Source: Deltaproteobacteria bacterium (GTDB lineage Bacteria > Myxococcota_A > Polyangia > Polyangiales > Ga0077539). Taken from it: 64,000 bases of DNA. The stretch is taken from positions 1 through 64,000 of the forward strand of contig CANJUR010000009.1 in the NCBI GenBank assembly GCA_947477565.1, written 5' to 3'. The notes beneath the pieces are model-generated. The model was not told the origin of the DNA. It saw only the letters and a program-made list of their open reading frames with translations, and did not search any database. Positions within the stretch are counted from its first letter, which is position 1; every line of letters begins with the position of its first letter. Made by a program: the position numbers and the translations under genes. Below, piece by piece: positions 1-64,000 of this stretch.

Positions 1-216
1 CGACCCCGCATCGACGACCGCCGTGTCCCCGGACGCCGCATCCAGCGAAGGAGTGTCCATCAACGTGGCGTCCACCCCATCGCCGCTGTCGGACCGCGCG
101 ACGTCCACTTCGCTCGTCGTCCCCACGTCCGCAGCCCGCAAAGGATCCCCTCCGCAGCCCGCGACCAGCACCAGCCACCCCCACTTTCCTACCGTCTTCT
201 TCATATGGTTTTTCAC
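1..216 (-). CDS. Lipoprotein, C-terminus beyond the left edge
   Basis: Reading leftward, a GTG at 216 preceded by GGGGGAGGA at 5-base spacing opens a frame that stays open to base 1. The product begins VKNHMKKTVGKWGWLVLVAG followed by CGG, a basic n-region, hydrophobic core and lipobox (VAG-C), then a low-complexity Asp/Ser/Ala linker (SEVDVARSDSGDG). The ATG at 204 is an in-frame alternative with poorer spacing to the Shine-Dalgarno. The signal peptide and leader are clearly related to those of the lipoprotein starting at 1481 (VKKQTAQWAWLVLVAGCGAG), so this is the third member of a tandem lipoprotein family. Its functional domain lies outside the window, so no role is assigned. Confidence 0.72.
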   Translation of the reverse strand, partial: MKNHMKKTVGKWGWLVLVAGCGGDPLRAADVGTTSEVDVARSDSGDGVDATLMDTPSLDAASGDTAVVDAGS

Positions 217-308
217 CGGCGTCCTCCCCCGCCGACTACCACACAACCCCGCCTCGGCAATCACCTGGCACTTCCGCCGAGGATCCTCCCGACACCCACC
301 AAACCAAG

Positions 309-1395
309 CCCGTCGCGCGTCGGTCTTGCGTCGCTGCATCGACGCGCAGGACGGCCTCAGCGAGCGGGCACCGCGAGTGGAACCCCGCGAGCCACCAGGT
401 TGGCCGCGCGTAGGGTGCCATCCGTCGTCGAGATCGCGTAAAGCTCGCGCGGGCCGAAGGGATCGCCAACGCCAAACATCAACGAACGCGGGCCGCGCAC
501 GTCCGTCACCACCAGAACGGCAGCTCCCGCGAGAATGGGCACCCGCCAGATGCGATCTACGATCTCGTCGGCCACGAACACGTTGCCGCACTCGTCCTGC
601 GCGAGCCCCGATACGCGACTGAACCCACCGACGAAGGGCATCGCCGGGCCGACCGTTCCGCCGTCGCTGCCAGCGTCGCTGCTCGCCATCGCGACGCGCA
701 TCACCGTGTTCGTGTCCGATCGCGCCACGAACAGGAATCTGCCCTCCGCATCGATGAGCAACTGCGTAGGACTCGGCACGCTCGTCACCATCGTCTCCGC
801 TCCGGCGTCGGCGTCGGCGTCTGCAGACAACCGGTAGACGGTGTTCGCTGTGGTGTCACTGAACCAGATGCGGTCCGCTGAATCGATGGCGAGGCCGCCC
901 GGACGGCGCAGCCCAGCATGGCGCAACTCCGCCGTCGTCGCCCCCGGGGCCACCCGGTAGATCGCCCCGCTGCTCGTCCCGGAATCCGTTTCGTTGAGCA
1001 CCGCCAGCACAAGACCCGAGTTGCGCGTGAAGCGCAGCGCGACCACCTCGCCGCTCATCACCATCGTGATGGGTGAACTGTCCCCCGCCCGACGCAGCAC
1101 CACCGTCGCGCCCTGCGCCACGGCCACGCCGCCGTGCCCATCGAAGACGAAGTCCCGCGCCGCAGTAAGACCCTCGATCACCATCCGCGAACTGGCCAGC
1201 GCCAGCGCCATCTCGCACGCAGGCCCTTCGAGCATCGAGCCCGCCTCGACGACGTCGCTCCCCGCGTCGGACACGCCAAGGTCCGCTGGGAGACCCGCAT
1301 CGCCCACGTCGAAGCGCGAAACGTCCAACGGCCCCCGGTCCGTCGCTGTCGCGTCCCGTACCCCGAGGTCGCTCACCGCATCGACCCCCGCGTCC
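309..1395. repeat. Direct repeat copy A (~1.08 kb)
   Basis: Near-identical to 3055-4117 in the same orientation, from the shared CCCGTCGCGCGTCGG edge to the shared CCCCCGCGTCC edge. It covers the mature part of the lipoprotein at 357-1481 plus ~50 bp beyond its stop. Copy A is 24 bp longer, explained by two in-frame insertions (SADADADAG versus SADAA; TVGPAMPF versus MPI) and a 3-bp gap after the stop. Signal-peptide regions are not part of the repeat. Confidence 0.9.
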
Positions 1396-1481
1396 TTCGG
1401 CGGCACCGGATACGGCAGACTCCCCGCCCCACAGCCCGCGACGAGCACCAACCACGCCCACTGCGCTGTCTGCTTCTTCAC
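357..1481 (-). CDS. NHL/SMP30-like beta-propeller lipoprotein (copy A)
   Basis: The GTG start at 1481 follows GGAGGA by 5 bases and overlaps the stop of the upstream PEGA-type gene (GTGA), so translation is coupled. The protein is 374 residues. A signal peptide (AWLVLVAG-CGAG) directs lipidation; a DAGVDAVSDLG low-complexity linker follows, then a propeller with repeated 'GLAIDSADRIWFSDT', 'LLIDAEGRFLFVARS' and 'GLAQDECGNVFVADE' blades typical of NHL/SMP-30-like repeats. It is probably a surface or periplasmic binding protein; no catalytic residues are identifiable. From the linker on it is almost identical to the gene at 3106-4200, but the signal peptide is different, meaning the duplication junction lies exactly between export signal and mature domain. 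Confidence 0.85.
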   Translation of the reverse strand: MKKQTAQWAWLVLVAGCGAGSLPYPVPPKDAGVDAVSDLGVRDATATDRGPLDVSRFDVGDAGLPADLGVSDAGSDVVEAGSMLEGPACEMALALASSRMVIEGLTAARDFVFDGHGGVAVAQGATVVLRRAGDSSPITMVMSGEVVALRFTRNSGLVLAVLNETDSGTSSGAIYRVAPGATTAELRHAGLRRPGGLAIDSADRIWFSDTTANTVYRLSADADADAGAETMVTSVPSPTQLLIDAEGRFLFVARSDTNTVMRVAMASSDAGSDGGTVGPAMPFVGGFSRVSGLAQDECGNVFVADEIVDRIWRVPILAGAAVLVVTDVRGPRSLMFGVGDPFGPRELYAISTTDGTLRAANLVARGVPLAVPAR

Positions 1482-2485
1482 AGGCTTCCTCCCACTCCGA
1501 AGACCACGCCACCGCGCATCGGTACTGCCCTCAGGCTGAGCGCCGTCCGCGCTGGCGTCTCTGGCGATGCTCCTCCCGTCGCCAGCCACACCACGCCTGC
1601 CGTCGCCGCTGCTGCGCCGACCCCGAGCGCCACGTACATCGCGACGTTGTCCATCTCCGCCGTCGCCTGGAAATCTGCCGCCGCCTGGGTGCAGTACCCG
1701 ACGCCGCACGCCGCATCCCGGCTGCTCTTCGCCGACTCGCGCATCCCTAGAAACGCCGCCGACAGCCCGAGCGCAACCGCACCGCCGCCGAGCACCAACC
1801 ACGGCCCGATGCCTGGGCCCTCCGAAGCCACTGGAGACGGCGGCGGAAGCGCTGCCCGCACCGGTGGCGGCCGCGTCACCACCGTCGCAGCCACCTGCGG
1901 CGCAGCATCCAATCGCACCGTCACGTCGTGCGTCTCTCCGCGCTGCACCGCGACGTTCTCCTCGAAGAGCATCTGGCGTCCCGCCACCGCCGTCACCGCC
2001 ACCATCCCGGGCGACACCGTGATCACGTCCTCCGACGATCGATCGACCGCGCGCCCCTGCACCGTCAGCCGCAGCCCCTCCGGAACCGTTGCAGGCAGCC
2101 GCAACCGCACGTGCCCGAGCGTTGCGCACGTCGTCGCCACCAGCGCCGCACACCCCTGCAGCGCCGTCGCATTACCTGCGCCGGTAAGATCAGCCTGCGC
2201 TTCGGTCACGCAGGCCGTCGCGCCTTCGCAGGCTTCGATCGCGTTTCCGAGCGCCTGTTGCTCCTGCGCGATGGACATCCGCAGTCCCGGCCGCATCTGG
2301 ATCTGACCTGCCTGCTGAAACAGATCGAGCGCCTGCGCGTGCTGGTTTGCGTCACGCGCAGAGATGGCGCGCTCGACCAGTTGCCTCCGCGCGGTGGCGT
2401 CGGGCGGCGTCTGCGCCCATGCGGACGAAGTGACCGCGAGCGTCGCGAAGAGCGTGGTGAACAGAGGCGTGCGGGGATAGGTCAT
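1478..2485 (-). CDS. Secreted PEGA-type protein downstream of kinase
   Basis: A 335-residue product with signal peptide MTYPRTPLFTTLFATLAVTS ending SSAWA-Q. An alpha-helical TPR-like segment follows (QLVERAISARDANQHAQALDLFQQ), then a beta-rich PEGA-like domain (VRLRLPATVPEGLRLTVQGR ... TVSPGMVAVTAVAG). Near the C-terminus are two hydrophobic segments (WLVLGGGAVALGLSAAFLG and ALGVGAAAATAGVVWLA). The ATG at 2485 lies 4 bases past the stop of the kinase remnant. A Ser/Thr kinase followed by a TPR/PEGA secreted protein is a recurrent myxobacterial pair; here only half of the kinase remains. Probable role is envelope-associated, partner unknown. Confidence 0.8.
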   Translation of the reverse strand: MTYPRTPLFTTLFATLAVTSSAWAQTPPDATARRQLVERAISARDANQHAQALDLFQQAGQIQMRPGLRMSIAQEQQALGNAIEACEGATACVTEAQADLTGAGNATALQGCAALVATTCATLGHVRLRLPATVPEGLRLTVQGRAVDRSSEDVITVSPGMVAVTAVAGRQMLFEENVAVQRGETHDVTVRLDAAPQVAATVVTRPPPVRAALPPPSPVASEGPGIGPWLVLGGGAVALGLSAAFLGMRESAKSSRDAACGVGYCTQAAADFQATAEMDNVAMYVALGVGAAAATAGVVWLATGGASPETPARTALSLRAVPMRGGVVFGVGGSL

Positions 2486-2489
2486 GGCG

Positions 2490-2921
2490 TCAGATCTCAT
2501 CGGCGTTGAGCGTGCGAGCACGCGAGGAAGGTGAGCGCAGGGCAGCGAAGTCAGGAAGAACCATCGACGTCCCGGGGCGCTGATGGCGAGAGGCGAGGTG
2601 GGCTTCGAGCGTCTCGCCCTCCAGAAAATCCCGCACTATGTACGGAATGCCGCGCTCGCGATCGACGCCGAGGTCGAGGTCGAGGTCGAGGTCGAGCACC
2701 TCCACTACGTTGGGGTGCGCGATGGTGGTGGTCGCCCGTGCTTCGCGGAGAAACCGCTGAACCACTTCGGGCTGCTGGGTCCACTCGCCGCGCAGCACCT
2801 TCACCGCAACGCGGCGACGGGTGTTGAGGTGCTCGGCGGCGTACACCGCGCCCATGCCGCCCTCCCCGATCAGGCGCTCGAAGCGGTACTTGCCTCCCAG
2901 GGTCTCGCCGATGGCTGTCAT
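2490..2921 (-). pseudogene. Ser/Thr kinase N-lobe remnant
   Basis: A 143-codon frame encoding only the kinase N-lobe: glycine loop GEGGMGAVY, the AVK lysine in VAVKVLRGE, the alpha-C glutamate in FLREARA, and a hinge-like YIVRDFLEGETLEAHL. The frame then leaves kinase similarity (RPGTSMVLPDFAALR) and stops. HRD, DFG and APE motifs are absent here and in the other frames downstream, where the PEGA gene begins at once, so the C-lobe has been deleted rather than frameshifted. The beta4 region carries an expanded LDLDLDLD stretch from a hexanucleotide repeat. It may still be translated to keep the PEGA gene coupled, but it cannot be an active kinase. Confidence 0.8.
2670..2696. repeat. GAGGTC hexanucleotide microsatellite
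   Basis: Four perfect tandem GAGGTC units plus a partial one, inside the kinase remnant, where the minus strand reads Asp-Leu repeats. Length changes would be in frame. Confidence 0.9.
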
Positions 2922-3054
2922 TGGGTTGTTTGATCCTCCCTTGGCGGGGATCTATGCCCGCTACGGCGAGCGGGGGCAATAGACGGCGGCGGCCGAAGGG
3001 GTTCGGGGGATGCGGGCGACGGTCAGACTCGATGGGTAAGTGCGGGTGATCGCT

Positions 3055-4117
3055 CCCGTCGCGCGTCGGTCTTGCGTCACAGAATCGACGCGAAAGAGGA
3101 CGGCCTCAGCGAGCGGGCACCGCGAGCGGAACCCCGCGAGCCACCAGGTTGGCCGCGCGTAGGGTGCCATCCGTAGTCGAGATCGCGTAAAGCTCGCGCG
3201 GGCCGAAGGGATCGCCCACGCCAAACATCAATGAACGCGGGCCGCGGACGTCCATCACCACCCGAACAGCATCGCCCGCGAGAATGGGCACCCGCCAGAT
3301 GCAATTTAAGATCTCGTCGGCCACGAACACGTTGCCGCACTCGTCCTGCGCGAGCCCCGATACGCGACTGAACCCACCGACGATGGGCATTCCGCCGTCG
3401 CTGCCAGCGTCGCTGCTCGCGATCGCGACGCGCATCACCGTGTTCGTGTCCGATCGCACCACGAACAGGAATCTGCCCTCCGCATCGACGAGCAACTGCG
3501 TAGGACTCGGCACGTCCGTCACCATCGTCTCCGCGGCGGCGTCTGCAGACAACCGGTAGACGGTGTCCGCTGTGGTGTCACTGAACCAGATGCGGTCCGC
3601 TGAATCGATGGCGAGGCCGCCCGGACGGCGCAGCCCAGCAAGGCGCAACTCCGCCGTCATCGCCCCCGGGGCCACCCGGTAGATCGCCCCGCTGCTCGTC
3701 CCGGAATCCGTGTCGTTGAGCACCGCCAGCACAAGGCCCGAGTTGCGCGTGAAGCGCAGCGCAACTACCTCGCCGCTCATCACCATCGTGATGGGTGAAC
3801 TCTCCCCCGCCCGACGCAGCACCACCGTCGCACCCTGCGCCACGGCCACGCCGCCGTTACCGTCGAAGACGAAGTCCCGCGCCCCGGTGAGACCCTCGAT
3901 CACCAACCGCGAACTGGCCATCGCCGGCGCCATCTCGCACGCAGGCCCTTCGAGCATCGAGCCAGCCTCGACGACATCGCTCCCCGCGTCGGACACGCCA
4001 AGGTCCGCTGGGAGACCCGCATCGCCCACGTCGAAGCGCGAAACGTCCAACGGCCCCCGGTCCGTCGCTGTCGCGTCCCGTCGCCCGAGGTCGCTCACCG
4101 CATCGACCCCCGCGTCC
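3055..4117. repeat. Direct repeat copy B (~1.06 kb)
   Basis: Second copy of the repeat at 309-1395, same orientation. It ends inside the coding sequence of the lipoprotein at 3106-4200, just after the DAGVDAVSDLG linker. The ~1.66 kb between the copies holds the PEGA gene and the kinase remnant, so recombination between copies would delete or amplify them. Confidence 0.9.
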
Positions 4118-4200
4118 AGGTGAAGGGTTTCATCCGGGAAGCACCCGACGCCGAGCGTCGCAGAGAGCGCAATCCAACCAAGGGCCCGACGTCGATCCAT
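3106..4200 (-). CDS. NHL/SMP30-like beta-propeller lipoprotein (copy B)
   Basis: The ATG at 4200 gives a basic start (MDRRRALGWIALSATLGVG-C), a good lipobox and a protein of 364 residues; a longer in-frame start at 4239 would put 13 polar residues ahead of the signal. The mature part is the near-identical duplicate of the gene at 357-1481 with scattered substitutions (D/N, A/V) and two small in-frame deletions. The signal peptide and +2 context (CFPDET) are unrelated to copy A, so the two copies may be sorted differently. The gene leads the minus-strand series lipoprotein, kinase remnant, PEGA protein, lipoprotein. Confidence 0.85.
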   Translation of the reverse strand: MDRRRALGWIALSATLGVGCFPDETLHLDAGVDAVSDLGRRDATATDRGPLDVSRFDVGDAGLPADLGVSDAGSDVVEAGSMLEGPACEMAPAMASSRLVIEGLTGARDFVFDGNGGVAVAQGATVVLRRAGESSPITMVMSGEVVALRFTRNSGLVLAVLNDTDSGTSSGAIYRVAPGAMTAELRLAGLRRPGGLAIDSADRIWFSDTTADTVYRLSADAAAETMVTDVPSPTQLLVDAEGRFLFVVRSDTNTVMRVAIASSDAGSDGGMPIVGGFSRVSGLAQDECGNVFVADEILNCIWRVPILAGDAVRVVMDVRGPRSLMFGVGDPFGPRELYAISTTDGTLRAANLVARGVPLAVPAR

Positions 4201-4348
4201 CACCGGCGGAAGGTCGAACGAGACACCACACGGGGTCAAGCACCGCCCGCGTCACAAGGTCGCAGATCAATCGGAATGCGCGCGCCGAGTGCAATCTCGG
4301 GCCACCGATGTCATGAACGCGCTCCTCCCAGACGCCATGCCCCACGCA

Positions 4349-5596
4349 ATGTACAAGACCCTTTCTCCCTTGTTTCCTTCCCTCTGCGCTCTCCCCTTCC
4401 TGGCGGCGGCCCTCGGCGGCTGCAGCGAAGAGCACGTCGTCTACCACCGCCTCGACGCGAGCCCGTGGGGACCGCAGTGCACCGAACCCGGCGTCCCGGA
4501 CGGCGGCGTCGGGTACGTCACCAACAGCCTGATGAACTCCGTCTCCGAACTCGATCTCGCCGCCGGCGTCGTGCGCGGAACGCACCCGGTCGGCGTCGGT
4601 CCGCTCGCGGAAAACGGCCCGCACCACCTCGCACTCGATCTCACGCTCAGGCTGCTCTACTCGCCGCTCTCGTTTCCCGCCGCGGCGATCTCCGCCGGAC
4701 CACACGCCGAACACGGATCGTCCCAAACCCCAGGCATTTTCGTGAAGCGCTCGCTCTGCGACTACCGCCTGCTCGGCCAGGTCGATGTCGATCCCAACCC
4801 CGGCGACATGGTGCTCTCCCCCGATCGCCGCACGGCCTACGTCTCACACTTCGATCTCCGCCGCGCGCAGTCCAACGTGGGCGATCCCGAGCGACAGAAG
4901 TCCAACCTCATCGTCATCGACACGGCCACGATGACCCGCACGGCCACCATCCCGGTGTGCGTCGCCGCGCACGGCATGGCGATCTCGCCGGATGGGCGCA
5001 CGGTCTTCCTGGCCTGCTACGGCGACGACGCCCTCGGCGTGGTCTCCTTCGCCGGGTCGGTCCCCACGGTGCGCCTCGCGTATCTAAACAACTCTCCCCC
5101 GGCAAACACCACCAGCCCTTCCTACGGCCCGTACTCCCTCGCCATTTCCCCCGATGGCTCATCGGTCTGGCTGGGCTGCGCCGTCGCCAACGTCCTCATT
5201 GCCTACGACGTCGCCGCGGGCGCGTTCGACCCGGCCCGCATCACTCGTCGCCTCCCCGGCAAAGCCTGGTTTCCTGGATTCAGCCCCGACGGATCGACCC
5301 TCGTGGTGCCCACGCAGGGCCGCGACAGCGTGACGCGGATCGCCACCGGCGCAGGCCTCGCACTGCGCGACCAGAGATACTTCACGCCGGACGAGTGCGT
5401 CCTCCCGCACCAGGTCGCGTATGGCCCGGACGGGTTTTATTACCTTGTTTGCGAAGGTCGACACGCGACAGACCCCGCTCGCAGTCAGTCCGGTAACGTG
5501 CTCGTCCTGCACCCCGACGACCTCCATACCGTGCGCAGTTTTACCGTTGGAGTATTCCCCGACGCGATCGTCTTCGCCCGAGGATCACGCCCGTGA
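4349..5596 (+). CDS. YVTN-type beta-propeller lipoprotein
   Basis: The ATG at 4349 gives signal peptide MYKTLSPLFPSLCALPFLAA with lipobox LGG-C; upstream in-frame ATGs (4313, 4337) would add a polar extension. The 415-residue mature chain carries surface-layer YVTN-like blades: GYVTNSLMNSVSELDLAAG, DMVLSPDRRTAYVSHFD, GMAISPDGRTVFLACYG, SLAISPDGSSVWLGCAV, FSPDGSTLVVPTQGRDSV. It probably forms a seven-bladed propeller at the cell surface. The stop overlaps the start of the di-haem cytochrome (GTGA), a strong hint that the two act together, for example as an electron-transfer pair with the propeller as scaffold or catalytic partner. No substrate can be deduced. Confidence 0.85.
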   Translation: MYKTLSPLFPSLCALPFLAAALGGCSEEHVVYHRLDASPWGPQCTEPGVPDGGVGYVTNSLMNSVSELDLAAGVVRGTHPVGVGPLAENGPHHLALDLTLRLLYSPLSFPAAAISAGPHAEHGSSQTPGIFVKRSLCDYRLLGQVDVDPNPGDMVLSPDRRTAYVSHFDLRRAQSNVGDPERQKSNLIVIDTATMTRTATIPVCVAAHGMAISPDGRTVFLACYGDDALGVVSFAGSVPTVRLAYLNNSPPANTTSPSYGPYSLAISPDGSSVWLGCAVANVLIAYDVAAGAFDPARITRRLPGKAWFPGFSPDGSTLVVPTQGRDSVTRIATGAGLALRDQRYFTPDECVLPHQVAYGPDGFYYLVCEGRHATDPARSQSGNVLVLHPDDLHTVRSFTVGVFPDAIVFARGSRP

Positions 5597-6336
5597 AGGT
5601 CTCCATCGCTCTCGCGCTCGCCCTCGCCCTCCCTTCCTGCGCAGACACGGAGCTTCATCTCCCCGCCGCCGCGGAGGGCGCCGCCCTCGCACAAAACCCC
5701 GCGGCCAGCCGCTCCCGCTACAACGTCTTCGCGTGCACTACCTGCCACGCCGTGCGCGCCTCGGAGGTCGGAACCCGGCTGCTCCCCGGGGCTCCGCTGG
5801 AGGGCGCTGCACGTCGGCCCACCTACTGGGGGGCCGAGACCGTGCACCTCCACGAGGCCGTCGAGCGCTGCTGGACCTTCTTCATGCGCGGCACCCCGAC
5901 GGACCTCGACGACCGCACCGGCGAGGCCCTCTACGCCTGGCTCGAGTCGCTCAGCCCGGACGCCTCCACCGCGGGCACGCAGGCCGTCGTGCAGACCTTT
6001 CCGCGGACCGTGCGCCCGCTCGGCGAGGGCGATGCCACCCGCGGACAGGCGGTGTGGTCGCGCGCTTGCGCCCACTGCCACGGGGCGCTCGGAACCGGCA
6101 TCGGACGACTCGGCCCGCTGGTCACCATCGTCCCCGGCGAGACCGAGCGGGAGCACTGCACCGACACGCTCCCGCCGGGATACACCGACCAGACGACGTA
6201 CGTGCGGACGGTGGTGGTCGAGAAGATCCGACATGGCAGCTTCCTCGGCTACGCCGGGTCGATGCCGCCGTTCTCCCTCGAGGCCCTCTCCGACGACAAC
6301 GCCCGCGACCTCACGGCGCTCTTCCGCTGCCCCTGA
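5593..6336 (+). CDS. Di-haem c-type cytochrome, exported
   Basis: Starts at GTG 5593 overlapping the propeller gene stop. The 247 residues open with a signal sequence (MKVSIALALALALPSCAD; C16 may be lipidated). There are two CxxCH haem sites: CTTCH at residues 48-52 and CAHCH near residue 160, the latter in a standard cytochrome c module (GQAVWSRACAHCHG) with a likely axial Met in GSMPPFS. The first site lies in a shorter domain (VFACTTCHAVRASEVG) with no obvious distal Met. It resembles cytochrome c subunits that serve periplasmic oxidases or dehydrogenases. Length and the absence of peroxidase signatures argue against MauG/CcpA. Confidence 0.88.
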   Translation: MKVSIALALALALPSCADTELHLPAAAEGAALAQNPAASRSRYNVFACTTCHAVRASEVGTRLLPGAPLEGAARRPTYWGAETVHLHEAVERCWTFFMRGTPTDLDDRTGEALYAWLESLSPDASTAGTQAVVQTFPRTVRPLGEGDATRGQAVWSRACAHCHGALGTGIGRLGPLVTIVPGETEREHCTDTLPPGYTDQTTYVRTVVVEKIRHGSFLGYAGSMPPFSLEALSDDNARDLTALFRCP

Positions 6337-6384
6337 CCGGCGTCGACTGCCTTGCAGGTTTCTGAGACACTCCGCAGCCCCACC

Positions 6385-6996
6385 ATGCAACTAACTGAGC
6401 TCCTCGAACGTCAGGTGACCCGCATCGGCGAGATTGCCGAATGGTTCGCCGACCGATCATTTCTCGAACGCCGCGAAGCCCTCTTCGCCCTCGATCGCGC
6501 TGGCCAGCGTCGGCTCTACGCGGTCGCGGCGCAGGCCGAGGCGATCACCCTCGCCGACCTCGTCCCCGCGACGACGGCGGACCGCACGGAGGTACGCCAA
6601 CACGGGCGAAACAGCCTTCCGGTGATCAAGACCTTCCGCACCTTCGAGAAGCGCTTCTGCCGCCCGAGCGACGGAACCGCGCGGCTCTTCGGTTACAACG
6701 AAGGCACGTCCGTGAAGTGGTTCGGACCGGGTTACTTTGTCGCGTATGCCGCGGGCGAAAACCCGGTATGGACTGCCCGCGGAGACGTCGTCGTGGACTA
6801 CTTTCAGGTCCCCGATCAGGCCGTGGTCGAAGGGTGGCCGCCGGTGATCCCCAACGAGAAGGGACTGCAACGGCTCATCTTCTCGGGAACCCGAGATTTC
6901 CTCCGGCGCGTCACCGACGGCGTCACCATCGGCGCAGCCTACAAAGGCGAACGGGCGCTCGATCACTACTTTGTTCTCGTACGCGAAGACCGCTGA
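6385..6996 (+). CDS. Conserved-looking protein of unknown function
   Basis: The ATG at 6385 begins a 203-residue soluble protein (MQLTELLERQVTRIGEIAEW). The first ~40 residues are helical and polar; the rest is an alpha/beta chain with distinctive segments (TFRTFEKRFCRP, GYNEGTSVKWFGPGYFVAY, VDYFQVPDQAVVEGWPPV, ALDHYFVLVRED). There is no signal peptide, membrane segment or metal motif. Base composition matches neighbouring genes, so it is a genuine gene. It is 48 bp after the cytochrome gene and could be co-transcribed. I do not recognise the family. Confidence 0.75.
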   Translation: MQLTELLERQVTRIGEIAEWFADRSFLERREALFALDRAGQRRLYAVAAQAEAITLADLVPATTADRTEVRQHGRNSLPVIKTFRTFEKRFCRPSDGTARLFGYNEGTSVKWFGPGYFVAYAAGENPVWTARGDVVVDYFQVPDQAVVEGWPPVIPNEKGLQRLIFSGTRDFLRRVTDGVTIGAAYKGERALDHYFVLVREDR

Positions 6997-7119
6997 TTTA
7001 CCCATTCATCCCCTAAGACCCCACCAATCTCCCGACGGAATCGGAGGGATTCTACAGCGCCGTTGACAACGTCCGACCTTCAGGGCGACACCGAACCCGC
7101 CCTGCTGGAGGTGACGTCC

Positions 7120-9507
7120 TTGAAGCTGTCGAACCGTTCTCTCTTCGCCGCGTTGGCACTTGCCGCGCTGCCACTCGCCTGCTCTTCGGCGCGCGTGCGC
7201 CCCAACGCCGCGGGCGGTGCCGCCGGTCCGGTACGGATCTTCACCGACTCGGACTTCATCAACGACGTCGCCAGCGCGGAGGGGTTCGTCTACGTCGCCA
7301 CCGAGCGGGGACTGCTCAAATATCCCGCAACCGGCGGAGCCCCGACGCGCCTCACCACCCGCGACGGCCTCCCCTCCGATCGACTCCTCGCCGTGGCCGT
7401 GAGCGATGACGGCAGCGCCCTCTGGGTCGCGACCGCCCAGGGCATCGTGCGCGCCGGAACCACCGGGGCTTTCGCTCCGGTCGGGCACCCGCAAGCACAG
7501 CCCGACGTGGGCAAGCCGACGGCGCTCATCACCACCGCAGACGGAGTGATCGTCGGAGGTGAGCACGGCCTCGCACGCTGGAACGGCATCGCGTGGTCGA
7601 AGCTCAGCGACCGCTACCAGGTGACCGAACTCTCGCGCAGCGCCGACGACCATGTGCTCGTCGCGACGGCGCAGACGGGGCTCCTGGTGCTCTCCGCCGA
7701 CCTCGCCTCCCTCGACGAACACAACGTCCCGTCGGGCATTCCCGAGCAGATGATCCGCAGTGTGGTGTCGCTCCCCGGAGGGAAGCTCTGGGCGCTGGTG
7801 CAGGGCCCGACGGGAATGCAACTCGCGCACTTCGATGGCAACCGATGGTTCGGCTACACCACGGGCGAAAACGCGCGGGCCACCTGGCTGGCGGTGGTTC
7901 CGTCGGCCGCGGGCGTCGCACTGGTGACCCAGGCGGGGCTCTTCGAAATCGTGCTCGACCGCGGCGAAGACCTCCTCCCAACCGGCGCTGCTGCACCCGG
8001 TGGACTCGGGCACATCGAGTTGCACCCGACCGTCTACGAGCCACCGCCCCCACCACCGCCGCCCGCCCCAGCAGCGCCCCCGCGTCGGGGACGCCGCCCG
8101 GCCGCGGCCGTCCGCCCCGCTGCACCCGCTGCACCCGCCGCACCTGCACACCCCGTTGTCGCGACGCCCGCGCTCCCCGCCACTCCGGCCACCGCGCACG
8201 GTGACGCCGCCGTGATGGGCGATGCGTCCGTGACCGACGCGGCGACCGCGACCGTCGATGGTGGCGTCGCGGACGGCGCTACGGAAGCGACCGCCGATGC
8301 AGGCGCACCCGTGGTGCTCGCGCCGATTCGCATTCGCGATGTGCCAGCGCTGGGCTTTCCCCTCGAACGCCAAAGCGGCGGTTCGACCATCGACGCGCCC
8401 ACATACGGGCTCATCGCGGTGGCCGACCGCGTACCCGGCGACGTAGTGCGGGCCGACGTGGCCGGACGCGACACCTTCGTCTCGCGAGTGGGCCTCGGCG
8501 TGACGCGCCTGCCGATGAGACCCAACCAGTCGCCGGTGGAGTACCGCGTGCACGACCTCGCGATGCAACGCCGCGCTCTCTCGCTGGCGACGGACGGACG
8601 CGGCAACGTCTGGATGGTCAGCGAAGACGGCGGTCCGGTGCGCTACAGCGGGCGAACCTTCGAGCGCGTGGCCCTGGAAGAAGACCCGCAGGTGCACCCG
8701 CTGATGTTCTGGTCGCAGGGAGCCAATGCCTACGCGGTGGCGCGTGTCGGCGACGCAAACATCCTGCGCGGATACAAGTTGGAGGGCGCCACGTGGCGAC
8801 GCCTGATCGACGGTCCGGTGGAGACCTACGGGCCTGGCACCGTGGATGTGCGCTTCCTCACGGCCGATCACGCGGGCAAGCTTTGGGTGGGCCTGCGAGT
8901 GCTGCCGCCTGCAGGCGCGACCGGCGACGCGCGCGAACTCGGCGTGGCCGTGCTCGACCCCAACGCTCCGGTGACGCCGCAATACAACGCCAACATCCCT
9001 GCGACGGGCGGGGAGAACGGCAGCCGACGCACCCCGAGCGACCTGTCCGCGGTGGCCTTCGATGCAGCAGACACGGCCTGGTTCGCGGGCATCGAGGGCC
9101 TCACCTCGATCCGCGGTGCGGGCGAAGTGGCCCGGTTTCGCGAGGCCGAAGGGGTGCGCGGCGACCTCGTGGGCGACGTCACCCGCGCGCTCGGCGATCG
9201 CATCTACTTCGCCACCCCAGAGGGACTCGGGCTGCGCGCCAACAACGAGTTCGCCTTCCCGGTCGAGGGCTCGTCGGCGCAGCCGCGGGTGACCGCACTC
9301 GCCGTCGATACCAACGGCATGCTCTGGGGCGCTGGTCCTCGTGGCGTGTGGCGCTACGACGGGCACGCGTTCACCCGCATCGGCCGCGCCGAGGGACTAC
9401 CCACGGAGGACTTCAACGACATCGCCATCGATGCGCAAAACCGCGTGTGGCTCTCCACCACCGACGGCCTGGTCCTCTACGATCAGGCCATCCACGCACA
9501 GCCGTAG
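7120..9507 (+). CDS. Large exported propeller protein (regulator-propeller repeats)
   Basis: A TTG start at 7120 is favoured by GGAGGTGA five bases upstream and by the signal peptide that follows (LKLSNRSLFAALALAALPLA-C). It is 795 residues. An N-terminal propeller (GFVYVATERGLLKYP, RLTTRDGLPSDRLLAVAVSD, LWVATAQGIVRA) and a C-terminal propeller (DSVWMVS-like blades, TAWFAGIEGLTSI, RVWLSTTDGLVLYD) match the two-component-regulator propeller repeat family (Reg_prop). They are separated by a ~120-residue Pro/Ala then Asp/Ala-rich linker containing EPPPPPPPPAP. No kinase or DNA-binding domain is attached, so this is an exported propeller only, perhaps a sensor lid for another protein. Confidence 0.83.
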   Translation: MKLSNRSLFAALALAALPLACSSARVRPNAAGGAAGPVRIFTDSDFINDVASAEGFVYVATERGLLKYPATGGAPTRLTTRDGLPSDRLLAVAVSDDGSALWVATAQGIVRAGTTGAFAPVGHPQAQPDVGKPTALITTADGVIVGGEHGLARWNGIAWSKLSDRYQVTELSRSADDHVLVATAQTGLLVLSADLASLDEHNVPSGIPEQMIRSVVSLPGGKLWALVQGPTGMQLAHFDGNRWFGYTTGENARATWLAVVPSAAGVALVTQAGLFEIVLDRGEDLLPTGAAAPGGLGHIELHPTVYEPPPPPPPPAPAAPPRRGRRPAAAVRPAAPAAPAAPAHPVVATPALPATPATAHGDAAVMGDASVTDAATATVDGGVADGATEATADAGAPVVLAPIRIRDVPALGFPLERQSGGSTIDAPTYGLIAVADRVPGDVVRADVAGRDTFVSRVGLGVTRLPMRPNQSPVEYRVHDLAMQRRALSLATDGRGNVWMVSEDGGPVRYSGRTFERVALEEDPQVHPLMFWSQGANAYAVARVGDANILRGYKLEGATWRRLIDGPVETYGPGTVDVRFLTADHAGKLWVGLRVLPPAGATGDARELGVAVLDPNAPVTPQYNANIPATGGENGSRRTPSDLSAVAFDAADTAWFAGIEGLTSIRGAGEVARFREAEGVRGDLVGDVTRALGDRIYFATPEGLGLRANNEFAFPVEGSSAQPRVTALAVDTNGMLWGAGPRGVWRYDGHAFTRIGRAEGLPTEDFNDIAIDAQNRVWLSTTDGLVLYDQAIHAQP

Positions 9508-9559
9508 TCGTCACCCGACGGGTGTCTTCCCTGCCCACTTCAGCTCCCAGAGGTTGCCG

Positions 9560-9841
9560 ATGATCCACCGTTACCTCCCGTTGGCCGTGGTGCTGTCGCT
9601 CAGCTCTGCGGCCATCGCCGCCCCGCGTCACGTCGCGCCTGACGACGCCCAACGGAGCGCGCAGCGCCACCCACGGCATCCACGGCCCGCGCGCGAGCGC
9701 TCGCACCACGGCGCGCGCCATCACGGCACCCACGCCCCACCCGCCACGGACGCCCCACCCGCCACGGATGCCCCGCCGCGAAGCGAGCCACCCGCACCGC
9801 CGCCGACCGGACGCAACCCGCTGATCCCGATCCCGTTCTGA
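9560..9841 (+). CDS. Small secreted His/Pro-rich protein
   Basis: 93 residues from ATG 9560 with AGAGG at suitable spacing. A clean signal peptide (MIHRYLPLAVVLSLSSAAIA-A) is followed by a disordered mature part rich in His, Arg, Ala and Pro (RHPRHPRPARERSHHGARHH) and two APPATD repeats. The C-terminus is hydrophobic (RNPLIPIPF). Histidine density suggests metal binding, which is an inference only. It lies 52 bp after the propeller gene and is probably in the same transcript. Confidence 0.6.
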   Translation: MIHRYLPLAVVLSLSSAAIAAPRHVAPDDAQRSAQRHPRHPRPARERSHHGARHHGTHAPPATDAPPATDAPPRSEPPAPPPTGRNPLIPIPF

Positions 9842-9981
9842 GTTTTCCCCCGTTACAGCTTTAATCGCGCGCGCAGGGCGAGCCCCCACCGCCGACCCCA
9901 CGCCCGAGGACGCCCGCAGAGCAAGCACTCTGACGAGTGCTGAGGAGCAAGGCGCCGGGTCCTCGCGTGCGTCCGCAACCT

Positions 9982-10218
9982 GTGATCCGTGGATGGATCG
10001 TCGGCTTCTACGGCTTCGCCGCGCGGCTCTTGATCGATGTGGATGGCGATGTGCACGACATGCAGCGAGCGGAAGACGAGCGACGAACGCATGTGCCTCC
10101 GCTCGAAGGCCTGGAAGTGCTGCGCGTACGAAACAAGGACGCCCTCGCCGACGTGCCTGACCCTGTCGCAGGAATCGTCGAAGCCATCCTCCAACCCCGG
10201 GGTCAGAACCGAGCTTGA
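9982..10218 (+). CDS. Possible small soluble protein
   Basis: A 78-residue frame beginning VIRGWIVGFYGFAARLLIDV and continuing with charged, protein-like sequence (VDGDVHDMQRAEDERRTHVP, LEGLEVLRVRNKDALADV). Third positions are mostly G/C, as in neighbouring genes, and the opposite strand reads less convincingly. No Shine-Dalgarno is visible; GTGs at 9937 and 9967 are in-frame alternatives. Function unknown; reality of the gene uncertain. Confidence 0.38.
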   Translation: MIRGWIVGFYGFAARLLIDVDGDVHDMQRAEDERRTHVPPLEGLEVLRVRNKDALADVPDPVAGIVEAILQPRGQNRA

Positions 10219-10253
10219 GGGACGCGAGAACTCCCCAGGCGAGTTCGCTGAGT

Positions 10254-10299
10254 GAGAGTTAGCGGGTCTTGCCCGCACTGAGCGGCATGCCCGACTCTC
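10254..10299. other. Nested inverted repeats, possible three-way RNA fold
   Basis: Outer arms GAGAGT (10254-10259) and ACTCTC (10294-10299) enclose a 5-bp hairpin GCGGG/CCCGC with a TCTTG loop (10262-10276) and the palindrome GGCATGCC (10284-10291). It sits in the ~175 bp gene-free stretch between the possible small gene and the tRNA. Either strand could fold. No known RNA family recognised. Confidence 0.3.
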
Positions 10300-10363
10300 G
10301 CCCAACCACCTCCGCGCAAAGGCCGTGAGGGCATATTCGCGCCGGAAATGTCTCTTGTTTCAC

Positions 10364-10378
10364 GACCCCCCCGGGGTC
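10364..10378 (-). terminator. Hairpin just past the tRNA 3' end
   Basis: GACCCC/GGGGTC 6-bp stem with a 3-base loop, 16 bases beyond the tRNA end on the minus strand. No U-run follows, so it may be a processing or weak termination structure rather than a canonical terminator. Confidence 0.35.
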
Positions 10379-10393
10379 AAAAGAAACTACTTG

Positions 10394-10466
10394 CGCGCCT
10401 GGGAAGGGTCGAACTTCCAACCCCCAGATCCGTAGTCTGGTGCTCTATCCATTGAGCTACAGGCGC
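10394..10466 (-). tRNA. tRNA-Arg (ACG)
   Basis: Minus-strand sequence starts GCGCCTGTAGCTCAATGGAT and folds to a complete cloverleaf. It has a 7-bp acceptor stem (GCGCCTG/CAGGCGC) and a D arm with GGAT. The anticodon stem is CCAGA/TCTGG with loop CTACGGA (anticodon ACG), and the T arm is GGAAG-TTCGACC-CTTCC. The discriminator base is G; CCA is not encoded (GCAA follows). It decodes CGU/CGC arginine codons, assuming A34 is deaminated by TadA. Confidence 0.96.
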
Positions 10467-10526
10467 TTGCGAAGGACGGCCCTTCTAACAGCTTCTCGAT
10501 TCGTGTCAAACAATTCTCTAAGACCG

Positions 10527-11651
10527 TTATCCGATCGTCCCCGCGAGCACCCGCGCAAGGCCCTCCACCGCGCGGCGTTGCCCTCCCAGAAGCGTGTCCA
10601 CGTCGCCCAGAAACACCTGCGATTCTGCGTATCGCGCGTCACCGTAGCGCTCCGCTGCCATCCGCTCGCGCAGCGCGAAGACCCGCGCGCCCACCGCCGC
10701 GACCGATCCCACCGCAGCGAGTAGCGCGTCACGCTGCTGGAGGCTCGCCACGCCGGGCGACTGCGACAACTCGGCCCGCAGCGTCTCCGCCGACACCGCG
10801 AAGACCCCCGCCATCAACTCCGCGGCGAACTTCATCACCGGCCGCGCGAGGTCGAGCCGCTCGGCGTCGTCGATCGCGTCAAGATACGCGTCGAGCACCC
10901 GCCCAAAACCGGCCCATCGCTCGATGCGAACCGCCAGCGTAGCGACCGCGCGCTCCGACCATAGCGACCGCGCCACCTGCGACCACGCCCCCGCCAGGCG
11001 GTCTTCGATGCACTCAAGCACCCGCACCGTCTCCGGGTGCGTCAGCCGCGCGAGAATCTCCCGCAACTCCCCGCGCGAACGGCCGCTCCACCCGATCAGC
11101 AGCAGCGCCACCGGGGATTGCGACGCCAGCCGTTCGCGCAGCGCCGCAAGGTCTTCGTCGCCGAGCCGGAAGGCCCCCAGCGACCGATACGCCAGGTAGA
11201 AAAATACCCAGTCCCCCACCTCCGTCCGCTGATCAGGAACCATCCTCTGCAGTGCCTTTCGCGCCCTGCGGATCCCGTCCGTCCGGCTCTGCCCCACCAT
11301 CGCCGGCAGCTGCTCCGCCCCTTCGAGCCAGAGCGTTCGGCTCGCCTCGGTAAACCGCAACCCAAACCCCCGGCCCGCCTCCGCATCCCACGCCCTCGCC
11401 CGCACCCGCCGCGAACCCCGCAGCAGCACCCGCTCGCGCCACCCGCCGCCCTCCACCAGGAAGCGCATCACGCTCGTCGCCATCCGCCGCCCCGCCGCCG
11501 CCGCGAGGTCGCCCCGCAACGGTCCGCGCTCCACCGGCACCGTCACGCCGTCACCGCGCCCCCGCCCGAGCAGGGCATCCAGCACCAGGAGCGACTGCCA
11601 CTCCTCCACAGTGAATACACGCCCAGGTAATGTCTGCCGCGTGACCTTCAC
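10527..11651 (-). CDS. Unknown 374-residue protein
   Basis: The GTG start at 11651 overlaps the stop of the upstream gene (GTGA), giving VKVTRQTLPGRVFTVEEWQS. The protein is soluble and largely helical, Arg/Leu/Ala-rich, without signal peptide or motifs I can name. Distinct segments include GDWVFFYLAYRSLGAFRLG, LLLIGWSGRSRGELREILAR, RIERWAGFGRVLDAYLDAID and a C-terminal helical FALRERMAAERYGDARY. It is the last gene of a coupled minus-strand unit with two lipoproteins and a PH-type membrane protein, just upstream of the tRNA. A cytoplasmic accessory role is possible but unsupported. Confidence 0.7.
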   Translation of the reverse strand: MKVTRQTLPGRVFTVEEWQSLLVLDALLGRGRGDGVTVPVERGPLRGDLAAAAGRRMATSVMRFLVEGGGWRERVLLRGSRRVRARAWDAEAGRGFGLRFTEASRTLWLEGAEQLPAMVGQSRTDGIRRARKALQRMVPDQRTEVGDWVFFYLAYRSLGAFRLGDEDLAALRERLASQSPVALLLIGWSGRSRGELREILARLTHPETVRVLECIEDRLAGAWSQVARSLWSERAVATLAVRIERWAGFGRVLDAYLDAIDDAERLDLARPVMKFAAELMAGVFAVSAETLRAELSQSPGVASLQQRDALLAAVGSVAAVGARVFALRERMAAERYGDARYAESQVFLGDVDTLLGGQRRAVEGLARVLAGTIG

Positions 11652-14344
11652 CGGAAGAGCGTACGCCGGGCCTCCACCCGCGCACACGACATCGCGAAGC
11701 GCCGCCGTCCCTGCCATGCCTCACCCGCCAGGTGGCCAGCGCCATCCGCCGTGAGCGCGAAGCTACGCACGGGGTCGCTCTCGCCGCTGTGGTGCTCGAA
11801 GCCCGACTCGTCGCGCGACTCGCCGCCCGCAATCGCACGCACGCAGAGCCCCTGCGCCGTAACCGCCAGGATCTCCTCGACCTGCCACTCGCCCTCCATC
11901 GGAGCCCAGCCCGCACCCTGAATCTCGACGCCGCGATCGAGCCGACGCAGCACTCCGCGCGCGGCCACCCCGGGCGCGCACGGCGCGAGGGTTCCGTCGT
12001 CCTCTACGGTCTCCTCGCGGACTTCTTCCCCGGACAGCGGGACGAAACGCCAGCGCCGCGGCGACGTCGGCAGCCAAAGACCATCACGACCGTCGAGCGA
12101 CCCAGCCTGGATGAACTCCGGCGGCGCCTCGCTCACCACCGATCGCTGCGCCACGACCTCGCCCAACCGCAGGTCGATCAGAATCGCCTGCGCCAGCGTC
12201 ATCCCGTGCGCAACGCCTCGCGCAAGGGCGAGTACGGTGGTGCCCTCCGCCTGCAAGAGGTCGCGGTGATACGGGTGGGCGAAGTGGTCCAGCGGGAGGG
12301 GCTGCAACCCCGTTGCGGTGGCCAGGAAGGTCTCGCAGCGCACCCCGGCGCAGCGGTCGAGAAGGGCGACGGGGGTCGTCGCACCCACCGGCGCGTAGCC
12401 CGTGAAGGTCACCGCCTCCGCCGTCGGCGGGAGCCGGCCACGCATCACCCCCGAGACAGTCTCGCCGTGCCATCGCACCGTCACGCCGTCGCGCTCAGGC
12501 GTCCACTGCAACGCGTAACCCGAGACGGCAATCCCACGATCAAGCTCCGGACCGACGCCCAACGTCTCCCCGGAAGCACACTCGTAGTGCGCACGCTCCG
12601 CAGCCCGCTGCGGCGGCGACACCCAACTCGGCGGCGACGGCGGCGCGGCGTCCGCGCGCGTGATGAACCACGGCGGTCCGCTCGGTCCCGCGGTCCACTC
12701 GAGAACGCCCGCGAAGCGACACACCGGCCCGGCGCAGTAGCTCAACCCCTCAGGGTCGAGCGCGAGCGCCGACGCATCGCCACGCACCGGCCCAGGCATC
12801 CGCACAAACCCCGTCGCCGACCGGTATTCCCAGAGAGAATCGGCCCCTGATCCGAGCGCATACGCAACCCCGCCGCTGCCCCAAATACCCCGCCTCGCTG
12901 TGGTCGGTGCCGCGTGCGAAGTCCAGCGCACCCCGTCCGCAGGCCCGAGCACCCCGCGGTGCAGCACCAGCGTCCCGTCGGCTGCGCGACCCCACACCGC
13001 CAGCGACCCGCCCACCCAGCGCAGCCCGCGTGCGTCGGCGGTGCCCACCGGCAGCGTCACGGCGGTCATCGCCTCGCCCCGTAAGATCACCGCGCGAGCG
13101 TTCGGCCCCGTGTCGCTCGTCTCCACCAGAAGCGCCGCGCCGTCGCGCAGATCCACCGGCTGTCCCGGGAAGGGCGCGTGCACCGTGGCGCTCCTCCCGT
13201 CGGCGTGATGCACGCAAAACGCCGTCGGATCTCGCACCGGCTGCTGCGCACACGGCGCCGCCACCACCCACGCCTCGGAGCGATTATCGAAGACGATCTC
13301 GCCCATCGGCTCGGCCCGCAGCTCGTCGCGCAGCACCGACCATCCGCCCGCCGCGGTCGGCGCAAACACCGCCGCCGCCCAGCCCTCGTGCGTGCACACC
13401 AGGCGAAACGATTCGTGCGCCGCCGCGATGACGCACCCCTGCCCTGGCGTCGCCATGCGCCGAAGCTCGCGACGCGTCCGCGCATCGATCACCCGCACGG
13501 TGTCGCCCACCACCAGCGCCAGCGTTCCGTCGGGCAGCGCGGCGGCCCGCGTGGGGTCCGTCGGCAGCAGCAGCGGTGCTACCGCGTCGGGAGTCGGCGC
13601 GAGATCGCCCGCGCGCACGAAGGACTCCAGCGAGGCCCCGGCCGGGTCCGCACGGAGGTCCCCGGCGTCGCTGATGGAATACCGACCATGGTAAGACTCA
13701 AGCACCGTGACGCCGCGCACGAGTCCCACCGAAGCGGCAAGATCACCCGCGGGAAGCGGCACGATGGCGAAGCTCCGTCCGCCGTCGTCCGAGCGGTGCA
13801 GCACGCCCGGCGCGGTAATCGCCAGCGCGACGCGCGCGGAGGCGAACACCACCGACAGCACACGGCTCAGCGGGAGCGCTCGAGGGGTCGATGCGTCGAG
13901 TGTCCAGGCGCGGCCGGTCTGGTCGAGGTACGCGATCGCCCCATCGTGAAACACACCGCGCACACCCCCCCGGGCGAGGCTCTCCGCCGCCGGGCGCGCG
14001 CTCTCCGGCACCGCTCCAAGCACCCGCAGAGGGGAGAGAAATTCCTGGGCTGCGTAGAGGGTTCCGTCCGCGGCGGCGAAGCGCCAGCCGTCTGCGACCC
14101 GCGCAGCAGACACCAGCGGGCGCGCAGGAAACGGTGGAGCCGCGGAGGCGGTGTCGGTGCGACGAACGCCGCCCACCAGGTAGTGGCCCTCCAGCACGCG
14201 GAGCGCCTCGACGGCAGGGAGACTGGCGTTCCAACGGCCCGTCATGGCGGCTGCAGCGGGGGCACGATGGCGATGCCGGCGATACCGACAGGCGGGCGCG
14301 AGCACCGCGAGGGCGAGCACGAGAGCAACACGAGAGGAGTGCAC
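11648..14344 (-). CDS. BNR/propeller-like lipoprotein, 898 residues
   Basis: Signal peptide MHSSRVALVLALAVLAPA-C with lipobox, then a basic RYRRHRHR patch and a long chain of beta-propeller character. Blade-like sequences include AITAPGVLHRSDDGGRSFAI (Asp-box SxDxGxxF), TLALVVGDTVRVID and GLSYCAGPVCRFAG. About ten cysteines in the mature chain suggest disulphides and an extracytoplasmic location. Asp-box (BNR) repeats occur in sialidases and sortilin-like proteins, but no sialidase Arg triad or FRIP motif is visible, so a binding role is more likely. It follows the lipoprotein at 14360 by 15 bp. Confidence 0.78.
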   Translation of the reverse strand: MHSSRVALVLALAVLAPACRYRRHRHRAPAAAAMTGRWNASLPAVEALRVLEGHYLVGGVRRTDTASAAPPFPARPLVSAARVADGWRFAAADGTLYAAQEFLSPLRVLGAVPESARPAAESLARGGVRGVFHDGAIAYLDQTGRAWTLDASTPRALPLSRVLSVVFASARVALAITAPGVLHRSDDGGRSFAIVPLPAGDLAASVGLVRGVTVLESYHGRYSISDAGDLRADPAGASLESFVRAGDLAPTPDAVAPLLLPTDPTRAAALPDGTLALVVGDTVRVIDARTRRELRRMATPGQGCVIAAAHESFRLVCTHEGWAAAVFAPTAAGGWSVLRDELRAEPMGEIVFDNRSEAWVVAAPCAQQPVRDPTAFCVHHADGRSATVHAPFPGQPVDLRDGAALLVETSDTGPNARAVILRGEAMTAVTLPVGTADARGLRWVGGSLAVWGRAADGTLVLHRGVLGPADGVRWTSHAAPTTARRGIWGSGGVAYALGSGADSLWEYRSATGFVRMPGPVRGDASALALDPEGLSYCAGPVCRFAGVLEWTAGPSGPPWFITRADAAPPSPPSWVSPPQRAAERAHYECASGETLGVGPELDRGIAVSGYALQWTPERDGVTVRWHGETVSGVMRGRLPPTAEAVTFTGYAPVGATTPVALLDRCAGVRCETFLATATGLQPLPLDHFAHPYHRDLLQAEGTTVLALARGVAHGMTLAQAILIDLRLGEVVAQRSVVSEAPPEFIQAGSLDGRDGLWLPTSPRRWRFVPLSGEEVREETVEDDGTLAPCAPGVAARGVLRRLDRGVEIQGAGWAPMEGEWQVEEILAVTAQGLCVRAIAGGESRDESGFEHHSGESDPVRSFALTADGAGHLAGEAWQGRRRFAMSCARVEARRTLFR

Positions 14345-14359
14345 TGGAGCGATGGATCC

Positions 14360-14920
14360 TTACGGAGGCGACAGCGCGTCGAAGAGCGTCACAACGGGGG
14401 TGCCCGCGGCGAACCCGAGGGCGGGCTCCGCGAGGCTGTCCCCCGCGGCGTTGAGCGAATAGGCCTCCTGCACCCGCCACGCAGCAGCGTCGGTGACGTC
14501 GTCGGAGAGCACCGTGAGGTAGCTGTGCCCCGTCGTGAAACGAGCGCGGCCCGCGGTGCCGACGAAGGGGTTCTCGATGCGCCCCAGCGCGTGACCGGTG
14601 GAGTCGATCTGCGTGACCGCCGTGTGTACGTCGAGGCTCACCCGCACGCCGAGCGGGAGAGCGCGCGCCGCGGACGGCTGCGACGACCGGGAGACCGTCG
14701 CGCCGTACACTGACATCGTCACGCTGACCTCCGCGCCGAGCGCCACTTCCCGCGCTACGCCTTCGTCGAGAACGGTCGCGACCGCGATGGATCCGCGGTC
14801 GGCGAACACCTCCGCCGGGCTCGCTGCGAGGGTCGTCGGTGCCTGCTCCACCCGCACCGGGTCGCCCCCGCAGGACAGCGCCGAGACCGCAGTGAGCGCG
14901 GTGCCCCAGTGACGGATCAC
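14360..14920 (-). CDS. Small lipoprotein of unknown function
   Basis: 186 residues, start overlapping the stop of the PH-domain gene (ATGA). Signal peptide MIRHWGTALTAVSALS-C. The mature chain is beta-rich, with repeated short strands (GSIAVATVLDEGVAREVALG, EVSVTMSVYGATVSRSSQP, GRARFTTGHSYLTVLSDDVT) compatible with an Ig-like or jelly-roll fold. No catalytic motif. Coupling to an inner-membrane PH protein and a large propeller lipoprotein suggests a shared envelope function. Confidence 0.72.
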   Translation of the reverse strand: MIRHWGTALTAVSALSCGGDPVRVEQAPTTLAASPAEVFADRGSIAVATVLDEGVAREVALGAEVSVTMSVYGATVSRSSQPSAARALPLGVRVSLDVHTAVTQIDSTGHALGRIENPFVGTAGRARFTTGHSYLTVLSDDVTDAAAWRVQEAYSLNAAGDSLAEPALGFAAGTPVVTLFDALSPP

Positions 14921-15519
14921 TCCACCAGCCCCACGACGTTGCGCGACTGCCGCGCGAGGTCAATCGCCAGCTTGACCTCCTCGAAGACGGCGCGCCCCTG
15001 GGTCAGCCCGCCGAGCTCCACGTTGGGCGACGTGTCGTCGTGCGCCAACAGACGGATGCTCGCCACCCCTAGAATCCGCTGCGTCAGGGACTGCTCGAAG
15101 ACCACGTCGCGCACGCGCCATAGCTGCATCGTGTTGATGCGTCGCGAGAGCACCCCCTCTTCAATATCGATGGTGCGCGTGGACACCCGATAGCTGGTTG
15201 CGCGCCGCCGAAGTTCGACGGAGGCGAAGACCGGCAGAGAGCCTGCCAGCAGCAACGCGCCGCCGATCAGCGCAAACGGCATCGCGACCGGGATGATCAC
15301 GGAGACAAGCGCCCCTGCGAGGCCCAGGGAGGCGAGCCCGCCCGCGAGGAGGTAGGTGCCGTACCAGGCCTTCCAGGAAGGGGTTCCGCTGTAGATGATG
15401 CGGACCGAATCAGGGGTGGTGGCGCCGTGAGAGGCGGGCTCGTTGAGCATCGACCCGCAGTGCCGACACTTGATCGCGGCCTCCTGGATCTCCTCGGCGC
15501 AGAAGGGACACTTTCGCAT
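14917..15519 (-). CDS. Zinc-ribbon bPH2 (YdbS/YdbT-like) membrane protein
   Basis: 200 residues. The N-terminal zinc ribbon has C4-x2-C7 and C18-x2-C21 (MRKCPFCAEE ... KCRHCG). A pair of transmembrane helices follows at ~50-95 (LLAGGLASLGLAGALVSVII, FALIGGALLLAGSLPVFA). Then comes a bacterial PH domain (RRRATSYRVSTRTIDIEEGV, LSRRINTMQLWRVRDV, GVASIRLLAHDD), the hallmark order of the DUF304/bPH2 family: 'YRVTxxRi...G...xxxxxiplxrIxdV'. First gene of the minus-strand unit 15519-10527. A TTGTAT/ATACAA palindrome sits 44 bp upstream. Confidence 0.86.
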   Translation of the reverse strand: MRKCPFCAEEIQEAAIKCRHCGSMLNEPASHGATTPDSVRIIYSGTPSWKAWYGTYLLAGGLASLGLAGALVSVIIPVAMPFALIGGALLLAGSLPVFASVELRRRATSYRVSTRTIDIEEGVLSRRINTMQLWRVRDVVFEQSLTQRILGVASIRLLAHDDTSPNVELGGLTQGRAVFEEVKLAIDLARQSRNVVGLVE

Positions 15520-15562
15520 AGTGGGCCGACTCTACACTGCGGCGCGCCGACGCTTCATCGTC

Positions 15563-15578
15563 TTGTATTTCCATACAA
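15563..15578. promoter_or_regulatory. TTGTAT-N4-ATACAA palindrome
   Basis: Perfect 6-bp inverted repeat with a TTCC spacer in an AT-rich island, 44 bp upstream of the bPH2 gene start (15519, minus strand). Position and symmetry fit a dimeric repressor operator overlapping the promoter; no regulator can be named. Confidence 0.4.
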
Positions 15579-15633
15579 TCGACCCGATCGCTGACCAGCA
15601 ATCACAAACATCGGAAACCTTCATTTTACCGAA

Positions 15634-15657
15634 GAAAAAAGCCTGAATCGTAGGCTC
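15634..15657 (-). terminator. Intrinsic terminator after the M1-peptidase gene
   Basis: On the minus strand AGCCT-ACGATTC-AGGCT forms a 5-bp stem followed by six T residues (15635-15640). It lies ~290 bp past the 3' end of the gene at 15949-17643 and would insulate that transcript from the bPH2 operon downstream. Confidence 0.6.
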
Positions 15658-15948
15658 GGGTCTGGTGCAGGGCGGTCCGCGCGGGTCACCCGTGACCTGG
15701 GGATGAGCGCGGGCAAGTTTCTGGCGAGGGTTGTGTAGACGCTCAACGGGAGGGGACGGCGCACGATGAGCACCGAGCGGTCGCAGTGGTGGACCCCCCG
15801 CGTTGCGGTGGTTGTGCGCGCCCATCACCACGAGCACTGCGTTTTCGGTCCTGGCAACGTGACCGATGACCTGCCAGATCACGCCTTTCGCGGGAATGCG
15901 GGCACTGAAGTTGGAGGGTCGGTCGATGGCGATTTCGCGCGGGGTGCG

Positions 15949-17643
15949 TCAGGGCGCAAGCCACGGGCGCGCCGGCGGTGGCTCGACAAGCGCGCTACCC
16001 GCGACGGGCTCTTCGTAGACGAGCGCCTGCGCGTCGGGGTCGAGGGTCACCCGCGTCACGACGAAGCCCGGCCGCGCGGTGACCGCGGCGAGACGCGCGC
16101 CGTCGATTCCGAGATCGACGGGGATCTCCACACTCTCGCCCGCTGCGCCCTCCACCCGCACCACGAACATCATCCCGCGACCGCTCCCATGGGGATTGAC
16201 CGTCACCGTGACGACGCCGTCGGCGGTGGTATTGCGCTCGACGCGCGCGGTCGGCCAGGTGGGCGCCCCATCGCCGACGAGCCAGCCCTGAACGTAGGCC
16301 TCGAGGCTGGCGCCGGTGCGGTGTTCGAGCGCTCGGCGCACGTCGTCGAGGGAGAGTGCGTGGGCGCGGCCGAGCAGGTCTTGCAGCGCGCTGAGCACGA
16401 CCTCGCGCGAGTAACGCACCTCGAGTTGCCGGAAGAGCACCAGGGGTCCTGGTCCGTAAGCGGAGCCGTAGAAGTCGTTGATGGCCACGTCGCCGGTCGG
16501 CACCGGGTGGAATCGCAGCGCGCGGGCGGAGTTCTTCCAGAGACGCGCGGTGGCGAGCGCACGGGCCTCGGTGAGCCGCGTCGATTCGTAGACGAAGGCC
16601 AGGTACTCGGCCATCGACTCCTTCCAGACGAAGTCGCGCACGGAAGCGATCGTGGTCTGGTCGCCCGCCCACTGATGCGCAATCTCGTGGAAGGCCGTGT
16701 GCTCCGCGTTGCCGATGCTGAGCGTCTGCGCGAGGGCGATGTTGCCCGGGTGCTCGAAGCCCGCCCAGACGGTCGGTGCAACCACGAAGCGAAGCGAGTC
16801 GCCGTACGGGTACGGCCCGAAGCGCCCACTCATGAAGGTCACCATTCCTTGCACGCGCGTGGGGTCCAGGGAGTCGGTGACGGCGGAGCCCGGAACGTCG
16901 TGGAGGGTGAGCGCGACGTCGCCCGCGCGCCCAAGGGAGTGCTCGACCCAGCGCTGCCCCGCCATCACGCCGAAGGTGCTGTAGGTCGGCCCGCCGGCGA
17001 AGGCGAAGTCGCACTCGGTGAGGGTCGCAGTGGCGGTGATCGTTCCGGGACAGAAGACCTGCGTGCCCGATGGGTGAGTGACGTTGAAGTGGTAGGTGGC
17101 GAATACGCTCGGGTCGTTGTCGCAAGCGCCAAAGCGGTCGCACTGCGCGACCCAGGAGAGCAGGTAGGTGAACTTTCCTCCCGCAAGGTCGCGGCGGCTG
17201 CTGAAGCCCACCTGCGTACTGCGGAGCGTCCCTAGCCCAAGAGTCGCGCTCGCGGCGAGGGTGACAGTGCTTCCAGCGGCCCAGCCGTGGCCCGTTGGAT
17301 CGCACGCGGTGAGACGGCCATCGACGAGCGCGACGTCGCGGGCAGGCGCTCCGTCGAGGGTGACCTCCTCGGCGGCCTCGGGTCGAAACGGCAGCGCAAC
17401 GCAGTCGCCCGCAACGCTCAATCGCAGGCGCAGGCGGGCCGTGGCGCGGCGGGTGTCGATGTCGAGGTCGTAGTCGTAGTGCTCAACGGCGAAGCGCGCA
17501 GGGCCGGTGACCGCGGCGTCGATCGGGGCCGCGTCCACGGCAGCGTCCACGGCAGCATCCAGCGTCGGCGCAGCCGGCGGATCGGAGCCGCACGCGAGCG
17601 GAGCACTGACGGCAAGCAACACGAGAGGCAGACGAGTACGCAT
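15949..17643 (-). CDS. M1-family (gluzincin) metallopeptidase lipoprotein
   Basis: 564 residues. Signal peptide MRTRLPLVLLAVSAPLA-C, then a DAAVDAAVDAAPIDAAV linker. The gluzincin signature is complete: H319-E-I-A-H323 followed 18 residues later by E342 (KESMAEYLAF), as in M1 aminopeptidases. The exopeptidase GAMEN-type loop is represented by GFEHPGNIAL (297-304 region), so the N-terminal amine recognition glutamate may be retained. The N-terminal beta domain (HYDYDLDIDTRRATARLRLR) is the typical M1 saddle. About eight cysteines suggest disulphides. It is probably a cell-surface aminopeptidase; substrate unknown. Only 33 bp separate it from the divergent gene at 17677. Confidence 0.9.
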   Translation of the reverse strand: MRTRLPLVLLAVSAPLACGSDPPAAPTLDAAVDAAVDAAPIDAAVTGPARFAVEHYDYDLDIDTRRATARLRLRLSVAGDCVALPFRPEAAEEVTLDGAPARDVALVDGRLTACDPTGHGWAAGSTVTLAASATLGLGTLRSTQVGFSSRRDLAGGKFTYLLSWVAQCDRFGACDNDPSVFATYHFNVTHPSGTQVFCPGTITATATLTECDFAFAGGPTYSTFGVMAGQRWVEHSLGRAGDVALTLHDVPGSAVTDSLDPTRVQGMVTFMSGRFGPYPYGDSLRFVVAPTVWAGFEHPGNIALAQTLSIGNAEHTAFHEIAHQWAGDQTTIASVRDFVWKESMAEYLAFVYESTRLTEARALATARLWKNSARALRFHPVPTGDVAINDFYGSAYGPGPLVLFRQLEVRYSREVVLSALQDLLGRAHALSLDDVRRALEHRTGASLEAYVQGWLVGDGAPTWPTARVERNTTADGVVTVTVNPHGSGRGMMFVVRVEGAAGESVEIPVDLGIDGARLAAVTARPGFVVTRVTLDPDAQALVYEEPVAGSALVEPPPARPWLAP

Positions 17644-17676
17644 GGCGTGCGCGAGTGTCGCAGATCAGGGTTCACC

Positions 17677-18396
17677 ATGGGATCATCGCTGCCCATGAGC
17701 GTTCTCCGGTCGGTGTTGGCGGTGATGGCTGGAGGCGCGCTGGCGCTGGGCTGCGGCGGCGACGGAGTGGACTGCAACTGCCCGACAACCCCGCCGCGGG
17801 GCTGCGTGTACACCGGACGCCAGGGGTGCCAGTGCGCGGCGATGGTGTGCTCAGACAGCGGCCCGGTGATCGACGTCGGACCGGACGTGGGCACGGACGT
17901 GGGCACGGATGCGGGTACGGATGTGGGCTTCGATGCGGGCTTCGATGTGGGCTTCGATGCGGGCTTCGATGCGGGCTTCGATGCGGGCTTCGATGTGGGC
18001 TTCGATGCGCGAGCGGACGTCGGGCGGGATGTGGGTACGGACGTCGGGCGGGACGTCGGGCGGGATGTCGGGCGGGATGTGCCCGTCAGTCAGCCGGGTG
18101 ACGCCGCGCGGCCGCCGTGCGCACCGATGCCGGTGGACTGCTCGGGTGACTCAGAATGCTCTTTTACCGTTTACACGGTGTCGTGCGACGGTCGGCAACG
18201 AGCGGTGGCCTTTCACTACCCAGCACCGACGTTAGCTGTGTTCCTGGCGTGTTGGCGAGATCAGGTCGCGTCGATGACCTGCATGGTCACCGACACACGC
18301 ATCCAGTTGGGCGACACGATGACCTTCGTTGGCGCCGGAGCGGCGATCTCGGCGGTTTGTACGAGCGGCGTTTGCCAGGTGACCGCACGGCCATGA
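17677..18396 (+). CDS. Lipoprotein with (DVGx)n tetrapeptide repeats
   Basis: The ATG at 17677 has AGGG at 6-base spacing; the ATG at 17695 is a shorter alternative. Signal peptide MGSSLPMSVLRSVLAVMAGG with lipobox ALG-C. A short Cys-rich module follows (DCNCPTTPPRGCVYTGRQGC), then 17 consecutive tetrapeptides D-[VA]-G-[TFRP]. The C-terminal ~80-residue domain has six cysteines (PCAPMPVDCSGDSECSFTVY, CVTSGVCQV-like end). The repeat is an extended, acidic spacer placing the Cys domain away from the membrane. It overlaps the FAD enzyme gene (ATGA). Function unknown. Confidence 0.78.
   Translation: MGSSLPMSVLRSVLAVMAGGALALGCGGDGVDCNCPTTPPRGCVYTGRQGCQCAAMVCSDSGPVIDVGPDVGTDVGTDAGTDVGFDAGFDVGFDAGFDAGFDAGFDVGFDARADVGRDVGTDVGRDVGRDVGRDVPVSQPGDAARPPCAPMPVDCSGDSECSFTVYTVSCDGRQRAVAFHYPAPTLAVFLACWRDQVASMTCMVTDTRIQLGDTMTFVGAGAAISAVCTSGVCQVTARP
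17872..18075. repeat. 12-bp coding minisatellite, 17 units
   Basis: Seventeen tandem 12-bp units of the type GATGCGGGCTTC / GACGTCGGGCGG coding Asp-(Val/Ala)-Gly-(Thr/Phe/Arg/Pro). Units of the same subtype cluster (TTC-type in the middle, CGG-type at the end), the pattern expected of recent slippage or unequal crossover. Confidence 0.92.
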
Positions 18397-19547
18397 GCGA
18401 GTCGCCGTTGGATGTACTGGTGATCGGTGCGGGGCCCTCGGGGTGCGCCGCGGGTGTGGTGCTCGCGCGGGCGGGGCTCCGTGTGCGGGTGATCGATCGG
18501 GCAACGTTTCCGCGGCCGAAGGTGTGCGGCGACGCACTCTCCAATCGGGCCATCGCCATCATCGGGTCCCTAGGGGCGGGCGCCGCGCTGGCCGCCGCGC
18601 CGCACACCGACGTCCTCGGCGCACTCGCGCTTCTGCCCGACGGGAGCAGCATCCCGCGCGACTATGGCGCAGCTCGCGGGATGATCGTCGGACGGCTCGA
18701 CCTAGACGCCTTGCTGGTGCGCGCGCTCGCCGCGTCGGGCGCAGAGGTGAGCGAAGGCATCGCCGTGGAAGACCTCGTCATCGAGGGCGGAGCAGTGGTG
18801 GGCGCACGCATCGCGGGCACGGTAGTGCGGGCGCGGGTGGTGCTGGCCGCGGACGGTCCGGGCTCCGTCGCCAACCGCTCGCTGGGCCTGGCGAAGCCGC
18901 GCGGGCGAGGGCTGGCGATCTCCGCGACGGCGTACTTCGAAGGCGTGACCGGAGCCCTGCGCGAGGGCTGGAGCGAACACTGGTTCGACCCGTCGCTCCC
19001 GTATGGCTACGGATGGATCTTCCCCGCCGTGGAGGGCGTCGCCAACGTGGGAGTGTACCTCCGTCGCGATGGCTACGATGCGCGCGGACTGGCGCTCGGA
19101 GCGCTCTTCGAGAGGTTTCTGGGGCAGCATCCGAAGCGCTTCGCGGGGGCGCGGCGCGTGAGCAAAGTGCGCACCTGGCAACTGCCCCTGAGCGACCTCG
19201 GCGTGCGCGTCGGGATGCCAGGGTTGTTGACCACCGGGGATGCTGGGCGGCACGTCGATCCGCTCACCGGCGAAGGCATCTGGCAGGCGCTGCGCACGGG
19301 CGAGATCGCGGGCGAGGTGTGCGCCGCTGCGTTGCGCGCGGGGGTCCTCGATGTGGCCGCCGTACGGCGATACCGCTGGCGCGTGGCGCGCGAGGTGGAC
19401 GCCCCGGCGACGCTGCGCGGAGGCATCCAGGACGGGATGCAGGCGCTCGTTGCGAGCGGGCTCTACCGTCGGCGAGAGCTTCAAGCCCTGCTCAAGTGGG
19501 GCTACAGCAGCGGCGCGCTCGAGGTCTCGAAGTCCGTCGCAGGGTGA
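18393..19547 (+). CDS. FAD-dependent oxidoreductase, geranylgeranyl-reductase family
   Basis: 384 residues from ATG 18393, overlapping the preceding stop. Rossmann FAD-binding motif VIGAGPSGCAAG (residues ~9-20) and the family signature FPRPKVCGD shortly after. The second FAD contact is TTGDAGRHVDPLTGEGI, all characteristic of the geranylgeranyl reductase / flavin monooxygenase-like group (GGR, menaquinone-reducing MenJ, digeranylgeranyl-glycerophospholipid reductase). The probable reaction is reduction of isoprenoid double bonds, or oxidation of an aromatic or lipid substrate; sequence alone does not decide. Soluble or peripherally membrane-bound. It is translationally coupled to a lipoprotein, an unexpected partner. 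Confidence 0.87.
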   Translation: MSESPLDVLVIGAGPSGCAAGVVLARAGLRVRVIDRATFPRPKVCGDALSNRAIAIIGSLGAGAALAAAPHTDVLGALALLPDGSSIPRDYGAARGMIVGRLDLDALLVRALAASGAEVSEGIAVEDLVIEGGAVVGARIAGTVVRARVVLAADGPGSVANRSLGLAKPRGRGLAISATAYFEGVTGALREGWSEHWFDPSLPYGYGWIFPAVEGVANVGVYLRRDGYDARGLALGALFERFLGQHPKRFAGARRVSKVRTWQLPLSDLGVRVGMPGLLTTGDAGRHVDPLTGEGIWQALRTGEIAGEVCAAALRAGVLDVAAVRRYRWRVAREVDAPATLRGGIQDGMQALVASGLYRRRELQALLKWGYSSGALEVSKSVAG

Positions 19548-19555
19548 CGCCCGGA

Positions 19556-19613
19556 TTCATCACCGGTGATGAACAGCGCATCACCGGTGATGAACAGCGC
19601 ATCACCGGTGATG
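19556..19613. repeat. Three palindromes at 21-bp period
   Basis: Three copies of the perfect palindrome CATCACCGGTGATG at 19558, 19579 and 19600; the first extends to 18 bp (TTCATCACCGGTGATGAA). Spacer AACAGCG is identical between copies. The array begins 8 bp after the stop of the FAD enzyme and ends 84 bp before the PLD gene. A 21-bp period equals two helical turns, so protein dimers would bind on one face of DNA; it looks like an operator array, though array-type repeats (REP-like) are not excluded. Confidence 0.85.
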
Positions 19614-19696
19614 AACCCACCCCTCACCTCGCAGCGACCACCGACCCATCGGGGCGCGCGCCCTCGTCGCACCCTGCGTGTTATCCCCGTCCGATC

Positions 19697-21127
19697 GTGA
19701 CCCCAGCACACGCTCGCCGACGGCGCTCCTTCCCTTTCGTGGTCGCTCTCGTCGCCACGCTGCACGCTTGCAGCGAGAGCACGGAGGTCGTCATCGACCC
19801 GATCCCGGACGCAGCGGGTTTCGACGACTGGTACCAACCCGTCGAGGACGCCGCCGTCATCGAGGAGCGCGAGATCGACGACCCCACGGACGTCCCCGCC
19901 CTCGACGCCCCGCCCCCGCCGGAGGACGCCCCGCTCGCGACGATCGACCTCGGTGCGCTGGATGCCCCGCTCGCGACGATCGACCTCGGTGCGCTGGATG
20001 CCCCGCTCGCGACGGTGGACGCGGGCGGCGTGCGAGACGCCGGGAGCCCACCGCCGGCACCAGCCGATGCCGGGAGCACGCCGCCGCCGCCGCCACCGCC
20101 GCATTTCACCACGGTGTTCTCCACGCGCCGCTCGAACAACGCTCCCGATACGGCCGTCGAGGACGCGATCGTCAACCTCATCCGCCACGCCGCGCCGGGG
20201 TCACGCATCCGCGTCGCGATCTTCTCCTTCACCCGCAACGGCCCATCGGCGGAGCTCATCGCGGCAGCGCGGCGCGGCATCGACGTGCGCATCGTCTTCG
20301 ACGGCGATGCCGTTCACACCACGGGCTCGGAGGTCGCGATGCTCCGCGCCGGGCTCGGCGTCGATCGGGTCACCGTCTGCGGCGCCCCGGGGACGTCGTG
20401 CAACGGGAGCGGGATCATGCATCACAAGACGTTCTTGTTTTCGGCGCTCGAGGATGGGTCGCGCGACGTGGTGGTGCAGGCGTCGCACAACCTCACCACC
20501 ACCCAACTCTCGATGCACAACAACGCCGTGATCGTCCGCGACGACGCCGCCCTCTTCGCCGGCTACGAGCGCACCTGGAACGACCTCCGCCGGGACGCCA
20601 ACGTCGTGAACTACTACCGCATCGACGACGGCGACCGCGCCACCCGCGTGTACTTCTTCCCGCGCACGGACGGCGACACGGCGGTGTCCGTGATCAACAA
20701 CGTCGATTGCGTGGCGGGGTCGCATGTGCGCGTGACCATGGCGTTTTTTACGGACCGGCGCGTGGCCGTCGCGCAAGCGCTGGCGGCGCGTCGGCGAGCG
20801 GGATGCGCCGTGGAGGCCGTCATCGGCGACGCGGAGATTCGCGCGGGCTCGTCGGTGCTCTCCACGCTGCGCTCCGCAGGGGTGGCCGTGACGCTCTACC
20901 CCGCCCGCGCAGGCGGCTGGACCATCCACTCCAAGTACCTGCTCGTCGACTCGCGCTACGCAGGATCGACCACCCCGCGGCGGCTGGTCTTCACGGGTTC
21001 GCACAACTGGACCGGACCCGCCCTCGACGCCAACGACGAGACCCTGCTCCGCGTCGAAGACGACGGCGTCTACAACGCCTTTCTCGCCGACTGGAACCTC
21101 GTCCGCGCCGCCGCCTCGCGGCCCTGA
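19697..21127 (+). CDS. Phospholipase D-superfamily lipoprotein
   Basis: GTG start at 19697, signal peptide (RRRRSFPFVVALVATLHA-C), then a ~110-residue acidic/Pro-rich linker with 12-residue repeats DAPLATIDLGAL (19925-20020) ending in PPPPPPP. The catalytic part is a two-domain PLD fold: first HxK in H242-H-K244 (MHHKTFLFSAL) preceded by AIFSFTRNGPSAELI, second H411-S-K413 (TIHSKYLLVDS) followed by GSHNWTG. Both half-sites look intact, each with downstream Asn/Gly (ASHNLTT, GSHNWTG). Candidate roles are phosphodiesterase on lipids or nucleic acids outside the cytoplasm. Possible control by the palindrome array upstream. Confidence 0.9.
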   Translation: MTPAHARRRRSFPFVVALVATLHACSESTEVVIDPIPDAAGFDDWYQPVEDAAVIEEREIDDPTDVPALDAPPPPEDAPLATIDLGALDAPLATIDLGALDAPLATVDAGGVRDAGSPPPAPADAGSTPPPPPPPHFTTVFSTRRSNNAPDTAVEDAIVNLIRHAAPGSRIRVAIFSFTRNGPSAELIAAARRGIDVRIVFDGDAVHTTGSEVAMLRAGLGVDRVTVCGAPGTSCNGSGIMHHKTFLFSALEDGSRDVVVQASHNLTTTQLSMHNNAVIVRDDAALFAGYERTWNDLRRDANVVNYYRIDDGDRATRVYFFPRTDGDTAVSVINNVDCVAGSHVRVTMAFFTDRRVAVAQALAARRRAGCAVEAVIGDAEIRAGSSVLSTLRSAGVAVTLYPARAGGWTIHSKYLLVDSRYAGSTTPRRLVFTGSHNWTGPALDANDETLLRVEDDGVYNAFLADWNLVRAAASRP

Positions 21128-21134
21128 ACACCCT

Positions 21135-21635
21135 TCAACCGCGGGTCATCTCGAGCATCGTCGGACGGAAGCCGTACTTCGCGAAGAGCCGCTGCGCCCG
21201 CTCGTTGGACACCATCGTGTGCAACACCACCCGCGCATCGCCCCGCGCCGCGACGTCCGCCACAAACGCCGCCATCAGCGCCTCGCCCACCTGCGCGCCG
21301 CGCGCCGCTGTATCGACGAAGATGTCGTGCAGCGCGATGTGGGCATCGAGGAGCATGTTCCAGTCGCGGCCCTCGACGCGCGCGTAGGTGTACCCAAGCA
21401 CGCGACCGTCGCCATCGACCGCCACGCGAATCATCGCCTCGGGGTTGCTGATTTCCTTTGCAAACCACCGCCGGTAGCCCTCCTCCACCCCTTTCGCGAG
21501 CAGAAACCGCCGCGCGTCCACCTCGTGGTGAAACCGCACCAGCGCCCCCGCCAACACCCCGAGCACCCCGAGATCGGCCTCCTCCGCGGGGCGCACCGTC
21601 ACACTGATCGTCTTCTCCATGGCGACGTTCACCAT
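21135..21635 (-). CDS. GNAT-family N-acetyltransferase
   Basis: 166 residues from ATG 21635 (GAGGGG five bases upstream; ATG 21620 is an alternative). Begins MVNVAMEKTISVTVRPAEEA, then the GNAT fold: IRVAVDGDGRVLGYTYARVE (beta2-4), HDIFVDTAARGAQVGEALMA (acetyl-CoA pyrophosphate loop, R-G-A-Q-V-G in place of the usual R-G-x-G-x-G), and VVLHTMVSNERAQRLFAKYG (beta6-alpha4 NxxAxxLYxxxGF). Substrate unknown. Convergent with the PLD gene and divergent from the Nif3 gene, whose start is 27 bp away, so their promoters overlap. Confidence 0.85.
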   Translation of the reverse strand: MVNVAMEKTISVTVRPAEEADLGVLGVLAGALVRFHHEVDARRFLLAKGVEEGYRRWFAKEISNPEAMIRVAVDGDGRVLGYTYARVEGRDWNMLLDAHIALHDIFVDTAARGAQVGEALMAAFVADVAARGDARVVLHTMVSNERAQRLFAKYGFRPTMLEMTRG

Positions 21636-21662
21636 AGGGCCCCTCTGGTACGTTTCGCCACG

Positions 21663-22439
21663 ATGCTCACCGTCCACGACCTCTGCCGCGCCATGGACAC
21701 CCTCGCTCCGCCCGACCGCGCCGAGTCCTGGGACAACGTAGGCCTGCTCGTGGGCGACCGCGCCGCGCCCATCCACCAGGTGCTGCTCGCCATCGACCTC
21801 ACGCACCCCGTTCTCGACGAGGCCCGCGCCCGCGGATGCACCGCCATCGTCGCCTACCACCCCGTGATCTTCAGCGGACTCAAGCGCGTCCTCGCGGGCA
21901 GCATCGCCTACGATCTCATCCGTCACGGCGTGGCCGTGTACAGCCCTCACACCGCGCTCGACGTCGCCGAAGGCGGCACCAACGACGTGCTCGCAGACGC
22001 TGTCGAGATGACCCACCGCGCGCCGCTCCGGGTGACCATTCCAGCGGAGGGCCTCGGGCTCGGCCGCGTCGGCGCCGTCGCCCCCATCGAGCGCTGCGCA
22101 CTGCTCGCGAAGGTGCGCGCGGCGCTGGCCATCGACCACCTCCTGGTCGCCGGCCCCACCGAAGGGACCGTGACGCGCGTGGCAGTGGGCGCAGGCGCGT
22201 GCGGCGACCTGCTCGACGAAGTCATCGCCTCCGGCGCTGGGCTCTACGTGACCGGCGAGATGCGCCACCACGACGCACTGCGGGCCGCGGCGGCGGGCGT
22301 CACCGTGGCGTGCGCGCTGCACTCCAACAGCGAGCGACGCACCCTCGGCGTACTCGCAACGCGGCTGCGCGCGGCGCTCCCCGGCGTCGGAGTGGAGGTC
22401 TCCACCGCCGACCGCGATCCGTTTCGCGTGCTGGGCTAA
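21663..22439 (+). CDS. Nif3-like dinuclear metal protein
   Basis: 258 residues, the usual length for the YbgI/Nif3 family. Metal ligands and signatures are in place: ESWDNVGLLVGD at the N-terminus, YHPVIFSGLKRV with the metal-binding His, HTALDVAEGGTNDVLA (HTxxD), and at the C-terminus GLYVTGEMRHHDALRA and ALHSNSERRTLG (HxxSE). Annotated in databases as GTP cyclohydrolase I type 2 homologue or radiation-related hydrolase; the physiological reaction is unsettled. Cytoplasmic, hexameric in known structures. Confidence 0.93.
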   Translation: MLTVHDLCRAMDTLAPPDRAESWDNVGLLVGDRAAPIHQVLLAIDLTHPVLDEARARGCTAIVAYHPVIFSGLKRVLAGSIAYDLIRHGVAVYSPHTALDVAEGGTNDVLADAVEMTHRAPLRVTIPAEGLGLGRVGAVAPIERCALLAKVRAALAIDHLLVAGPTEGTVTRVAVGAGACGDLLDEVIASGAGLYVTGEMRHHDALRAAAAGVTVACALHSNSERRTLGVLATRLRAALPGVGVEVSTADRDPFRVLG

Positions 22440-22547
22440 AGGGCCAACTCGAAGCCGTTTTGGCCTGGCATGCATGCGCGGGACACGACCCACCCCGCCA
22501 GCCGCGCACCCCGTATGAACGGGCCCAACGAAGCGCGGCGGTAGTAC

Positions 22548-22943
22548 TTACGGGCACCCGCGCTGCGCCGCGCTCCACGCCTCGCCCACGCGCCGCACGG
22601 CCACGTCGGTCTCGATCGCATCATCGATGCCGCGCTGCGCCACCGGAAGCATCTGCGACCAGCGCGCGCGCAGCCCACGCAGGCACGCCGGCGTCTCGCC
22701 GTGCACCGAGAGCGCGTCCTCGCAGCGACCCGCGCGCACCACCCAGCGCGCCCGGTCGCGTCGCAGCGCCAGGCGCATCGCGCCCTCCAACTGCCCCGCC
22801 GTGGGGCCATCGCCCACGCCATCGAGAGCGCAGCGCGCCCACTGCGCCATCGCCTCGCGAGGGCTCCGCGGGCCGTCGTCCTGGGCGCCGCCGCGCTCGC
22901 AGCCCGCGAGCGCTCCGACCACCAGCAGCCACGCCCCGCGCAC
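22548..22943 (-). CDS. Small lipoprotein
   Basis: 131 residues from GTG 22943, three bases after the stop of the zinc-ribbon/TPR gene. Signal peptide VRGAWLLVVGALAG-C. The mature chain is helical and Arg/Ala-rich with five more Cys (RCALDGVGDG, GRCEDALSVHGETPACLRGL, terminal GCP). It probably acts with the preceding membrane protein. Family not recognised. Confidence 0.7.
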   Translation of the reverse strand: MRGAWLLVVGALAGCERGGAQDDGPRSPREAMAQWARCALDGVGDGPTAGQLEGAMRLALRRDRARWVVRAGRCEDALSVHGETPACLRGLRARWSQMLPVAQRGIDDAIETDVAVRRVGEAWSAAQRGCP

Positions 22944-22946
22944 GAC

Positions 22947-24413
22947 TCAGAGCCCGCCGTCGACGTCGCCCAGAACCAGCGCCGCAAGCTCCCCGTGGCC
23001 CAGCAGCATCAGCCACCGCGCGGCCTCCCGCTGCGAACCCATCCGCAACCGACCATGCACCGACCGCGCAGCGTCCGCCCCGAGAGAGCGAACGGCGTAG
23101 GCCGCCCGCAGCGGGTCGTCGCTCCCCGCGAGCAGGCGCGTCGCCGCCGACCGACGCGCATCGTCCGGAACGTCCGACGCGCAGAGGGCGTAGGCGTCGT
23201 CGGTCCACGGCGCGCGCCCACGGCGTAGGCCATCGCAGCCGTTGGGCGCAGACGCATCGAGGCGAGCGAGCACCGGGCCGAGCGCGATCATCGCCAGGCC
23301 CGCGCTGCCCCAAGCAGGAGCCATGCGCGCGGCCCGCAGCGACTCCGTGGCGGCCTCCGCGAGGCGGTCCGTCGCGAGGAGCACGCGAGCGCGGGCGAGG
23401 TGCGCCGCCGGATCGTCGCGCAGCGCAATGGCCGCGCGCAGATCGCTGTCCGCAAGGTCGAGGCCGCTCGAGCCGCCGACTTCGATCCACACCCGGGCGC
23501 GCGCCAGGAGGGGCGTCGGTGAGGTGCTCCATGCCTCCACGGCGGCGTTGGCGTACTGCAACGCGCGGTCGCGCGGGCCGCGGTTGGTGGCGAGTTCGAG
23601 GGCCGACTGCGCCGCGATGGCGCCCGCGAGGGCCGCCGGGTCGAGGGCCTGGTGCGCCACGCTGCCGTGCGCCGTGAGCGTGCCCTCGGCAACCTCGACG
23701 ACGTGGTCGCCGGCGCGCACGACGAAGGTCCCGAGCATTCCAGTGGGGTCTACGGGCTCGTCGGGTCGGGCCGGGGCGGTGCGTTCGGCGACGGTCACGG
23801 CCGGGTCGCCCGCCGCGCGCAGCAGCGTCGCGACGAGACGCGCGAGGTCGAGCGTGCTCACCCGCTCGCGGGCCGACGGCAGCACCCGCCAGATCAGGTC
23901 CGGCGAGCGCGGCGCAGGGACGGCTTCACCCTCCCCCACGAGCGCCGCCTGGCGGCGTTGATGAACCATCTCCGCGGCCCGGCGCGCGCGCCCCACGGGA
24001 TCGTGCTCGGCTCGCACGCGAACGAGCGCTTCTTGCAGTTCTGCCCCGGCGACGAGGGGATCGTTGGCTTGCGGAGGAACCTCCATCGGGATGGGCCTCA
24101 CCCGCTCGAGCGCGCGCCGCGAGCGGAGCGTTTGCCATGCGCCTCCGCCGCCCAGGACGAGCACGAGCGCGCCGACGGCGAGCGCCCACCGACGGCGGTG
24201 CGACCTCGGCGGCGGGGCGTCCACGACGACCAGGAGATTGGTGGAGCGGAGACACTTCGGACAGCGGGGAGAACCGTCCGGACAACGGGTTCCGCAGTGG
24301 GCGCACTCGAGGGACATCGCTTGCGGGGATAGCACGTCGGGTGCCGCTCCCTCCACGAGCGCACGCCCGCTCGCCACGCGCGCACCCTCGTCGGGCACGA
24401 TGAGGTCACCCAT
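22947..24413 (-). CDS. Zinc-ribbon, single-TM, TPR-type protein
   Basis: 488 residues with ATG 24413 chosen because the frame is protein-like from there; ATG 24317 (MSLECAHCG) is possible. Zinc ribbon C37-x2-C40 ... C51-x2-C54 (CAHCGTRCPDGSPRCPKC), a Pro/Arg turn and one transmembrane helix (RWALAVGALVLVLGGGGAW). The large extracytoplasmic part has helical repeats resembling TPR/SEL1 (ALQYANAAVEAWSTSPTPLL, HLARARVLLATDRLAEAATE). Similar cytosolic zinc-ribbon plus TM plus TPR proteins are common in myxobacteria and uncharacterised. First gene of a two-gene unit with the lipoprotein at 22548. Confidence 0.75.
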   Translation of the reverse strand: MGDLIVPDEGARVASGRALVEGAAPDVLSPQAMSLECAHCGTRCPDGSPRCPKCLRSTNLLVVVDAPPPRSHRRRWALAVGALVLVLGGGGAWQTLRSRRALERVRPIPMEVPPQANDPLVAGAELQEALVRVRAEHDPVGRARRAAEMVHQRRQAALVGEGEAVPAPRSPDLIWRVLPSARERVSTLDLARLVATLLRAAGDPAVTVAERTAPARPDEPVDPTGMLGTFVVRAGDHVVEVAEGTLTAHGSVAHQALDPAALAGAIAAQSALELATNRGPRDRALQYANAAVEAWSTSPTPLLARARVWIEVGGSSGLDLADSDLRAAIALRDDPAAHLARARVLLATDRLAEAATESLRAARMAPAWGSAGLAMIALGPVLARLDASAPNGCDGLRRGRAPWTDDAYALCASDVPDDARRSAATRLLAGSDDPLRAAYAVRSLGADAARSVHGRLRMGSQREAARWLMLLGHGELAALVLGDVDGGL

Positions 24414-24585
24414 CCGTCTCAGGCCCTGAGATTCGGAGCAGGCGGTGGCGTCGCCTCGAGGAAGAAGCGCCGGCTGCGCGTTCGCGGACGACGCCCATCT
24501 TGACCTGCGCTGTACGATGAAGTCGGAACCGACCTCGCTCCATCCATCCCTGACCACGGCCTTCAGACAGGACCCCGCAAACCCC

Positions 24586-25320
24586 ATGAAGCGTTCGCCC
24601 CTCCGATCGATCTGCCTGGTTCTCGCGACGGTCGCCTGCACGGGCAACGGCTCGACGCGGCCCAGCATCCTGCTCGATGACGCCGCCCTGAGCCCGACGG
24701 ACATCAGCGCGGTGCTCCTCGACGCCCCGACGTCCGATCGGGGAGCCGTCGACGACCGCGGATCGAGCGCCGACACCATCGTCCCTGCAACCGATGCAGA
24801 CGCCAATGGGATCGACACGAGCGTCCCTGCAACCGATGCAGACGCCAATGTGATCGACACGAGCGTCCCTGCAACCGACGCAGGCTTCCCCGAGACCGAC
24901 ACAAGCGTCCCTGCACCCGATGCAGGCGCCAATGGGATCGACACAAGCGTCCCTGCACCCGATGCAGGCGCCAATGTGATCGACACAAGCGTCCCTGCAA
25001 CCGACGCAGGCGAATGCGCTGCGGGGCTTGCGTCGTGCGGCGCAGCGGGGGCTCCGCTTGAGTGCGCCGACCTGCGGGTGAACACACTGCACTGCGGTGC
25101 GTGTGGAGTGCGTTGCTGCGGCGTGAGCGACCGCTGCGTCGCGGGGGTATGCACCTCGCGCTGCCCGACGCTGATGGTGTCGTGCCCCGCGAGTCCGGCC
25201 GTAGACGCAGGGTGCGTGCAAACCCGGTGCATCGACACCTCCGTAGACGACCTCAACTGCGGCGCCTGCGGAAACGCCTGCGCCGACGGCGCCGGATGCG
25301 TCAGCGGGCGCTGCATTTAA
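24586..25320 (+). CDS. Lipoprotein with 14-residue repeats and Cys-rich domain
   Basis: ATG 24586; signal peptide MKRSPLRSICLVLATVA-C. An Asp/Ser linker leads to almost six 14-residue units of the type DTSVPATDADANVI, then a compact Cys-rich C-terminal domain: LHCGACGVRCCGVSDRCVAG and LNCGACGNACADGAGCVSG. The NCGACGxxC-x(n)-GxxCxxGxC pattern recurs in myxobacterial exoproteins and is probably disulphide-bonded. 244 residues. Divergent from the zinc-ribbon/TPR gene across 172 bp. Role unknown; surface display on a flexible stalk is likely. Confidence 0.78.
   Translation: MKRSPLRSICLVLATVACTGNGSTRPSILLDDAALSPTDISAVLLDAPTSDRGAVDDRGSSADTIVPATDADANGIDTSVPATDADANVIDTSVPATDAGFPETDTSVPAPDAGANGIDTSVPAPDAGANVIDTSVPATDAGECAAGLASCGAAGAPLECADLRVNTLHCGACGVRCCGVSDRCVAGVCTSRCPTLMVSCPASPAVDAGCVQTRCIDTSVDDLNCGACGNACADGAGCVSGRCI
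24772..25011. repeat. 42-bp coding minisatellite, ~5.7 units
   Basis: Tandem 42-bp units encoding DTSVPA[TP]DA[DG]AN[GV]I within the lipoprotein at 24586. Alternating ANGI/ANVI variants suggest that a two-unit block (84 bp) was itself duplicated. Confidence 0.9.
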
Positions 25321-25495
25321 CAGGGATGCCCGTCGCGCCATTGCTTCGGCACTGCGCCAGCGGCAGTCCGTCGAGTGAGCCGGTGATGCGTGGGCGTAGC
25401 GTGGTGGCTGCCATCGCGGGCGAACGTCGCCCCAATGGCCTTCTACTCACGAGGCCCCTTGCCGCACCCCGACGCGGTGGGCTACCTCACGGCCC

Positions 25496-27136
25496 ATGTC
25501 CTTCCGGCTCCACGACAGCTTGTCCAACGCGGTGATCCCGCTGCCTCAGCGTATTCCTGGCGAGACGTCGCTCTACGTCTGCGGTCCTACGGTGTACGGG
25601 TACATCCACGTCGGCAACGCGCGGCCCCCGGTGGTCTTCGACGTGCTGGTGCGCCACCTTGAGCGTCAGGGCAACATCGTGCGGTACGTCCGCAACTTCA
25701 CCGACGTGGACGACAAGATCATCCAGGTCGCGCTCGACACGGGCGAAGCGCCGCGGGTGATTACCGACCGCTACATCGACGCCTACCGCGAGGACGTCGG
25801 CGCGCTGCTGTGCCGTCCGCCGTGGGCCGAGCCTCGCGTCAGCGAAAACATCGTGGCCATCATCGCCCACATCGAAGCGCTGATCGCGAAGGGCTTCGCG
25901 TACGTCACTGCGGACGGCGACGTGTACTACGACACCGCGACGTTCGTGGGCTACGGCAAGCTCTCCAAGCGTCACCTCGACGACCAGTGCGCCGCCGAGG
26001 GGCGGGGAAAGACCGGCGAGGGCAAGCGCAGCGAACCCGATTTCGCGCTCTGGAAGTCGGCCAAGGCCCACGAACCCGACGGCGCGCGGTGGACTTCTCC
26101 GTGGGGCGAAGGGCGACCGGGGTGGCACATCGAGTGCTCGGCGATGGCGCACGCCCTGCTCGGCGCCGGCTTCGACGTTCACGGCGGCGGACAAGACCTG
26201 AAGTTTCCCCACCACGAGAACGAGATCGCGCAGAGCGAGTCGCTCTACGGTCCGATGGCGAGCGCGTGGATGCACAACGGGTTTATCGAGGTGGACATCG
26301 AGCGCAACGCGGATTTCAGCGAGGCCGTGATGGCGCGGCTACCGGCGTTGAAGGAGGCCCACGCAGACCTCCGCAAGGTGTCCAAGTCTGATCCGAAGAA
26401 GCTGCAGGAGTACCGCGAGCGCGACCCGGCGACGCTCACCGACGACGACCGCGCGATGATCGCCGTGCTTGAGCGCAAGGTGCACTTCGGACATTGGTTT
26501 CAGCTTCGACGGCTGCGCGATCGGGTGGACGGCGAGGCCATCCGGCTGTGGATTCTCGGCACGCACTACCGCTCCCCGCTCGCCTTCGACCTTGCGGAAA
26601 CTGGCGACGGGGTGAGCTTTCCCACCATCGAGCAGGCGGAGAAGCGGCTCGAGTATTTCTACGACACGCGCCTCAAGCTGGCGGCGAAGATTCCCGCCGG
26701 GGTGATGGCCAAGGCTACGTTGGTGGACATCATCGGAAAGCTCGTGCGGGACTTCGACGCCGCGCTCGACGACGACCTCAACACCGCCGGAGCGCTCGAC
26801 CCCTTCGCGCATGTGTTTACGCTCACCAACAAGCTCTGTGACACGAAGCGTCCGGACCAGCGCGACCTCGACGCAGCGGACGCGGCCATCACCCACATCA
26901 CGGCCGTTCTTGGCATCGGCGAGGGCGACCCGGAGTCCTTCTTCGCGCGGGTGACGTCCCGACGTGTTCGGTGCCGCAAGCTCGACCCGGCGCGCATCGA
27001 CGGCCTGGTGCAGCAGCGCACCGCGACCCGGGAGTCGAAGGAGTTCGCTCGCGCCGACGAGATTCGCGCCGAGCTAACCGCCATGGGTATCGAACTGCGT
27101 GATGGCGCTTCGGGAACCACCTGGCGCGCGGTATAG
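25496..27136 (+). CDS. cysS: Cysteinyl-tRNA synthetase with disrupted KMSKS loop
   Basis: 546 residues, longer than E. coli CysS (461). Class I features: HVGN (H38-N41, the HIGH equivalent) in YVCGPTVYGYIHVGNARP. All four zinc ligands that select cysteine are present: C29, C214 in HIECSAM, H239 and E243 in FPHHENE. The C-terminal anticodon-domain end is FARADEIRAELTAMGIELRD. Where the family has VDxEKMSKSLGNFF, this protein has ~56 extra residues (268-331). They contain a K294-VSKS motif well before the strand that should follow it (GHWFQLRRLRD), while the position adjoining GHWF reads ERKVHF. The reading frame is otherwise intact and codon use normal. Function as CysRS is likely, with an altered activation loop. 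Confidence 0.93.
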   Translation: MSFRLHDSLSNAVIPLPQRIPGETSLYVCGPTVYGYIHVGNARPPVVFDVLVRHLERQGNIVRYVRNFTDVDDKIIQVALDTGEAPRVITDRYIDAYREDVGALLCRPPWAEPRVSENIVAIIAHIEALIAKGFAYVTADGDVYYDTATFVGYGKLSKRHLDDQCAAEGRGKTGEGKRSEPDFALWKSAKAHEPDGARWTSPWGEGRPGWHIECSAMAHALLGAGFDVHGGGQDLKFPHHENEIAQSESLYGPMASAWMHNGFIEVDIERNADFSEAVMARLPALKEAHADLRKVSKSDPKKLQEYRERDPATLTDDDRAMIAVLERKVHFGHWFQLRRLRDRVDGEAIRLWILGTHYRSPLAFDLAETGDGVSFPTIEQAEKRLEYFYDTRLKLAAKIPAGVMAKATLVDIIGKLVRDFDAALDDDLNTAGALDPFAHVFTLTNKLCDTKRPDQRDLDAADAAITHITAVLGIGEGDPESFFARVTSRRVRCRKLDPARIDGLVQQRTATRESKEFARADEIRAELTAMGIELRDGASGTTWRAV

Positions 27137-27196
27137 TCTGACCTTCGTAGCAGCTTCGCCCTTCCTACCTCAGCCGTTTCGGAGTCCACCGCAGCG

Positions 27197-28834
27197 ATGA
27201 CCGCCCCGACCACCCGGCCTACCACCGAAGGGACCTTCGCAAAGACACCGCTACCCAACGTGCTCCTCTACGCTCGCGAGAAGAAGCTGACGGGCTCCTT
27301 CGCGGTGATTAATCCGCCGCTCAATGCGGCCGGGGGCGCGAAGGACGACGGCGTCGGCGAGTCGCTTCTGTACATGGAGCGGGGCACCGTGGCGGGCGTG
27401 CGACTGCCGCGCTTCTCGCAAAACCTCGCGTGCATCCTGCACGAGCTTGGGCTGCTCACGGACGACGCGTTCATCGTCGCGCAGCAGGCCCTCGACGCGC
27501 CTGGCGCAGAGGAGATTCCGACGATTCTGCGGCTGCGCGCGGCGGACCCGACCACCCTCGAGGTCGCTCTTCGCGAGCAGCTTCGTCGCAAGGTGGTCGC
27601 CCTCTTCGGCAACCCGCAAGGCACCTACGCGTACTACGCCGACGTCGATCTCCTCGACGGCGACCGCGCCCGCGCGCCGGAGGACGTCCTACCGATCGTC
27701 TGGCGGGGCTTGCAGCACGCGCCGCCGTCGGAGTCTTCCATGGCCGGAGTCTTCGAGAAGATCGGCCAACGCGGACTGCGACTGCGCGAAGGCCACGAGT
27801 TTGATCGCTTCGAGTTCGGCGTCGAACTGGGCCTCGCAGCCACGCAGTTGCGCACCGCGCCGTCTAGCCCCGAACAGTTGATGGGCCTCGCGCCAGACCC
27901 CGCGCTCGTCCGCACGATGCTTTACCTCCTTGCGCTCACCAAACAGATCGAGGCTGTCTCTCTTGCCGCGACGCAGCCGACTGGCTCCGCGCCTGCTGCG
28001 GTCGCCATCACGTCCACACTCGGCGCCCCGAAGTCGGACTCCGATCGGCCGTCGTTGCTACCCAGCGCAGAGACCGCCGCCGCGGTCGATCCGAAGGCCA
28101 GGGAAGCCCGCACGCACCTCGCGCGCATGGAGCACTGGACCTACTTCGAGATGTTCGATCTGACGGTCGCTGCGACGATGGAGGACATCCGTGCGCGCTT
28201 CCCGGTGGTGGCCGCGGCGTGGCACCCCGATCGCGCCGGCACCCCGGAGTTGCGCGCACTCCACACGGAGATTTTCTCGCTCTACAACCACGCCTTCACT
28301 TCGCTCGCGGAGCCCGGTTCGCGCGAGCAGTACGAGAGCACCATCGCTGGCGGCGGCGGGACGCCCGCGGCACAGAAGAAGGTCAACGCGGTGCTCGACT
28401 CCGTGCAGGAAGCCCACCGCGCGGAGATCGCCTACAAGCGCAAGGACTACGTCGAGGCCGAGCGCATGCTCCGCCGCGTGCTCGAAGTGAACCCCGACGA
28501 CATCGCCGTCAACGTGCTGCTCTGCCAGTGTCTGATCGAGACCAACCCCGCGCCCCACCTCGACGACATCGTCACGAGGCTCGCGAAGATCATGCGATCG
28601 ACGGACACCAACGACCAGGCGCACTACCTCATGGGGATGGTGTGCAAGGTGCGCAGTGACAAGCGAGCGCACGGGTTCTTCCGCTCGGCACTGGCGATCA
28701 ACCCCAACAACCTCGACGCCCAGCGCGAGGTGCGCATCGCGGAGATGCGACGCGACCAGCGACGCGAGCAAGCCAACAGCCCGGTGACGAAGATCACCAA
28801 CATGTTCAACAGCATCTTCGGCGGGAAGAAGTAG
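27197..28834 (+). CDS. DUF4388 - J-domain - TPR protein
   Basis: 545 residues. The N-terminal ~180 residues match the DUF4388 (PATAN-like) pattern: LPNVLLYAREKKLTGSFAV, LLYMERGTVAGVRLP and a helical tail ELGLLTDDAFIVAQQALDA. A J-like domain at ~330-395 keeps the HPD tripeptide (FPVVAAAWHPDRAGT). The C-terminal helical repeats are TPR-like (AEIAYKRKDYVEAERMLRRV, DQAHYLMGMVCKVRSDKRAH). This arrangement is a recurrent myxobacterial architecture linked to signalling or social motility proteins; an HSP70 partner is implied by the HPD motif. Starts 60 bp after cysS and may share its transcript. Confidence 0.85.
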   Translation: MTAPTTRPTTEGTFAKTPLPNVLLYAREKKLTGSFAVINPPLNAAGGAKDDGVGESLLYMERGTVAGVRLPRFSQNLACILHELGLLTDDAFIVAQQALDAPGAEEIPTILRLRAADPTTLEVALREQLRRKVVALFGNPQGTYAYYADVDLLDGDRARAPEDVLPIVWRGLQHAPPSESSMAGVFEKIGQRGLRLREGHEFDRFEFGVELGLAATQLRTAPSSPEQLMGLAPDPALVRTMLYLLALTKQIEAVSLAATQPTGSAPAAVAITSTLGAPKSDSDRPSLLPSAETAAAVDPKAREARTHLARMEHWTYFEMFDLTVAATMEDIRARFPVVAAAWHPDRAGTPELRALHTEIFSLYNHAFTSLAEPGSREQYESTIAGGGGTPAAQKKVNAVLDSVQEAHRAEIAYKRKDYVEAERMLRRVLEVNPDDIAVNVLLCQCLIETNPAPHLDDIVTRLAKIMRSTDTNDQAHYLMGMVCKVRSDKRAHGFFRSALAINPNNLDAQREVRIAEMRRDQRREQANSPVTKITNMFNSIFGGKK

Positions 28835-28844
28835 GCGTCTGCAG

Positions 28845-29771
28845 TCAGGGGTGGGTGATCGCCACCCCGAGCAGCAACCCCTGCCCGGTCACCTGCGCGG
28901 TCGGCACCACCATCGCCGCCGCCGGCTCTGCCTGCCGCCCGAGCGCGAAGAACGTCGCGCCCCCGACCACCAGTCCGCTCAACGCAAACACGGCGCTTCG
29001 CTGCATGCCCGCGGCGGTCACCTCGCCGTCGCGCACGGCATGCGCCAACAGCACCCCGCCGCCCATCAGTACGGCCATCCCGATGGCCCCTGCGCCCACG
29101 AGGCGCATCGTCGGCAGCGTCGGCCGCACCATCGCGCGAAACACCAGCGCCGCCGTGAGCATCGCGAGTTCACCGGTGAGCGACCACGCGCCGATCTGCG
29201 GGCCGCACCGCACCGAGCCGCACAGCAGGCCGCCGAGCAGCGCACCGCCGACGCCGCCGGTCGCCACGAAGAGCGCGTCTACGGGCATCGCATCGGTCAG
29301 GTGCCCGACGAGCGCGCCGAGTGCGATGCCCGAGGTTGTCCCGATGAAGGTGGACCACCCGGCGAGCGTCGCCCCGGTCGGAGACGACTCGCCGCGCACC
29401 CAGGTGCTGATGGACGCCGCCGCGAGGTACCCGAGCATGCCGCCTGCTCCCGCGGAGAGTCCGCGGCCGCGCCGCATGGGGAAGCGCCTCTCGATCAAGA
29501 GAGCGCCCACCGGAACGGCCAGCGCCAGCGCGCCCGGCAGGAGCCAGAACGTCTCAGGCTCCGGGTCATCGACGGTGCGCCCGAAGGCGCCGAGGTTGAT
29601 CGCCGTCCCCAGGCGCAGTCCGTAGGTCGCCGTCAGCAGCCCGAAGAGAATGCGCTCGTCGCGCTTCATGCGCGTGCTCACCGGCCCCGGCGTGGTGGTC
29701 GTCTGCGCGGACGCGCTCGCGCCAAGCGTGAGAAGTGCCGCGCCCAGCACCCACGTCACGCGCAGCGTCAC
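28845..29771 (-). CDS. Polytopic membrane protein, unknown
   Basis: GTG start at 29771 overlaps the uppP stop (GTGA). 308 residues: a signal-like N-terminus (VTLRVTWVLGAALLTLGASA), then about seven to eight hydrophobic, Gly/Ala-rich segments (GLLTATYGLRLGTAINLGAF, GIALGALVGHLTDAMPVDAL, GGVGGALLGGLLCGSV, GMAVLMGGGVLLAHAV). The Gly-zipper composition resembles small integral membrane proteins rather than transporters. Coupling to UppP suggests a cell-envelope role. It converges with the DUF4388 gene, stops being 10 bp apart. Confidence 0.68.
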   Translation of the reverse strand: MTLRVTWVLGAALLTLGASASAQTTTTPGPVSTRMKRDERILFGLLTATYGLRLGTAINLGAFGRTVDDPEPETFWLLPGALALAVPVGALLIERRFPMRRGRGLSAGAGGMLGYLAAASISTWVRGESSPTGATLAGWSTFIGTTSGIALGALVGHLTDAMPVDALFVATGGVGGALLGGLLCGSVRCGPQIGAWSLTGELAMLTAALVFRAMVRPTLPTMRLVGAGAIGMAVLMGGGVLLAHAVRDGEVTAAGMQRSAVFALSGLVVGGATFFALGRQAEPAAAMVVPTAQVTGQGLLLGVAITHP

Positions 29772-30586
29772 GGGTGCAGCAACCCGGTGGCGAGCAGCGC
29801 GGTCACCGTCAGGGCGAGCAGCACCCGGTAGATGCCAAACACCTGAAGCCCGTGGCCGCGGAGGTACGAGAGCATCCAGCGCACCGCGATCAACGCGGAC
29901 ACCGCCGCCGCGAGGAAGCCCACCGCGAGGCTCACCGGGCCGTAGGCGTGGAGCATCACCGGGCCGCTCTTCAAGAGCTTGTACCCCGTGGCCGCGCTCA
30001 GGGTTACCAGCCCCAGTAAGAAGCTGTACTCCAGCGCTGCTTCGACGGAGAGCCCGACGAGGAGCCCGGCCACCAGCGTTGCGAGGGAGCGCGACGTCCC
30101 GGGCCACATCGCGAGGCACTGCGCGAGGCCGATGACCAGAGCGTCGCGTGCGGTGAGCGTGGTGATTGCGCGGCCTGGGCGGCGGTCGCGCTTCGTCGCG
30201 TGCAGCACGAGGATGACCACGCCGCCGACAAACCACGCGGCCACGACGGGGTAGAGCCCGAAGAGCCGCCGCTCGATGGCCTTGTCGAAGAGCTTGCCGA
30301 GCACCGCCGCGGGGAGAAATCCGAGCACCACGTTGATCGCGAGCGAGCGCCCGGCGGGGTCACGTCCGAGCACCCCGAGCGCCATCGAGCGCACGCGCGC
30401 GAAGAACACCCCGAGCACCGCCGCGATGGCCCCGAGTTGCACGCAGATCGCGAAGGCGTTGGCCTCCTCGCTCGCGACGATTCCGAGCGCCCGCTGCGCC
30501 AGGATGAGGTGCGCCGTCGAGCTTACCGGCAGGTACTCAGTGAGTCCCTCGACCACGCCCAGGACCAGGGCCACCCACCAGGACAT
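29768..30586 (-). CDS. uppP: Undecaprenyl-diphosphatase
   Basis: BacA/UppP family, 272 residues from ATG 30586 (the frame is open upstream, with GTGs at 30601 and 30598). It dephosphorylates undecaprenyl pyrophosphate in the inner membrane, recycling the lipid carrier for peptidoglycan. Motif 1 VVEGLTEYLPVSSTAHL (E13, E17, S23, H26) and motif 2 MWPGTSRSLATLVAG are both intact; about eight transmembrane helices are visible. Bacitracin tolerance is associated with the family. First gene of a two-gene unit. Confidence 0.96.
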   Translation of the reverse strand: MSWWVALVLGVVEGLTEYLPVSSTAHLILAQRALGIVASEEANAFAICVQLGAIAAVLGVFFARVRSMALGVLGRDPAGRSLAINVVLGFLPAAVLGKLFDKAIERRLFGLYPVVAAWFVGGVVILVLHATKRDRRPGRAITTLTARDALVIGLAQCLAMWPGTSRSLATLVAGLLVGLSVEAALEYSFLLGLVTLSAATGYKLLKSGPVMLHAYGPVSLAVGFLAAAVSALIAVRWMLSYLRGHGLQVFGIYRVLLALTVTALLATGLLHP

Positions 30587-30654
30587 CAACGGCTGCACCA
30601 CACCGCGCGCGTTGTACCGCACACGCGAGCGCCGCCGCGATATGTTCGCGCGCG

Positions 30655-31515
30655 ATGCGAAGACCTGCCCTGGGCTTGTTGCTGTTGGCGTTGGGCTGCG
30701 CGGGGAGGCCGCCGCGGTTTCCCATCACCGATCCGGCCCTGGCGCTCGCTCCCATCACGGCCCGGGAGCAGCGCGTCCACACGCTGCGCGCGCACGGATC
30801 AGCAGATCATTTTGGCCCGCAGGGACGCATCCGCGGCGAGGTGTACGTCTTCGTCGAGCGTCCCGGTAACGTGCGCGTCGACACCCGCGCCTTCGGCACC
30901 ACCGTGAGCACCCTGCTCTCCGACGGTCATCACCTGGCGATGGCCGACCTGCGGGGCGGCAACTTCTACGTCGGCGACGCGCGCCCGTGCGTGGCGGCGC
31001 AGCTTCTCGGCATCCCGATGGAGTCCGCGGAGGTGGTCGCGGTGCTCTCCGGCGGCCCGCCGCTCATCGCGGGCGACCGTCGCATCCGCTGGGAAGAGGG
31101 TCACTACGTCGTTGATATCGCGGGCGCGGAAGGCACCGCGGAGTCGCTCTGGCTCGAGATCACGGACGCCGAGCGCGAGGGCGTACGGCCCGGCGCCCAA
31201 CGGCCGCGCCCGGTGCACGCCGAGCTGCGCGACGCCCGCGGTGTGCGCGCGGTGCTCACCTTCGAGGACTACACCGAGGTCGAAGGCGTGGCGTTTCCCC
31301 GGCGCGTTCGCGTGGAGATCGAGCGCGACGGCATCGACCTCGTCGTGCGCTACCGCGAGATCACCCTCGACCCAGATCTCCCGGAGGACGTCTTCGATCA
31401 GACGCCCAACGCGGGCCTGCCGGTGATCGCGGTGGACTGCGCCGCCAACGCGCTGCCCCCGGCGGCGGCACCGACAGCCGACGCAGGGGTAGCGGACGGG
31501 GCGACCACGCCGTAG
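30655..31515 (+). CDS. LolA/DUF4292-like lipoprotein
   Basis: 286 residues; signal peptide MRRPALGLLLLALG-C. The mature domain reads as a half-barrel similar to LolA/LolB and DUF4292 proteins: RVHTLRAHGSADHFGPQGR, EVYVFVERPGNVRVDTRAFG, VSTLLSDGHHLAMADLRGG, ESLWLEITDAEREG, LTFEDYTEVEGVAFPRRVRV. The C-terminus is an Ala/Asp tail (PPAAAPTADAGVADG). Probable role in lipoprotein or lipid handling at the outer membrane, assigned by fold-like pattern only. Divergent from uppP with 68 bp between starts. Confidence 0.72.
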   Translation: MRRPALGLLLLALGCAGRPPRFPITDPALALAPITAREQRVHTLRAHGSADHFGPQGRIRGEVYVFVERPGNVRVDTRAFGTTVSTLLSDGHHLAMADLRGGNFYVGDARPCVAAQLLGIPMESAEVVAVLSGGPPLIAGDRRIRWEEGHYVVDIAGAEGTAESLWLEITDAEREGVRPGAQRPRPVHAELRDARGVRAVLTFEDYTEVEGVAFPRRVRVEIERDGIDLVVRYREITLDPDLPEDVFDQTPNAGLPVIAVDCAANALPPAAAPTADAGVADGATTP

Positions 31516-31753
31516 CGAGTCCTTCGCCGGAGACCCACAGGAGGAGACCACGAGACTCGATCGCCTCCCCTCCGGTCTTGCCAGAGAGGACACTTGGCTC
31601 GAATGGTCTGGTCATGCCTTGTTCTCCGGTGCGGAGGGATCGACGACCGCGATACGCGCTTGATCTGTCGCGCGGTGATGGTTTCGACGTAGCATCGCTT
31701 TTGCGCGAAGGCCTCCGCGGCGGCGGCCCTCCAGGCGATGGGGATTCCCAACG

Positions 31754-32728
31754 GTGACGGCAGCACGCAGACTCCTCGGATTCCTGGTCGCAATCGCGGC
31801 GTTTGTGGCGGTGGAGCACCTCACGCGAGCCTTCGCGGGCGAGTACGCGGTGAGGGTGCTGGCGATGTGCGGCGTCAACGCCATGCTCGCCGTGTCGCTC
31901 AACCTCGTAAACGGCACCACGGGCCAGTTCTCCATCGGCCACGCGGGCTTCATGGCCGTCGGCGCCTACGCCGGGTCCATCACCTCGCACGTCCTCCTCG
32001 GGCACTCCGCGCCGGGCCCTGCCCTGCTGGTGTCGTGCCTCGTCGCGATGGCCTGCGCGGGCCTCGCGGGCGTTCTCGTGGGCGTCCCCTCGCTGCGCCT
32101 CCGCGGCGACTACCTCGCCATCGTCACCCTCGGCTTCGGCGAGATCATCCGCATTTCCATCGAGAGCCTCGCTCCCCTCGGCGGCTCGCAGGGCTGGCCC
32201 ATCGGCTCCGAGAGCATCCCCGCCACCGCCACCATCCCGTGGATCTGGGGCGGCGCGCTCCTCACCGTCGTCGTCATCGGCAACCTCACGTACAGCTCGT
32301 ATGGGCGCGCGCTCACGGCCATCCGCGAAGACGAGATCGCCGCCGAGGCCGCGGGCATCCCGACCACCCGGTACAAGGTTCTCGCGTTTGCCATCAGCGC
32401 GATGTTCACGGGGCTCGCGGGCTCGCTCTACGCCCACGATGCCACCGGCGGGCAGCACATCGATCCGGGGTCTTTTCGCCTCGACCGCTCCGTCGATATC
32501 CTCGTGATGATCATCTTCGGCGGGCTCGGGAGCATCACCGGCGCCGTACTGGGCGGCGTGGTCGTGGCGGTCTCCCTCGAGCTTCTGCGTGAGTTTCAGG
32601 GCTACCGTCTCATCGTGTACGCCCTCCTCATGATCGGCCTCATGCTCGCGCGACCGCAGGGTCTTCTCGGCAACCGCGAACTCAACCTCCGGCGCTTTCT
32701 GCCCGGTCGCAAGGCGGCGTCGGCGTGA
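31754..32728 (+). CDS. livM: Branched-chain amino-acid ABC permease LivM
   Basis: 324 residues from GTG 31754, around eight to nine transmembrane helices. Family-specific segments: MLAVSLNLVNGTTGQFSIGH near the N-terminus, LRLRGDYLAIVTLGFGEIIR (cytoplasmic coupling region), YGRALTAIREDEIAAEAAGI, KVLAFAISAMFTGLAGSLYA and the C-terminal IIFGGLGSITGAVLGG. It pairs with the ABC protein encoded immediately downstream (GTGA overlap). The usual partner permease LivH and the binding protein are not next to it; the 238 bp upstream contain no gene. Confidence 0.94.
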   Translation: MTAARRLLGFLVAIAAFVAVEHLTRAFAGEYAVRVLAMCGVNAMLAVSLNLVNGTTGQFSIGHAGFMAVGAYAGSITSHVLLGHSAPGPALLVSCLVAMACAGLAGVLVGVPSLRLRGDYLAIVTLGFGEIIRISIESLAPLGGSQGWPIGSESIPATATIPWIWGGALLTVVVIGNLTYSSYGRALTAIREDEIAAEAAGIPTTRYKVLAFAISAMFTGLAGSLYAHDATGGQHIDPGSFRLDRSVDILVMIIFGGLGSITGAVLGGVVVAVSLELLREFQGYRLIVYALLMIGLMLARPQGLLGNRELNLRRFLPGRKAASA

Positions 32729-34260
32729 GCGCGGCCCTCTCGCTCTCCGGCCTTGAGATGACCTTCGGCGGGCTACGCGCCGTCGCCGGCGTGAGCTTCG
32801 ACGTGCCCGAGAAAGCCATCTTCGGTCTCATCGGCCCCAACGGCGCGGGCAAGACCACGGTCTTCAACTGCGTCACCGGCGTGTACGCCCCAACCGCTGG
32901 TACGATTACCTACCAGGGTAAGCCCATCGGCGGATTGCCCGCGTGGAAGATCGCCGACCTCGGCATCGCGCGCACCTTCCAGAACATCCGTCTCTTCGGA
33001 CAGATGTCGGTCATCGAGAACGTGCTCGTGGCCAGCCACCGCGTGACGAAAGCATCGCTGCTCGACGTCATCGCTCGCACCGCGCGCTACGCCGACGACG
33101 ACCGCGCGACGCGCGCCAAGGCGATGGACCTCCTGGCGTTCTTCGAGCTTGCCGACAAGGCCGACCAGCGCGCGTCGTCGCTGCCGTACGGCGACCAGCG
33201 GCGACTGGAGATCGCACGCGCGCTGATGCTTGACCCGCGGGTGCTGCTCCTCGACGAGCCCGCCGCGGGGCTCAACAGCGCCGAGGCGAAGGTACTGGAA
33301 GGTCAGATCCGCACGCTGCGCGACCGGTTCAATCTCACGGTGGTGCTGGTCGAGCACAACATGCAGGTGGTGATGGCTGTGTGCGACGAGATCCACGTGA
33401 TGGACCGCGGCGAGACCATCGCGCACGGCGCTCCTGCGGCGGTGCAGAAGGACGAGAAGGTGCTCGAGGCGTACCTCGGCGCCGGGCACGACGCAGTGAC
33501 CGCCCCGCGCGAATCGACGGGCGAGACGCCCGCGGAGGTGCTGCTGGAGGTGAAAGACCTGCAGGTGGCGTACGGCGGGATTCACGCCGTGAAGGGCGTC
33601 TCGTTGCAGGTGCGCCGCGGCGAACTGGTGGCCCTCATCGGGGCGAATGGCGCGGGCAAGACGACGACGCTGAAGGCCATCGCGCGGATGCTGCCGTTGA
33701 AGGCCGGCACGGTGACCTTCGGGGGGAAAAACCTCGCTGGGGTCGAGGCGCACGAACTGGTGGCGATGGGCGTTGCGATGGCCCCGGAGGGCCGAGCCAT
33801 CTTCCCCAACCTGACGGTGCGCGAAAACCTGGAGATGGGCGCGTACACGGTGGCCGATCGGGGCTCCATCACGGCGCGGATGGACGAGGCCGTGGGGCTC
33901 TTTCCCCGGCTGGGCGAGCGCATGACGCAACTCGGCGGGACGCTCTCCGGCGGCGAGCAGCAGATGCTGGCGATCGCGCGGGCGCTGATGTCCGGGCCGA
34001 AGTTGTTGATGCTCGATGAGCCGTCGCTGGGCATCGCGCCGGTGCTGGTCGATCAGATCTTCGAGGCCATCGACCGCATTCGCCGCAAGGGGATGACCAT
34101 CCTGCTGGTGGAGCAGAACACCCGGCGCGCGCTCGCGGCGGCGCAGCGGGCGTACGTGCTGGTGACCGGCGAGGTGGTGCTCGCGGGCGACGCGGCGACG
34201 CTGGCGCGCGATCCGCGGGTGCAGGGGGCCTACCTGGGCGAGGGCGTTGCTCTTGAGTGA
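32725..34260 (+). CDS. LivG-LivF fusion ATPase
   Basis: 511 residues comprising two complete ABC ATPases normally made as separate proteins. N-half (LivG-like): Walker A GPNGAGKTT (residues 36-44), Q-loop RTFQNIRLFGQMS, signature LPYGDQRRLEIARAL, Walker B VLLLDEPAAGLNSAE. A ~25-residue linker near 255-275 joins to the C-half (LivF-like): Walker A GANGAGKTT, APEGRAIFPNLTVRENLEMG, signature LSGGEQQMLAIARAL, LLMLDEPSLGIAPVLVDQI. One chain would supply the heterodimeric motor for branched-chain amino-acid uptake. Start overlaps livM; end overlaps the regulator gene. Confidence 0.94.
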   Translation: MSAALSLSGLEMTFGGLRAVAGVSFDVPEKAIFGLIGPNGAGKTTVFNCVTGVYAPTAGTITYQGKPIGGLPAWKIADLGIARTFQNIRLFGQMSVIENVLVASHRVTKASLLDVIARTARYADDDRATRAKAMDLLAFFELADKADQRASSLPYGDQRRLEIARALMLDPRVLLLDEPAAGLNSAEAKVLEGQIRTLRDRFNLTVVLVEHNMQVVMAVCDEIHVMDRGETIAHGAPAAVQKDEKVLEAYLGAGHDAVTAPRESTGETPAEVLLEVKDLQVAYGGIHAVKGVSLQVRRGELVALIGANGAGKTTTLKAIARMLPLKAGTVTFGGKNLAGVEAHELVAMGVAMAPEGRAIFPNLTVRENLEMGAYTVADRGSITARMDEAVGLFPRLGERMTQLGGTLSGGEQQMLAIARALMSGPKLLMLDEPSLGIAPVLVDQIFEAIDRIRRKGMTILLVEQNTRRALAAAQRAYVLVTGEVVLAGDAATLARDPRVQGAYLGEGVALE

Positions 34261-34870
34261 GCGGGCGGGCGGCGCGCTGACGCCGCGGGTGCTGGTGGTC
34301 GACGACGACGTGGCGATCTGTGAGCTGCTCGAGACCGTGCTCACGCGCGACGGATGCACCGTTGACACGGAAAACGACCCCACGCAGGCGGAGGCGCGGG
34401 TGCGCGGCGGCGGGTATCACCTGCTGCTGCTGGACGTGATGATGCCGCGGCAGGACGGCCTGGAGACGCTGCGCCGGGTGCGCGCCCTCGACCGCGACCT
34501 GGCGGTGGTGATGATCACGGGATTTCCCTCGGTGGAGACGGCCGTGCAGGCGATGCAGTTGGAGGCGATGGACTACCTCCGCAAGCCGTTTACCGTGGAC
34601 GCCTTACGTGAGGTGGTAACGCGGGTGCTGCGCCGAAGGGGCCTCCTGCGGGCGCCCGAGGAGCAGGTGCTGCGGGCCATCGGGGAGGCCGTGCGCACGC
34701 GCCGCCACGGGCTCGGGCTCACCCTGAAAGACCTCGGACGACGTGCGGATTTGTCCGTTTCGCAGCTGTCTCAGGTCGAGCGCGGCGAAGGCAGCGGGAG
34801 CGTGTCGGCGCTCTACCGCCTCGCGGTAGCGCTGGGTGTCCCCATGAAGGAACTCTTCGGCGAACTCTAG
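34253..34870 (+). CDS. Response-regulator receiver fused to XRE-type HTH
   Basis: A TTG at 34253, with GAGGG eight bases upstream, overlaps the end of the ABC gene. 205 residues. Receiver domain: VLVVDDDVAICELLETVLTR with the acidic pair, phospho-acceptor in LLLLDVMMPRQDG, and switch residues MITGFPSVETAV plus DYLRKPFTVDAL (Lys). The C-terminal ~65 residues are a Cro/C1-type helix-turn-helix (GLTLKDLGRRADLSVSQLSQ VERGEGSGS-type pattern) followed by LYRLAVALGVPMKELF. The combination is uncommon; most receivers carry OmpR, NarL or Fis-type HTHs. No kinase gene is adjacent. It probably regulates the transporter unit or responds to amino-acid status. Confidence 0.9.
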   Translation: MSERAGGALTPRVLVVDDDVAICELLETVLTRDGCTVDTENDPTQAEARVRGGGYHLLLLDVMMPRQDGLETLRRVRALDRDLAVVMITGFPSVETAVQAMQLEAMDYLRKPFTVDALREVVTRVLRRRGLLRAPEEQVLRAIGEAVRTRRHGLGLTLKDLGRRADLSVSQLSQVERGEGSGSVSALYRLAVALGVPMKELFGEL

Positions 34871-34915
34871 CGACGACGACCTGGCGCGGCCGTACGCCGG
34901 TGCCAACAGGGCGTC

Positions 34916-35680
34916 CTACTCACACTGTCGCGCCTGGCAAAACCCCTCGTCATCGACGCTCTCCCACGTCCCGCTACCGCCCTGCGCGGGCAGCACATCC
35001 AGCGTCATTCGCCGCGACCGCAGCGCCTCGCCGCCGTCTTCCTGCGCCACCAGAACAAACTCATACGCGCGCCGACACCCGAGCCGCACCACCGCCCCGT
35101 CGCCGTCCGCCGCCCCGCCGCGCGAGCGCGTCGTCAGCCGCCACGCAAGCTGCACGCGGCCCAGCACGCCCACGAAGCGCGACCCGCTGATCTCCTGCAC
35201 AACGCCGGGCGGATTCGCCGCCACCGCTGGCAGATCAAACGCCACCCACGCGCTCGCGAGCCGACCGTCCACGCCCGCCCCGCGGTCTTGCCAGAGCCCG
35301 GAGACGACCCCGCCCTGCGCGTCGAACAGCACCGCGAAGTCGGTCAACACCACCCCCGAGGGAGCCTCCCGCAACTGCACGCGATCGATCGCGTCAGGCT
35401 CCCGCGAGTTCAACGGATCAGTACCGAAGAGCAGTTCGTAACGGTCGGTCAGCCCGTCGCCGTCGGTGTCGCCGCGGGTGGGGTCCGTGCCTGCCATGGC
35501 CTCCGTCGCGTCGCACACCCCGTCGCCGTCCCGATCCTTCGTGCGCGCAGGGCCGGTGTCAGTCGCCGGACGATCGACGCGGCCCGTGTCCGTTCTCCCG
35601 GCGTCCGTGGGCGCCGCGGACGCAATCGTCCCGCAGCCCGCGCATACACCGATCAGTAAACCCAGAGCCGCGTGACGCAC
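34916..35680 (-). CDS. Thrombospondin type-3-like Ca-binding lipoprotein
   Basis: 254 residues; signal peptide MRHAALGLLIGVCAG-C. A Thr/Asp linker leads to two Ca-binding repeats DRDGDGVCDATEAMAGTDP and DTDGDGLTDRYELLFGTDP, the TSP3-type loops that coordinate calcium via Asp residues. A ~150-residue beta-rich domain of unknown type follows (FAVLFDAQGGVVSGLWQDRG, SRFVGVLGRVQLAWRLTTRS, VRLGCRRAYEFVLVAQED). It is probably surface-exposed and Ca-stabilised. Convergent with the regulator gene (45 bp apart). Confidence 0.82.
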   Translation of the reverse strand: MRHAALGLLIGVCAGCGTIASAAPTDAGRTDTGRVDRPATDTGPARTKDRDGDGVCDATEAMAGTDPTRGDTDGDGLTDRYELLFGTDPLNSREPDAIDRVQLREAPSGVVLTDFAVLFDAQGGVVSGLWQDRGAGVDGRLASAWVAFDLPAVAANPPGVVQEISGSRFVGVLGRVQLAWRLTTRSRGGAADGDGAVVRLGCRRAYEFVLVAQEDGGEALRSRRMTLDVLPAQGGSGTWESVDDEGFCQARQCE

Positions 35681-35687
35681 GGCGCTC

Positions 35688-36110
35688 TCAGGGCGTCGCC
35701 TCGCGCCAGCGCTGTCCGCCGAAGCGCGCCTTGAGCTCGTCGTCGAGGTGATCGGCCACCACGGCCATCATCCCCACGCACGCGATGAGCTCGTCGCTGT
35801 CGACGTGATCGCCGAGGAGGTTGTGGGCGATCCAGACCTCCTTGTTGCGCCAGTAGGTCTTGCCGAAATAGAGCTTCTCGTTGAGCTCGTTGAGTCGCTT
35901 CATGAGCTCTTCGCTCACGTCAACGTGGTTGAGCACCGGGCACACCAGCTCGATGATGGTGTAGCGGTCTTGCCACGCGTGCGCGGAGACGAACACCGCC
36001 GTCGATCCGCGCTCGACCCGGCAGCGCCCCTCTTCCTGCACAAACGGGTACCCGGCCCCCTTCAAGATTTCCACCACCCGCTGCTCGACCTGACTCACCG
36101 GCGTCGCCAT
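35688..36110 (-). CDS. YbjN-like small protein
   Basis: 140 residues, ATG 36110. The pattern GYPFVQEEGRCRVERGSTAV, FVSAHAWQDRYTIIELVCPV, LNELNEKLYFGKTYWRNKEV, WIAHNLLGDHVDSDELIACV matches the YbjN/type-III-secretion-chaperone-like fold. Family members are small cytoplasmic proteins with chaperone-like or regulatory effects; the partner is unknown. Upstream gene 36135 ends 25 bp before, so it is probably co-transcribed with it. Confidence 0.75.
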   Translation of the reverse strand: MATPVSQVEQRVVEILKGAGYPFVQEEGRCRVERGSTAVFVSAHAWQDRYTIIELVCPVLNHVDVSEELMKRLNELNEKLYFGKTYWRNKEVWIAHNLLGDHVDSDELIACVGMMAVVADHLDDELKARFGGQRWREATP

Positions 36111-36134
36111 CGCTTTACCTCCGCAACTGTCTGG

Positions 36135-38702
36135 CTATAGCGCCTCTCGCGCGGGAGTGTCACCCCTTCGCTGCCCCCGCAGCCACGCCTCCAGTCGAAG
36201 CACCGGCGACGACGCCGCGACCCCTTCGATGAACAGCGCGCTCTCCGGCCACGTGTCTCGCATGTCCGCGACGCCGGTCCAGTGCGCGGCTCCGCTCGCG
36301 TGTTCGAAGAGCAGCGCCTCCACCGCGCCCAGGTCGGCCAGCAGGGCAGTGAGCTCCGCCCCGGAGAGGGCGCCAGAGATCACCAGGAGCCGGCCGTCGG
36401 CGGTGCTGGCCAATACCTGACGAGGTAAAACCGTGGCGTCGCTCCAGGCGGTGTCTGCGCCCGCGTGGCGCACGAGAACTCCCTGCAGCGCCTCGGTCAC
36501 GTCCGGGCTGACGCTCACGCCGGACTCGATGGCGACGCGCCCGTCTCGCACGGTGAGGTGACCCGCGTGCGGCGATGCGACGAAGGGCAACTGAACCCGG
36601 CCGCCGATGCAGAGCCCGCGAGGATCGAGGAGCGAAGAGGCGACGCCGAGTTCGATCGCCCCGAGCAGCGGACGGGCGGCGGAGGGGACGAAGGTCTGGT
36701 CTTCGGCGACGAGAGTAGTGGCGGGCTCGCGGCGACCGGCGCGGAGGTGCAGGCGCACGCGATCGGCGGCGAGCGCGTCTACGGTGGCATCGCGACCAGG
36801 CGCGACGGGCAATCGCAGGGTGGTGATGCCGGGCATCCAGGCGGGCAGCGGTTGCGGACGCACGGACGTCCAGGCGACGCCGCGCACCGGGGCGGGAAGG
36901 GGCGTGCGCAGCCCGAGGTAGAAGAAATCCTTGAGGGTGTAATAGAGGAATCGGTCGCCGTGGGACTGCATCGCGTCGTCGAGGGCGCGGTACTGAAAAC
37001 GACGCTGCGCGACGTCATCGACGCGGAGGAAATGAAACGTGGCGTGCGTGGGGTTCATGTCGAGGTGCATCCCGTAGGTGCACCCGGCGAGGCGCATCGC
37101 GCGGCCCAGACGGCGCGCGGTGGTCTCCTCGCCCCACGCGTAGAACAGGTGCCCGCGGTCGTCCGAGCAGAGCCCCGAGCGCACCGTGGGCATGGTCTCG
37201 ATGCCCCCGAGGACGAAGCCCCAGAGGCCGCGGCGGGAGGGGTTCTCGACGCCGTCCGCGAGGAGGGGTTCGAGGTTTTGCCGCAGCGAGCGCACCGCCG
37301 TCGGGAGCGTCGGGAGCGCGTCCCAGGAGCCCATCGCGATGCGCCCGTCGTCGAGGGTGACCACCGTCGCGGCGCCCGGCTGCGGCGGCAGCAGCACGCG
37401 GCCATCGACCGCCATACCGTACGCGCCGTGCTCGGTCTTGAACGCCCCGTTGAAGGCCCCGACCACCCTGGGCAGCAGGCCCGGCGTGCGGGGGATGCGC
37501 CCATCGCCGCGCGGCCCGACGAGCGGAATCGGATCTTCCACGCCGGCCTGCATGCCGAGTTCGAGTTGGCGCATGTCCATCGCGACGAGCAGCACGCGGG
37601 TGTACGGCCGCTCGTCGTCGAGGCGCACGAAGGTGCGATAAAAAGCGGGCGGAGCGCCCTCGAGGTGGCGCACCCACGGCGGTGTCGCGTTGACCCACCG
37701 CCCCTCGCCCGGGTCCGCTGCGCCGAGCGGCGGGGCGATCATGCCGGGCGGCCACGTCGGGTCCGCCGATTGGCTTACGTCGCTGGTAAGAACATGCCCA
37801 GCCTCGTCCGCCGTGGTCGCCTCCGCGAGAGTGGCAGGCGGCGGGCGGCGACCGAACCAGCGGTACATCTGCTGGTGCCACTGGTCGCGCGCGGCGAAGG
37901 CGTGCTGCTCGAGCCACGCGATGGGGGCCGCGCCCACAAACGGCAGCGAGCGCACCGTGTCCACCGCCCAGATGATCAGGGGCTTATCGACGCGCTGCTG
38001 GCGCGTGAGGATGACGCCGTCCGCGGGGTCCGTGCGGAGGGTGTCCAGCGCGAGGGTCCACTGGTGGTGCCCGGTGTCGAGGGCGACGTGGTCGTGGTCC
38101 ATGAAGCGCAGTGCGACGTGGGCGACGGGGCGATCGAGGCGGAGGTCGTAGCGCGCGACACCTGCGCGGGTGCCGGTGTCGAGGAGGTTGGTGATCGTGC
38201 GACGCCAGCGGGCCGCGGTGGCGCTATCCCCCGCGGGGTCGAGCACAAACGCCGACTGCACCTGGCCGAAGGCCCGCAGCGGGACGGCGATGCGCCGCGG
38301 GGTCTCCACGGAGACTTCCGCCTCGGGTACCATCGGTCCGTCATCGCCGAGGGGGCTGCGGGTGAGGTTGGCGAGCGCGCGCATACCGAGCAGGGTGCCG
38401 TCCGGGGTGAGACGAATCTCCGCGCGGTAGACGTCCCGCGGCGAGCCCGGGCGGTCGCGGCCGGTGAACCAGAGCGCGCGGCCCAGCACCGCGTCGCGGA
38501 GGGTCACGGCGCGGGTGCGCTCGAAGAGAAGATCGTCCGCGGAGACCGCGAGGTGGGTGCTCGCAGCGACCGCACGTGCGAGGCGGGCGCGGGCGTCCGG
38601 CGCGAGCGTGATGCGCGACGGCGCGGTGAGCGCAACGTGCAGCGCGGCGACGGCGCCAAGGAGTGACGAGGCCTTCCACGCGATCGACGACGAGGTCACC
38701 AC
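36135..38702 (-). CDS. Large exported protein with NAGPA-like domain
   Basis: 855 residues with an N-terminal signal or membrane anchor (WKASSLLGAVAALHVALTA). Residues ~330-560 resemble the phosphodiester-glycosidase (NAGPA/DUF2233) domain: RVLLVAMDMRQLELGMQAGV, VVGAFNGAFKTEHGAYGMAV (NGxFxxxxGxpxG), VTLDDGRIAMGSW, and later CTYGMHLDMNPTHATFHFLR, where the family has a Leu-Asp-Gly-Gly loop. The flanking regions are not recognisable. It probably acts on exopolysaccharide or wall-linked sugar phosphodiesters; the substituted DGGGS loop (LDMNPT) makes activity uncertain. Confidence 0.7.
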   Translation of the reverse strand: MVTSSSIAWKASSLLGAVAALHVALTAPSRITLAPDARARLARAVAASTHLAVSADDLLFERTRAVTLRDAVLGRALWFTGRDRPGSPRDVYRAEIRLTPDGTLLGMRALANLTRSPLGDDGPMVPEAEVSVETPRRIAVPLRAFGQVQSAFVLDPAGDSATAARWRRTITNLLDTGTRAGVARYDLRLDRPVAHVALRFMDHDHVALDTGHHQWTLALDTLRTDPADGVILTRQQRVDKPLIIWAVDTVRSLPFVGAAPIAWLEQHAFAARDQWHQQMYRWFGRRPPPATLAEATTADEAGHVLTSDVSQSADPTWPPGMIAPPLGAADPGEGRWVNATPPWVRHLEGAPPAFYRTFVRLDDERPYTRVLLVAMDMRQLELGMQAGVEDPIPLVGPRGDGRIPRTPGLLPRVVGAFNGAFKTEHGAYGMAVDGRVLLPPQPGAATVVTLDDGRIAMGSWDALPTLPTAVRSLRQNLEPLLADGVENPSRRGLWGFVLGGIETMPTVRSGLCSDDRGHLFYAWGEETTARRLGRAMRLAGCTYGMHLDMNPTHATFHFLRVDDVAQRRFQYRALDDAMQSHGDRFLYYTLKDFFYLGLRTPLPAPVRGVAWTSVRPQPLPAWMPGITTLRLPVAPGRDATVDALAADRVRLHLRAGRREPATTLVAEDQTFVPSAARPLLGAIELGVASSLLDPRGLCIGGRVQLPFVASPHAGHLTVRDGRVAIESGVSVSPDVTEALQGVLVRHAGADTAWSDATVLPRQVLASTADGRLLVISGALSGAELTALLADLGAVEALLFEHASGAAHWTGVADMRDTWPESALFIEGVAASSPVLRLEAWLRGQRRGDTPAREAL

Positions 38703-38798
38703 AGACCACGGCCGCTAGCGGAAGGAGACGCGCCCGGTCAAGAAACCGCCCGGACGTGACAACGCTCTCGGAGCAAGGGTAGAGGATCAGCCCCGACG

Positions 38799-39242
38799 AT
38801 GTTCTGGATCAAGCTGGGGCTGGTGCTGCACACGATCGCCGCGGGGGCGCTGACGGGGTCGGTGACGCACCACGCGCTGGTGCTCGCGCGGGCCCGGCGC
38901 GGACAGCCCAGCCCGCGGTTGCAGCGGCTGTACCCCGCGGTGGCGGCGGGCTGTTACCTGGTTGTGTATGTTCTCGGAACGCTGATCTACCCGCGGTACC
39001 GTGTGGCTGTGCGCGCGGAGTGGCTGGACGACCACGCGCCCTGGGCCTCCGTGCTCTTCGACCTGAAGGAGAACCTCGCGACGCTGCTCGGCCCGCTGGT
39101 GCTTGCGGCGGTCGTGCTCTCGCGGACGGAAGATCCGGCGAGGCCGAGCCGGGCGCTGCTGGGGTGCGCGGCGGCGGTGGCGTTGGGTGTTTGGCTCAAC
39201 CTCCTGGCGGGCCTCATCGTGGTCAGCATGAGATCGGTGTGA
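38799..39242 (+). CDS. Four-helix membrane protein
   Basis: 147 residues, ATG 38799. Four hydrophobic segments: MFWIKLGLVLHTIAAGALTG, LYPAVAAGCYLVVYVLGTLI, ENLATLLGPLVLAAVVLSRT, ALLGCAAAVALGVWLNLLAG. Histidines in or near helix 1 (H11, H24, H25) and a conserved-looking YPRYRVAVRAEWLDDHAPWA loop could bind haem or quinone, as in small cytochrome-like membrane proteins (speculative). Overlaps the next gene by GTGA, so the pair probably forms a complex. Confidence 0.7.
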   Translation: MFWIKLGLVLHTIAAGALTGSVTHHALVLARARRGQPSPRLQRLYPAVAAGCYLVVYVLGTLIYPRYRVAVRAEWLDDHAPWASVLFDLKENLATLLGPLVLAAVVLSRTEDPARPSRALLGCAAAVALGVWLNLLAGLIVVSMRSV

Positions 39243-39577
39243 GCGCCCGCGCGCGGTTTGCGACCGGAGCCGGAACGCTCGCCGCGGCGACGGTGTACCT
39301 GGTCACGACGACGACGCGGGCGGGAGTGCTGTTCTACCTCCCGACCCGGGGCGAATGGACGTTCAAGCCGCCGACGGGCGTGATCGCGATGGACTGGTTC
39401 GCGCGCTCCAACGCAACGCTTCTGGTGGGGGCGCTGGTGACCTGGGCGGCGTGGCGCCTCGCGCCGACGGACCCGAAGCACTGCGCACGCTGGGCGGGGC
39501 GGTGGTGGGCGCTGGGATGGATGCTGTTGGCCTGGTCCGCCGCGTACACCGTGCTCTGGCTCTGCGTGCGGCACTGA
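39239..39577 (+). CDS. Three-helix membrane protein, partner of 38799
   Basis: 112 residues from GTG 39239, coupled to the preceding gene. Helices: FATGAGTLAAATVYLVTTTT, ATLLVGALVTWAAWRLAP and WALGWMLLAWSAAYTVLWLC. A short periplasmic-type loop reads YLPTRGEWTFKPPTGVIAMD. No motif recognised. Confidence 0.68.
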   Translation: MSARARFATGAGTLAAATVYLVTTTTRAGVLFYLPTRGEWTFKPPTGVIAMDWFARSNATLLVGALVTWAAWRLAPTDPKHCARWAGRWWALGWMLLAWSAAYTVLWLCVRH

Positions 39578-39643
39578 GCGCTCGCTAGCTTGCGGGGCGG
39601 TGCTCGCGCGCTCACGCTGGCGGCGAAAGCCGAGGTGACGACG

Positions 39644-39883
39644 ATGATGATGGGCGGACCAGCCTGCGAGAGCTGCGGGCGACCGATGATGAGCGGGACG
39701 AGCGGGAAGTACTGCGAGGGATGCACCGACGCGCGGGGGGCCCTGCTCACCTACAAGGAGGTGCACCGTCGGCTGGTGGAGCGGGAGTTCATGGGCCGCA
39801 ACGGGATGCCGCGGGAGCAGGCCGAGGTGGCCGCGCGCAACGCCCTGTCGCGGATGCCCGCGTGGCAGGGCGGCGCGCGCTGA
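39644..39883 (+). CDS. Small zinc-ribbon protein
   Basis: 79 residues from ATG 39644, with GAGGTGA just upstream. A zinc ribbon C-x2-C-x(n)-C-x2-C (ACESCGRPMMSGTSGKYCEGC) matches the pattern of PF12674-like putative zinc ribbons (CxxCGMPM). A basic amphipathic helix follows (TYKEVHRRLVEREFMGRNGM) and a second helix. Likely cytoplasmic, nucleic-acid or protein binding. It lies 66 bp after the membrane-protein pair. Confidence 0.7.
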   Translation: MMMGGPACESCGRPMMSGTSGKYCEGCTDARGALLTYKEVHRRLVEREFMGRNGMPREQAEVAARNALSRMPAWQGGAR

Positions 39884-39917
39884 GGGCGGGCGACGCTTAC
39901 CGGGTGAGGTAAAACGA

Positions 39918-40853
39918 TCAGTCGCGCGGGACGGTGGCGTCGCGGCAGACGGTCACCGTCGTCGAGCGCGAGCAGCTGAAGTCCGCACAGTCGCGGAAGC
40001 CGTTGCAGTCGTTATCGACGCCGTCGCCGCACGCGGCGGTGTTGTCTTCGGTGCCACGGCACATGCAGCCGACCGGCGCCCTGCGGCCCGGCGGACACGA
40101 CCCGATGCACGAACAGTTGTCGTCCATGCAATCGAGGAAGCCGTCGCAGTCGTTGTCGATGCCGTCGGTGCAGGCCGCGACGGTGTTCTCCAGCGCGCCG
40201 CCGGAGTCGCAGGCCGGGCGATCGGTGGCAGCCGTGCCGCCGTCGCGCGGACAGGTGGTGCGCGGGCAGTCGAAGTCGGCGCAGTCGAGGAAGCCGTCGC
40301 AGTCGTTGTCGATGCCGTCGGTGCAGGCGGCTGCGGTGTTCTCCAGCGCGCCGCCGGAGTCGCAGGCCGGGCGATCGGTGCTCGTGCCGCCGTCGCGCGG
40401 ACAGGTGGTGCGCGGGCAGTCGAAGTCGCTGCAGTCGCGGAAGCCGTCGCAGTCGTTGTCGAGACCGTCGGTGCAGGCGGCCGCAGTGTTCTCCGGGCCC
40501 ATCATCGTGCACGGGCCGATATCGCGCGGGGTGCTGCCGTCCCGAAACGTGGTGCCCGCATCGGGGCAGAAGGTCACCGCTGGGTTGTTGCGCGAACAGC
40601 TGAAATCACGGCAGTCGGTGAAGCCGTTGCAGTCGTTGTCGATGTTGTCGCCGCACGTCGTCGCGGTGTTCTCGACGCCGGACGGCACGCAGGCATCGAG
40701 GCTAGTGGACGCGTCCATCGCGACGACGGGCGCGTCCGTCGGCGTACCGCTGTCCTCGGCGCCGACGTCCGTATCCACGTTCGGGGTGAGGCTTTCGGAC
40801 CGACAGGCGGCCAGTACGAGACCAAGACCGAGCATCCAACGCAGGCTTCGCAT
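39918..40853 (-). CDS. MopE-like repeat lipoprotein
   Basis: 311 residues; signal peptide MRSLRWMLGLGLVLAA-C. The mature chain contains five ~45-residue repeats with the core ENTxxACxDGIDNDCDGFxDC followed by FxCxRxTCP-type Cys pairs. The DNDCDGFxDC core is the putative metal-binding motif of the MopE family. Repeats 3 and 4 are almost identical at DNA level (CDSGGALENTxAACTDGID). Each repeat has paired cysteines, so it is probably an extracellular, disulphide-rich, Ca/Cu-binding rod. The downstream gene at 39644 is convergent. Confidence 0.86.
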   Translation of the reverse strand: MRSLRWMLGLGLVLAACRSESLTPNVDTDVGAEDSGTPTDAPVVAMDASTSLDACVPSGVENTATTCGDNIDNDCNGFTDCRDFSCSRNNPAVTFCPDAGTTFRDGSTPRDIGPCTMMGPENTAAACTDGLDNDCDGFRDCSDFDCPRTTCPRDGGTSTDRPACDSGGALENTAAACTDGIDNDCDGFLDCADFDCPRTTCPRDGGTAATDRPACDSGGALENTVAACTDGIDNDCDGFLDCMDDNCSCIGSCPPGRRAPVGCMCRGTEDNTAACGDGVDNDCNGFRDCADFSCSRSTTVTVCRDATVPRD

Positions 40854-40961
40854 TCGAGAATCTCCCGCGCCCGGTCAGGTCGAGCGCTTTCGCGGCCCTA
40901 CCACGACCGTCTCATCGGTGAAACCTTCCGACCGACAAGGCGCATCCCCGTCACCCGTCCG

Positions 40962-41699
40962 TCACTGCTCGTCGGGGTCGAACCAGGCATCGCCCGTAGC
41001 CACGCTGGCGTAGGCCCCATACGCGGTGACCGCGCCCGCCCGGCGCAGCGCCGACGCCGCGTTCAGCATGATCTTCGGGTTGCGCGGCTGGGACAGGCCC
41101 GCGATGTGCCACCACACCGCAGCGTCGGTCCAGCGATCGTCGTGCTCGGCGCTCTCGGCCTCGGCCACCGCAGGCGCTCCATCGTTGTCGAGACCGAGTT
41201 CGGCCACGCGATCGAGCAGCCCCGCCGGGCGACCGAGCGCCACGCTCAACTGCGCCTCGAGCACCGCCAGCAGGTACCTCACCTGCGACTCCGGCCCCGG
41301 CTGCGGCTTCGGGGGTTGCGAACGCACCCTGGGGCTCGCCCCGACCTTCGCCGCCGCCTCGGCCGACCGCTGCGGCGGTTCGCTCGGGCTCGGACGCGGG
41401 CGCGCTTCGTCGTACCGGAGCCGCTCACGCGGGTTGTGCAGCACCCTCTCGGCGGTCTGCACCGCCGCGGCGATACCCTCGACCTTCGGCTGGTAGTCCC
41501 CGAGCATCCGATCGGGATCGAGCAGCCCGTCGAGCCAGCGCCGGAGCCGCGACGCCTCCTCGGTGATCATCAGATCGTCCGCGTCCGACGCGAGCCCGAG
41601 CAACTCGTAGTGACCGCCACGGCGCACGCGAGAAAACACCGCGTCAATCTCGGTGCGCTCGCGCAAGGACAACGCCACGGCCTGACTCGATCGGCTCAC
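40962..41699 (-). CDS. J-like domain protein lacking HPD
   Basis: 245 residues from GTG 41699 (AGGA eight bases upstream). Residues ~10-100 resemble a J domain embedded in a helical region: FSRVRRGGHYELLGLASDAD at the start and VLHNPRERLRYDEARPRPSP at the end. The HPD tripeptide that stimulates HSP70 is missing, so it is a J-like scaffold. A Pro-rich linker (RSQPPKPQPGPESQ) and a helical C-terminus with GRPAGLLDRVAELGLDN follow. The start is divergent from the hydrolase at 41842, giving a shared ~140 bp promoter region. Confidence 0.7.
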   Translation of the reverse strand: MSRSSQAVALSLRERTEIDAVFSRVRRGGHYELLGLASDADDLMITEEASRLRRWLDGLLDPDRMLGDYQPKVEGIAAAVQTAERVLHNPRERLRYDEARPRPSPSEPPQRSAEAAAKVGASPRVRSQPPKPQPGPESQVRYLLAVLEAQLSVALGRPAGLLDRVAELGLDNDGAPAVAEAESAEHDDRWTDAAVWWHIAGLSQPRNPKIMLNAASALRRAGAVTAYGAYASVATGDAWFDPDEQ

Positions 41700-41841
41700 G
41701 TGATGGTTCCTATCATCTCCGCGTCGGATTGTTGAACCTTTGCCGCGCCCGAAGCGGGGGCCCATCGCAGTGCGCCCCCGGTGGCGTAGGCTCTGCCCCG
41801 GTCACGCGCGCCGGAAGCGCGTCGCCGGTGTGAGGTGAGCG

Positions 41842-42504
41842 ATGCAACGAGTCTTCGTCGATGTAGATACCCAGCACGATTTCTGCCGCCCGGACGGAGC
41901 CCTCTTCGTCCAGGACGCCCCGGCCGCGATGCCCGCCTGCGCCCGCCTCGTGTCGCGCGCGATCGCCGACGGCGTACTCCTCGTGGGATCCGTGGACTCC
42001 CACGCCCACGACGCCTGGGAGTTTGCCGGCAACGGGCGGGTCGGCCCTGCAGGGGAAGATCCGCGGTTTCCGCAGCACTGCGTGAAAGGCACCGCGGGCT
42101 GGCTCAAGCTGCCGGAAACCCTCCCTGCCCGCTTCTACTTCGTCCCCGTGGTGCCCGACCCGGACGCCGCAGCGCGCATCCCCGCGGGCACCCAGGCCGT
42201 GTACTTCGAGAAGGAGGTCTACTCCCTCTTCGCCAACCCCAACGCCGCGCCCGTACTCGACGCGATCACCCCCGCGGGACCCCTTGAGTTCGTGGTCTTC
42301 GGCGTCGCGACGGACTACTGCGTGCGCGCCGCAGCGCTCGGTCTCCAGGACTGGATCGCCGCCCGCCCCGCCCGCGCCGGCTCCCGCGTGGTGGTGGTGT
42401 CCGACGCCATCGCCGCGGTCACCGCCGACGGCGGCAACAAGGCGCTCCGTGATCTCGTCGCCGCGGGTGTCACGCTCGCCCCGAGCGCTGCCATCACGGG
42501 CTGA
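41842..42504 (+). CDS. Isochorismatase-superfamily hydrolase (nicotinamidase-like)
   Basis: 220 residues. The catalytic triad of the cysteine-hydrolase family is visible: Asp in VDVDTQHDF, Lys in YFEKEVYSLF and Cys in GVATDYCVRAA. The HDF plus DSHAHDAWEFA segment fits the metal-binding (D-x-H-x-H) site of nicotinamidases, and the HCVKGTAGW stretch is typical of PncA. The most likely reaction is nicotinamide to nicotinate in NAD salvage; other amides are possible. Cytoplasmic. Convergent with zapA (13 bp between stops). Confidence 0.87.
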   Translation: MQRVFVDVDTQHDFCRPDGALFVQDAPAAMPACARLVSRAIADGVLLVGSVDSHAHDAWEFAGNGRVGPAGEDPRFPQHCVKGTAGWLKLPETLPARFYFVPVVPDPDAAARIPAGTQAVYFEKEVYSLFANPNAAPVLDAITPAGPLEFVVFGVATDYCVRAAALGLQDWIAARPARAGSRVVVVSDAIAAVTADGGNKALRDLVAAGVTLAPSAAITG

Positions 42505-42517
42505 ACCCCACCTGAAT

Positions 42518-42889
42518 TCAGGTCGGCACGGGCTCCTCGAGGACGAGCGCGCGGTCGATCTCCGTAAGCACCTCCGCGATCGCCTCGCGCGCCGACTGCT
42601 CGACCTGGTGAGCATGGGCACGGACGCGCTCGAGTTCTTCCTTCGAGCGAGCCTGCGCTTCTTCAGCGCGGCGGCGTGTGGCGTGAAGTTCGTCTGCGAG
42701 GTCGAGCGCCAGCAGCGCAAGAATCGTCGGCATGCCCGCCCCCTTAGCCGCGCGCTGAATGGTCTCGACGCGCTCGTTGACCATCCCAGCGAGGCGTTCG
42801 ATGTGCTGCGGATCAGCGTGGGCGCTCAGCCGGAGTCGCTGCCCCGCGACCTCCACGGCGACGGTCTGCTTGGCCTGTGTGGTGGACAC
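42518..42889 (-). CDS. zapA: Cell-division protein ZapA
   Basis: 123 residues from GTG 42889. N-terminal ZapA head: VAVEVAGQRLRLSAHADPQH, IERLAGMVNERVETIQRAAK, TILALLALDLADELHATRRR. A long coiled coil (EEAQARSKEELERVRAHAHQ) follows. It stabilises FtsZ protofilament bundles at the midcell ring. It is divergent from the MopE-like gene (43006) across 116 bp. Confidence 0.9.
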   Translation of the reverse strand: MSTTQAKQTVAVEVAGQRLRLSAHADPQHIERLAGMVNERVETIQRAAKGAGMPTILALLALDLADELHATRRRAEEAQARSKEELERVRAHAHQVEQSAREAIAEVLTEIDRALVLEEPVPT

Positions 42890-43005
42890 AATCGAAACTC
42901 AGTACCACAGGTGTTCGACGCCCGCGCGAGCATCGCGGTAGGTCTGTGGCTCTGTTACGGTGCGCGTCCGTCCGCCCTGACGATCGAGCAGAAGGAGCAT
43001 CCGAG

Positions 43006-44478
43006 TTGAAACGCCCCACGGCTCACCGCTGGCTGGTTCTTGGTTCTCTCTCTCTGGTCGCGGCGTGCAGCGCCTCGGGCTCAGCCGACGTCGGCATCTC
43101 GGGACCATTCGGGGTTGATGCCGGCGTGCGCCGCGACGGCGTGGTGATCGATACCGGGCGTCGCGTGGACGTCGGCCGCGAGGTAGACACCGGCCGCCCC
43201 GCGAGTAACGACAGCGGAGCGGCAACCCCCGGCGACGACAGCGGTACCGCCAATCCCAGCAAGGACGGCGGCACCGTCAACCCCGGCTGCGGCGCCCGCG
43301 AGATGTGCGGCAACGGACTCGACGACGACTGCAACGGCATGGTCGACGAGAACTGCCCTTGCGTCCCCGGCATGACCCAGCGGTGCTTCCCCGGCGACCC
43401 CGCTCTCGCGGGCCGGGGGGTCTGCGTCTACGGGACGTCAACGTGCGAGGGCACCGGCGAGTTCGGCACCTGGAGCGAATGCGCCGGCGCCGGCGCGCCC
43501 CGCGCCGTGGAGTGCGGAATGGGAATGGACTTCCGCTGCAACGGCATGGTCGATGAGGGCTGCGAGTGTGCCGTCGGCGCAACCCGCGCCTGCTACACCG
43601 GCCCCGCAGGCACGGAGACCCGCGGATCATGTCGGGCGGGCGCGCAGACCTGCACCGCCATCATGGGCGGCTCGGGCTGGGGCCCGTGCACGGGCGAGAT
43701 TCTCCCCGGCGCGCGCGACCTCTGCGACGGCGTCGATCGCGACTGCAACGGCACCGCAAACGACGGCTGCACCTGCGCCATCGGCGCCAACCGACTCTGC
43801 TACACCGGCCCGGCGGGCACCCCGGGCGTCGGCATCTGCCGCACGGGCACGCAGCCCTGCGTGCGTGGCGCAGACGGCGTGAGCACCGTCTGGGGAGCCT
43901 GCATCAACGAGACGCGCCCCGCTGCGGCGGAGATCTGCGCCAACGGGCTCGACGACAACTGCAACGGCATGATCGACGAGGGCTGTCCCCCGCCGGCCAC
44001 CACCTGCCCGACGGGTCTGCCCCGCTGCGGCACCGTGTGCTGCCCCGCGGGCGAGGCGTGCGCGGCCAACATCTGCGTCGGCAACGGCCAACTGCGCTTC
44101 ACCCTCACCTGGGACGTGATGGGCGATCTCGATCTCCATGTCGTTCCGCCCTGCGGGACGGAGGTCTACTACGGTCGGCTTTCAGCCTGCGGCGGCACCC
44201 TCGACCGCGACTCGTGCCCCGCGCTGCGCGCTACAGACAGCTCCGATCGCTGCAATGGCCCCGAGAACATCTTCTGGCCCGGTACCCCCGCCTCCGGCAC
44301 GTACCTCGTATGCGCCAACCCGTACCAGATGAACAGCGGCAGCACCGCCCGATGGACCATCAACGTCTACCGCGGCGCCATGCTCATCCGGACGTTTACC
44401 GGCACCCGTAATGGCAGCGCGAACTATGTACCGTGCTCCCGCTCCGCCGCCTCGTTTGTCGGCGCCATCACGATCTAG
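43006..44478 (+). CDS. MopE-like lipoprotein with DUF2135-like C-terminus
   Basis: The TTG start at 43006 has AAGGAG at 8-base spacing, giving LKRPTAHRWLVLGSLSLVAA-C as signal peptide. 490 residues. After an Asp/Arg linker come MopE-type units: NGLDDDCNGMVDENCPC, DGVDRDCNGTANDGCTC, NGLDDNCNGMIDEGCPP, interleaved with Cys-rich RACYTGPAGT modules. The C-terminal ~120 residues are a beta-sandwich with the motif GDLDLHVVPPCGTEVYYG and RWTINVYRGAMLIRTFTGT, resembling the DUF2135/YfaP domain. Probably surface-exposed and metal-binding, role unknown. Confidence 0.85.
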   Translation: MKRPTAHRWLVLGSLSLVAACSASGSADVGISGPFGVDAGVRRDGVVIDTGRRVDVGREVDTGRPASNDSGAATPGDDSGTANPSKDGGTVNPGCGAREMCGNGLDDDCNGMVDENCPCVPGMTQRCFPGDPALAGRGVCVYGTSTCEGTGEFGTWSECAGAGAPRAVECGMGMDFRCNGMVDEGCECAVGATRACYTGPAGTETRGSCRAGAQTCTAIMGGSGWGPCTGEILPGARDLCDGVDRDCNGTANDGCTCAIGANRLCYTGPAGTPGVGICRTGTQPCVRGADGVSTVWGACINETRPAAAEICANGLDDNCNGMIDEGCPPPATTCPTGLPRCGTVCCPAGEACAANICVGNGQLRFTLTWDVMGDLDLHVVPPCGTEVYYGRLSACGGTLDRDSCPALRATDSSDRCNGPENIFWPGTPASGTYLVCANPYQMNSGSTARWTINVYRGAMLIRTFTGTRNGSANYVPCSRSAASFVGAITI

Positions 44479-44511
44479 CGACCGCACCTGACGCCCTCAA
44501 CGACTCGGCGC

Positions 44512-45540
44512 TCAGGCCGGGTCGTCGGGCTGCGTCGGCCGCGGACGGCTCTCCCGCAACACCACCCCCAACACCGCCAGCGGATCGAACCCGAGCACCG
44601 CCTGCAGGTCTACCGTCCCGGCGAGGTCGATCACCTTGCGCGTGGTCTTCGCCAGCCAGCCGTCGGCGTCAAACGCCCACCGCCGCGACTCGTCCGCCGC
44701 CGCCCGCAGCGCGCTCACGCCGGTCGCCATCGCCGCCCACGGAGGCATCGGCTCGACCATCACATCGCGCACCGCCAGCGCCTTTGCCCAACTCCCCGGC
44801 GTCTCCGTACGAAGCAACTCGATCACCGTCGCCTCCGGGGCGAAGAGACCCACCGCCACGGGGCCGAGCGAGCGCTCCACCGCCGCGCGAATCACCCGGT
44901 AATCCCGCCGGAAGTCACCGCCCAAAGGCCCCGACCACGCGCGCAGTGACTCCACGCCGTGCACCTGATCGACGACCCCGCCACGCCGACGCACCGCCAC
45001 GCCGCTCACCAGCGTGGGGCCTTCGAAGAGGGCGATCACCGCGGAGTGACCATCGGGCAACACGCGATCCCACGCGGCGCGCACCACCTCCACCGGCGGC
45101 AACGGCAGCGAGCGCAGCGGCGAGGGCAACACGTCGAGCGCGCAGTCGTCGAGTAGCTCGCGCAGCACGCCCAGCGCCAACAGCGTGGTGTCCACCGCGT
45201 CGTCGTCGGTGGTGCAACGACCGCCCACACGCTCCATGAACCGCTCCGCCGCGTCGCGTCGCAGGGCCACCGCGAAGCGCGTGTCGCACTGCGCCGCGAG
45301 GGCCGCGAGGGTGTCCCGGCCGTTCCATGGGCCATCCGTAGCGACCACGCCGCGGAGCGTGTGAAGCGCGCGCAGCACCGTCGTCCCGTCGTGCGCCACC
45401 AGCAGCATTCCCCCGGGCAGCGAGCCGTCCCGCGCGTGGTGCCGCGGCGGCAGCGGCGCCAACCCCGGCGCCACCAGCGACACCAGCCGCGCCCAGCTCC
45501 GCGCGTCCATCCCCGACCACCGCGTCGTGCCGTCAGCCAC
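44512..45540 (-). CDS. Unknown 342-residue protein coupled to GH35-like gene
   Basis: The GTG at 45540, with GAGGAG seven bases upstream, overlaps the end of the upstream gene by 8 bases. Soluble alpha/beta chain without signal peptide: PGGMLLVAHDGTTVLRALHT, AALAAQCDTRFAVALRRDAA, GHSAVIALFEGPTLVSGVAV, DFRRDYRVIRAAVERSLGPV, ending KTTRKVIDLAGTVDLQAVLG. No family recognised. Tight coupling implies it works with the GH35-like protein. Converges with the MopE-like gene. Confidence 0.7.
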   Translation of the reverse strand: MADGTTRWSGMDARSWARLVSLVAPGLAPLPPRHHARDGSLPGGMLLVAHDGTTVLRALHTLRGVVATDGPWNGRDTLAALAAQCDTRFAVALRRDAAERFMERVGGRCTTDDDAVDTTLLALGVLRELLDDCALDVLPSPLRSLPLPPVEVVRAAWDRVLPDGHSAVIALFEGPTLVSGVAVRRRGGVVDQVHGVESLRAWSGPLGGDFRRDYRVIRAAVERSLGPVAVGLFAPEATVIELLRTETPGSWAKALAVRDVMVEPMPPWAAMATGVSALRAAADESRRWAFDADGWLAKTTRKVIDLAGTVDLQAVLGFDPLAVLGVVLRESRPRPTQPDDPA

Positions 45541-46972
45541 CCGCTTGCTCCTCGTCCCGCACCACCACCACCGCCCCTGGCTCCAGTGCGCAAGCCACCG
45601 CGCCGCTCACCGTCACCGTCGCCATTCCGACGTTGGCCAACACCCACGCGCGGCCGTCCGCGGTATCCACCGCGCGCACCATCGCAGCCCCCGCCGGGTC
45701 GAGCGCCACCGCCACGGCATCGTCTGTTTTATCGTCACTGGTAAACGTCGGCGCCCACGCTTCGCCCGCCGCCACCGCCGTCGATTCCAGCGCGTCGGCC
45801 CCGACCGGCGTCGCGGAGAGTTCGTCGAGAGAGAAGCCCCAGCGCGAAAGCCACGAGAGGGGCAGCGCGCCAAACACTGCGCCCGCCCGTGCTCGAGCGA
45901 TGGCCTCCGGGGAGCGCGCAATGCGCCGGCCGCGCTCGACCCCGGCGGGGAGCCCCGCCGCCCATCCGAGCAGCGCCTGCCAGCGCGTCGCCGCCTGCCG
46001 GGGCTCGCCCTGCTCATCGAGAATCGCCCCCACCCAGTCTCCTCCAGAACACCCATGGAGCACGGTGATGTCCCGCGCGCCCGCGCCGAGCGCCACCCGC
46101 GCGCAATCGATGGCGTCCGTGGCGCGCGAGGGCACCTCCAGCGGCGCGTGGCCCGCCCTCAGGTCGAGGTGGTGACCGTGCACCAGCGTCGTGGCCAACC
46201 GCGCGTCGCGCCAGATCGCTCGCACCCCGGCCCGCGACGGTGGCGCCGCCCACGCGAGCCCCTCCGTCAACGCCAACACCGCCGCCGCCGCGGACGCCAG
46301 CGGATCACCCTGAATCGCCAGGCGCAGCGCCGCAGCGGGGGCCCCGGACTCCCGCGCAACGCTCGCCAGTCCGAGGAGAAACGAGCGCGTGACCTCGGCC
46401 TCCTCCGTCGCCGGGTCTACCGTCGCGAGGTCCACCCCTGCGGCGTCGGGGTCGTCCGGAGCGTCGCGCAGCAGCGTCGGCGCACCGTGGCCCAGCAGCA
46501 CCCGGGCGATCACGTCGGGCCCGGACGACCCGGCGACGGCGGCACCGACGGCAGAGCGAATCCAGGCCCGCGCAGCCGTGTTGTAGGTCTCGCTTCGCAG
46601 CGACGGGAGCGGCACCACCCGCAGATGGTCGCTCACCCAACGAGGGTTGCGGCGACGGGTGTGCGACCGCACCGCGGGGTCGCGCAGTACGCCCTCGGGT
46701 ATGCCGAGCCCCTCGACGTCAACGCCGGCCCACGGGCCCAGGCGAAGCACCGCGCGAGCGCCCGCGTCGCCGATGATGCGCAAGAGCGAAGCGAGGTCGT
46801 GGGCGAGGCGGGCGTCGTCAGGGCCACCGTCGCGCCCGGCGTACTCGCGCCAGATCAGAGGCAGGTCGATGGCGTTGAAGCCGAGCGCAACAAGGGTGCG
46901 GACAGCCTTGGGCCAGCGCGAAGGATCAACACGGGTGAAACGCAGCGAGGCGGCGCGAATCGGGGCTTCCAC
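45533..46972 (-). CDS. GH35-like (beta/alpha)8 protein, probably inactive
   Basis: 479 residues without signal peptide. The N-terminal third follows the glycoside-hydrolase 35 scheme: RFTRVDPSRWPKAVRTLVAL GFNAID (helix then 'LGxNaI'), HDLASLLRIIGDAGARAVLR, LGPWAGVDVEGLGIPEGVLR (GPYicaEwe.GGlP in true beta-galactosidases), then NPRWV. The substrate-binding 'E' is replaced (VDVEG), and no NE acid/base motif appears in the expected region (VIARVLLGHGAPTLLRD), so it is likely a pseudoenzyme or a divergent hydrolase. The C-terminus resembles a beta-sandwich (AMVRAVDTADGRAWVLANVG). Starts 65 bp upstream of the minus-strand neighbour end. Confidence 0.68.
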   Translation of the reverse strand: MEAPIRAASLRFTRVDPSRWPKAVRTLVALGFNAIDLPLIWREYAGRDGGPDDARLAHDLASLLRIIGDAGARAVLRLGPWAGVDVEGLGIPEGVLRDPAVRSHTRRRNPRWVSDHLRVVPLPSLRSETYNTAARAWIRSAVGAAVAGSSGPDVIARVLLGHGAPTLLRDAPDDPDAAGVDLATVDPATEEAEVTRSFLLGLASVARESGAPAAALRLAIQGDPLASAAAAVLALTEGLAWAAPPSRAGVRAIWRDARLATTLVHGHHLDLRAGHAPLEVPSRATDAIDCARVALGAGARDITVLHGCSGGDWVGAILDEQGEPRQAATRWQALLGWAAGLPAGVERGRRIARSPEAIARARAGAVFGALPLSWLSRWGFSLDELSATPVGADALESTAVAAGEAWAPTFTSDDKTDDAVAVALDPAGAAMVRAVDTADGRAWVLANVGMATVTVSGAVACALEPGAVVVVRDEEQAGG

Positions 46973-47036
46973 GGCGGCGGACCCTACGACCTCCAGGCAG
47001 TGATTGTGAAGGGCGCACCCGCGCCGCCATGGGCGA

Positions 47037-47660
47037 TCACACGCGACGCCAGCGGCCGCTGTCGTGATCGAAGTGCAAGAGCATCTCGCGCAGGCCGTCG
47101 GTGCGCACGAGGAAGTGGGTGACCCCCTCCTCGTGGAGTACGCCGAGCACCTCGAGCACCTCCCGGCGCACGCCGCGCTCGATCACCGCAACCGGACGGA
47201 GCGGTCCCGCGGTCGGCGCACGCGCCTCGACCTCGAAGTCCGCCGGGTCGCCCCCCAGGCCCGCCGCGGCGCGAAGGATCTGGGCGGTCTCCGCGAGGCG
47301 CTGTCCAGCGCGGGCGCGAGGGAGGGTCCCTTCGATGACCAGCACCACGTCGAGGCCGTCGCCGACGTGGCGGGTCAGCACAGAGCGGCGATGGCCGACC
47401 ACCCAGAGTGCCAACACCTCCCCGAGGCCCGTCTTGCGGGCGAAAACCCGGGCGAGGTGCAGCGGCAGAGACAGCACCGCACCCGCGATGCGCGCCTCGA
47501 ACGGATCGACCCGCGCCGCCAGATCGACAGCCTCGCCCTCGTCGTCGATAAACGTCGCGCTCTCCGCCTCCGGGATGGCGTCTACCAGGGCTTCCAGGGC
47601 CTCGGTGAAGCCCGTGACGTCGAGCCTCCGAGCGTGCATCGCAGGGCGCCGCGCGGTCAT
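47037..47660 (-). CDS. Roadblock/LC7-like protein
   Basis: 207 residues from ATG 47660, seven bases after the SurA-like stop. The early part fits a Roadblock/LC7-type small GTPase regulator: FTEALEALVDAIPEAESATF, IDDEGEAVDLAARVDPFEAR, then VLALWVVGHRRSVLTRHVGD and LDVVLVIEGTLPRARAGQRL. The second half is a separate alpha/beta segment (AVIERGVRREVLEVLGVLHE, THFLVRTDGLREMLLHFDHD). In myxobacteria such proteins partner MglA-type GTPases; no GTPase is adjacent here. Last gene of a coupled four-gene unit. Confidence 0.6.
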   Translation of the reverse strand: MTARRPAMHARRLDVTGFTEALEALVDAIPEAESATFIDDEGEAVDLAARVDPFEARIAGAVLSLPLHLARVFARKTGLGEVLALWVVGHRRSVLTRHVGDGLDVVLVIEGTLPRARAGQRLAETAQILRAAAGLGGDPADFEVEARAPTAGPLRPVAVIERGVRREVLEVLGVLHEEGVTHFLVRTDGLREMLLHFDHDSGRWRRV

Positions 47661-47667
47661 CGGTCGC

Positions 47668-48597
47668 TTACGGTGCGCGGCGCGCGAGGCGCTCGACCTG
47701 CTGCAGTGCCGCCTCGCGAATCTGCACCCGCCGCTGTTGTCGCAGGCCCAGCACAAGCGAACGAGCACCCTCCGCGCGGGCCCGCTGGATGAGGTCGGCG
47801 CGCACGAGGGTCCGAGCCTCGTCGTCGGTGCGCGTCAGCGGGGCGATCTCTTCCAACAGCAGCGCCACGTGGACACCAAACGACGTCACGAAGGGCTCGG
47901 ACAGGGGCTCCGCCGCGCTGAGCGCCCAACCCGCCTCGGCGAAGGCCGGGACATATACCGACGCACTCGTGGTGCGACCCTGGCGATCGAAGGGCTCGAG
48001 GTCCTCCACCCGCACGTCGGCGCCGCCGTGGAGGCGCTGCGTCGCGGCGCGAAACTGCTCCGCCGTCGGGTGCCCCACGGTCGCAGCCAGGAGGTCGTCG
48101 CGGAAGGTCTGCATCCGGGCGAGCGCGGCCTCGTTCTGGGTGACGCCCGCGTCGGCGGGGACGGTCCAGACGACGTGCACCACCCTGCGCAGTCCGCGGT
48201 GTGCAAGCTCGGCGTGCCGCGCCTCGAACGCAGCCGTGACGACCGCCGGCGGGAGCACTGCTTCGGAGAAGCGCGCCTCGACTTGACGCGCCAGCAGCAG
48301 TTGGATGCGCGCGCGCCACGCGTCGTCGGCGATCTCCACCGGACCCGCGAGGCCCGAGCGCCGGGCCTCGACGGCGAGCAGGGCGTCCGCCACGAGAAGA
48401 TCGAGCGCGGCGCGTGGCGTCACCCGTCGCTCGGCGGCGACCGCGGCGATGTCACCCTCGGTGAACGCGAGGTCCCCGACACGCGCGACCACCGCTCCGC
48501 TGCGGGGCGAGAGATCGACCGCCGCGGGCGGGCGCGGCCCCGGGTCACACCCCACGGCCATGAGCAGCGCGAAGACTGCGCCGAGCCGCGGGTTCAC
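47668..48597 (-). CDS. SurA-like peptidyl-prolyl isomerase lipoprotein
   Basis: 309 residues from GTG 48597 overlapping the stop of the preceding gene. Signal peptide VNPRLGAVFALLMAVG-C. SurA-like N-terminal helical chaperone region (AAVAAERRVTPRAALDLLVA, DALLAVEARRSGLAGPVEIA), a long helix, and a parvulin-like core represented only weakly (HVVWTVPADAGVTQNEAALA, FDRQGRTTSASVYVPAFAEA, PFVTSFGVHVALLLEEI), so PPIase activity is uncertain. Role: periplasmic folding of outer-membrane proteins. Third SurA/PpiC-like protein in this window. Confidence 0.75.
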   Translation of the reverse strand: MNPRLGAVFALLMAVGCDPGPRPPAAVDLSPRSGAVVARVGDLAFTEGDIAAVAAERRVTPRAALDLLVADALLAVEARRSGLAGPVEIADDAWRARIQLLLARQVEARFSEAVLPPAVVTAAFEARHAELAHRGLRRVVHVVWTVPADAGVTQNEAALARMQTFRDDLLAATVGHPTAEQFRAATQRLHGGADVRVEDLEPFDRQGRTTSASVYVPAFAEAGWALSAAEPLSEPFVTSFGVHVALLLEEIAPLTRTDDEARTLVRADLIQRARAEGARSLVLGLRQQRRVQIREAALQQVERLARRAP

Positions 48598-48809
48598 TCA
48601 GCGCTCTCCGGTCGCACCAGCTCCAGGCCTGCGTGCGAGATGAACCACCCGACGAAGCCCGCGAGCAGGGCGGAGACGTAGTCCCGTTGGTCGAGCGCCC
48701 GCAGCGCCTGCCAGTACGGCACCAGCGCGCACCCCAGCAGCGCCAGCCCCACCACCCGGACAGCCCAACGGAACGCGATCGTGATGGCAGACGGCTTCAG
48801 GACACTCAC
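48594..48809 (-). CDS. Small two-helix membrane protein
   Basis: 71 residues from GTG 48809. The GTGA at the upstream end overlaps the membrane protein stop and the downstream end overlaps the SurA-like start. Two hydrophobic helices: AFRWAVRVVGLALLGCALVP and YVSALLAGFVGWFISHAGLE. Small inner-membrane protein embedded in a fully coupled operon, so expression is assured; function unknown. Confidence 0.7.
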   Translation of the reverse strand: MSVLKPSAITIAFRWAVRVVGLALLGCALVPYWQALRALDQRDYVSALLAGFVGWFISHAGLELVRPESAE

Positions 48810-49510
48810 CTCGCGTGGTCGAGCCAGTATCGCATGGCAAACGCCACCGTCGCCGCGCAGAGATAGAACCATGCGCGAGCCCCGGAGCGCGACGGAGCCT
48901 CGACGCGGCGAAGCAAGGCGCCCCCGGCGACGAAGGTCCAGAGAACGGCGAGGCTGAGGCCGCCGGCGGTGACCAACGCGAGCCGCCCCCGGAGCAGGGC
49001 CGCGCCGCCGCCGAGTCGAAGCGTCGCCGCGCGCGACACTCCGAGGGGCGCGACGACCGCCAACGTCAGCGCCACTGCGATGAGCGCGACGAGCCCGACG
49101 CCACGCAACAGCGGCGCCGGGACCAGGCCCACTTCGGACACGGTGCCCGCGACGACCACCGTGGCGACACGCTCGCGAGCGCCCGACCACGACCACGCCG
49201 CCGCGGCCATAAACGCCGCCATCGTCGCGACCACCACGGCCTGCCCGGGCGCGTCGTAGCGCGTCGCTGCCACGGCCACCGCGCACGCCGCGAGGCCCAT
49301 CGGAAACGCGCCCGCGTAGAGCAGAAGCGCCCTCGCCGGGCGGTCCGTGGAGGCGTGGAAGCCTCCCCCGAGCGCCGCCAGCGGAGGCACCGCCAGCAAG
49401 CACGAAACAACCGACGCGTGGCGCGTGAGCAGCGGGATGAGCGCGAGCTGTATCCAGCAGGCGACCCCGAGGACGGGAGTCAGGATTCTGGGGGCGAAGC
49501 GCGGGTCCAC
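48806..49510 (-). CDS. Polytopic membrane protein, unknown
   Basis: 234 residues (GTG 49510). Six or more hydrophobic helices: ILTPVLGVACWIQLALIPLL, VVSCLLAVPPLAALGGGFHA, LLLYAGAFPMGLAACAVAVA, VVVATMAAFMAAAAWSWSGA, GVGLVALIAVALTLAVVAPL, LALVTAGGLSLAVLWTFVAG. No transporter motif seen. First gene of the coupled unit ending at 47037; its start is 63 bp from the divergent kinase gene. Confidence 0.68.
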   Translation of the reverse strand: MDPRFAPRILTPVLGVACWIQLALIPLLTRHASVVSCLLAVPPLAALGGGFHASTDRPARALLLYAGAFPMGLAACAVAVAATRYDAPGQAVVVATMAAFMAAAAWSWSGARERVATVVVAGTVSEVGLVPAPLLRGVGLVALIAVALTLAVVAPLGVSRAATLRLGGGAALLRGRLALVTAGGLSLAVLWTFVAGGALLRRVEAPSRSGARAWFYLCAATVAFAMRYWLDHAR

Positions 49511-49573
49511 GGCGGTGATTGGCGCAACCTAACAGCTTCCGGCGCATCCGCGGCGCTGCTAACCTCCGGGGCC

Positions 49574-52639
<3,066 letters not shown>

Positions 52640-52660
52640 GGAGGTGCGGGCGGGGTTTCG

Positions 52661-53356
52661 TTACGGGAGCTTGATCGCCGCGAGAGCCTTGCCGAAGCGG
52701 ACGAGGTCGGCGTCGGCGACCGGCGGAAAGAGGTTGTTCGCGCGGCGGCGGGTCGGGGCCAGCGCAGGGAGCCGGGCCTTCGTGAGGGCGGCGACGATGG
52801 CCCGCGCCGTCGGATCAGCGGGCTGCGCGGCGCTCCGGCGCTTCGGTCGCTTCGCGCGGGCGGCGGCGCGCATTTCGTCGGTGGTCAGCGTCGGGAAGAG
52901 CACCGTCTCGTTGGAGCGACCGCGCCGCACGACGACGCGCGTCCGGGCCGGATCGATGGCGACGCGCGGTAGCTCGCCGTTGACGGCCTCCAGGTAGTCG
53001 AGGAGAGCCGCGAGCGAGGTGATCCCGTGCGCGGCTTCGTGCGCCGCGGTGAAGTGCCGCGCGACGCGCGTGGAGTCCCGCACCGTCTGCAAATGAACCC
53101 CCGGCAGGTGCTTCGCGCAGAACGCCTTCACCGTCTTGAAACCGCCCGCGAGATACAGCGGCGGATCGTGCAGGAGGACGCGATCGACGGCCTCCCATTT
53201 CGCGTCCCAGTGGACGGACTCCACGACCCCTTCGCCCGCGATGGTGCGCGCCGCGGCCTTCCACTGAGCATCGAGCTTGCGGTCGATGAGCGCCGCCGGA
53301 CTCAGATCAGCGACCGGCGGACGGAGCTTCTTCGAGACCCTGGTTGCGTGTGTCAT
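52661..53356 (-). CDS. Unknown 231-residue protein
   Basis: ATG 53356 after a weak ribosome site. Soluble, basic and helical: VSKKLRPPVADLSPAALIDR, AKWEAVDRVLLHDPPLYLAG, TVKAFCAKHLPGVHLQTVRD, VARHFTAAHEAAHGITSLAA, LLDYLEAVNGELPRVAIDPA and a Lys/Arg-rich end (AARAKRPKRRSAAQPADP). The distribution of basic residues suggests nucleic-acid binding, but no fold is recognised. The 5x22 bp repeat array begins 45 bp upstream of its start and could contain its promoter. Confidence 0.6.
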   Translation of the reverse strand: MTHATRVSKKLRPPVADLSPAALIDRKLDAQWKAAARTIAGEGVVESVHWDAKWEAVDRVLLHDPPLYLAGGFKTVKAFCAKHLPGVHLQTVRDSTRVARHFTAAHEAAHGITSLAALLDYLEAVNGELPRVAIDPARTRVVVRRGRSNETVLFPTLTTDEMRAAARAKRPKRRSAAQPADPTARAIVAALTKARLPALAPTRRRANNLFPPVADADLVRFGKALAAIKLP

Positions 53357-53400
53357 CGGGGCGATCGTGACAGCCCGGGGAGGTCGCGCGCAATCGTCGG

Positions 53401-53510
53401 CTTCTGCGCGTGACGGAGTCCGCTTCTGCGCGTGACGGAGTCCGCTTCTGCGCGTGACGGAGTCCGCTTCTGCGCGTGACGGAGTCCGCTTCTGCGCGTG
53501 ACGGAGTCCG
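53401..53510. repeat. Five perfect 22-bp direct repeats
   Basis: Five identical, contiguous 22-bp units beginning CTTCTGCGCGTGACGGAGTC, without spacers. Each unit contains the short palindrome CGGAGTCCG at the unit junction. Located between the divergent gene at 53356 and the interrupted Cys-rich gene, whose frame begins in the array. Perfect identity implies very recent expansion or active maintenance. Confidence 0.95.
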
Positions 53511-54385
53511 TCGTCACCGCATGGCCCTCGCGACCGCGAGGCTGTGAACTGCACCCATGCACTGGATGCGGCGCGTCCCTGTCGTTGCCTGCCGCGGACG
53601 GTAGCGCGGACGGCGGCGTCGCCACGGACACGCCGATCGTCGTCGATGGTCCCGTGTCGATGGACGTGACCACCACCACCGACGTCGGACCGCCGCCCGG
53701 GTGCCCGCTTCCCGGCGGTGGGCTCTGTCCGGTCGGCGCGCAATGTCCCGCGGGCGACGGCTGCAACACCTGTTCGTGCGGTAGCAACGGGCTGCTCGCG
53801 TGCACTGAGCTCGGCTGCCCGCAGGACGCCGACGCGCCGTAGTGCCGCAGCGCCACCGACTGCCCCGCGGGCCAGATCTGCGACGGCCCCCGGGGCTGCG
53901 CCACCCCGTGGAACCGCCGCCCGCAGACGGAGCCCTGCACCCGCGACCTCGTCTCCCGGTGCGGCTGCGACGGCGCAGAATTCCAGGCGTGCTCGACCTG
54001 CCCGGGACGCCCGTTTCTACACCCAGCCACGTGCGCGACGACGGTCGTGTCGTGCACCCTCCGAAGCGGCGCACGCTGCCCCGTCGGGATGACCTGCCCC
54101 GCGGGCGACGGCTGCACCGACTGCACCTGCTCCGATCCGGGAATGCCCCTCTGCACTGCGCGACCATGCGCCTTCGACGCCGGACCGCCGCGGCCCGGGT
54201 GTTCTTCCGCCATCGACTGCCCCGCGGGCGAGGAGTGCGCCGTGAGCGCGGGCTGCTGCGGAGTGTGCGCCGACTTCATCAGGTGCGGCCCCATCCCGTG
54301 CGATGCGGCCGTCACTGGGTTGCAGTGCCCTACCGGCACCCTCTGCAACGCGAGCACCCCTGCCTGGCAGATCGCTTCGGTCTGA
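53498..54385 (+). pseudogene. Cys-rich exoprotein gene broken by in-frame TAG
   Basis: One reading frame runs from 53498 to 54385, interrupted by a single TAG at 53840-53842. The protein-like sequence continues on both sides (...GCPQDADAP, stop, then CRSATDCPAGQICDGPRGCA and later MTCPAGDGCTDCTCSDPGMP). A CAG-to-TAG change would explain it. Repeats of CPAGDGCNTCSCG / CPAGDGCTDCTC type on either side show it was one gene. The usual signal peptide is missing in this frame; a partial one (ATG 53557, MHWMRRVPVVAC) is in another frame, suggesting a second, frameshift lesion near the start. Likely a decayed secreted protein. Confidence 0.72.
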
Positions 54386-54474
54386 CGACGCCCGGAGAGC
54401 GATCCGTCGCCGAAATATTCTCTCGACCCCCTCACTTTTCGTGATGTGGGGCACCGCGGCTTCCAAATGAGGGC

Positions 54475-54600
54475 ATGAGTAACCGTTCTCCGAAGGGCCG
54501 AGCCCCGGATCTCGTCGTGTCGGCTAGATATGCTGGTAAGCGCAAACGCGGCGGAGTGACGCCCTCGCCCGCGCACCTCGCGCCCGCGGAAGGCCGCTGA
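54475..54600 (+). CDS. Small basic ORF coupled to membrane-protein cassette
   Basis: 41 codons, ATG 54475 behind GAGGG, stop TGA overlapping the ATG of the next gene (TGATG). The predicted peptide is strongly basic (MSNRSPKGRAPDLVVSARYA, then GKRKRGGVTP). The overlap with the first paralogue makes a leader peptide or small partner plausible. Too short for composition statistics to decide. Confidence 0.42.
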   Translation: MSNRSPKGRAPDLVVSARYAGKRKRGGVTPSPAHLAPAEGR

Positions 54601-55577
54601 TGATCACCGAAGCATCGGAGGTCCAGTCGCCGATCGCGCGGGCGGGCAGGCTCTGCGCAGACTTCTATTGGCCCTTCGCAACAGACCCCTCGCAACACAC
54701 TGAAGGGACTGAACCTCCTCTCGTGATGATGGCCGAAGGATTCCTCGGCGGCAGGCAGCGCTCGGGGCCGTCGATGTCAGCACTCTTCCGCCCCGGAGTC
54801 GCCGCAAGCGTCGTGGTGTTCGGGTGGGCTGCGCTCGTCCCCTTCCTCGCGATGGTCGGCGACGTGTGGGTCTTCTTGCCGCACAAGCGCATCGAATTCA
54901 TACGCGTGACCCTGCGGCAGCGAATCGTTGGAATCCGGCTCGGGGTGCCCGCAGTCGCTTGGATAGCAACGATGATTGCGGGCTTCGTCGTTGCCTCGGG
55001 AATCATGGCTATCGCCCACAACAGCACGAACTTCGAAATGGTGGCGAGGCTCTTGAAGGTCGCGACGACGGCCGTCGCAGCGACCTGGTTTTTTGCAAAC
55101 TGGCGTCTACTCAACGCAGTCCGACACCAGGGGGACGCTCTGTTTCGCTCGATCGTACGGTGCGATTACGGGTTCCCGACGAAAACACTGCTTATCGAAG
55201 GCAGTTCGGACGGGAGCCGGGAGGAACAACTTGAAAATATCTCCCAACTGCTAGCGCGAGCGGGAGAGTTCACGCTCGCTTCCTGGGGCCGGGTCAACGT
55301 GAACCGTGGCGGTTCAGGCCCCCTATCTCCCCTGTTGGGGTCCGGTGGTTCTGGTCGCAGCCGCCTGCGAACTTTCGCACTGATCGCATTGGTTTTGAGC
55401 GGCTTGGGCATGGCAGCGAAGGCGGCCGTGGCCGCAGTTGAGGGTGGCTTGAGCCGCCAGCTTCTTCGGTCACTCCCTGGTTGGCTCTCGATGCGTTCTG
55501 TGCGCCCGCGCGCGCGCAGCGCCGACGTTGATATGGAACAGCTGCCCACACCACCGGGACTCGATGAGCCCGAGTAG
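54600..55577 (+). CDS. Membrane protein of a tandem paralogue family (1 of 3)
   Basis: 325 residues. Begins MITEASEVQSPIARAGRLCA, then ADFYWPFATDPSQ, GGRQRSGPSMSALFRPGVAA and a helix pair (AASVVVFGWAALVPFLAMVG; VAWIATMIAGFVVASGIMAI). The domain core reads VWVFLPHKRIEFIRVTLRQR and, later, DYGFPTKTLLIEGSSDGSRE. A last helix (TFALIALVLSGLGMAAKAAV) precedes a short cytoplasmic tail. The same blocks recur in the genes at 55686 and 56551. Third-position GC is lower than in the flanking genes. No known family recognised. Confidence 0.72.
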   Translation: MITEASEVQSPIARAGRLCADFYWPFATDPSQHTEGTEPPLVMMAEGFLGGRQRSGPSMSALFRPGVAASVVVFGWAALVPFLAMVGDVWVFLPHKRIEFIRVTLRQRIVGIRLGVPAVAWIATMIAGFVVASGIMAIAHNSTNFEMVARLLKVATTAVAATWFFANWRLLNAVRHQGDALFRSIVRCDYGFPTKTLLIEGSSDGSREEQLENISQLLARAGEFTLASWGRVNVNRGGSGPLSPLLGSGGSGRSRLRTFALIALVLSGLGMAAKAAVAAVEGGLSRQLLRSLPGWLSMRSVRPRARSADVDMEQLPTPPGLDEPE

Positions 55578-55685
55578 CGGTCGACAGCTTCGGCCCCAAC
55601 ACGAGCGGCCACTACTCGCTGAATATCCTCTGATTGCTCCGAGGATTCGCCAACCCCGATTTACGAACCGACAAGCGATAAAACC

Positions 55686-56531
55686 ATGAATCAGCCACTT
55701 CGCCCTTCTCCACTCGACCTCGCCTCAAACAATCCCCCATCAACTCCGCGGTCGCCGCCTTCGGTGCCGGATGGCGTCCATGCCCCTAATTTCGATGCCG
55801 GACTGTCGGACGGTGGTCCGGTATCAGGTCCAGCGTCGGCGCCGGCTGGGCGCGCTGTCCAAGGCGCATTCGATGGGGTTGCGCGAACCTTCGTCGAGCT
55901 AGTGTCCCCCGAAGCCGCGGACGAACTTCGGCGTATTCCCGGCGGTGCCGTGATCCTCGGCACGCGCATCGTCGGCGGTCGCGTCGAGATCGGCGCGCCC
56001 CTCAGCGCGCTACTTCGTCCTGGGATGGCCCTTGGGATCATCCTCTTTGGATGGGCCTACGCCGCGGTCATCTTGCGCAACGCTTCCAGTCTCTGGACCT
56101 TTGTCCCCGATAGGAGAACAGAGTTCGTCCGGTTCCAGTTGTCGGAGTCCGTCTCCTGGCGTCGCGTGCTCCCGGCGCTAGCCCTCTCCATCACAGTCGG
56201 CATCTCGATCTTTGTAATCCTTGGTCTCCTGGGGGCGGTTATCACACCCTTGTTCCTCCTTGTGGCTCCGACCCTGGCCTGGCTTGGATGCAACGTTGTT
56301 GCCCTCCTCGGCCTGCGGGACGCCATCCCACGACTGCTCACTTCGCGCCTGACGATGGAGTACGGATTCCCAACAAAGACGACGCTCCTCGACCTGGCGT
56401 GCGACGCCAACGCCAACTCTCTCCTTCCTCACATCGAGCAAGTCGCAGGGGTCCTCGATGGCTTCGGCTCATGGAACCACCTGAGCGTCCACGGAGGCGC
56501 TGCCGTGTCCGTCGTGATGAAGCAGTCCTGA
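55686..56531 (+). CDS. Membrane protein of the tandem paralogue family (2 of 3)
   Basis: 281 residues. A Pro-rich, low-complexity N-terminus (LDLASNNPPSTPRSPPSVPD) replaces the ADFxxPFATDP block. The shared core follows: TRIVGGRVEIGAPLSALLRP, GMALGIILFGWAYAAVILRN, WTFVPDRRTEFVRFQLSESV, two more hydrophobic stretches (ALSITVGISIFVILGLLGAV; FLLVAPTLAWLGCNVVALLG) and MEYGFPTKTTLLDLACDANA. Ends shortly after a small beta segment (HLSVHGGAAVSVVMKQS). 108 bp after the first paralogue, which lies well within operon distance. Confidence 0.72.
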   Translation: MNQPLRPSPLDLASNNPPSTPRSPPSVPDGVHAPNFDAGLSDGGPVSGPASAPAGRAVQGAFDGVARTFVELVSPEAADELRRIPGGAVILGTRIVGGRVEIGAPLSALLRPGMALGIILFGWAYAAVILRNASSLWTFVPDRRTEFVRFQLSESVSWRRVLPALALSITVGISIFVILGLLGAVITPLFLLVAPTLAWLGCNVVALLGLRDAIPRLLTSRLTMEYGFPTKTTLLDLACDANANSLLPHIEQVAGVLDGFGSWNHLSVHGGAAVSVVMKQS

Positions 56532-56550
56532 CTCTCCGAGAGCCCACGCC

Positions 56551-58023
56551 ATGAACACCGCATACTCCCCGCAGCCGTCAGTCTACTTACGAGCAGGCAC
56601 GGTCCTCGCGGACTTCTTCTGCCCATTCGCTACGGATCCAGCACACAACCGCGCGGACACTCAGGCGCCGGTCCTCGACCTGGGTGACAACATCGTTGGA
56701 GGACGAACGCGCCTCGGTCCGTCCGTCGATTCTCTGCACCGCACCGGCCTCGCCGCGAGCGTCGTGGTGTTCTCCTGGGGAGCACTTCTCGCCTTCCTCA
56801 GCCAAGTCGGCGACCGCTGGATGTTCATCCCTTCCGAGCGCACGGAACTCATCTGCGTGAGACTCCGCCAGAACATCGTCCGGGAACGCCTCCGGGCGGC
56901 ATTCGTGACCTGGCTGGCGATGCTCGTCCTCGGTCTGGTCGTGTGCGCTGTCATCGCCTTGGCAGCAACGTCTGCGGATAACCCACAAACCGCGCAGTAC
57001 GGATTCGCCGGGGCGGCGCTCGTCCTGGCCTCGACCTGGTTTGGCAGCAACTGGTCACTCTTGCGACGCGTGCGTTCGCTCGGAGAGGCATTGTTTCGTA
57101 CGTCGGTCTGCTTCGAATACGGATACCCGCAGAAGACGACTATCCTCGACGTCGTCTCGGACGGAGGCCGCGACGAACAACTCACGCGCGTGCGCGAACT
57201 ATTCGCCCGTTTCCGCGACTGCGACTTCGCCGAGTGGGACCAGGCCACTCTCGACGGTACGAGCGGCGCGGGAGGATCCGCCTTCGGTGCGGGAGGCAGT
57301 GAGGTGGCAAAGCATATCCTCCGTGCAGGCACCATTCTCGGTGTCGTCGGTCTCCTCGCGCGGTTCGTACTAGTGCCAGGGGCGAGTTGGGCCGCCTATC
57401 GATTCCGCCCCGCGCCACCAGTCGCGGTGACGGACATCGGGTGCGCCACGAACGCCACTTCGATGAACGTCTGGGTGGGAAGAAGCATGAACTTCCGCTG
57501 CCCGCCTTGCGCCACACCCGCGCGCCTCGTCGGCGGCCCGCTGTATGAGATCTCTTCGTCGATCTGCAGCGCCGCGGCACATGGTGGAGTGATCGATGCC
57601 ACACGAGGCGGTTCGGTGCGCGTACTCGGCAGCACGCCTCCTCCCTACGCCGGGAATGTGGCGCCCTACGCGTCCAGCATGAGTAACCGGATCACTTCCG
57701 AGATGATGTTTAGCGGCAACAACGCCTTCGAGGTGTTGCCCCTCCCGGGTGCGGAGCTTGCGGTGTCGGTAGCGCAAATGCGCGCCGAGCAAGAAGCGGA
57801 GACGCGGCGTCTGGAAGCTGCGGCGGAGGCAAGACGCGCGGCCGCGGCAGAGGAAAGGCGCGCGGCCGCCGCGCAGGCGGCAGAAGCATTACGCGCAGCG
57901 AATGAAATGCTCGCAGCGAGGGCGGCGCAGCAAGCACTTGAAGCGCCTCCTGAGCCTGAAGTAGCGGCCCCCGTAGAAGAAACCTCGACGGGCTCTCGAC
58001 ATCACCGGCATCGGCACGACTAG
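56551..58023 (+). CDS. Paralogue 3 of 3 with LCCL domain and coiled coil
   Basis: 490 residues. Shared N-terminal core (ADFFCPFATDPAH at ~20, NIVGGRTRLGPSVDSLHRTG, WMFIPSERTELICVRLRQNI, FEYGYPQKTTILDVVSDGGR) with four hydrophobic helices. Residues ~298-386 then match an LCCL domain: C298, C317-PP-C320, SSSIC339SAAAHGGVID and GGSVRVLGSTPPPYAG. After that come an Ala/Glu/Arg coiled coil (~402-460) and a tail ending RHHRHRHD. LCCL modules are mainly known from eukaryotic extracellular proteins, so its topology here matters: it lies after the last predicted helix. 19 bp after paralogue 2. Confidence 0.78.
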   Translation: MNTAYSPQPSVYLRAGTVLADFFCPFATDPAHNRADTQAPVLDLGDNIVGGRTRLGPSVDSLHRTGLAASVVVFSWGALLAFLSQVGDRWMFIPSERTELICVRLRQNIVRERLRAAFVTWLAMLVLGLVVCAVIALAATSADNPQTAQYGFAGAALVLASTWFGSNWSLLRRVRSLGEALFRTSVCFEYGYPQKTTILDVVSDGGRDEQLTRVRELFARFRDCDFAEWDQATLDGTSGAGGSAFGAGGSEVAKHILRAGTILGVVGLLARFVLVPGASWAAYRFRPAPPVAVTDIGCATNATSMNVWVGRSMNFRCPPCATPARLVGGPLYEISSSICSAAAHGGVIDATRGGSVRVLGSTPPPYAGNVAPYASSMSNRITSEMMFSGNNAFEVLPLPGAELAVSVAQMRAEQEAETRRLEAAAEARRAAAAEERRAAAAQAAEALRAANEMLAARAAQQALEAPPEPEVAAPVEETSTGSRHHRHRHD

Positions 58024-58104
58024 GGCATCTACCCGAACACCCGCGGGTCGTCCGCATCTGATCTTGGAACTCAGTCCATCGACCAGCCGCCCCCCTGACG
58101 CCGC

Positions 58105-60015
58105 CTACCGTACTGCCAGATCAGCCCGCCGGTGCAGCACCGCGCCGCCCGCCAACAGCACCCGATCGACCACCGTGCCCGTCGTGTGCGCGCCCAGCAT
58201 CACCCAGGCCCGCGGCAGTCCTCGCACCACCGACTCGTGCTCCGCACCACCGCCCTCGCGGCGAACCAACTCGATGGCGTCGCGCTGCTGAACCAACCGC
58301 AGCCGCGCCGCCAGATCGACGTGCCGCCGCTCGCCGTCCACCACCAGTGCCGGGTCGAATTCGCGACCGCTCGGGAGCGTCACCACGCGCCGCCACGACG
58401 CGCCGCCGTCGAGCGAGAGCATCGCCCGGTCGCTCGTCGTCAGCATCACCGTGCGACCCGCCGTCACCAGCCGCGAGACGTCGCCGCGCAGCACAAGGTG
58501 CCACCGCACGCCGCCGTCGTCCGTCGCCACCACCCAGCCGTCGCGCTGCACGAACACCCCGCGCTCGCTGTCCACGAATGCGCCCCACAGCAGCCCCCGC
58601 CCGCGCTGCGACGCAACCAGTCGCCAATGCGCTCCGCCGTCGTGCGTCCACCAGAGCCCGCCGTCCAGACGCCACGCCGTGTCGCGATCGACGAAGCCGC
58701 CGGTGCCGCGCCCCGGCAGCGCGTCCGGTCGCGAGGCGTCGAGGTGCGTAGACATCGCGCGCCACACGCCCCCCAGGTCGTGGCTCACGTAGAGCCCGCA
58801 CGCGGGACCAAAGGCCACCATCCGACGGTCGTCCACCCGACGCAGCCGATCACACAACGCGGGCGCGTGAATCTCCCGCTCCGGCGCGTGCTCTCGCTGC
58901 CAGGGCCCGTCCGCAGCGGGCAGGAGCAGCCGCCGCGGAGAGACACACGCTAGTTCGCCCGTCGGCGCCGTCATGCACCGCGGCGCGTCCGTGACCGCAG
59001 CGATGCCCGGGTCTTCCACCCTCGAGCGCGCGTCGCGCATCGCGGTGATGTCGTAGCGCGACGGCTGCCAGGTGCGCCCCTGGTCGAAGCTCCACCACCC
59101 CGGAACCGGTGCGCGCCCTGCCTCAATGCCACCGCGCCACCGCACGCAACGCACCACCGCGCCTTCGGCCTCCAACCCGAGCGCTCCAAGCCGAAACGGC
59201 CGCCACGACGCCCCACGATCTTCGCTGCGGAAATAAAACGAGTCTCGCTCCATCTCCGCACGCGCGATGAGCGTATCGCCGCACGCGTCGACCTCTCGCG
59301 CCGTGCGCCCCGGCAGCGCGTGGGGAGACTCCCATTCGCCTCCGTCGGCGGCCGTCCACACCTGCGTCGGCGTCGCCACGAAGAGCCGCCGCACCCGATC
59401 GTGAAAGACCCGCGCCGACGCACCCGCCAGCACCGCCGCGGGAGGCAGCGCCCGCTCGGCCCAGTGCGCGCCCGCATCGCGCGAGACGTACACCCGCGGC
59501 GCGCTCGGCCGTACGGCACTCCCCTGCGCAACCAACACCAACGTCTGGTCGGCGATAAGCTCCGCCAGCGTGGGTTCGTCGAGCGGTCGGTCGCCGCCGA
59601 TCTCTGTGCGCCACGTCGCTCCCTCGTCGTCGCTCACGCAGAGTTCGCGCCGGGTAATCGCCACGAGAGTGTCTCGCCGCGCACCGGCCGCCAGCACGTC
59701 TTCCAGAACCGGGCCGGGGTGATATCCCACGAGGTTCCAACGGGGAGCCACGGTCGGCGTCGGGGCACCCGCGCAGTGCCCCTCGGACGCCATCTCCGTC
59801 GGCTCCGGGGCGCGCGCGGAAACGTCGCCGGTTCGTCGCAGCGTCGGTCCCTGCACCGGAGGCCCATCCGCCGTCGCCGCGGTGGAGGCTTCTGCGCGAC
59901 CGTCCGCGCCCACGTCCACGCCCGTGGGCTCACAAGCGCCCAGCATCGCGGTCAACACCACAAGCGCGGTGACCGTCTCCTGCACCGCCTCGTTAGCGCG
60001 CCCGTTGGTAAACAC
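58105..60015 (-). CDS. BNR-repeat propeller lipoprotein
   Basis: 636 residues from GTG 60015 (GGAGGG four bases upstream). The signal region ALVVLTAMLGA-C gives a lipoprotein. At least six Asp-box/BNR blades: CVSDDEGATWRTE, YVSRDAGAHWAER, FRSEDRGASWRPF, SFDQGRTWQPSRY, YVSHDLGGVWRAM, VATDDGGVRWHLV, SLDGGASWRRVVT. A seven- or eight-bladed propeller like sortilin/photosystem II HCF136-type Asp-box proteins is expected. No catalytic sialidase residues. It converges with the tandem paralogue cassette. Confidence 0.84.
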   Translation of the reverse strand: MFTNGRANEAVQETVTALVVLTAMLGACEPTGVDVGADGRAEASTAATADGPPVQGPTLRRTGDVSARAPEPTEMASEGHCAGAPTPTVAPRWNLVGYHPGPVLEDVLAAGARRDTLVAITRRELCVSDDEGATWRTEIGGDRPLDEPTLAELIADQTLVLVAQGSAVRPSAPRVYVSRDAGAHWAERALPPAAVLAGASARVFHDRVRRLFVATPTQVWTAADGGEWESPHALPGRTAREVDACGDTLIARAEMERDSFYFRSEDRGASWRPFRLGALGLEAEGAVVRCVRWRGGIEAGRAPVPGWWSFDQGRTWQPSRYDITAMRDARSRVEDPGIAAVTDAPRCMTAPTGELACVSPRRLLLPAADGPWQREHAPEREIHAPALCDRLRRVDDRRMVAFGPACGLYVSHDLGGVWRAMSTHLDASRPDALPGRGTGGFVDRDTAWRLDGGLWWTHDGGAHWRLVASQRGRGLLWGAFVDSERGVFVQRDGWVVATDDGGVRWHLVLRGDVSRLVTAGRTVMLTTSDRAMLSLDGGASWRRVVTLPSGREFDPALVVDGERRHVDLAARLRLVQQRDAIELVRREGGGAEHESVVRGLPRAWVMLGAHTTGTVVDRVLLAGGAVLHRRADLAVR

Positions 60016-60090
60016 TTAGCCCTCCAGTGGGCCGTTGAACCAATTCGTCCACCGGGTTTGAAGCCCTACCTCATCCCGCGCGAGGTGCCG

Positions 60091-61122
60091 TCAGTGGGCG
60101 GGCGACGTCGCGGCGGTGCGCGTGCCGTCGAGGCGGTCGTCGATGCTCACCGTATGGCGTAGCTCGCGCAGATAGATGCCCCGCTGGCGAAGCATCTCCC
60201 GGTTGACGAGAGCCGCATACAGCCGATCGCGCACGCTCGCGAAGGGGGGCGGCTCCACCGCGCGACGCGACGCCAGCCGAATCACGTGCCACCCCGCGGG
60301 CCCCTGCACCGGATCGCTCACCGCGCCCACCGCGAGCGCAGTGATGGCCTGATCGAGCGCTTCGGGCAGTGACCCCTGCTGAATCTCCCCGAGCGCGCCG
60401 CCGCTCTCCCGTGACGCCGAATCGTCCGACATCTGCCGCGCCAGGCTGCTGAAATCCTCGCCCGCGCGCGCCCGGCGAACAACCTCCATCGCCCTCACCC
60501 GCGCCGCAGCCACCTGGTCGGGCGTCGCGTCTTCGGCCATCCCGATGAGCACGTGCGCCACCGTCGGAACCGTCTGATCAGCCGCCTCGCGCACCGCTCG
60601 CCGGTAGGCCTGCTGGAGGTCTGGATCGGTAATGTTGATGCGCCCGCGCACCCGCGCCTGGAGCACCCGAAGCTGCAGCACCTCGCTCTCCATGTACGAG
60701 CGGTACTCGGTGCGCGAGACGCCCTCTTGCTGGAGCGCCGCGTAGATCTGCTCGGGTGTCGCGCCGCGCTCCGTCGCCATGCGCCCGATAAATTCGTCTA
60801 CGTCGTCTTCGGTCACGGTCAGGTGCGCCCGCGTCGCCGCGCGGCGAATCAACTGGTCGTCGAGCATCCGGTCGAGGGCCGTACGCAGCACCTCGGTCCG
60901 CCGCTCGGCGTTCTGCTGTGTGGAGAGCCCCGCGGGAATCTCCGCCAGGAAGGGCCGCGCCCGCCGCTCAAGCTCGGACAGGAAGATCGCGTCGTCATCG
61001 ACCACGCAAACCACCCGCTCGATGATCTCCTCCGCCCACCCCGCGGTGCCCGCCAGGGAGAGCGCCAGTCCGACCATCCACCCGCCGCGCTTCACTGCCC
61101 GCTTCATGTTCGTCTCGCTCAC
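60091..61122 (-). CDS. surA: SurA-type periplasmic peptidyl-prolyl isomerase
   Basis: 343 residues, GTG 61122 overlapping the stop of the upstream gene. Signal peptide RGGWMVGLALSLAGTAGWA-E. The SurA N-domain is evident: ERVVCVVDDDAIFLSELERR, LSTQQNAERRTEVLRTALDR, MLDDQLIRRAATRAHLTVTE. A parvulin domain follows with the family pattern VPTVAHVLIGMAEDAT, GEDFSSLARQMSDDSASRES and GGALGEIQQGSLPEALDQAI ... GPAGWHVIRLASRR. Folding chaperone for outer-membrane beta-barrel proteins. Second of two adjacent PpiC-type genes. Confidence 0.9.
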   Translation of the reverse strand: MSETNMKRAVKRGGWMVGLALSLAGTAGWAEEIIERVVCVVDDDAIFLSELERRARPFLAEIPAGLSTQQNAERRTEVLRTALDRMLDDQLIRRAATRAHLTVTEDDVDEFIGRMATERGATPEQIYAALQQEGVSRTEYRSYMESEVLQLRVLQARVRGRINITDPDLQQAYRRAVREAADQTVPTVAHVLIGMAEDATPDQVAAARVRAMEVVRRARAGEDFSSLARQMSDDSASRESGGALGEIQQGSLPEALDQAITALAVGAVSDPVQGPAGWHVIRLASRRAVEPPPFASVRDRLYAALVNREMLRQRGIYLRELRHTVSIDDRLDGTRTAATSPAH

Positions 61123-62219
61123 CGCGGCACCGCGGGCATCGGCACACCGGGGCCGCCCATCATCGCCGGCGGCGCCACCGCGGATCCCTCAAGAGGCTGC
61201 GGCTGAGCGTCCACCCGCACGCGCCCAAGAGCAGCTTCGTCGATGCTCACCGCGGTGCTCCCGCGCAGCCGCGTGAGAAGCGACGCCACGGCGGCCTCCT
61301 GTGCGGCGTTGAGCTTCTCGTTGAGCAACCGTCGCCGGATGCGCTGCTGCTCGTCGTCGATGGTGCGATGCAACGCGTCGCGCCGCGCCGTCAGCCTGAT
61401 CACGTGGAACCCCGCCCCGTGGTTGACACCGCCGTGAGCGCTCTCCACCACCCGCTCGAGAATCTGTCCGTTGCGCTGCATTCCGAACGCCGCCTCGGCG
61501 ACCTCTGGCAGCACGGCCGCCCCGCCGCTGCGCGGGAAAAACGCCAGGTCGCCTTCGCGAGCCTGCGACGGGACATCCACCGAGTGCGCCCGCACCTGCG
61601 CCCGGAAGTACGCGTCGTCGGCCTCGTGCGCCCGCACGTCCACCAGCAACCGCTCGGCCTCTGCGCGGGTGTTGAGCACGATCTGGCTCGCCCGCACCTC
61701 CGCGTCGGTGTCGTACTCGGCGCGGTGCGCGTCGTAGTAGGACCGCACCTCCGCGTCGGTCACCGTCGGCGTCTGCACCGCGTCGCGCGTCGTCTGCTCG
61801 AGCCGCCGCGCCAACTGGATGATCACCGCGCGGCGCACCGCAGGCTCCCGATCGAGGCCCCGCTGCTGCGCCTCCGCGGCGAGAAGCTCGGCGTCGACCC
61901 AGGACTGCAACAACGCCCGCCGCTGCTCCGGTGCGTTGAAGCGCGCGCGGAGGTAAGGGTTCTGCGAGTTTACCCGGCGGGTAAAGTCACAGAGCGTGAG
62001 GGACTGATCGCCCACCCGTGCCACCACCAGGTCGCGCTGCGAGGGCTCCAGGATCGCACACGGATCGACCCGCCGTGCGACGCCCCCGTCCCCCTCGGCG
62101 ACGGCCGCATCGGCGGCCGCGGTGGCGTCGGCGTGGAGGTTCGACGCCCCGATGCGGGCCTTCGGACAACCCGCCGTGACGAACATCAGACCCAGGAGCG
62201 ACGCCAGCACAACACGCAT
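61119..62219 (-). CDS. PpiC-type lipoprotein chaperone
   Basis: 366 residues from ATG 62219 ([21 protein letters not shown] 62270 is a longer alternative). SurA/PrsA-like: N-terminal helices ([40 protein letters not shown]) and a parvulin domain [20 protein letters not shown] ... [20 protein letters not shown] ... [13 protein letters not shown]. The C-terminal Pro-rich tail ([17 protein letters not shown]) is disordered. Coupled to the SurA gene, so the pair probably serves the same folding route at the outer membrane. Confidence 0.88.
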
Positions 62220-62236
62220 TCTCAGCGCCGCAGGGG

Positions 62237-62440
62237 CTACCACGACGCCCGCACCGCGAGCAATCGACACGGGGCGTACGGACGCTCGGAGTACGACCGC
62301 GAGGCCATCCGCGAGCGCTTCCCCGGTGCGAGCAGATGGAAGACGGCCCTCGGCTCGACCTCCCGGACGACCTCCACGCGGCCTGTCTGCGCAGCGGATG
62401 CATCGACCGTGTAGAAGCCTTCGCCCGCGTCAGCGCTCAC
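62237..62440 (-). CDS. Possible small protein upstream of the PpiC genes
   Basis: 67 residues, beginning [20 protein letters not shown] and continuing [20 protein letters not shown] and [20 protein letters not shown]. Third positions are strongly G/C as in real genes, and the plus-strand frame over the same bases is less protein-like. It ends 17 bp before the PpiC-type gene, same strand. The GTG at 62440 has no strong Shine-Dalgarno. Confidence 0.45.
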
Positions 62441-62559
62441 GCCCGCCCACGACGACTCAAGGGTATGCTCAAGGCATCTCCCACTGCGGGCTTACCCACA
62501 CGCCCGTCCGCCACGGCCCCTGCGAGGAGCGCGTCGCGAAGCACTACCCCGAAGGACGC

Positions 62560-62859
62560 GTGAGCGCCGCCCACTGGACGATCTACCTGCTGCGCTGCGC
62601 CGACGACTCGCTCTACGCGGGCATCACGTCGGATCTGCCTGCGCGACTGGCCGCGCACAACGCCGGGCGGGGTGCGAAGTACACCCGGGGAAGGCTGCCG
62701 GTGACGGTGGCGTGGTCGCGCGGAAGGCAGCCCCCGACGGTGGCGCGACGCCTGGAGTACGCGCTGAAACAACTCTCGCGGGCAGACAAGCTCAGGCTGG
62801 TGGACGGCGACGCGGCGCTCTGGCGGCGGGTGCGGCGAGACACGCTCGGAGCAACCTGA
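62560..62859 (+). CDS. GIY-YIG nuclease-domain protein (YhbQ-type)
   Basis: 99 residues from GTG 62560 (GAAGGA four bases upstream). Stand-alone GIY-YIG domain: [20 protein letters not shown] (the GIY and YIG strands appear as IYLLRC and YAGIT), the catalytic Arg in [20 protein letters not shown], and the Glu-bearing helix [18 protein letters not shown]0213/YhbQ-type proteins of this size are found widely; proposed roles in DNA repair are not firmly established. It is not inside an intron or intein. Confidence 0.9.
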
Positions 62860-62902
62860 ACGGTTGCGTCGCGGAGGCGGTCAGTGCAAATAGCCGCCCG
62901 CG

Positions 62903-64000
62903 ATGATCACCCTCGAGAGCCTCAGCAAGCGGTTTGGTCCGAAGGTCCTGTTCGAAGACGTGTCGATGATCTTCGACCCGGGCAAGCGGTATGCGCTGGT
63001 CGGGGCCAACGGCGCGGGGAAGTCCACGCTGCTGCGGGTGATCGCGGGGGAAGAGGAGTCCGACAAGGGGTCGATCAACATTCCCGTGCGGCTCAAGGTC
63101 GGCGTGCTCCGGCAGGATCACTTCCACTTCGACGCCTTCCGCATCGTTGACGTCGTGATGATGGGCAACAAGGCCCTCTGGGACGCGATGCAGGAGAAGG
63201 AGACCATCTTCGCCGGCGAGATGACCGACGAGGCCGGCATGCGCCTCGCCGAACTTGAGGGCGTCGTCGCGGAGGAGGACGGCTACACGGCCGACGCGCG
63301 GGCCGCCGAGTTGCTCGAGGGCCTCGGGATTCTCACGGCGCAGCACAACGACCGGCTCGACTCGCTCGCGGGCGGCTACAAGCTCCGCGTACTGCTGGCG
63401 CAGACGCTCTTCGCGGGCGCCGACGTACTGATGCTCGACGAGCCCACCAACCACCTCGATCTGGACTCCATCCGCTGGCTCGAGTCGTACCTGACCAACG
63501 ACTTCCGCGGAACGCTCCTGGTGGTCAGCCACGATCGTCACTTCATGAACTCCATCGCCACGCACGTGGCCGACGTCGATTTCCAGACGGTCACTGTCTA
63601 CACGGGCGACTACGCGGATTTCGTCGAGCAGAAGACCACCGGCAAGCGCCAGGGCGAGCAGGACATCGCGCAGAAGAAGAAGCGCATCGCGGAGCTCAAG
63701 GAGTTCGTGGCGCGCTTCGGCGCGAGCGCCAACCGGTCGAGCCAGGCGCAGTCGCGGGTGAAGGAGATCGACAAGCTCGAGGCCAGCATGGTGGTGCGGC
63801 GGTCGAGCGTGGTGCGGCCGTACGTGAAGTTCGAGGTGGCGCGGCCGTCGGGTCGCGACGTGCTGCGCGCGACGGGGCTCTCCAAGCACTTCGGCGACAA
63901 GCAGGTGTTCAAGGACTTCAGCTTCAACATGATGCGCGGCGAGCGCCTCGCGGTGATCGGCCCGAGCGGCATCGGCAAGTCCACGCTGCTCAAGATGCTC
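62903..64000 (+). CDS. ABC-F ATPase, YbiT-like (C-terminus beyond the window)
   Basis: The frame starts at ATG 62903 and is open at base 64000; 366 codons are visible. First ABC domain: Walker A GANGAGKST, LRQDHFHFDAFRIVDVVMMG (Q-loop region), signature LAGGYKLRVLLAQTLF, Walker B VLMLDEPTNHLDLDSI and the switch His in VVSHDRHFMNSIATHV. The interdomain linker matches the YbiT type (AQKKKRIAELKEFVARFGAS). The second domain is just starting (Walker A GPSGIGKST). The whole visible protein aligns in order with E. coli YbiT, an ABC-F ribosome-associated factor. No membrane domain, as expected. Confidence 0.94.
   Translation, partial: MITLESLSKRFGPKVLFEDVSMIFDPGKRYALVGANGAGKSTLLRVIAGEEESDKGSINIPVRLKVGVLRQDHFHFDAFRIVDVVMMGNKALWDAMQEKETIFAGEMTDEAGMRLAELEGVVAEEDGYTADARAAELLEGLGILTAQHNDRLDSLAGGYKLRVLLAQTLFAGADVLMLDEPTNHLDLDSIRWLESYLTNDFRGTLLVVSHDRHFMNSIATHVADVDFQTVTVYTGDYADFVEQKTTGKRQGEQDIAQKKKRIAELKEFVARFGASANRSSQAQSRVKEIDKLEASMVVRRSSVVRPYVKFEVARPSGRDVLRATGLSKHFGDKQVFKDFSFNMMRGERLAVIGPSGIGKSTLLKML

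Follow-up and report, generated by a model that had tools for sequence, protein, structure and literature searches.

A cassette of three paralogous predicted membrane proteins, one bearing an LCCL domain, and its two-type family in myxobacteria-like bacteria

One general kind of membrane receptor combines a constant membrane and cytoplasmic part with a variable outer domain. The LCCL domain (PF03815) of Limulus factor C, cochlin and LGL1 is mostly associated with innate immunity in animals and with malaria parasites. In the library searched, no papers linked this domain to myxobacteria. For LCCL domains elsewhere, binding to LPS or to sulfated glycans has been reported or proposed (PMC10892792, PMC9333281). 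Here we analysed a stretch of 64,000 nucleotides (the window) from a Deltaproteobacteria bacterium of the GTDB order Polyangiales (contig CANJUR010000009.1), in which three genes, P1 to P3, encode predicted membrane proteins, the last with an LCCL domain (Table 1).

Table 1. Features of the cassette (window positions) and of the related gene pair in a Myxococcales MAG (positions in locus L028)
Feature	Position	Strand	Basis or remark
Insert, 5,466 bp	52638..58103	.	a same-genus genome has 22 bp at this collinear position
Small basic ORF, 41 aa	54475..54600	+	ORF list; doubtful as coding (GC3 0.667)
P1, P1-type predicted membrane protein, 325 aa, short C-terminal tail	54600..55577	+	homology, tree
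Shared core of P1	54639..55319	+	sequence comparison
YGFPTKT of P1	55167..55187	+	alignment
Hydrophobic helix 4 of P1, residues 259-277, predicted	55374..55430	+
P2, P2-type predicted membrane protein, 281 aa, Pro-rich N-terminus, stops after core	55686..56531	+	homology, tree
Shared core of P2	55881..56528	+	sequence comparison
YGFPTKT of P2	56361..56381	+	alignment
P3, P1-type predicted membrane protein with LCCL, Ala/Glu/Arg-rich stretch and His-rich end, 490 aa	56551..58023	+	homology, Pfam, tree
Shared core of P3	56590..57285	+	sequence comparison
YGYPQKT of P3	57118..57138	+	alignment
Hydrophobic helix 4 of P3, residues 256-274, predicted	57316..57372	+
LCCL domain of P3, residues 298-390	57442..57720	+	PF03815 E=2.2e-10; best PDB match cochlin 1jbi E=0.002
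Ala/Glu/Arg-rich stretch of P3, residues 407-464, putative coiled coil	57769..57942	+	limits from a sub-threshold Radial_spoke_3 match
GSRHHRHRHD end of P3	57991..58020	+
MAG P1-type gene	L028 3937-2861	-	start is the first ATG of the frame opening at 4012
MAG P2-type gene	L028 2821-2039	-	same 7,037-base contig as SYFR01000330.1

Searched against its own genome, P3 matched P1 with 43% identity (E=1e-58) and P2 with 28% (E=6.4e-18). At the sequence level, the homology of the three proteins is far above chance, and the view of an earlier note on this DNA, that three consecutive genes share one predicted membrane core, was borne out by these values. The motifs listed in that note were present in P1-P3 with minor corrections: every one of the proteins carries R at the third position of GG[RT], and P3 has D in place of S in the first motif and E in place of R/K in W-x-F-x-P-x-[RK]. 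Eighteen columns are invariant in the alignment of the eight family sequences described below, including GGR..G, W90, P94, R113, N167, D204 and W229 (P1 numbering). YG[FY]PxKT, previously put forward as the best candidate functional site, holds just four of these 18 (Y, G, P and K) and is not singled out. GGR..G, WxFxPxxR and YG[FY]PxK form conserved predicted beta-hairpins. An internal repeat relating the WxFxP and YGFPxKT hairpins was dropped, its best rank being 203rd of 16,653 pairs of sequence windows (2.2 sd above the mean); the highest-scoring pair lay at residues 42 and 103 of P1.

The core could be placed in no family by Pfam, NCBIfam, PHROGs, PADLOC, PDB sequences or Foldseek, in line with the earlier note, which assigned it to no known family. 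It had no match above cut-off in Pfam or NCBIfam, and the weak rows were YccS for P1 (E=0.24), JAMP for P0008 (E=0.1) and bc1_QcrA_actin for P0007 (E=0.2); PHROG rows for the family were below cut-off or at E of at least 0.06, and PADLOC models matched 0 of 7 proteins at E up to 1. Structure models built from the eight sequences were weak (pLDDT 63.5 and 68.6, pTM 0.50 and 0.59), and at E<=0.001 Foldseek matched neither of these low-confidence models in the PDB, nor the P1 model in BFVD. It is rather unlikely that the core belongs to a known family, diverged too far for sequence searches and low-confidence models: there are only eight sequences, and profiles from few rows are weak, but six libraries gave nothing convincing for the core, and its motifs are not known from any described family. 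Such a reading concerns kinship, not function, and is thus compatible with the others considered here, so that their likelihoods need not sum to one.

The cassette has the operon-like spacing proposed for it, since the ORF positions were confirmed together with the 1-base overlap between the small ORF and P1 and the gaps of 108 bp (P1-P2) and 19 bp (P2-P3). No sigma-70 promoters were found, and terminator-like sites numbered 3, against 2.1 in shuffled sequence. Membership of the small basic ORF, assumed earlier, is unsupported: only its presence as a frame speaks for a gene, and no counterpart was visible in the three frames of the 600-base stretch upstream of the one relative locus inspected. 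Window positions 40128-52637 align to L074 2775-15325, in a same-genus genome, at 81.7%, and the alignment resumes at window 58104 and L074 15348. GC3 is 0.715 in P1, 0.706 in P2 and 0.725 in P3, and 0.84-0.90 in 9 of the 11 frames outside the insert (45527-47122 and 62792-63889 are lower, at 0.765 and 0.658). This empty site and the difference in GC3 (0.71-0.73 vs 0.84-0.90) favour the horizontal acquisition suggested earlier. The shift is much smaller in the MAG pair described below, at 0.80 against 0.81-0.90 in its neighbours. No integrase or transposase was recognised by inspection among the frames of the insert, and no functional link was seen in the neighbour genes at either locus.

In three protein database searches, the 7,994-7,997 candidates sharing most words were scored; these searches added the clusters P0002, P0007 and P0008, found on contigs of 19.8, 18.0 and 1.1 kb, respectively, and genome searches added one Myxococcales MAG (G155), giving a family of eight sequences. 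A tree of these split P1-type from P2-type proteins with support of 100/100 and placed P3 as a P1-type paralogue, consistent with diverged paralogues, as had been argued, and not with recent copies. Because the types separate at 100/100, their division is, on the sequence tree, an old one that predates the split of the two genomes carrying both. Homologues are not always singletons: in one second genome, the MAG, a P1-type gene lies directly upstream of a P2-type gene with 39 bp between them. The two genomes with the pair belong to one order and to different families. P0007 is 94% identical to the MAG P2-type protein and may, on this similarity, represent the same lineage.

At 90% identity, the P1 cluster is listed in 11 contigs and the P3 cluster in 10; the cassette therefore cannot be put down to one faulty assembly. 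The family was missing from all 12 other genomes of the window's taxonomic family (three of them 64-81% complete), which argues that it is dispensable there. In a phylum sample of 377 genomes, the source genome was the sole true match, the MAG giving no row and probably not having been drawn. Searches of phages and plasmids with P1, and of viral contigs with profiles A5 and A2, found no relatives. Among genome contigs, profile A2 gave no members and profile A5 gave one contig, G155:C281, already in the set. Two further candidates were rejected: G078 (E=0.00997) is an antisense frame, and the frame of G364 (E=0.0067) is presumably DAHP synthase. The patchy presence, the empty site, the lower GC3 and the isolation of the source genome in the phylum sample (with the MAG probably outside the draw) would suit a selfish or defence-type cassette on a mobile element, devoid of a house-keeping role. 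We consider this quite unlikely, given the absence of PADLOC matches, of phage, plasmid and viral relatives in the searches above and of a recognised integrase or transposase, as well as the much smaller GC3 shift in the MAG.

By sequence, the family is of two types, P1/P3 and P2, with helix 4 and a tail only in the former. All four P1-types have a fourth hydrophobic stretch and a tail; in the four P2-types, the helix-4 columns hold 2-4 residues and the tail columns are empty. The tails differ among P1-types: that of P3 contains LCCL, that of P0002 a PPC-like region, the MAG protein ends in a Cys-rich segment and P1 has a short tail of 45 residues. Among P1-P3, LCCL is confined to P3, as the earlier note had it (41 bits, cut-off 22.6); the P3 tail contains four Cys, and a CPxC-like pair and SSIC.AA.H.GVI line up with cochlin. 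Matches of P3 to flotillin-like FloA (only residues 375-451, behind LCCL; 12.2 bits vs 34) and Radial_spoke_3 (below cut-off) were rejected. With P3 as query, LCCL matches were found in 9 of the 13 family genomes, the source genome included. Twelve such loci were read; 8 contained an LCCL-bearing frame, with a hydrophobic, lipoprotein-like start ending in Cys in 7 of the 8 (by eye), and 4 (L005, L006, L010 and L011), represented by a longer antisense frame, were left uncounted. P0002 had no Pfam match, whole or as tail alone, and its link to PPC (PF04151) runs via intermediates only: the tail matches ORFs in 12 of the 13 family genomes (E 1.6e-8 to 8.9e-4), and in all three ORFs scanned a PPC stretch lies inside the matched region, above the cut-off in two and below it in L089 (24.5 vs 25.9 bits). 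The Cys-rich MAG end was unmatched in the other 7 of the 8 genomes searched.

Loop 1 contains 4-7 K/R in all eight proteins, and loop 2 (between helices 2 and 3) contains none in seven and two in P0002. This charge pattern suits a topology with loop 1 inside and the P1-type tail outside after a further crossing. It is a mixed pattern: acidic residues nearly offset K/R in P2-type loop 1 (for example 4+/4- in P0007), the segment following helix 3 has roughly no net charge, and P1 has three K/R within the helix 3 span. K/R flank helix 1 on both sides, so this helix may either span the membrane or dip back, and the N-terminus may accordingly lie on either side. The P1-type tails are probably outside the cytoplasmic membrane, because LCCL and PPC elsewhere in the window's taxonomic family sit on exported-looking proteins.

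We tentatively propose, at somewhat less than an even chance, that P1, P2 and P3 form a membrane complex which, with the predicted topology, would display exchangeable ligand-binding domains outside the cytoplasmic membrane. P2, which has neither helix 4 nor tail, would be the common scaffold subunit, and P1-type subunits would join it through the common core. Helix 4 would carry the latter across the membrane again and expose the tail: LCCL and a probable coiled coil in P3, a PPC-like region in P0002 and the Cys-rich C-terminus of the MAG protein. The ligand of the tail would be some component of the envelope, and the beta-hairpins, conserved and predicted, would either pass the binding state to a cytoplasmic partner or hold the complex together. 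The role would probably be the binding or sensing of glycans or lipids in the envelope. In favour stand the conserved gene pair in a second genome, the old division into two types, the differing tails and the charge pattern. Against the complex stand the single second genome with the pair, the weak models, the mixed charge pattern, the short P1 tail, the Cys-rich MAG end that matched nothing, the absence of the family from the 12 other genomes, the neighbours with no functional link seen, and the result that neither a catalytic nor a signalling domain was found.

A structural envelope anchor, whose outer tails only tie the inner membrane to the outer one or to the cell wall and send no signal inward, would be in keeping with the result that Pfam and NCBIfam matched no signalling domain in any member scanned; LCCL and PPC are binding-type modules, and the long Ala/Glu/Arg-rich stretch of P3 could span the periplasm. 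We nevertheless find an anchor doubtful, as the invariant residues lie in the core and P2-types lack a tail, which would point to a core with an activity of its own sooner than to a passive hook. A small transporter, channel or export apparatus, in which the three to four helices per subunit form a pore and the tails act as gates or docking sites, is very unlikely.

The proposed display complex may be extended, rather improbably, to an undescribed two-subunit platform of myxobacteria-like bacteria, in which a tail-less P2-type and an ectodomain P1-type protein of new fold would accept unrelated plugged-in modules (LCCL, PPC-like, Cys-rich), spread as a small cassette and equip the cell at a single stroke with a new surface for sensing glycans or lipids. 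If true, this would be a new means by which bacteria fix interchangeable outer domains to their membrane, scaffold and display subunits having separated long ago, and it would place LCCL behind a bacterial membrane core of several helices. Since the family is rare in what was searched, its direct biological importance is probably limited.

P3 is like the described LCCL proteins in residues 298-390, where the Pfam cut-off was passed and cochlin was matched. Animal LCCL proteins bear signal peptides and plasmodial ones have no transmembrane domains, according to an excerpt (PMC10892792), whereas in P3 the LCCL domain follows a multi-helix core within one chain. Multi-LCCL proteins of the same bacterial family have the same domain and come from the same lineage; the eight read look secreted or resemble lipoproteins, contain between one and three LCCL domains and lack the core that P3 has. 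The PPC proteins are exported-looking and carry PPC in the regions matching the P0002 tail, whereas in P0002 the domain sits on the new core and a Pfam match is absent. Like membrane receptors with a variable outer domain, the family joins, in its P1-types, a constant core to a variable C-terminal module that is probably outside; it differs in that kinase, GGDEF, MCP and anti-sigma domains were unmatched, and in comprising two protein types, one of them without an outer part.

The four open reading frames of the cassette lie where an earlier note on this DNA had placed them (see the table below); for the small basic ORF, its open frame is the sole support. When P3 was searched against the genome that holds the window, the matches were P3 itself, P1 (E=1e-58) and P2 (6.4e-18), bearing out the proposed paralogy, and one small LCCL protein on contig C97 (7.8e-6), matched mainly through P3's LCCL domain, an assignment that Pfam confirms. 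The further remark that the shared core could not be placed in a known family held across the libraries searched. P1, P2 and the core of P3 all stayed below cut-off in Pfam and NCBIfam, as did five related proteins in Pfam and the three of these scanned in NCBIfam; PADLOC gave no match, the best PHROGs row reached only E=0.06, and a profile of six cores reached at best E=0.16 against PDB sequences. By sequence comparison, the core is outside every family of these libraries, and LCCL and PPC are known modules.

Among about 5.8 billion clustered proteins, three related clusters (P0002, P0007 and P0008) were found besides the window's own proteins. In whole-genome searches, 3 of 183 genomes of the order matched (E<=0.01), the real matches being the window genome and G155, a Myxococcales MAG; the third (G078) was rejected as an antisense frame. 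The same two were the only matches among 317 genomes of the class, and the phylum sample (377 genomes) gave the window genome and one spurious match (G364), which was rejected. The single locus in genome_contigs was contig C281 of G155 (Myxococcales bacterium isolate F1-60-MAGs079), and the 12 other genomes of the window's family, three of them 64-81% complete, gave no match. We therefore regard the family as genuine yet rare within the databases and genomes searched.

In the MAG locus (L028), a P1-type gene (3937-2861) and a P2-type gene (2821-2039) share a strand and stand 39 bp apart, the P1-type first, as P1 precedes P2 in the window. A tree of eight rows separated P1-types (P1, P3, P0002, MAG P1-type) from P2-types (P2, P0007, P0008, MAG P2-type) at 100/100 and paired P1 with P0002 (94/95), without resolving the branching among P3, the MAG P1-type and this pair. 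Core identity was 38-58% among P1-types, 43-94% among P2-types and 21-28% between types. Given this split and these identities, the division probably predates the separation of the two bacterial families. P3 is a long-diverged P1-type paralogue rather than a recent duplicate.

The alignment of all eight proteins has eighteen invariant columns. Weak structural models agree on the order of elements: N-terminal helix or helices, GGR beta-hairpin, kinked hydrophobic helix, WxFxPxxR beta-hairpin, long helical hairpin, YG[FY]PxK beta-hairpin and helix, with one further helix in the P1 model. All four P1-types continue past the core with a fourth hydrophobic stretch and a tail. Loop 1 holds 4-7 K/R in all eight proteins and loop 2 none in seven of them, which points to a predicted topology that keeps loop 1 inside together with the YG[FY]PxK region and puts the P1-type tail outside. 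Other charge features speak against it: acidic residues nearly balance K/R in loop 1 of P2-types, the stretch past helix 3 is close to neutral, and the span assigned to helix 3 in P1 includes 3 K/R. Helix 1 carries K/R on both flanks, compatible with its being membrane-spanning or not.

Features of the cassette, its left neighbourhood and the P1-type tails
Feature	Window position	Strand or details
Gene at insert's left end, function unassigned	52661-53359	-
22-bp unit array	53396-53510	5.2 copies
Cys-rich lipoprotein-like frame	53498-54385	in-frame TAG 53840-53842; adjoins 22-bp array
Small basic ORF	54475-54600	+
P1	54600-55577	+
P2	55686-56531	+
P3	56551-58023	+
P1 tail		45 residues
P3 tail		LCCL, Ala/Glu/Arg-rich stretch, His-rich end
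P0002 tail		domain linked to PPC via family-genome ORFs
MAG P1-type tail		short Cys-rich end

ORFs matching the P0002 tail domain occur in 12 of 13 family genomes; three were scanned, and each has PPC within the match, in one case slightly below cut-off. In a search of 8 genomes, none of the 7 besides the MAG matched its Cys-rich end. Of 12 LCCL loci in the window's family, eight gave a frame with LCCL, seven of these beginning lipoprotein-like as judged by eye, and for four the frame picked by script was an antisense one; elsewhere in this bacterial family, LCCL thus stands on exported-looking proteins. Proteins of family genomes at L007, L008, L009, L012, L017, L020 and L021 have a lipoprotein-like start and carry two or three LCCL domains each.

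Horizontal acquisition, also proposed earlier, gained support from the same-genus genome G009, whose alignment runs collinearly over window 40128-52637 and picks up again at 58104; only 22 bp separate the two parts there, in place of the window's 5,466 bp. Since the 12 other family genomes gave no match, gain in the window genome would be simpler than repeated loss. In G007, of another genus, the right flank aligned only in part and was uninformative on the cassette's arrival. The right flank seen in G009 lies, in G011, directly against window position 44516 of block 44516-52635, and G012 shows the same arrangement, readable for 95 bp before the contig end; the cassette site is therefore also a rearrangement breakpoint. 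The block is inverted in G011 relative to the window genome and G009, and probably likewise in G012, from those 95 bp; neither junction in G011 carries the cassette. GC3 is 0.71-0.73 in P1-P3 and a host-like 0.85-0.88 in the left part (52661-54385), so that the insert looks composite, foreign-looking from about 54400.

Within this left part, the first gene looks like a dispersed multicopy gene: it has further matches on C193 and C41 of its own genome, and 7 of 12 other family genomes hold as many as 10 each. At up to 2 mismatches, the 22-bp unit recurs on other contigs of the window genome: C133 (6 copies), C32 (2) and C69 (1). The Cys-rich frame, matched past its TAG in 2 of 12 other family genomes, is perhaps a decaying gene. 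Elsewhere, the frame listed at 62792-63889 may not be the true gene, because its codon-position GC is unusual (0.915 / 0.423 / 0.658).

The favoured reading, tentative and at somewhat below even probability, is a membrane complex in which the P2-type would be a tail-less scaffold and P1-types would display exchangeable outer modules. Display is supported by tails that vary while the core stays constant, by the gene pair conserved in the MAG and by the occurrence of LCCL and PPC on exported-looking proteins. The putative ligand would likeliest be an envelope glycan or lipid, because two published accounts describe interactions of LCCL proteins elsewhere with LPS, sulfated glycans or components of the bacterial cell wall (PMC10892792, PMC9333281). 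From core conservation we infer sensing rather than mere anchoring. A categorically new membrane platform is the bolder and less likely reading. Constant membrane parts carrying variable outer domains are of a known kind; what is new here is a core found in no library family, a variant on that design.
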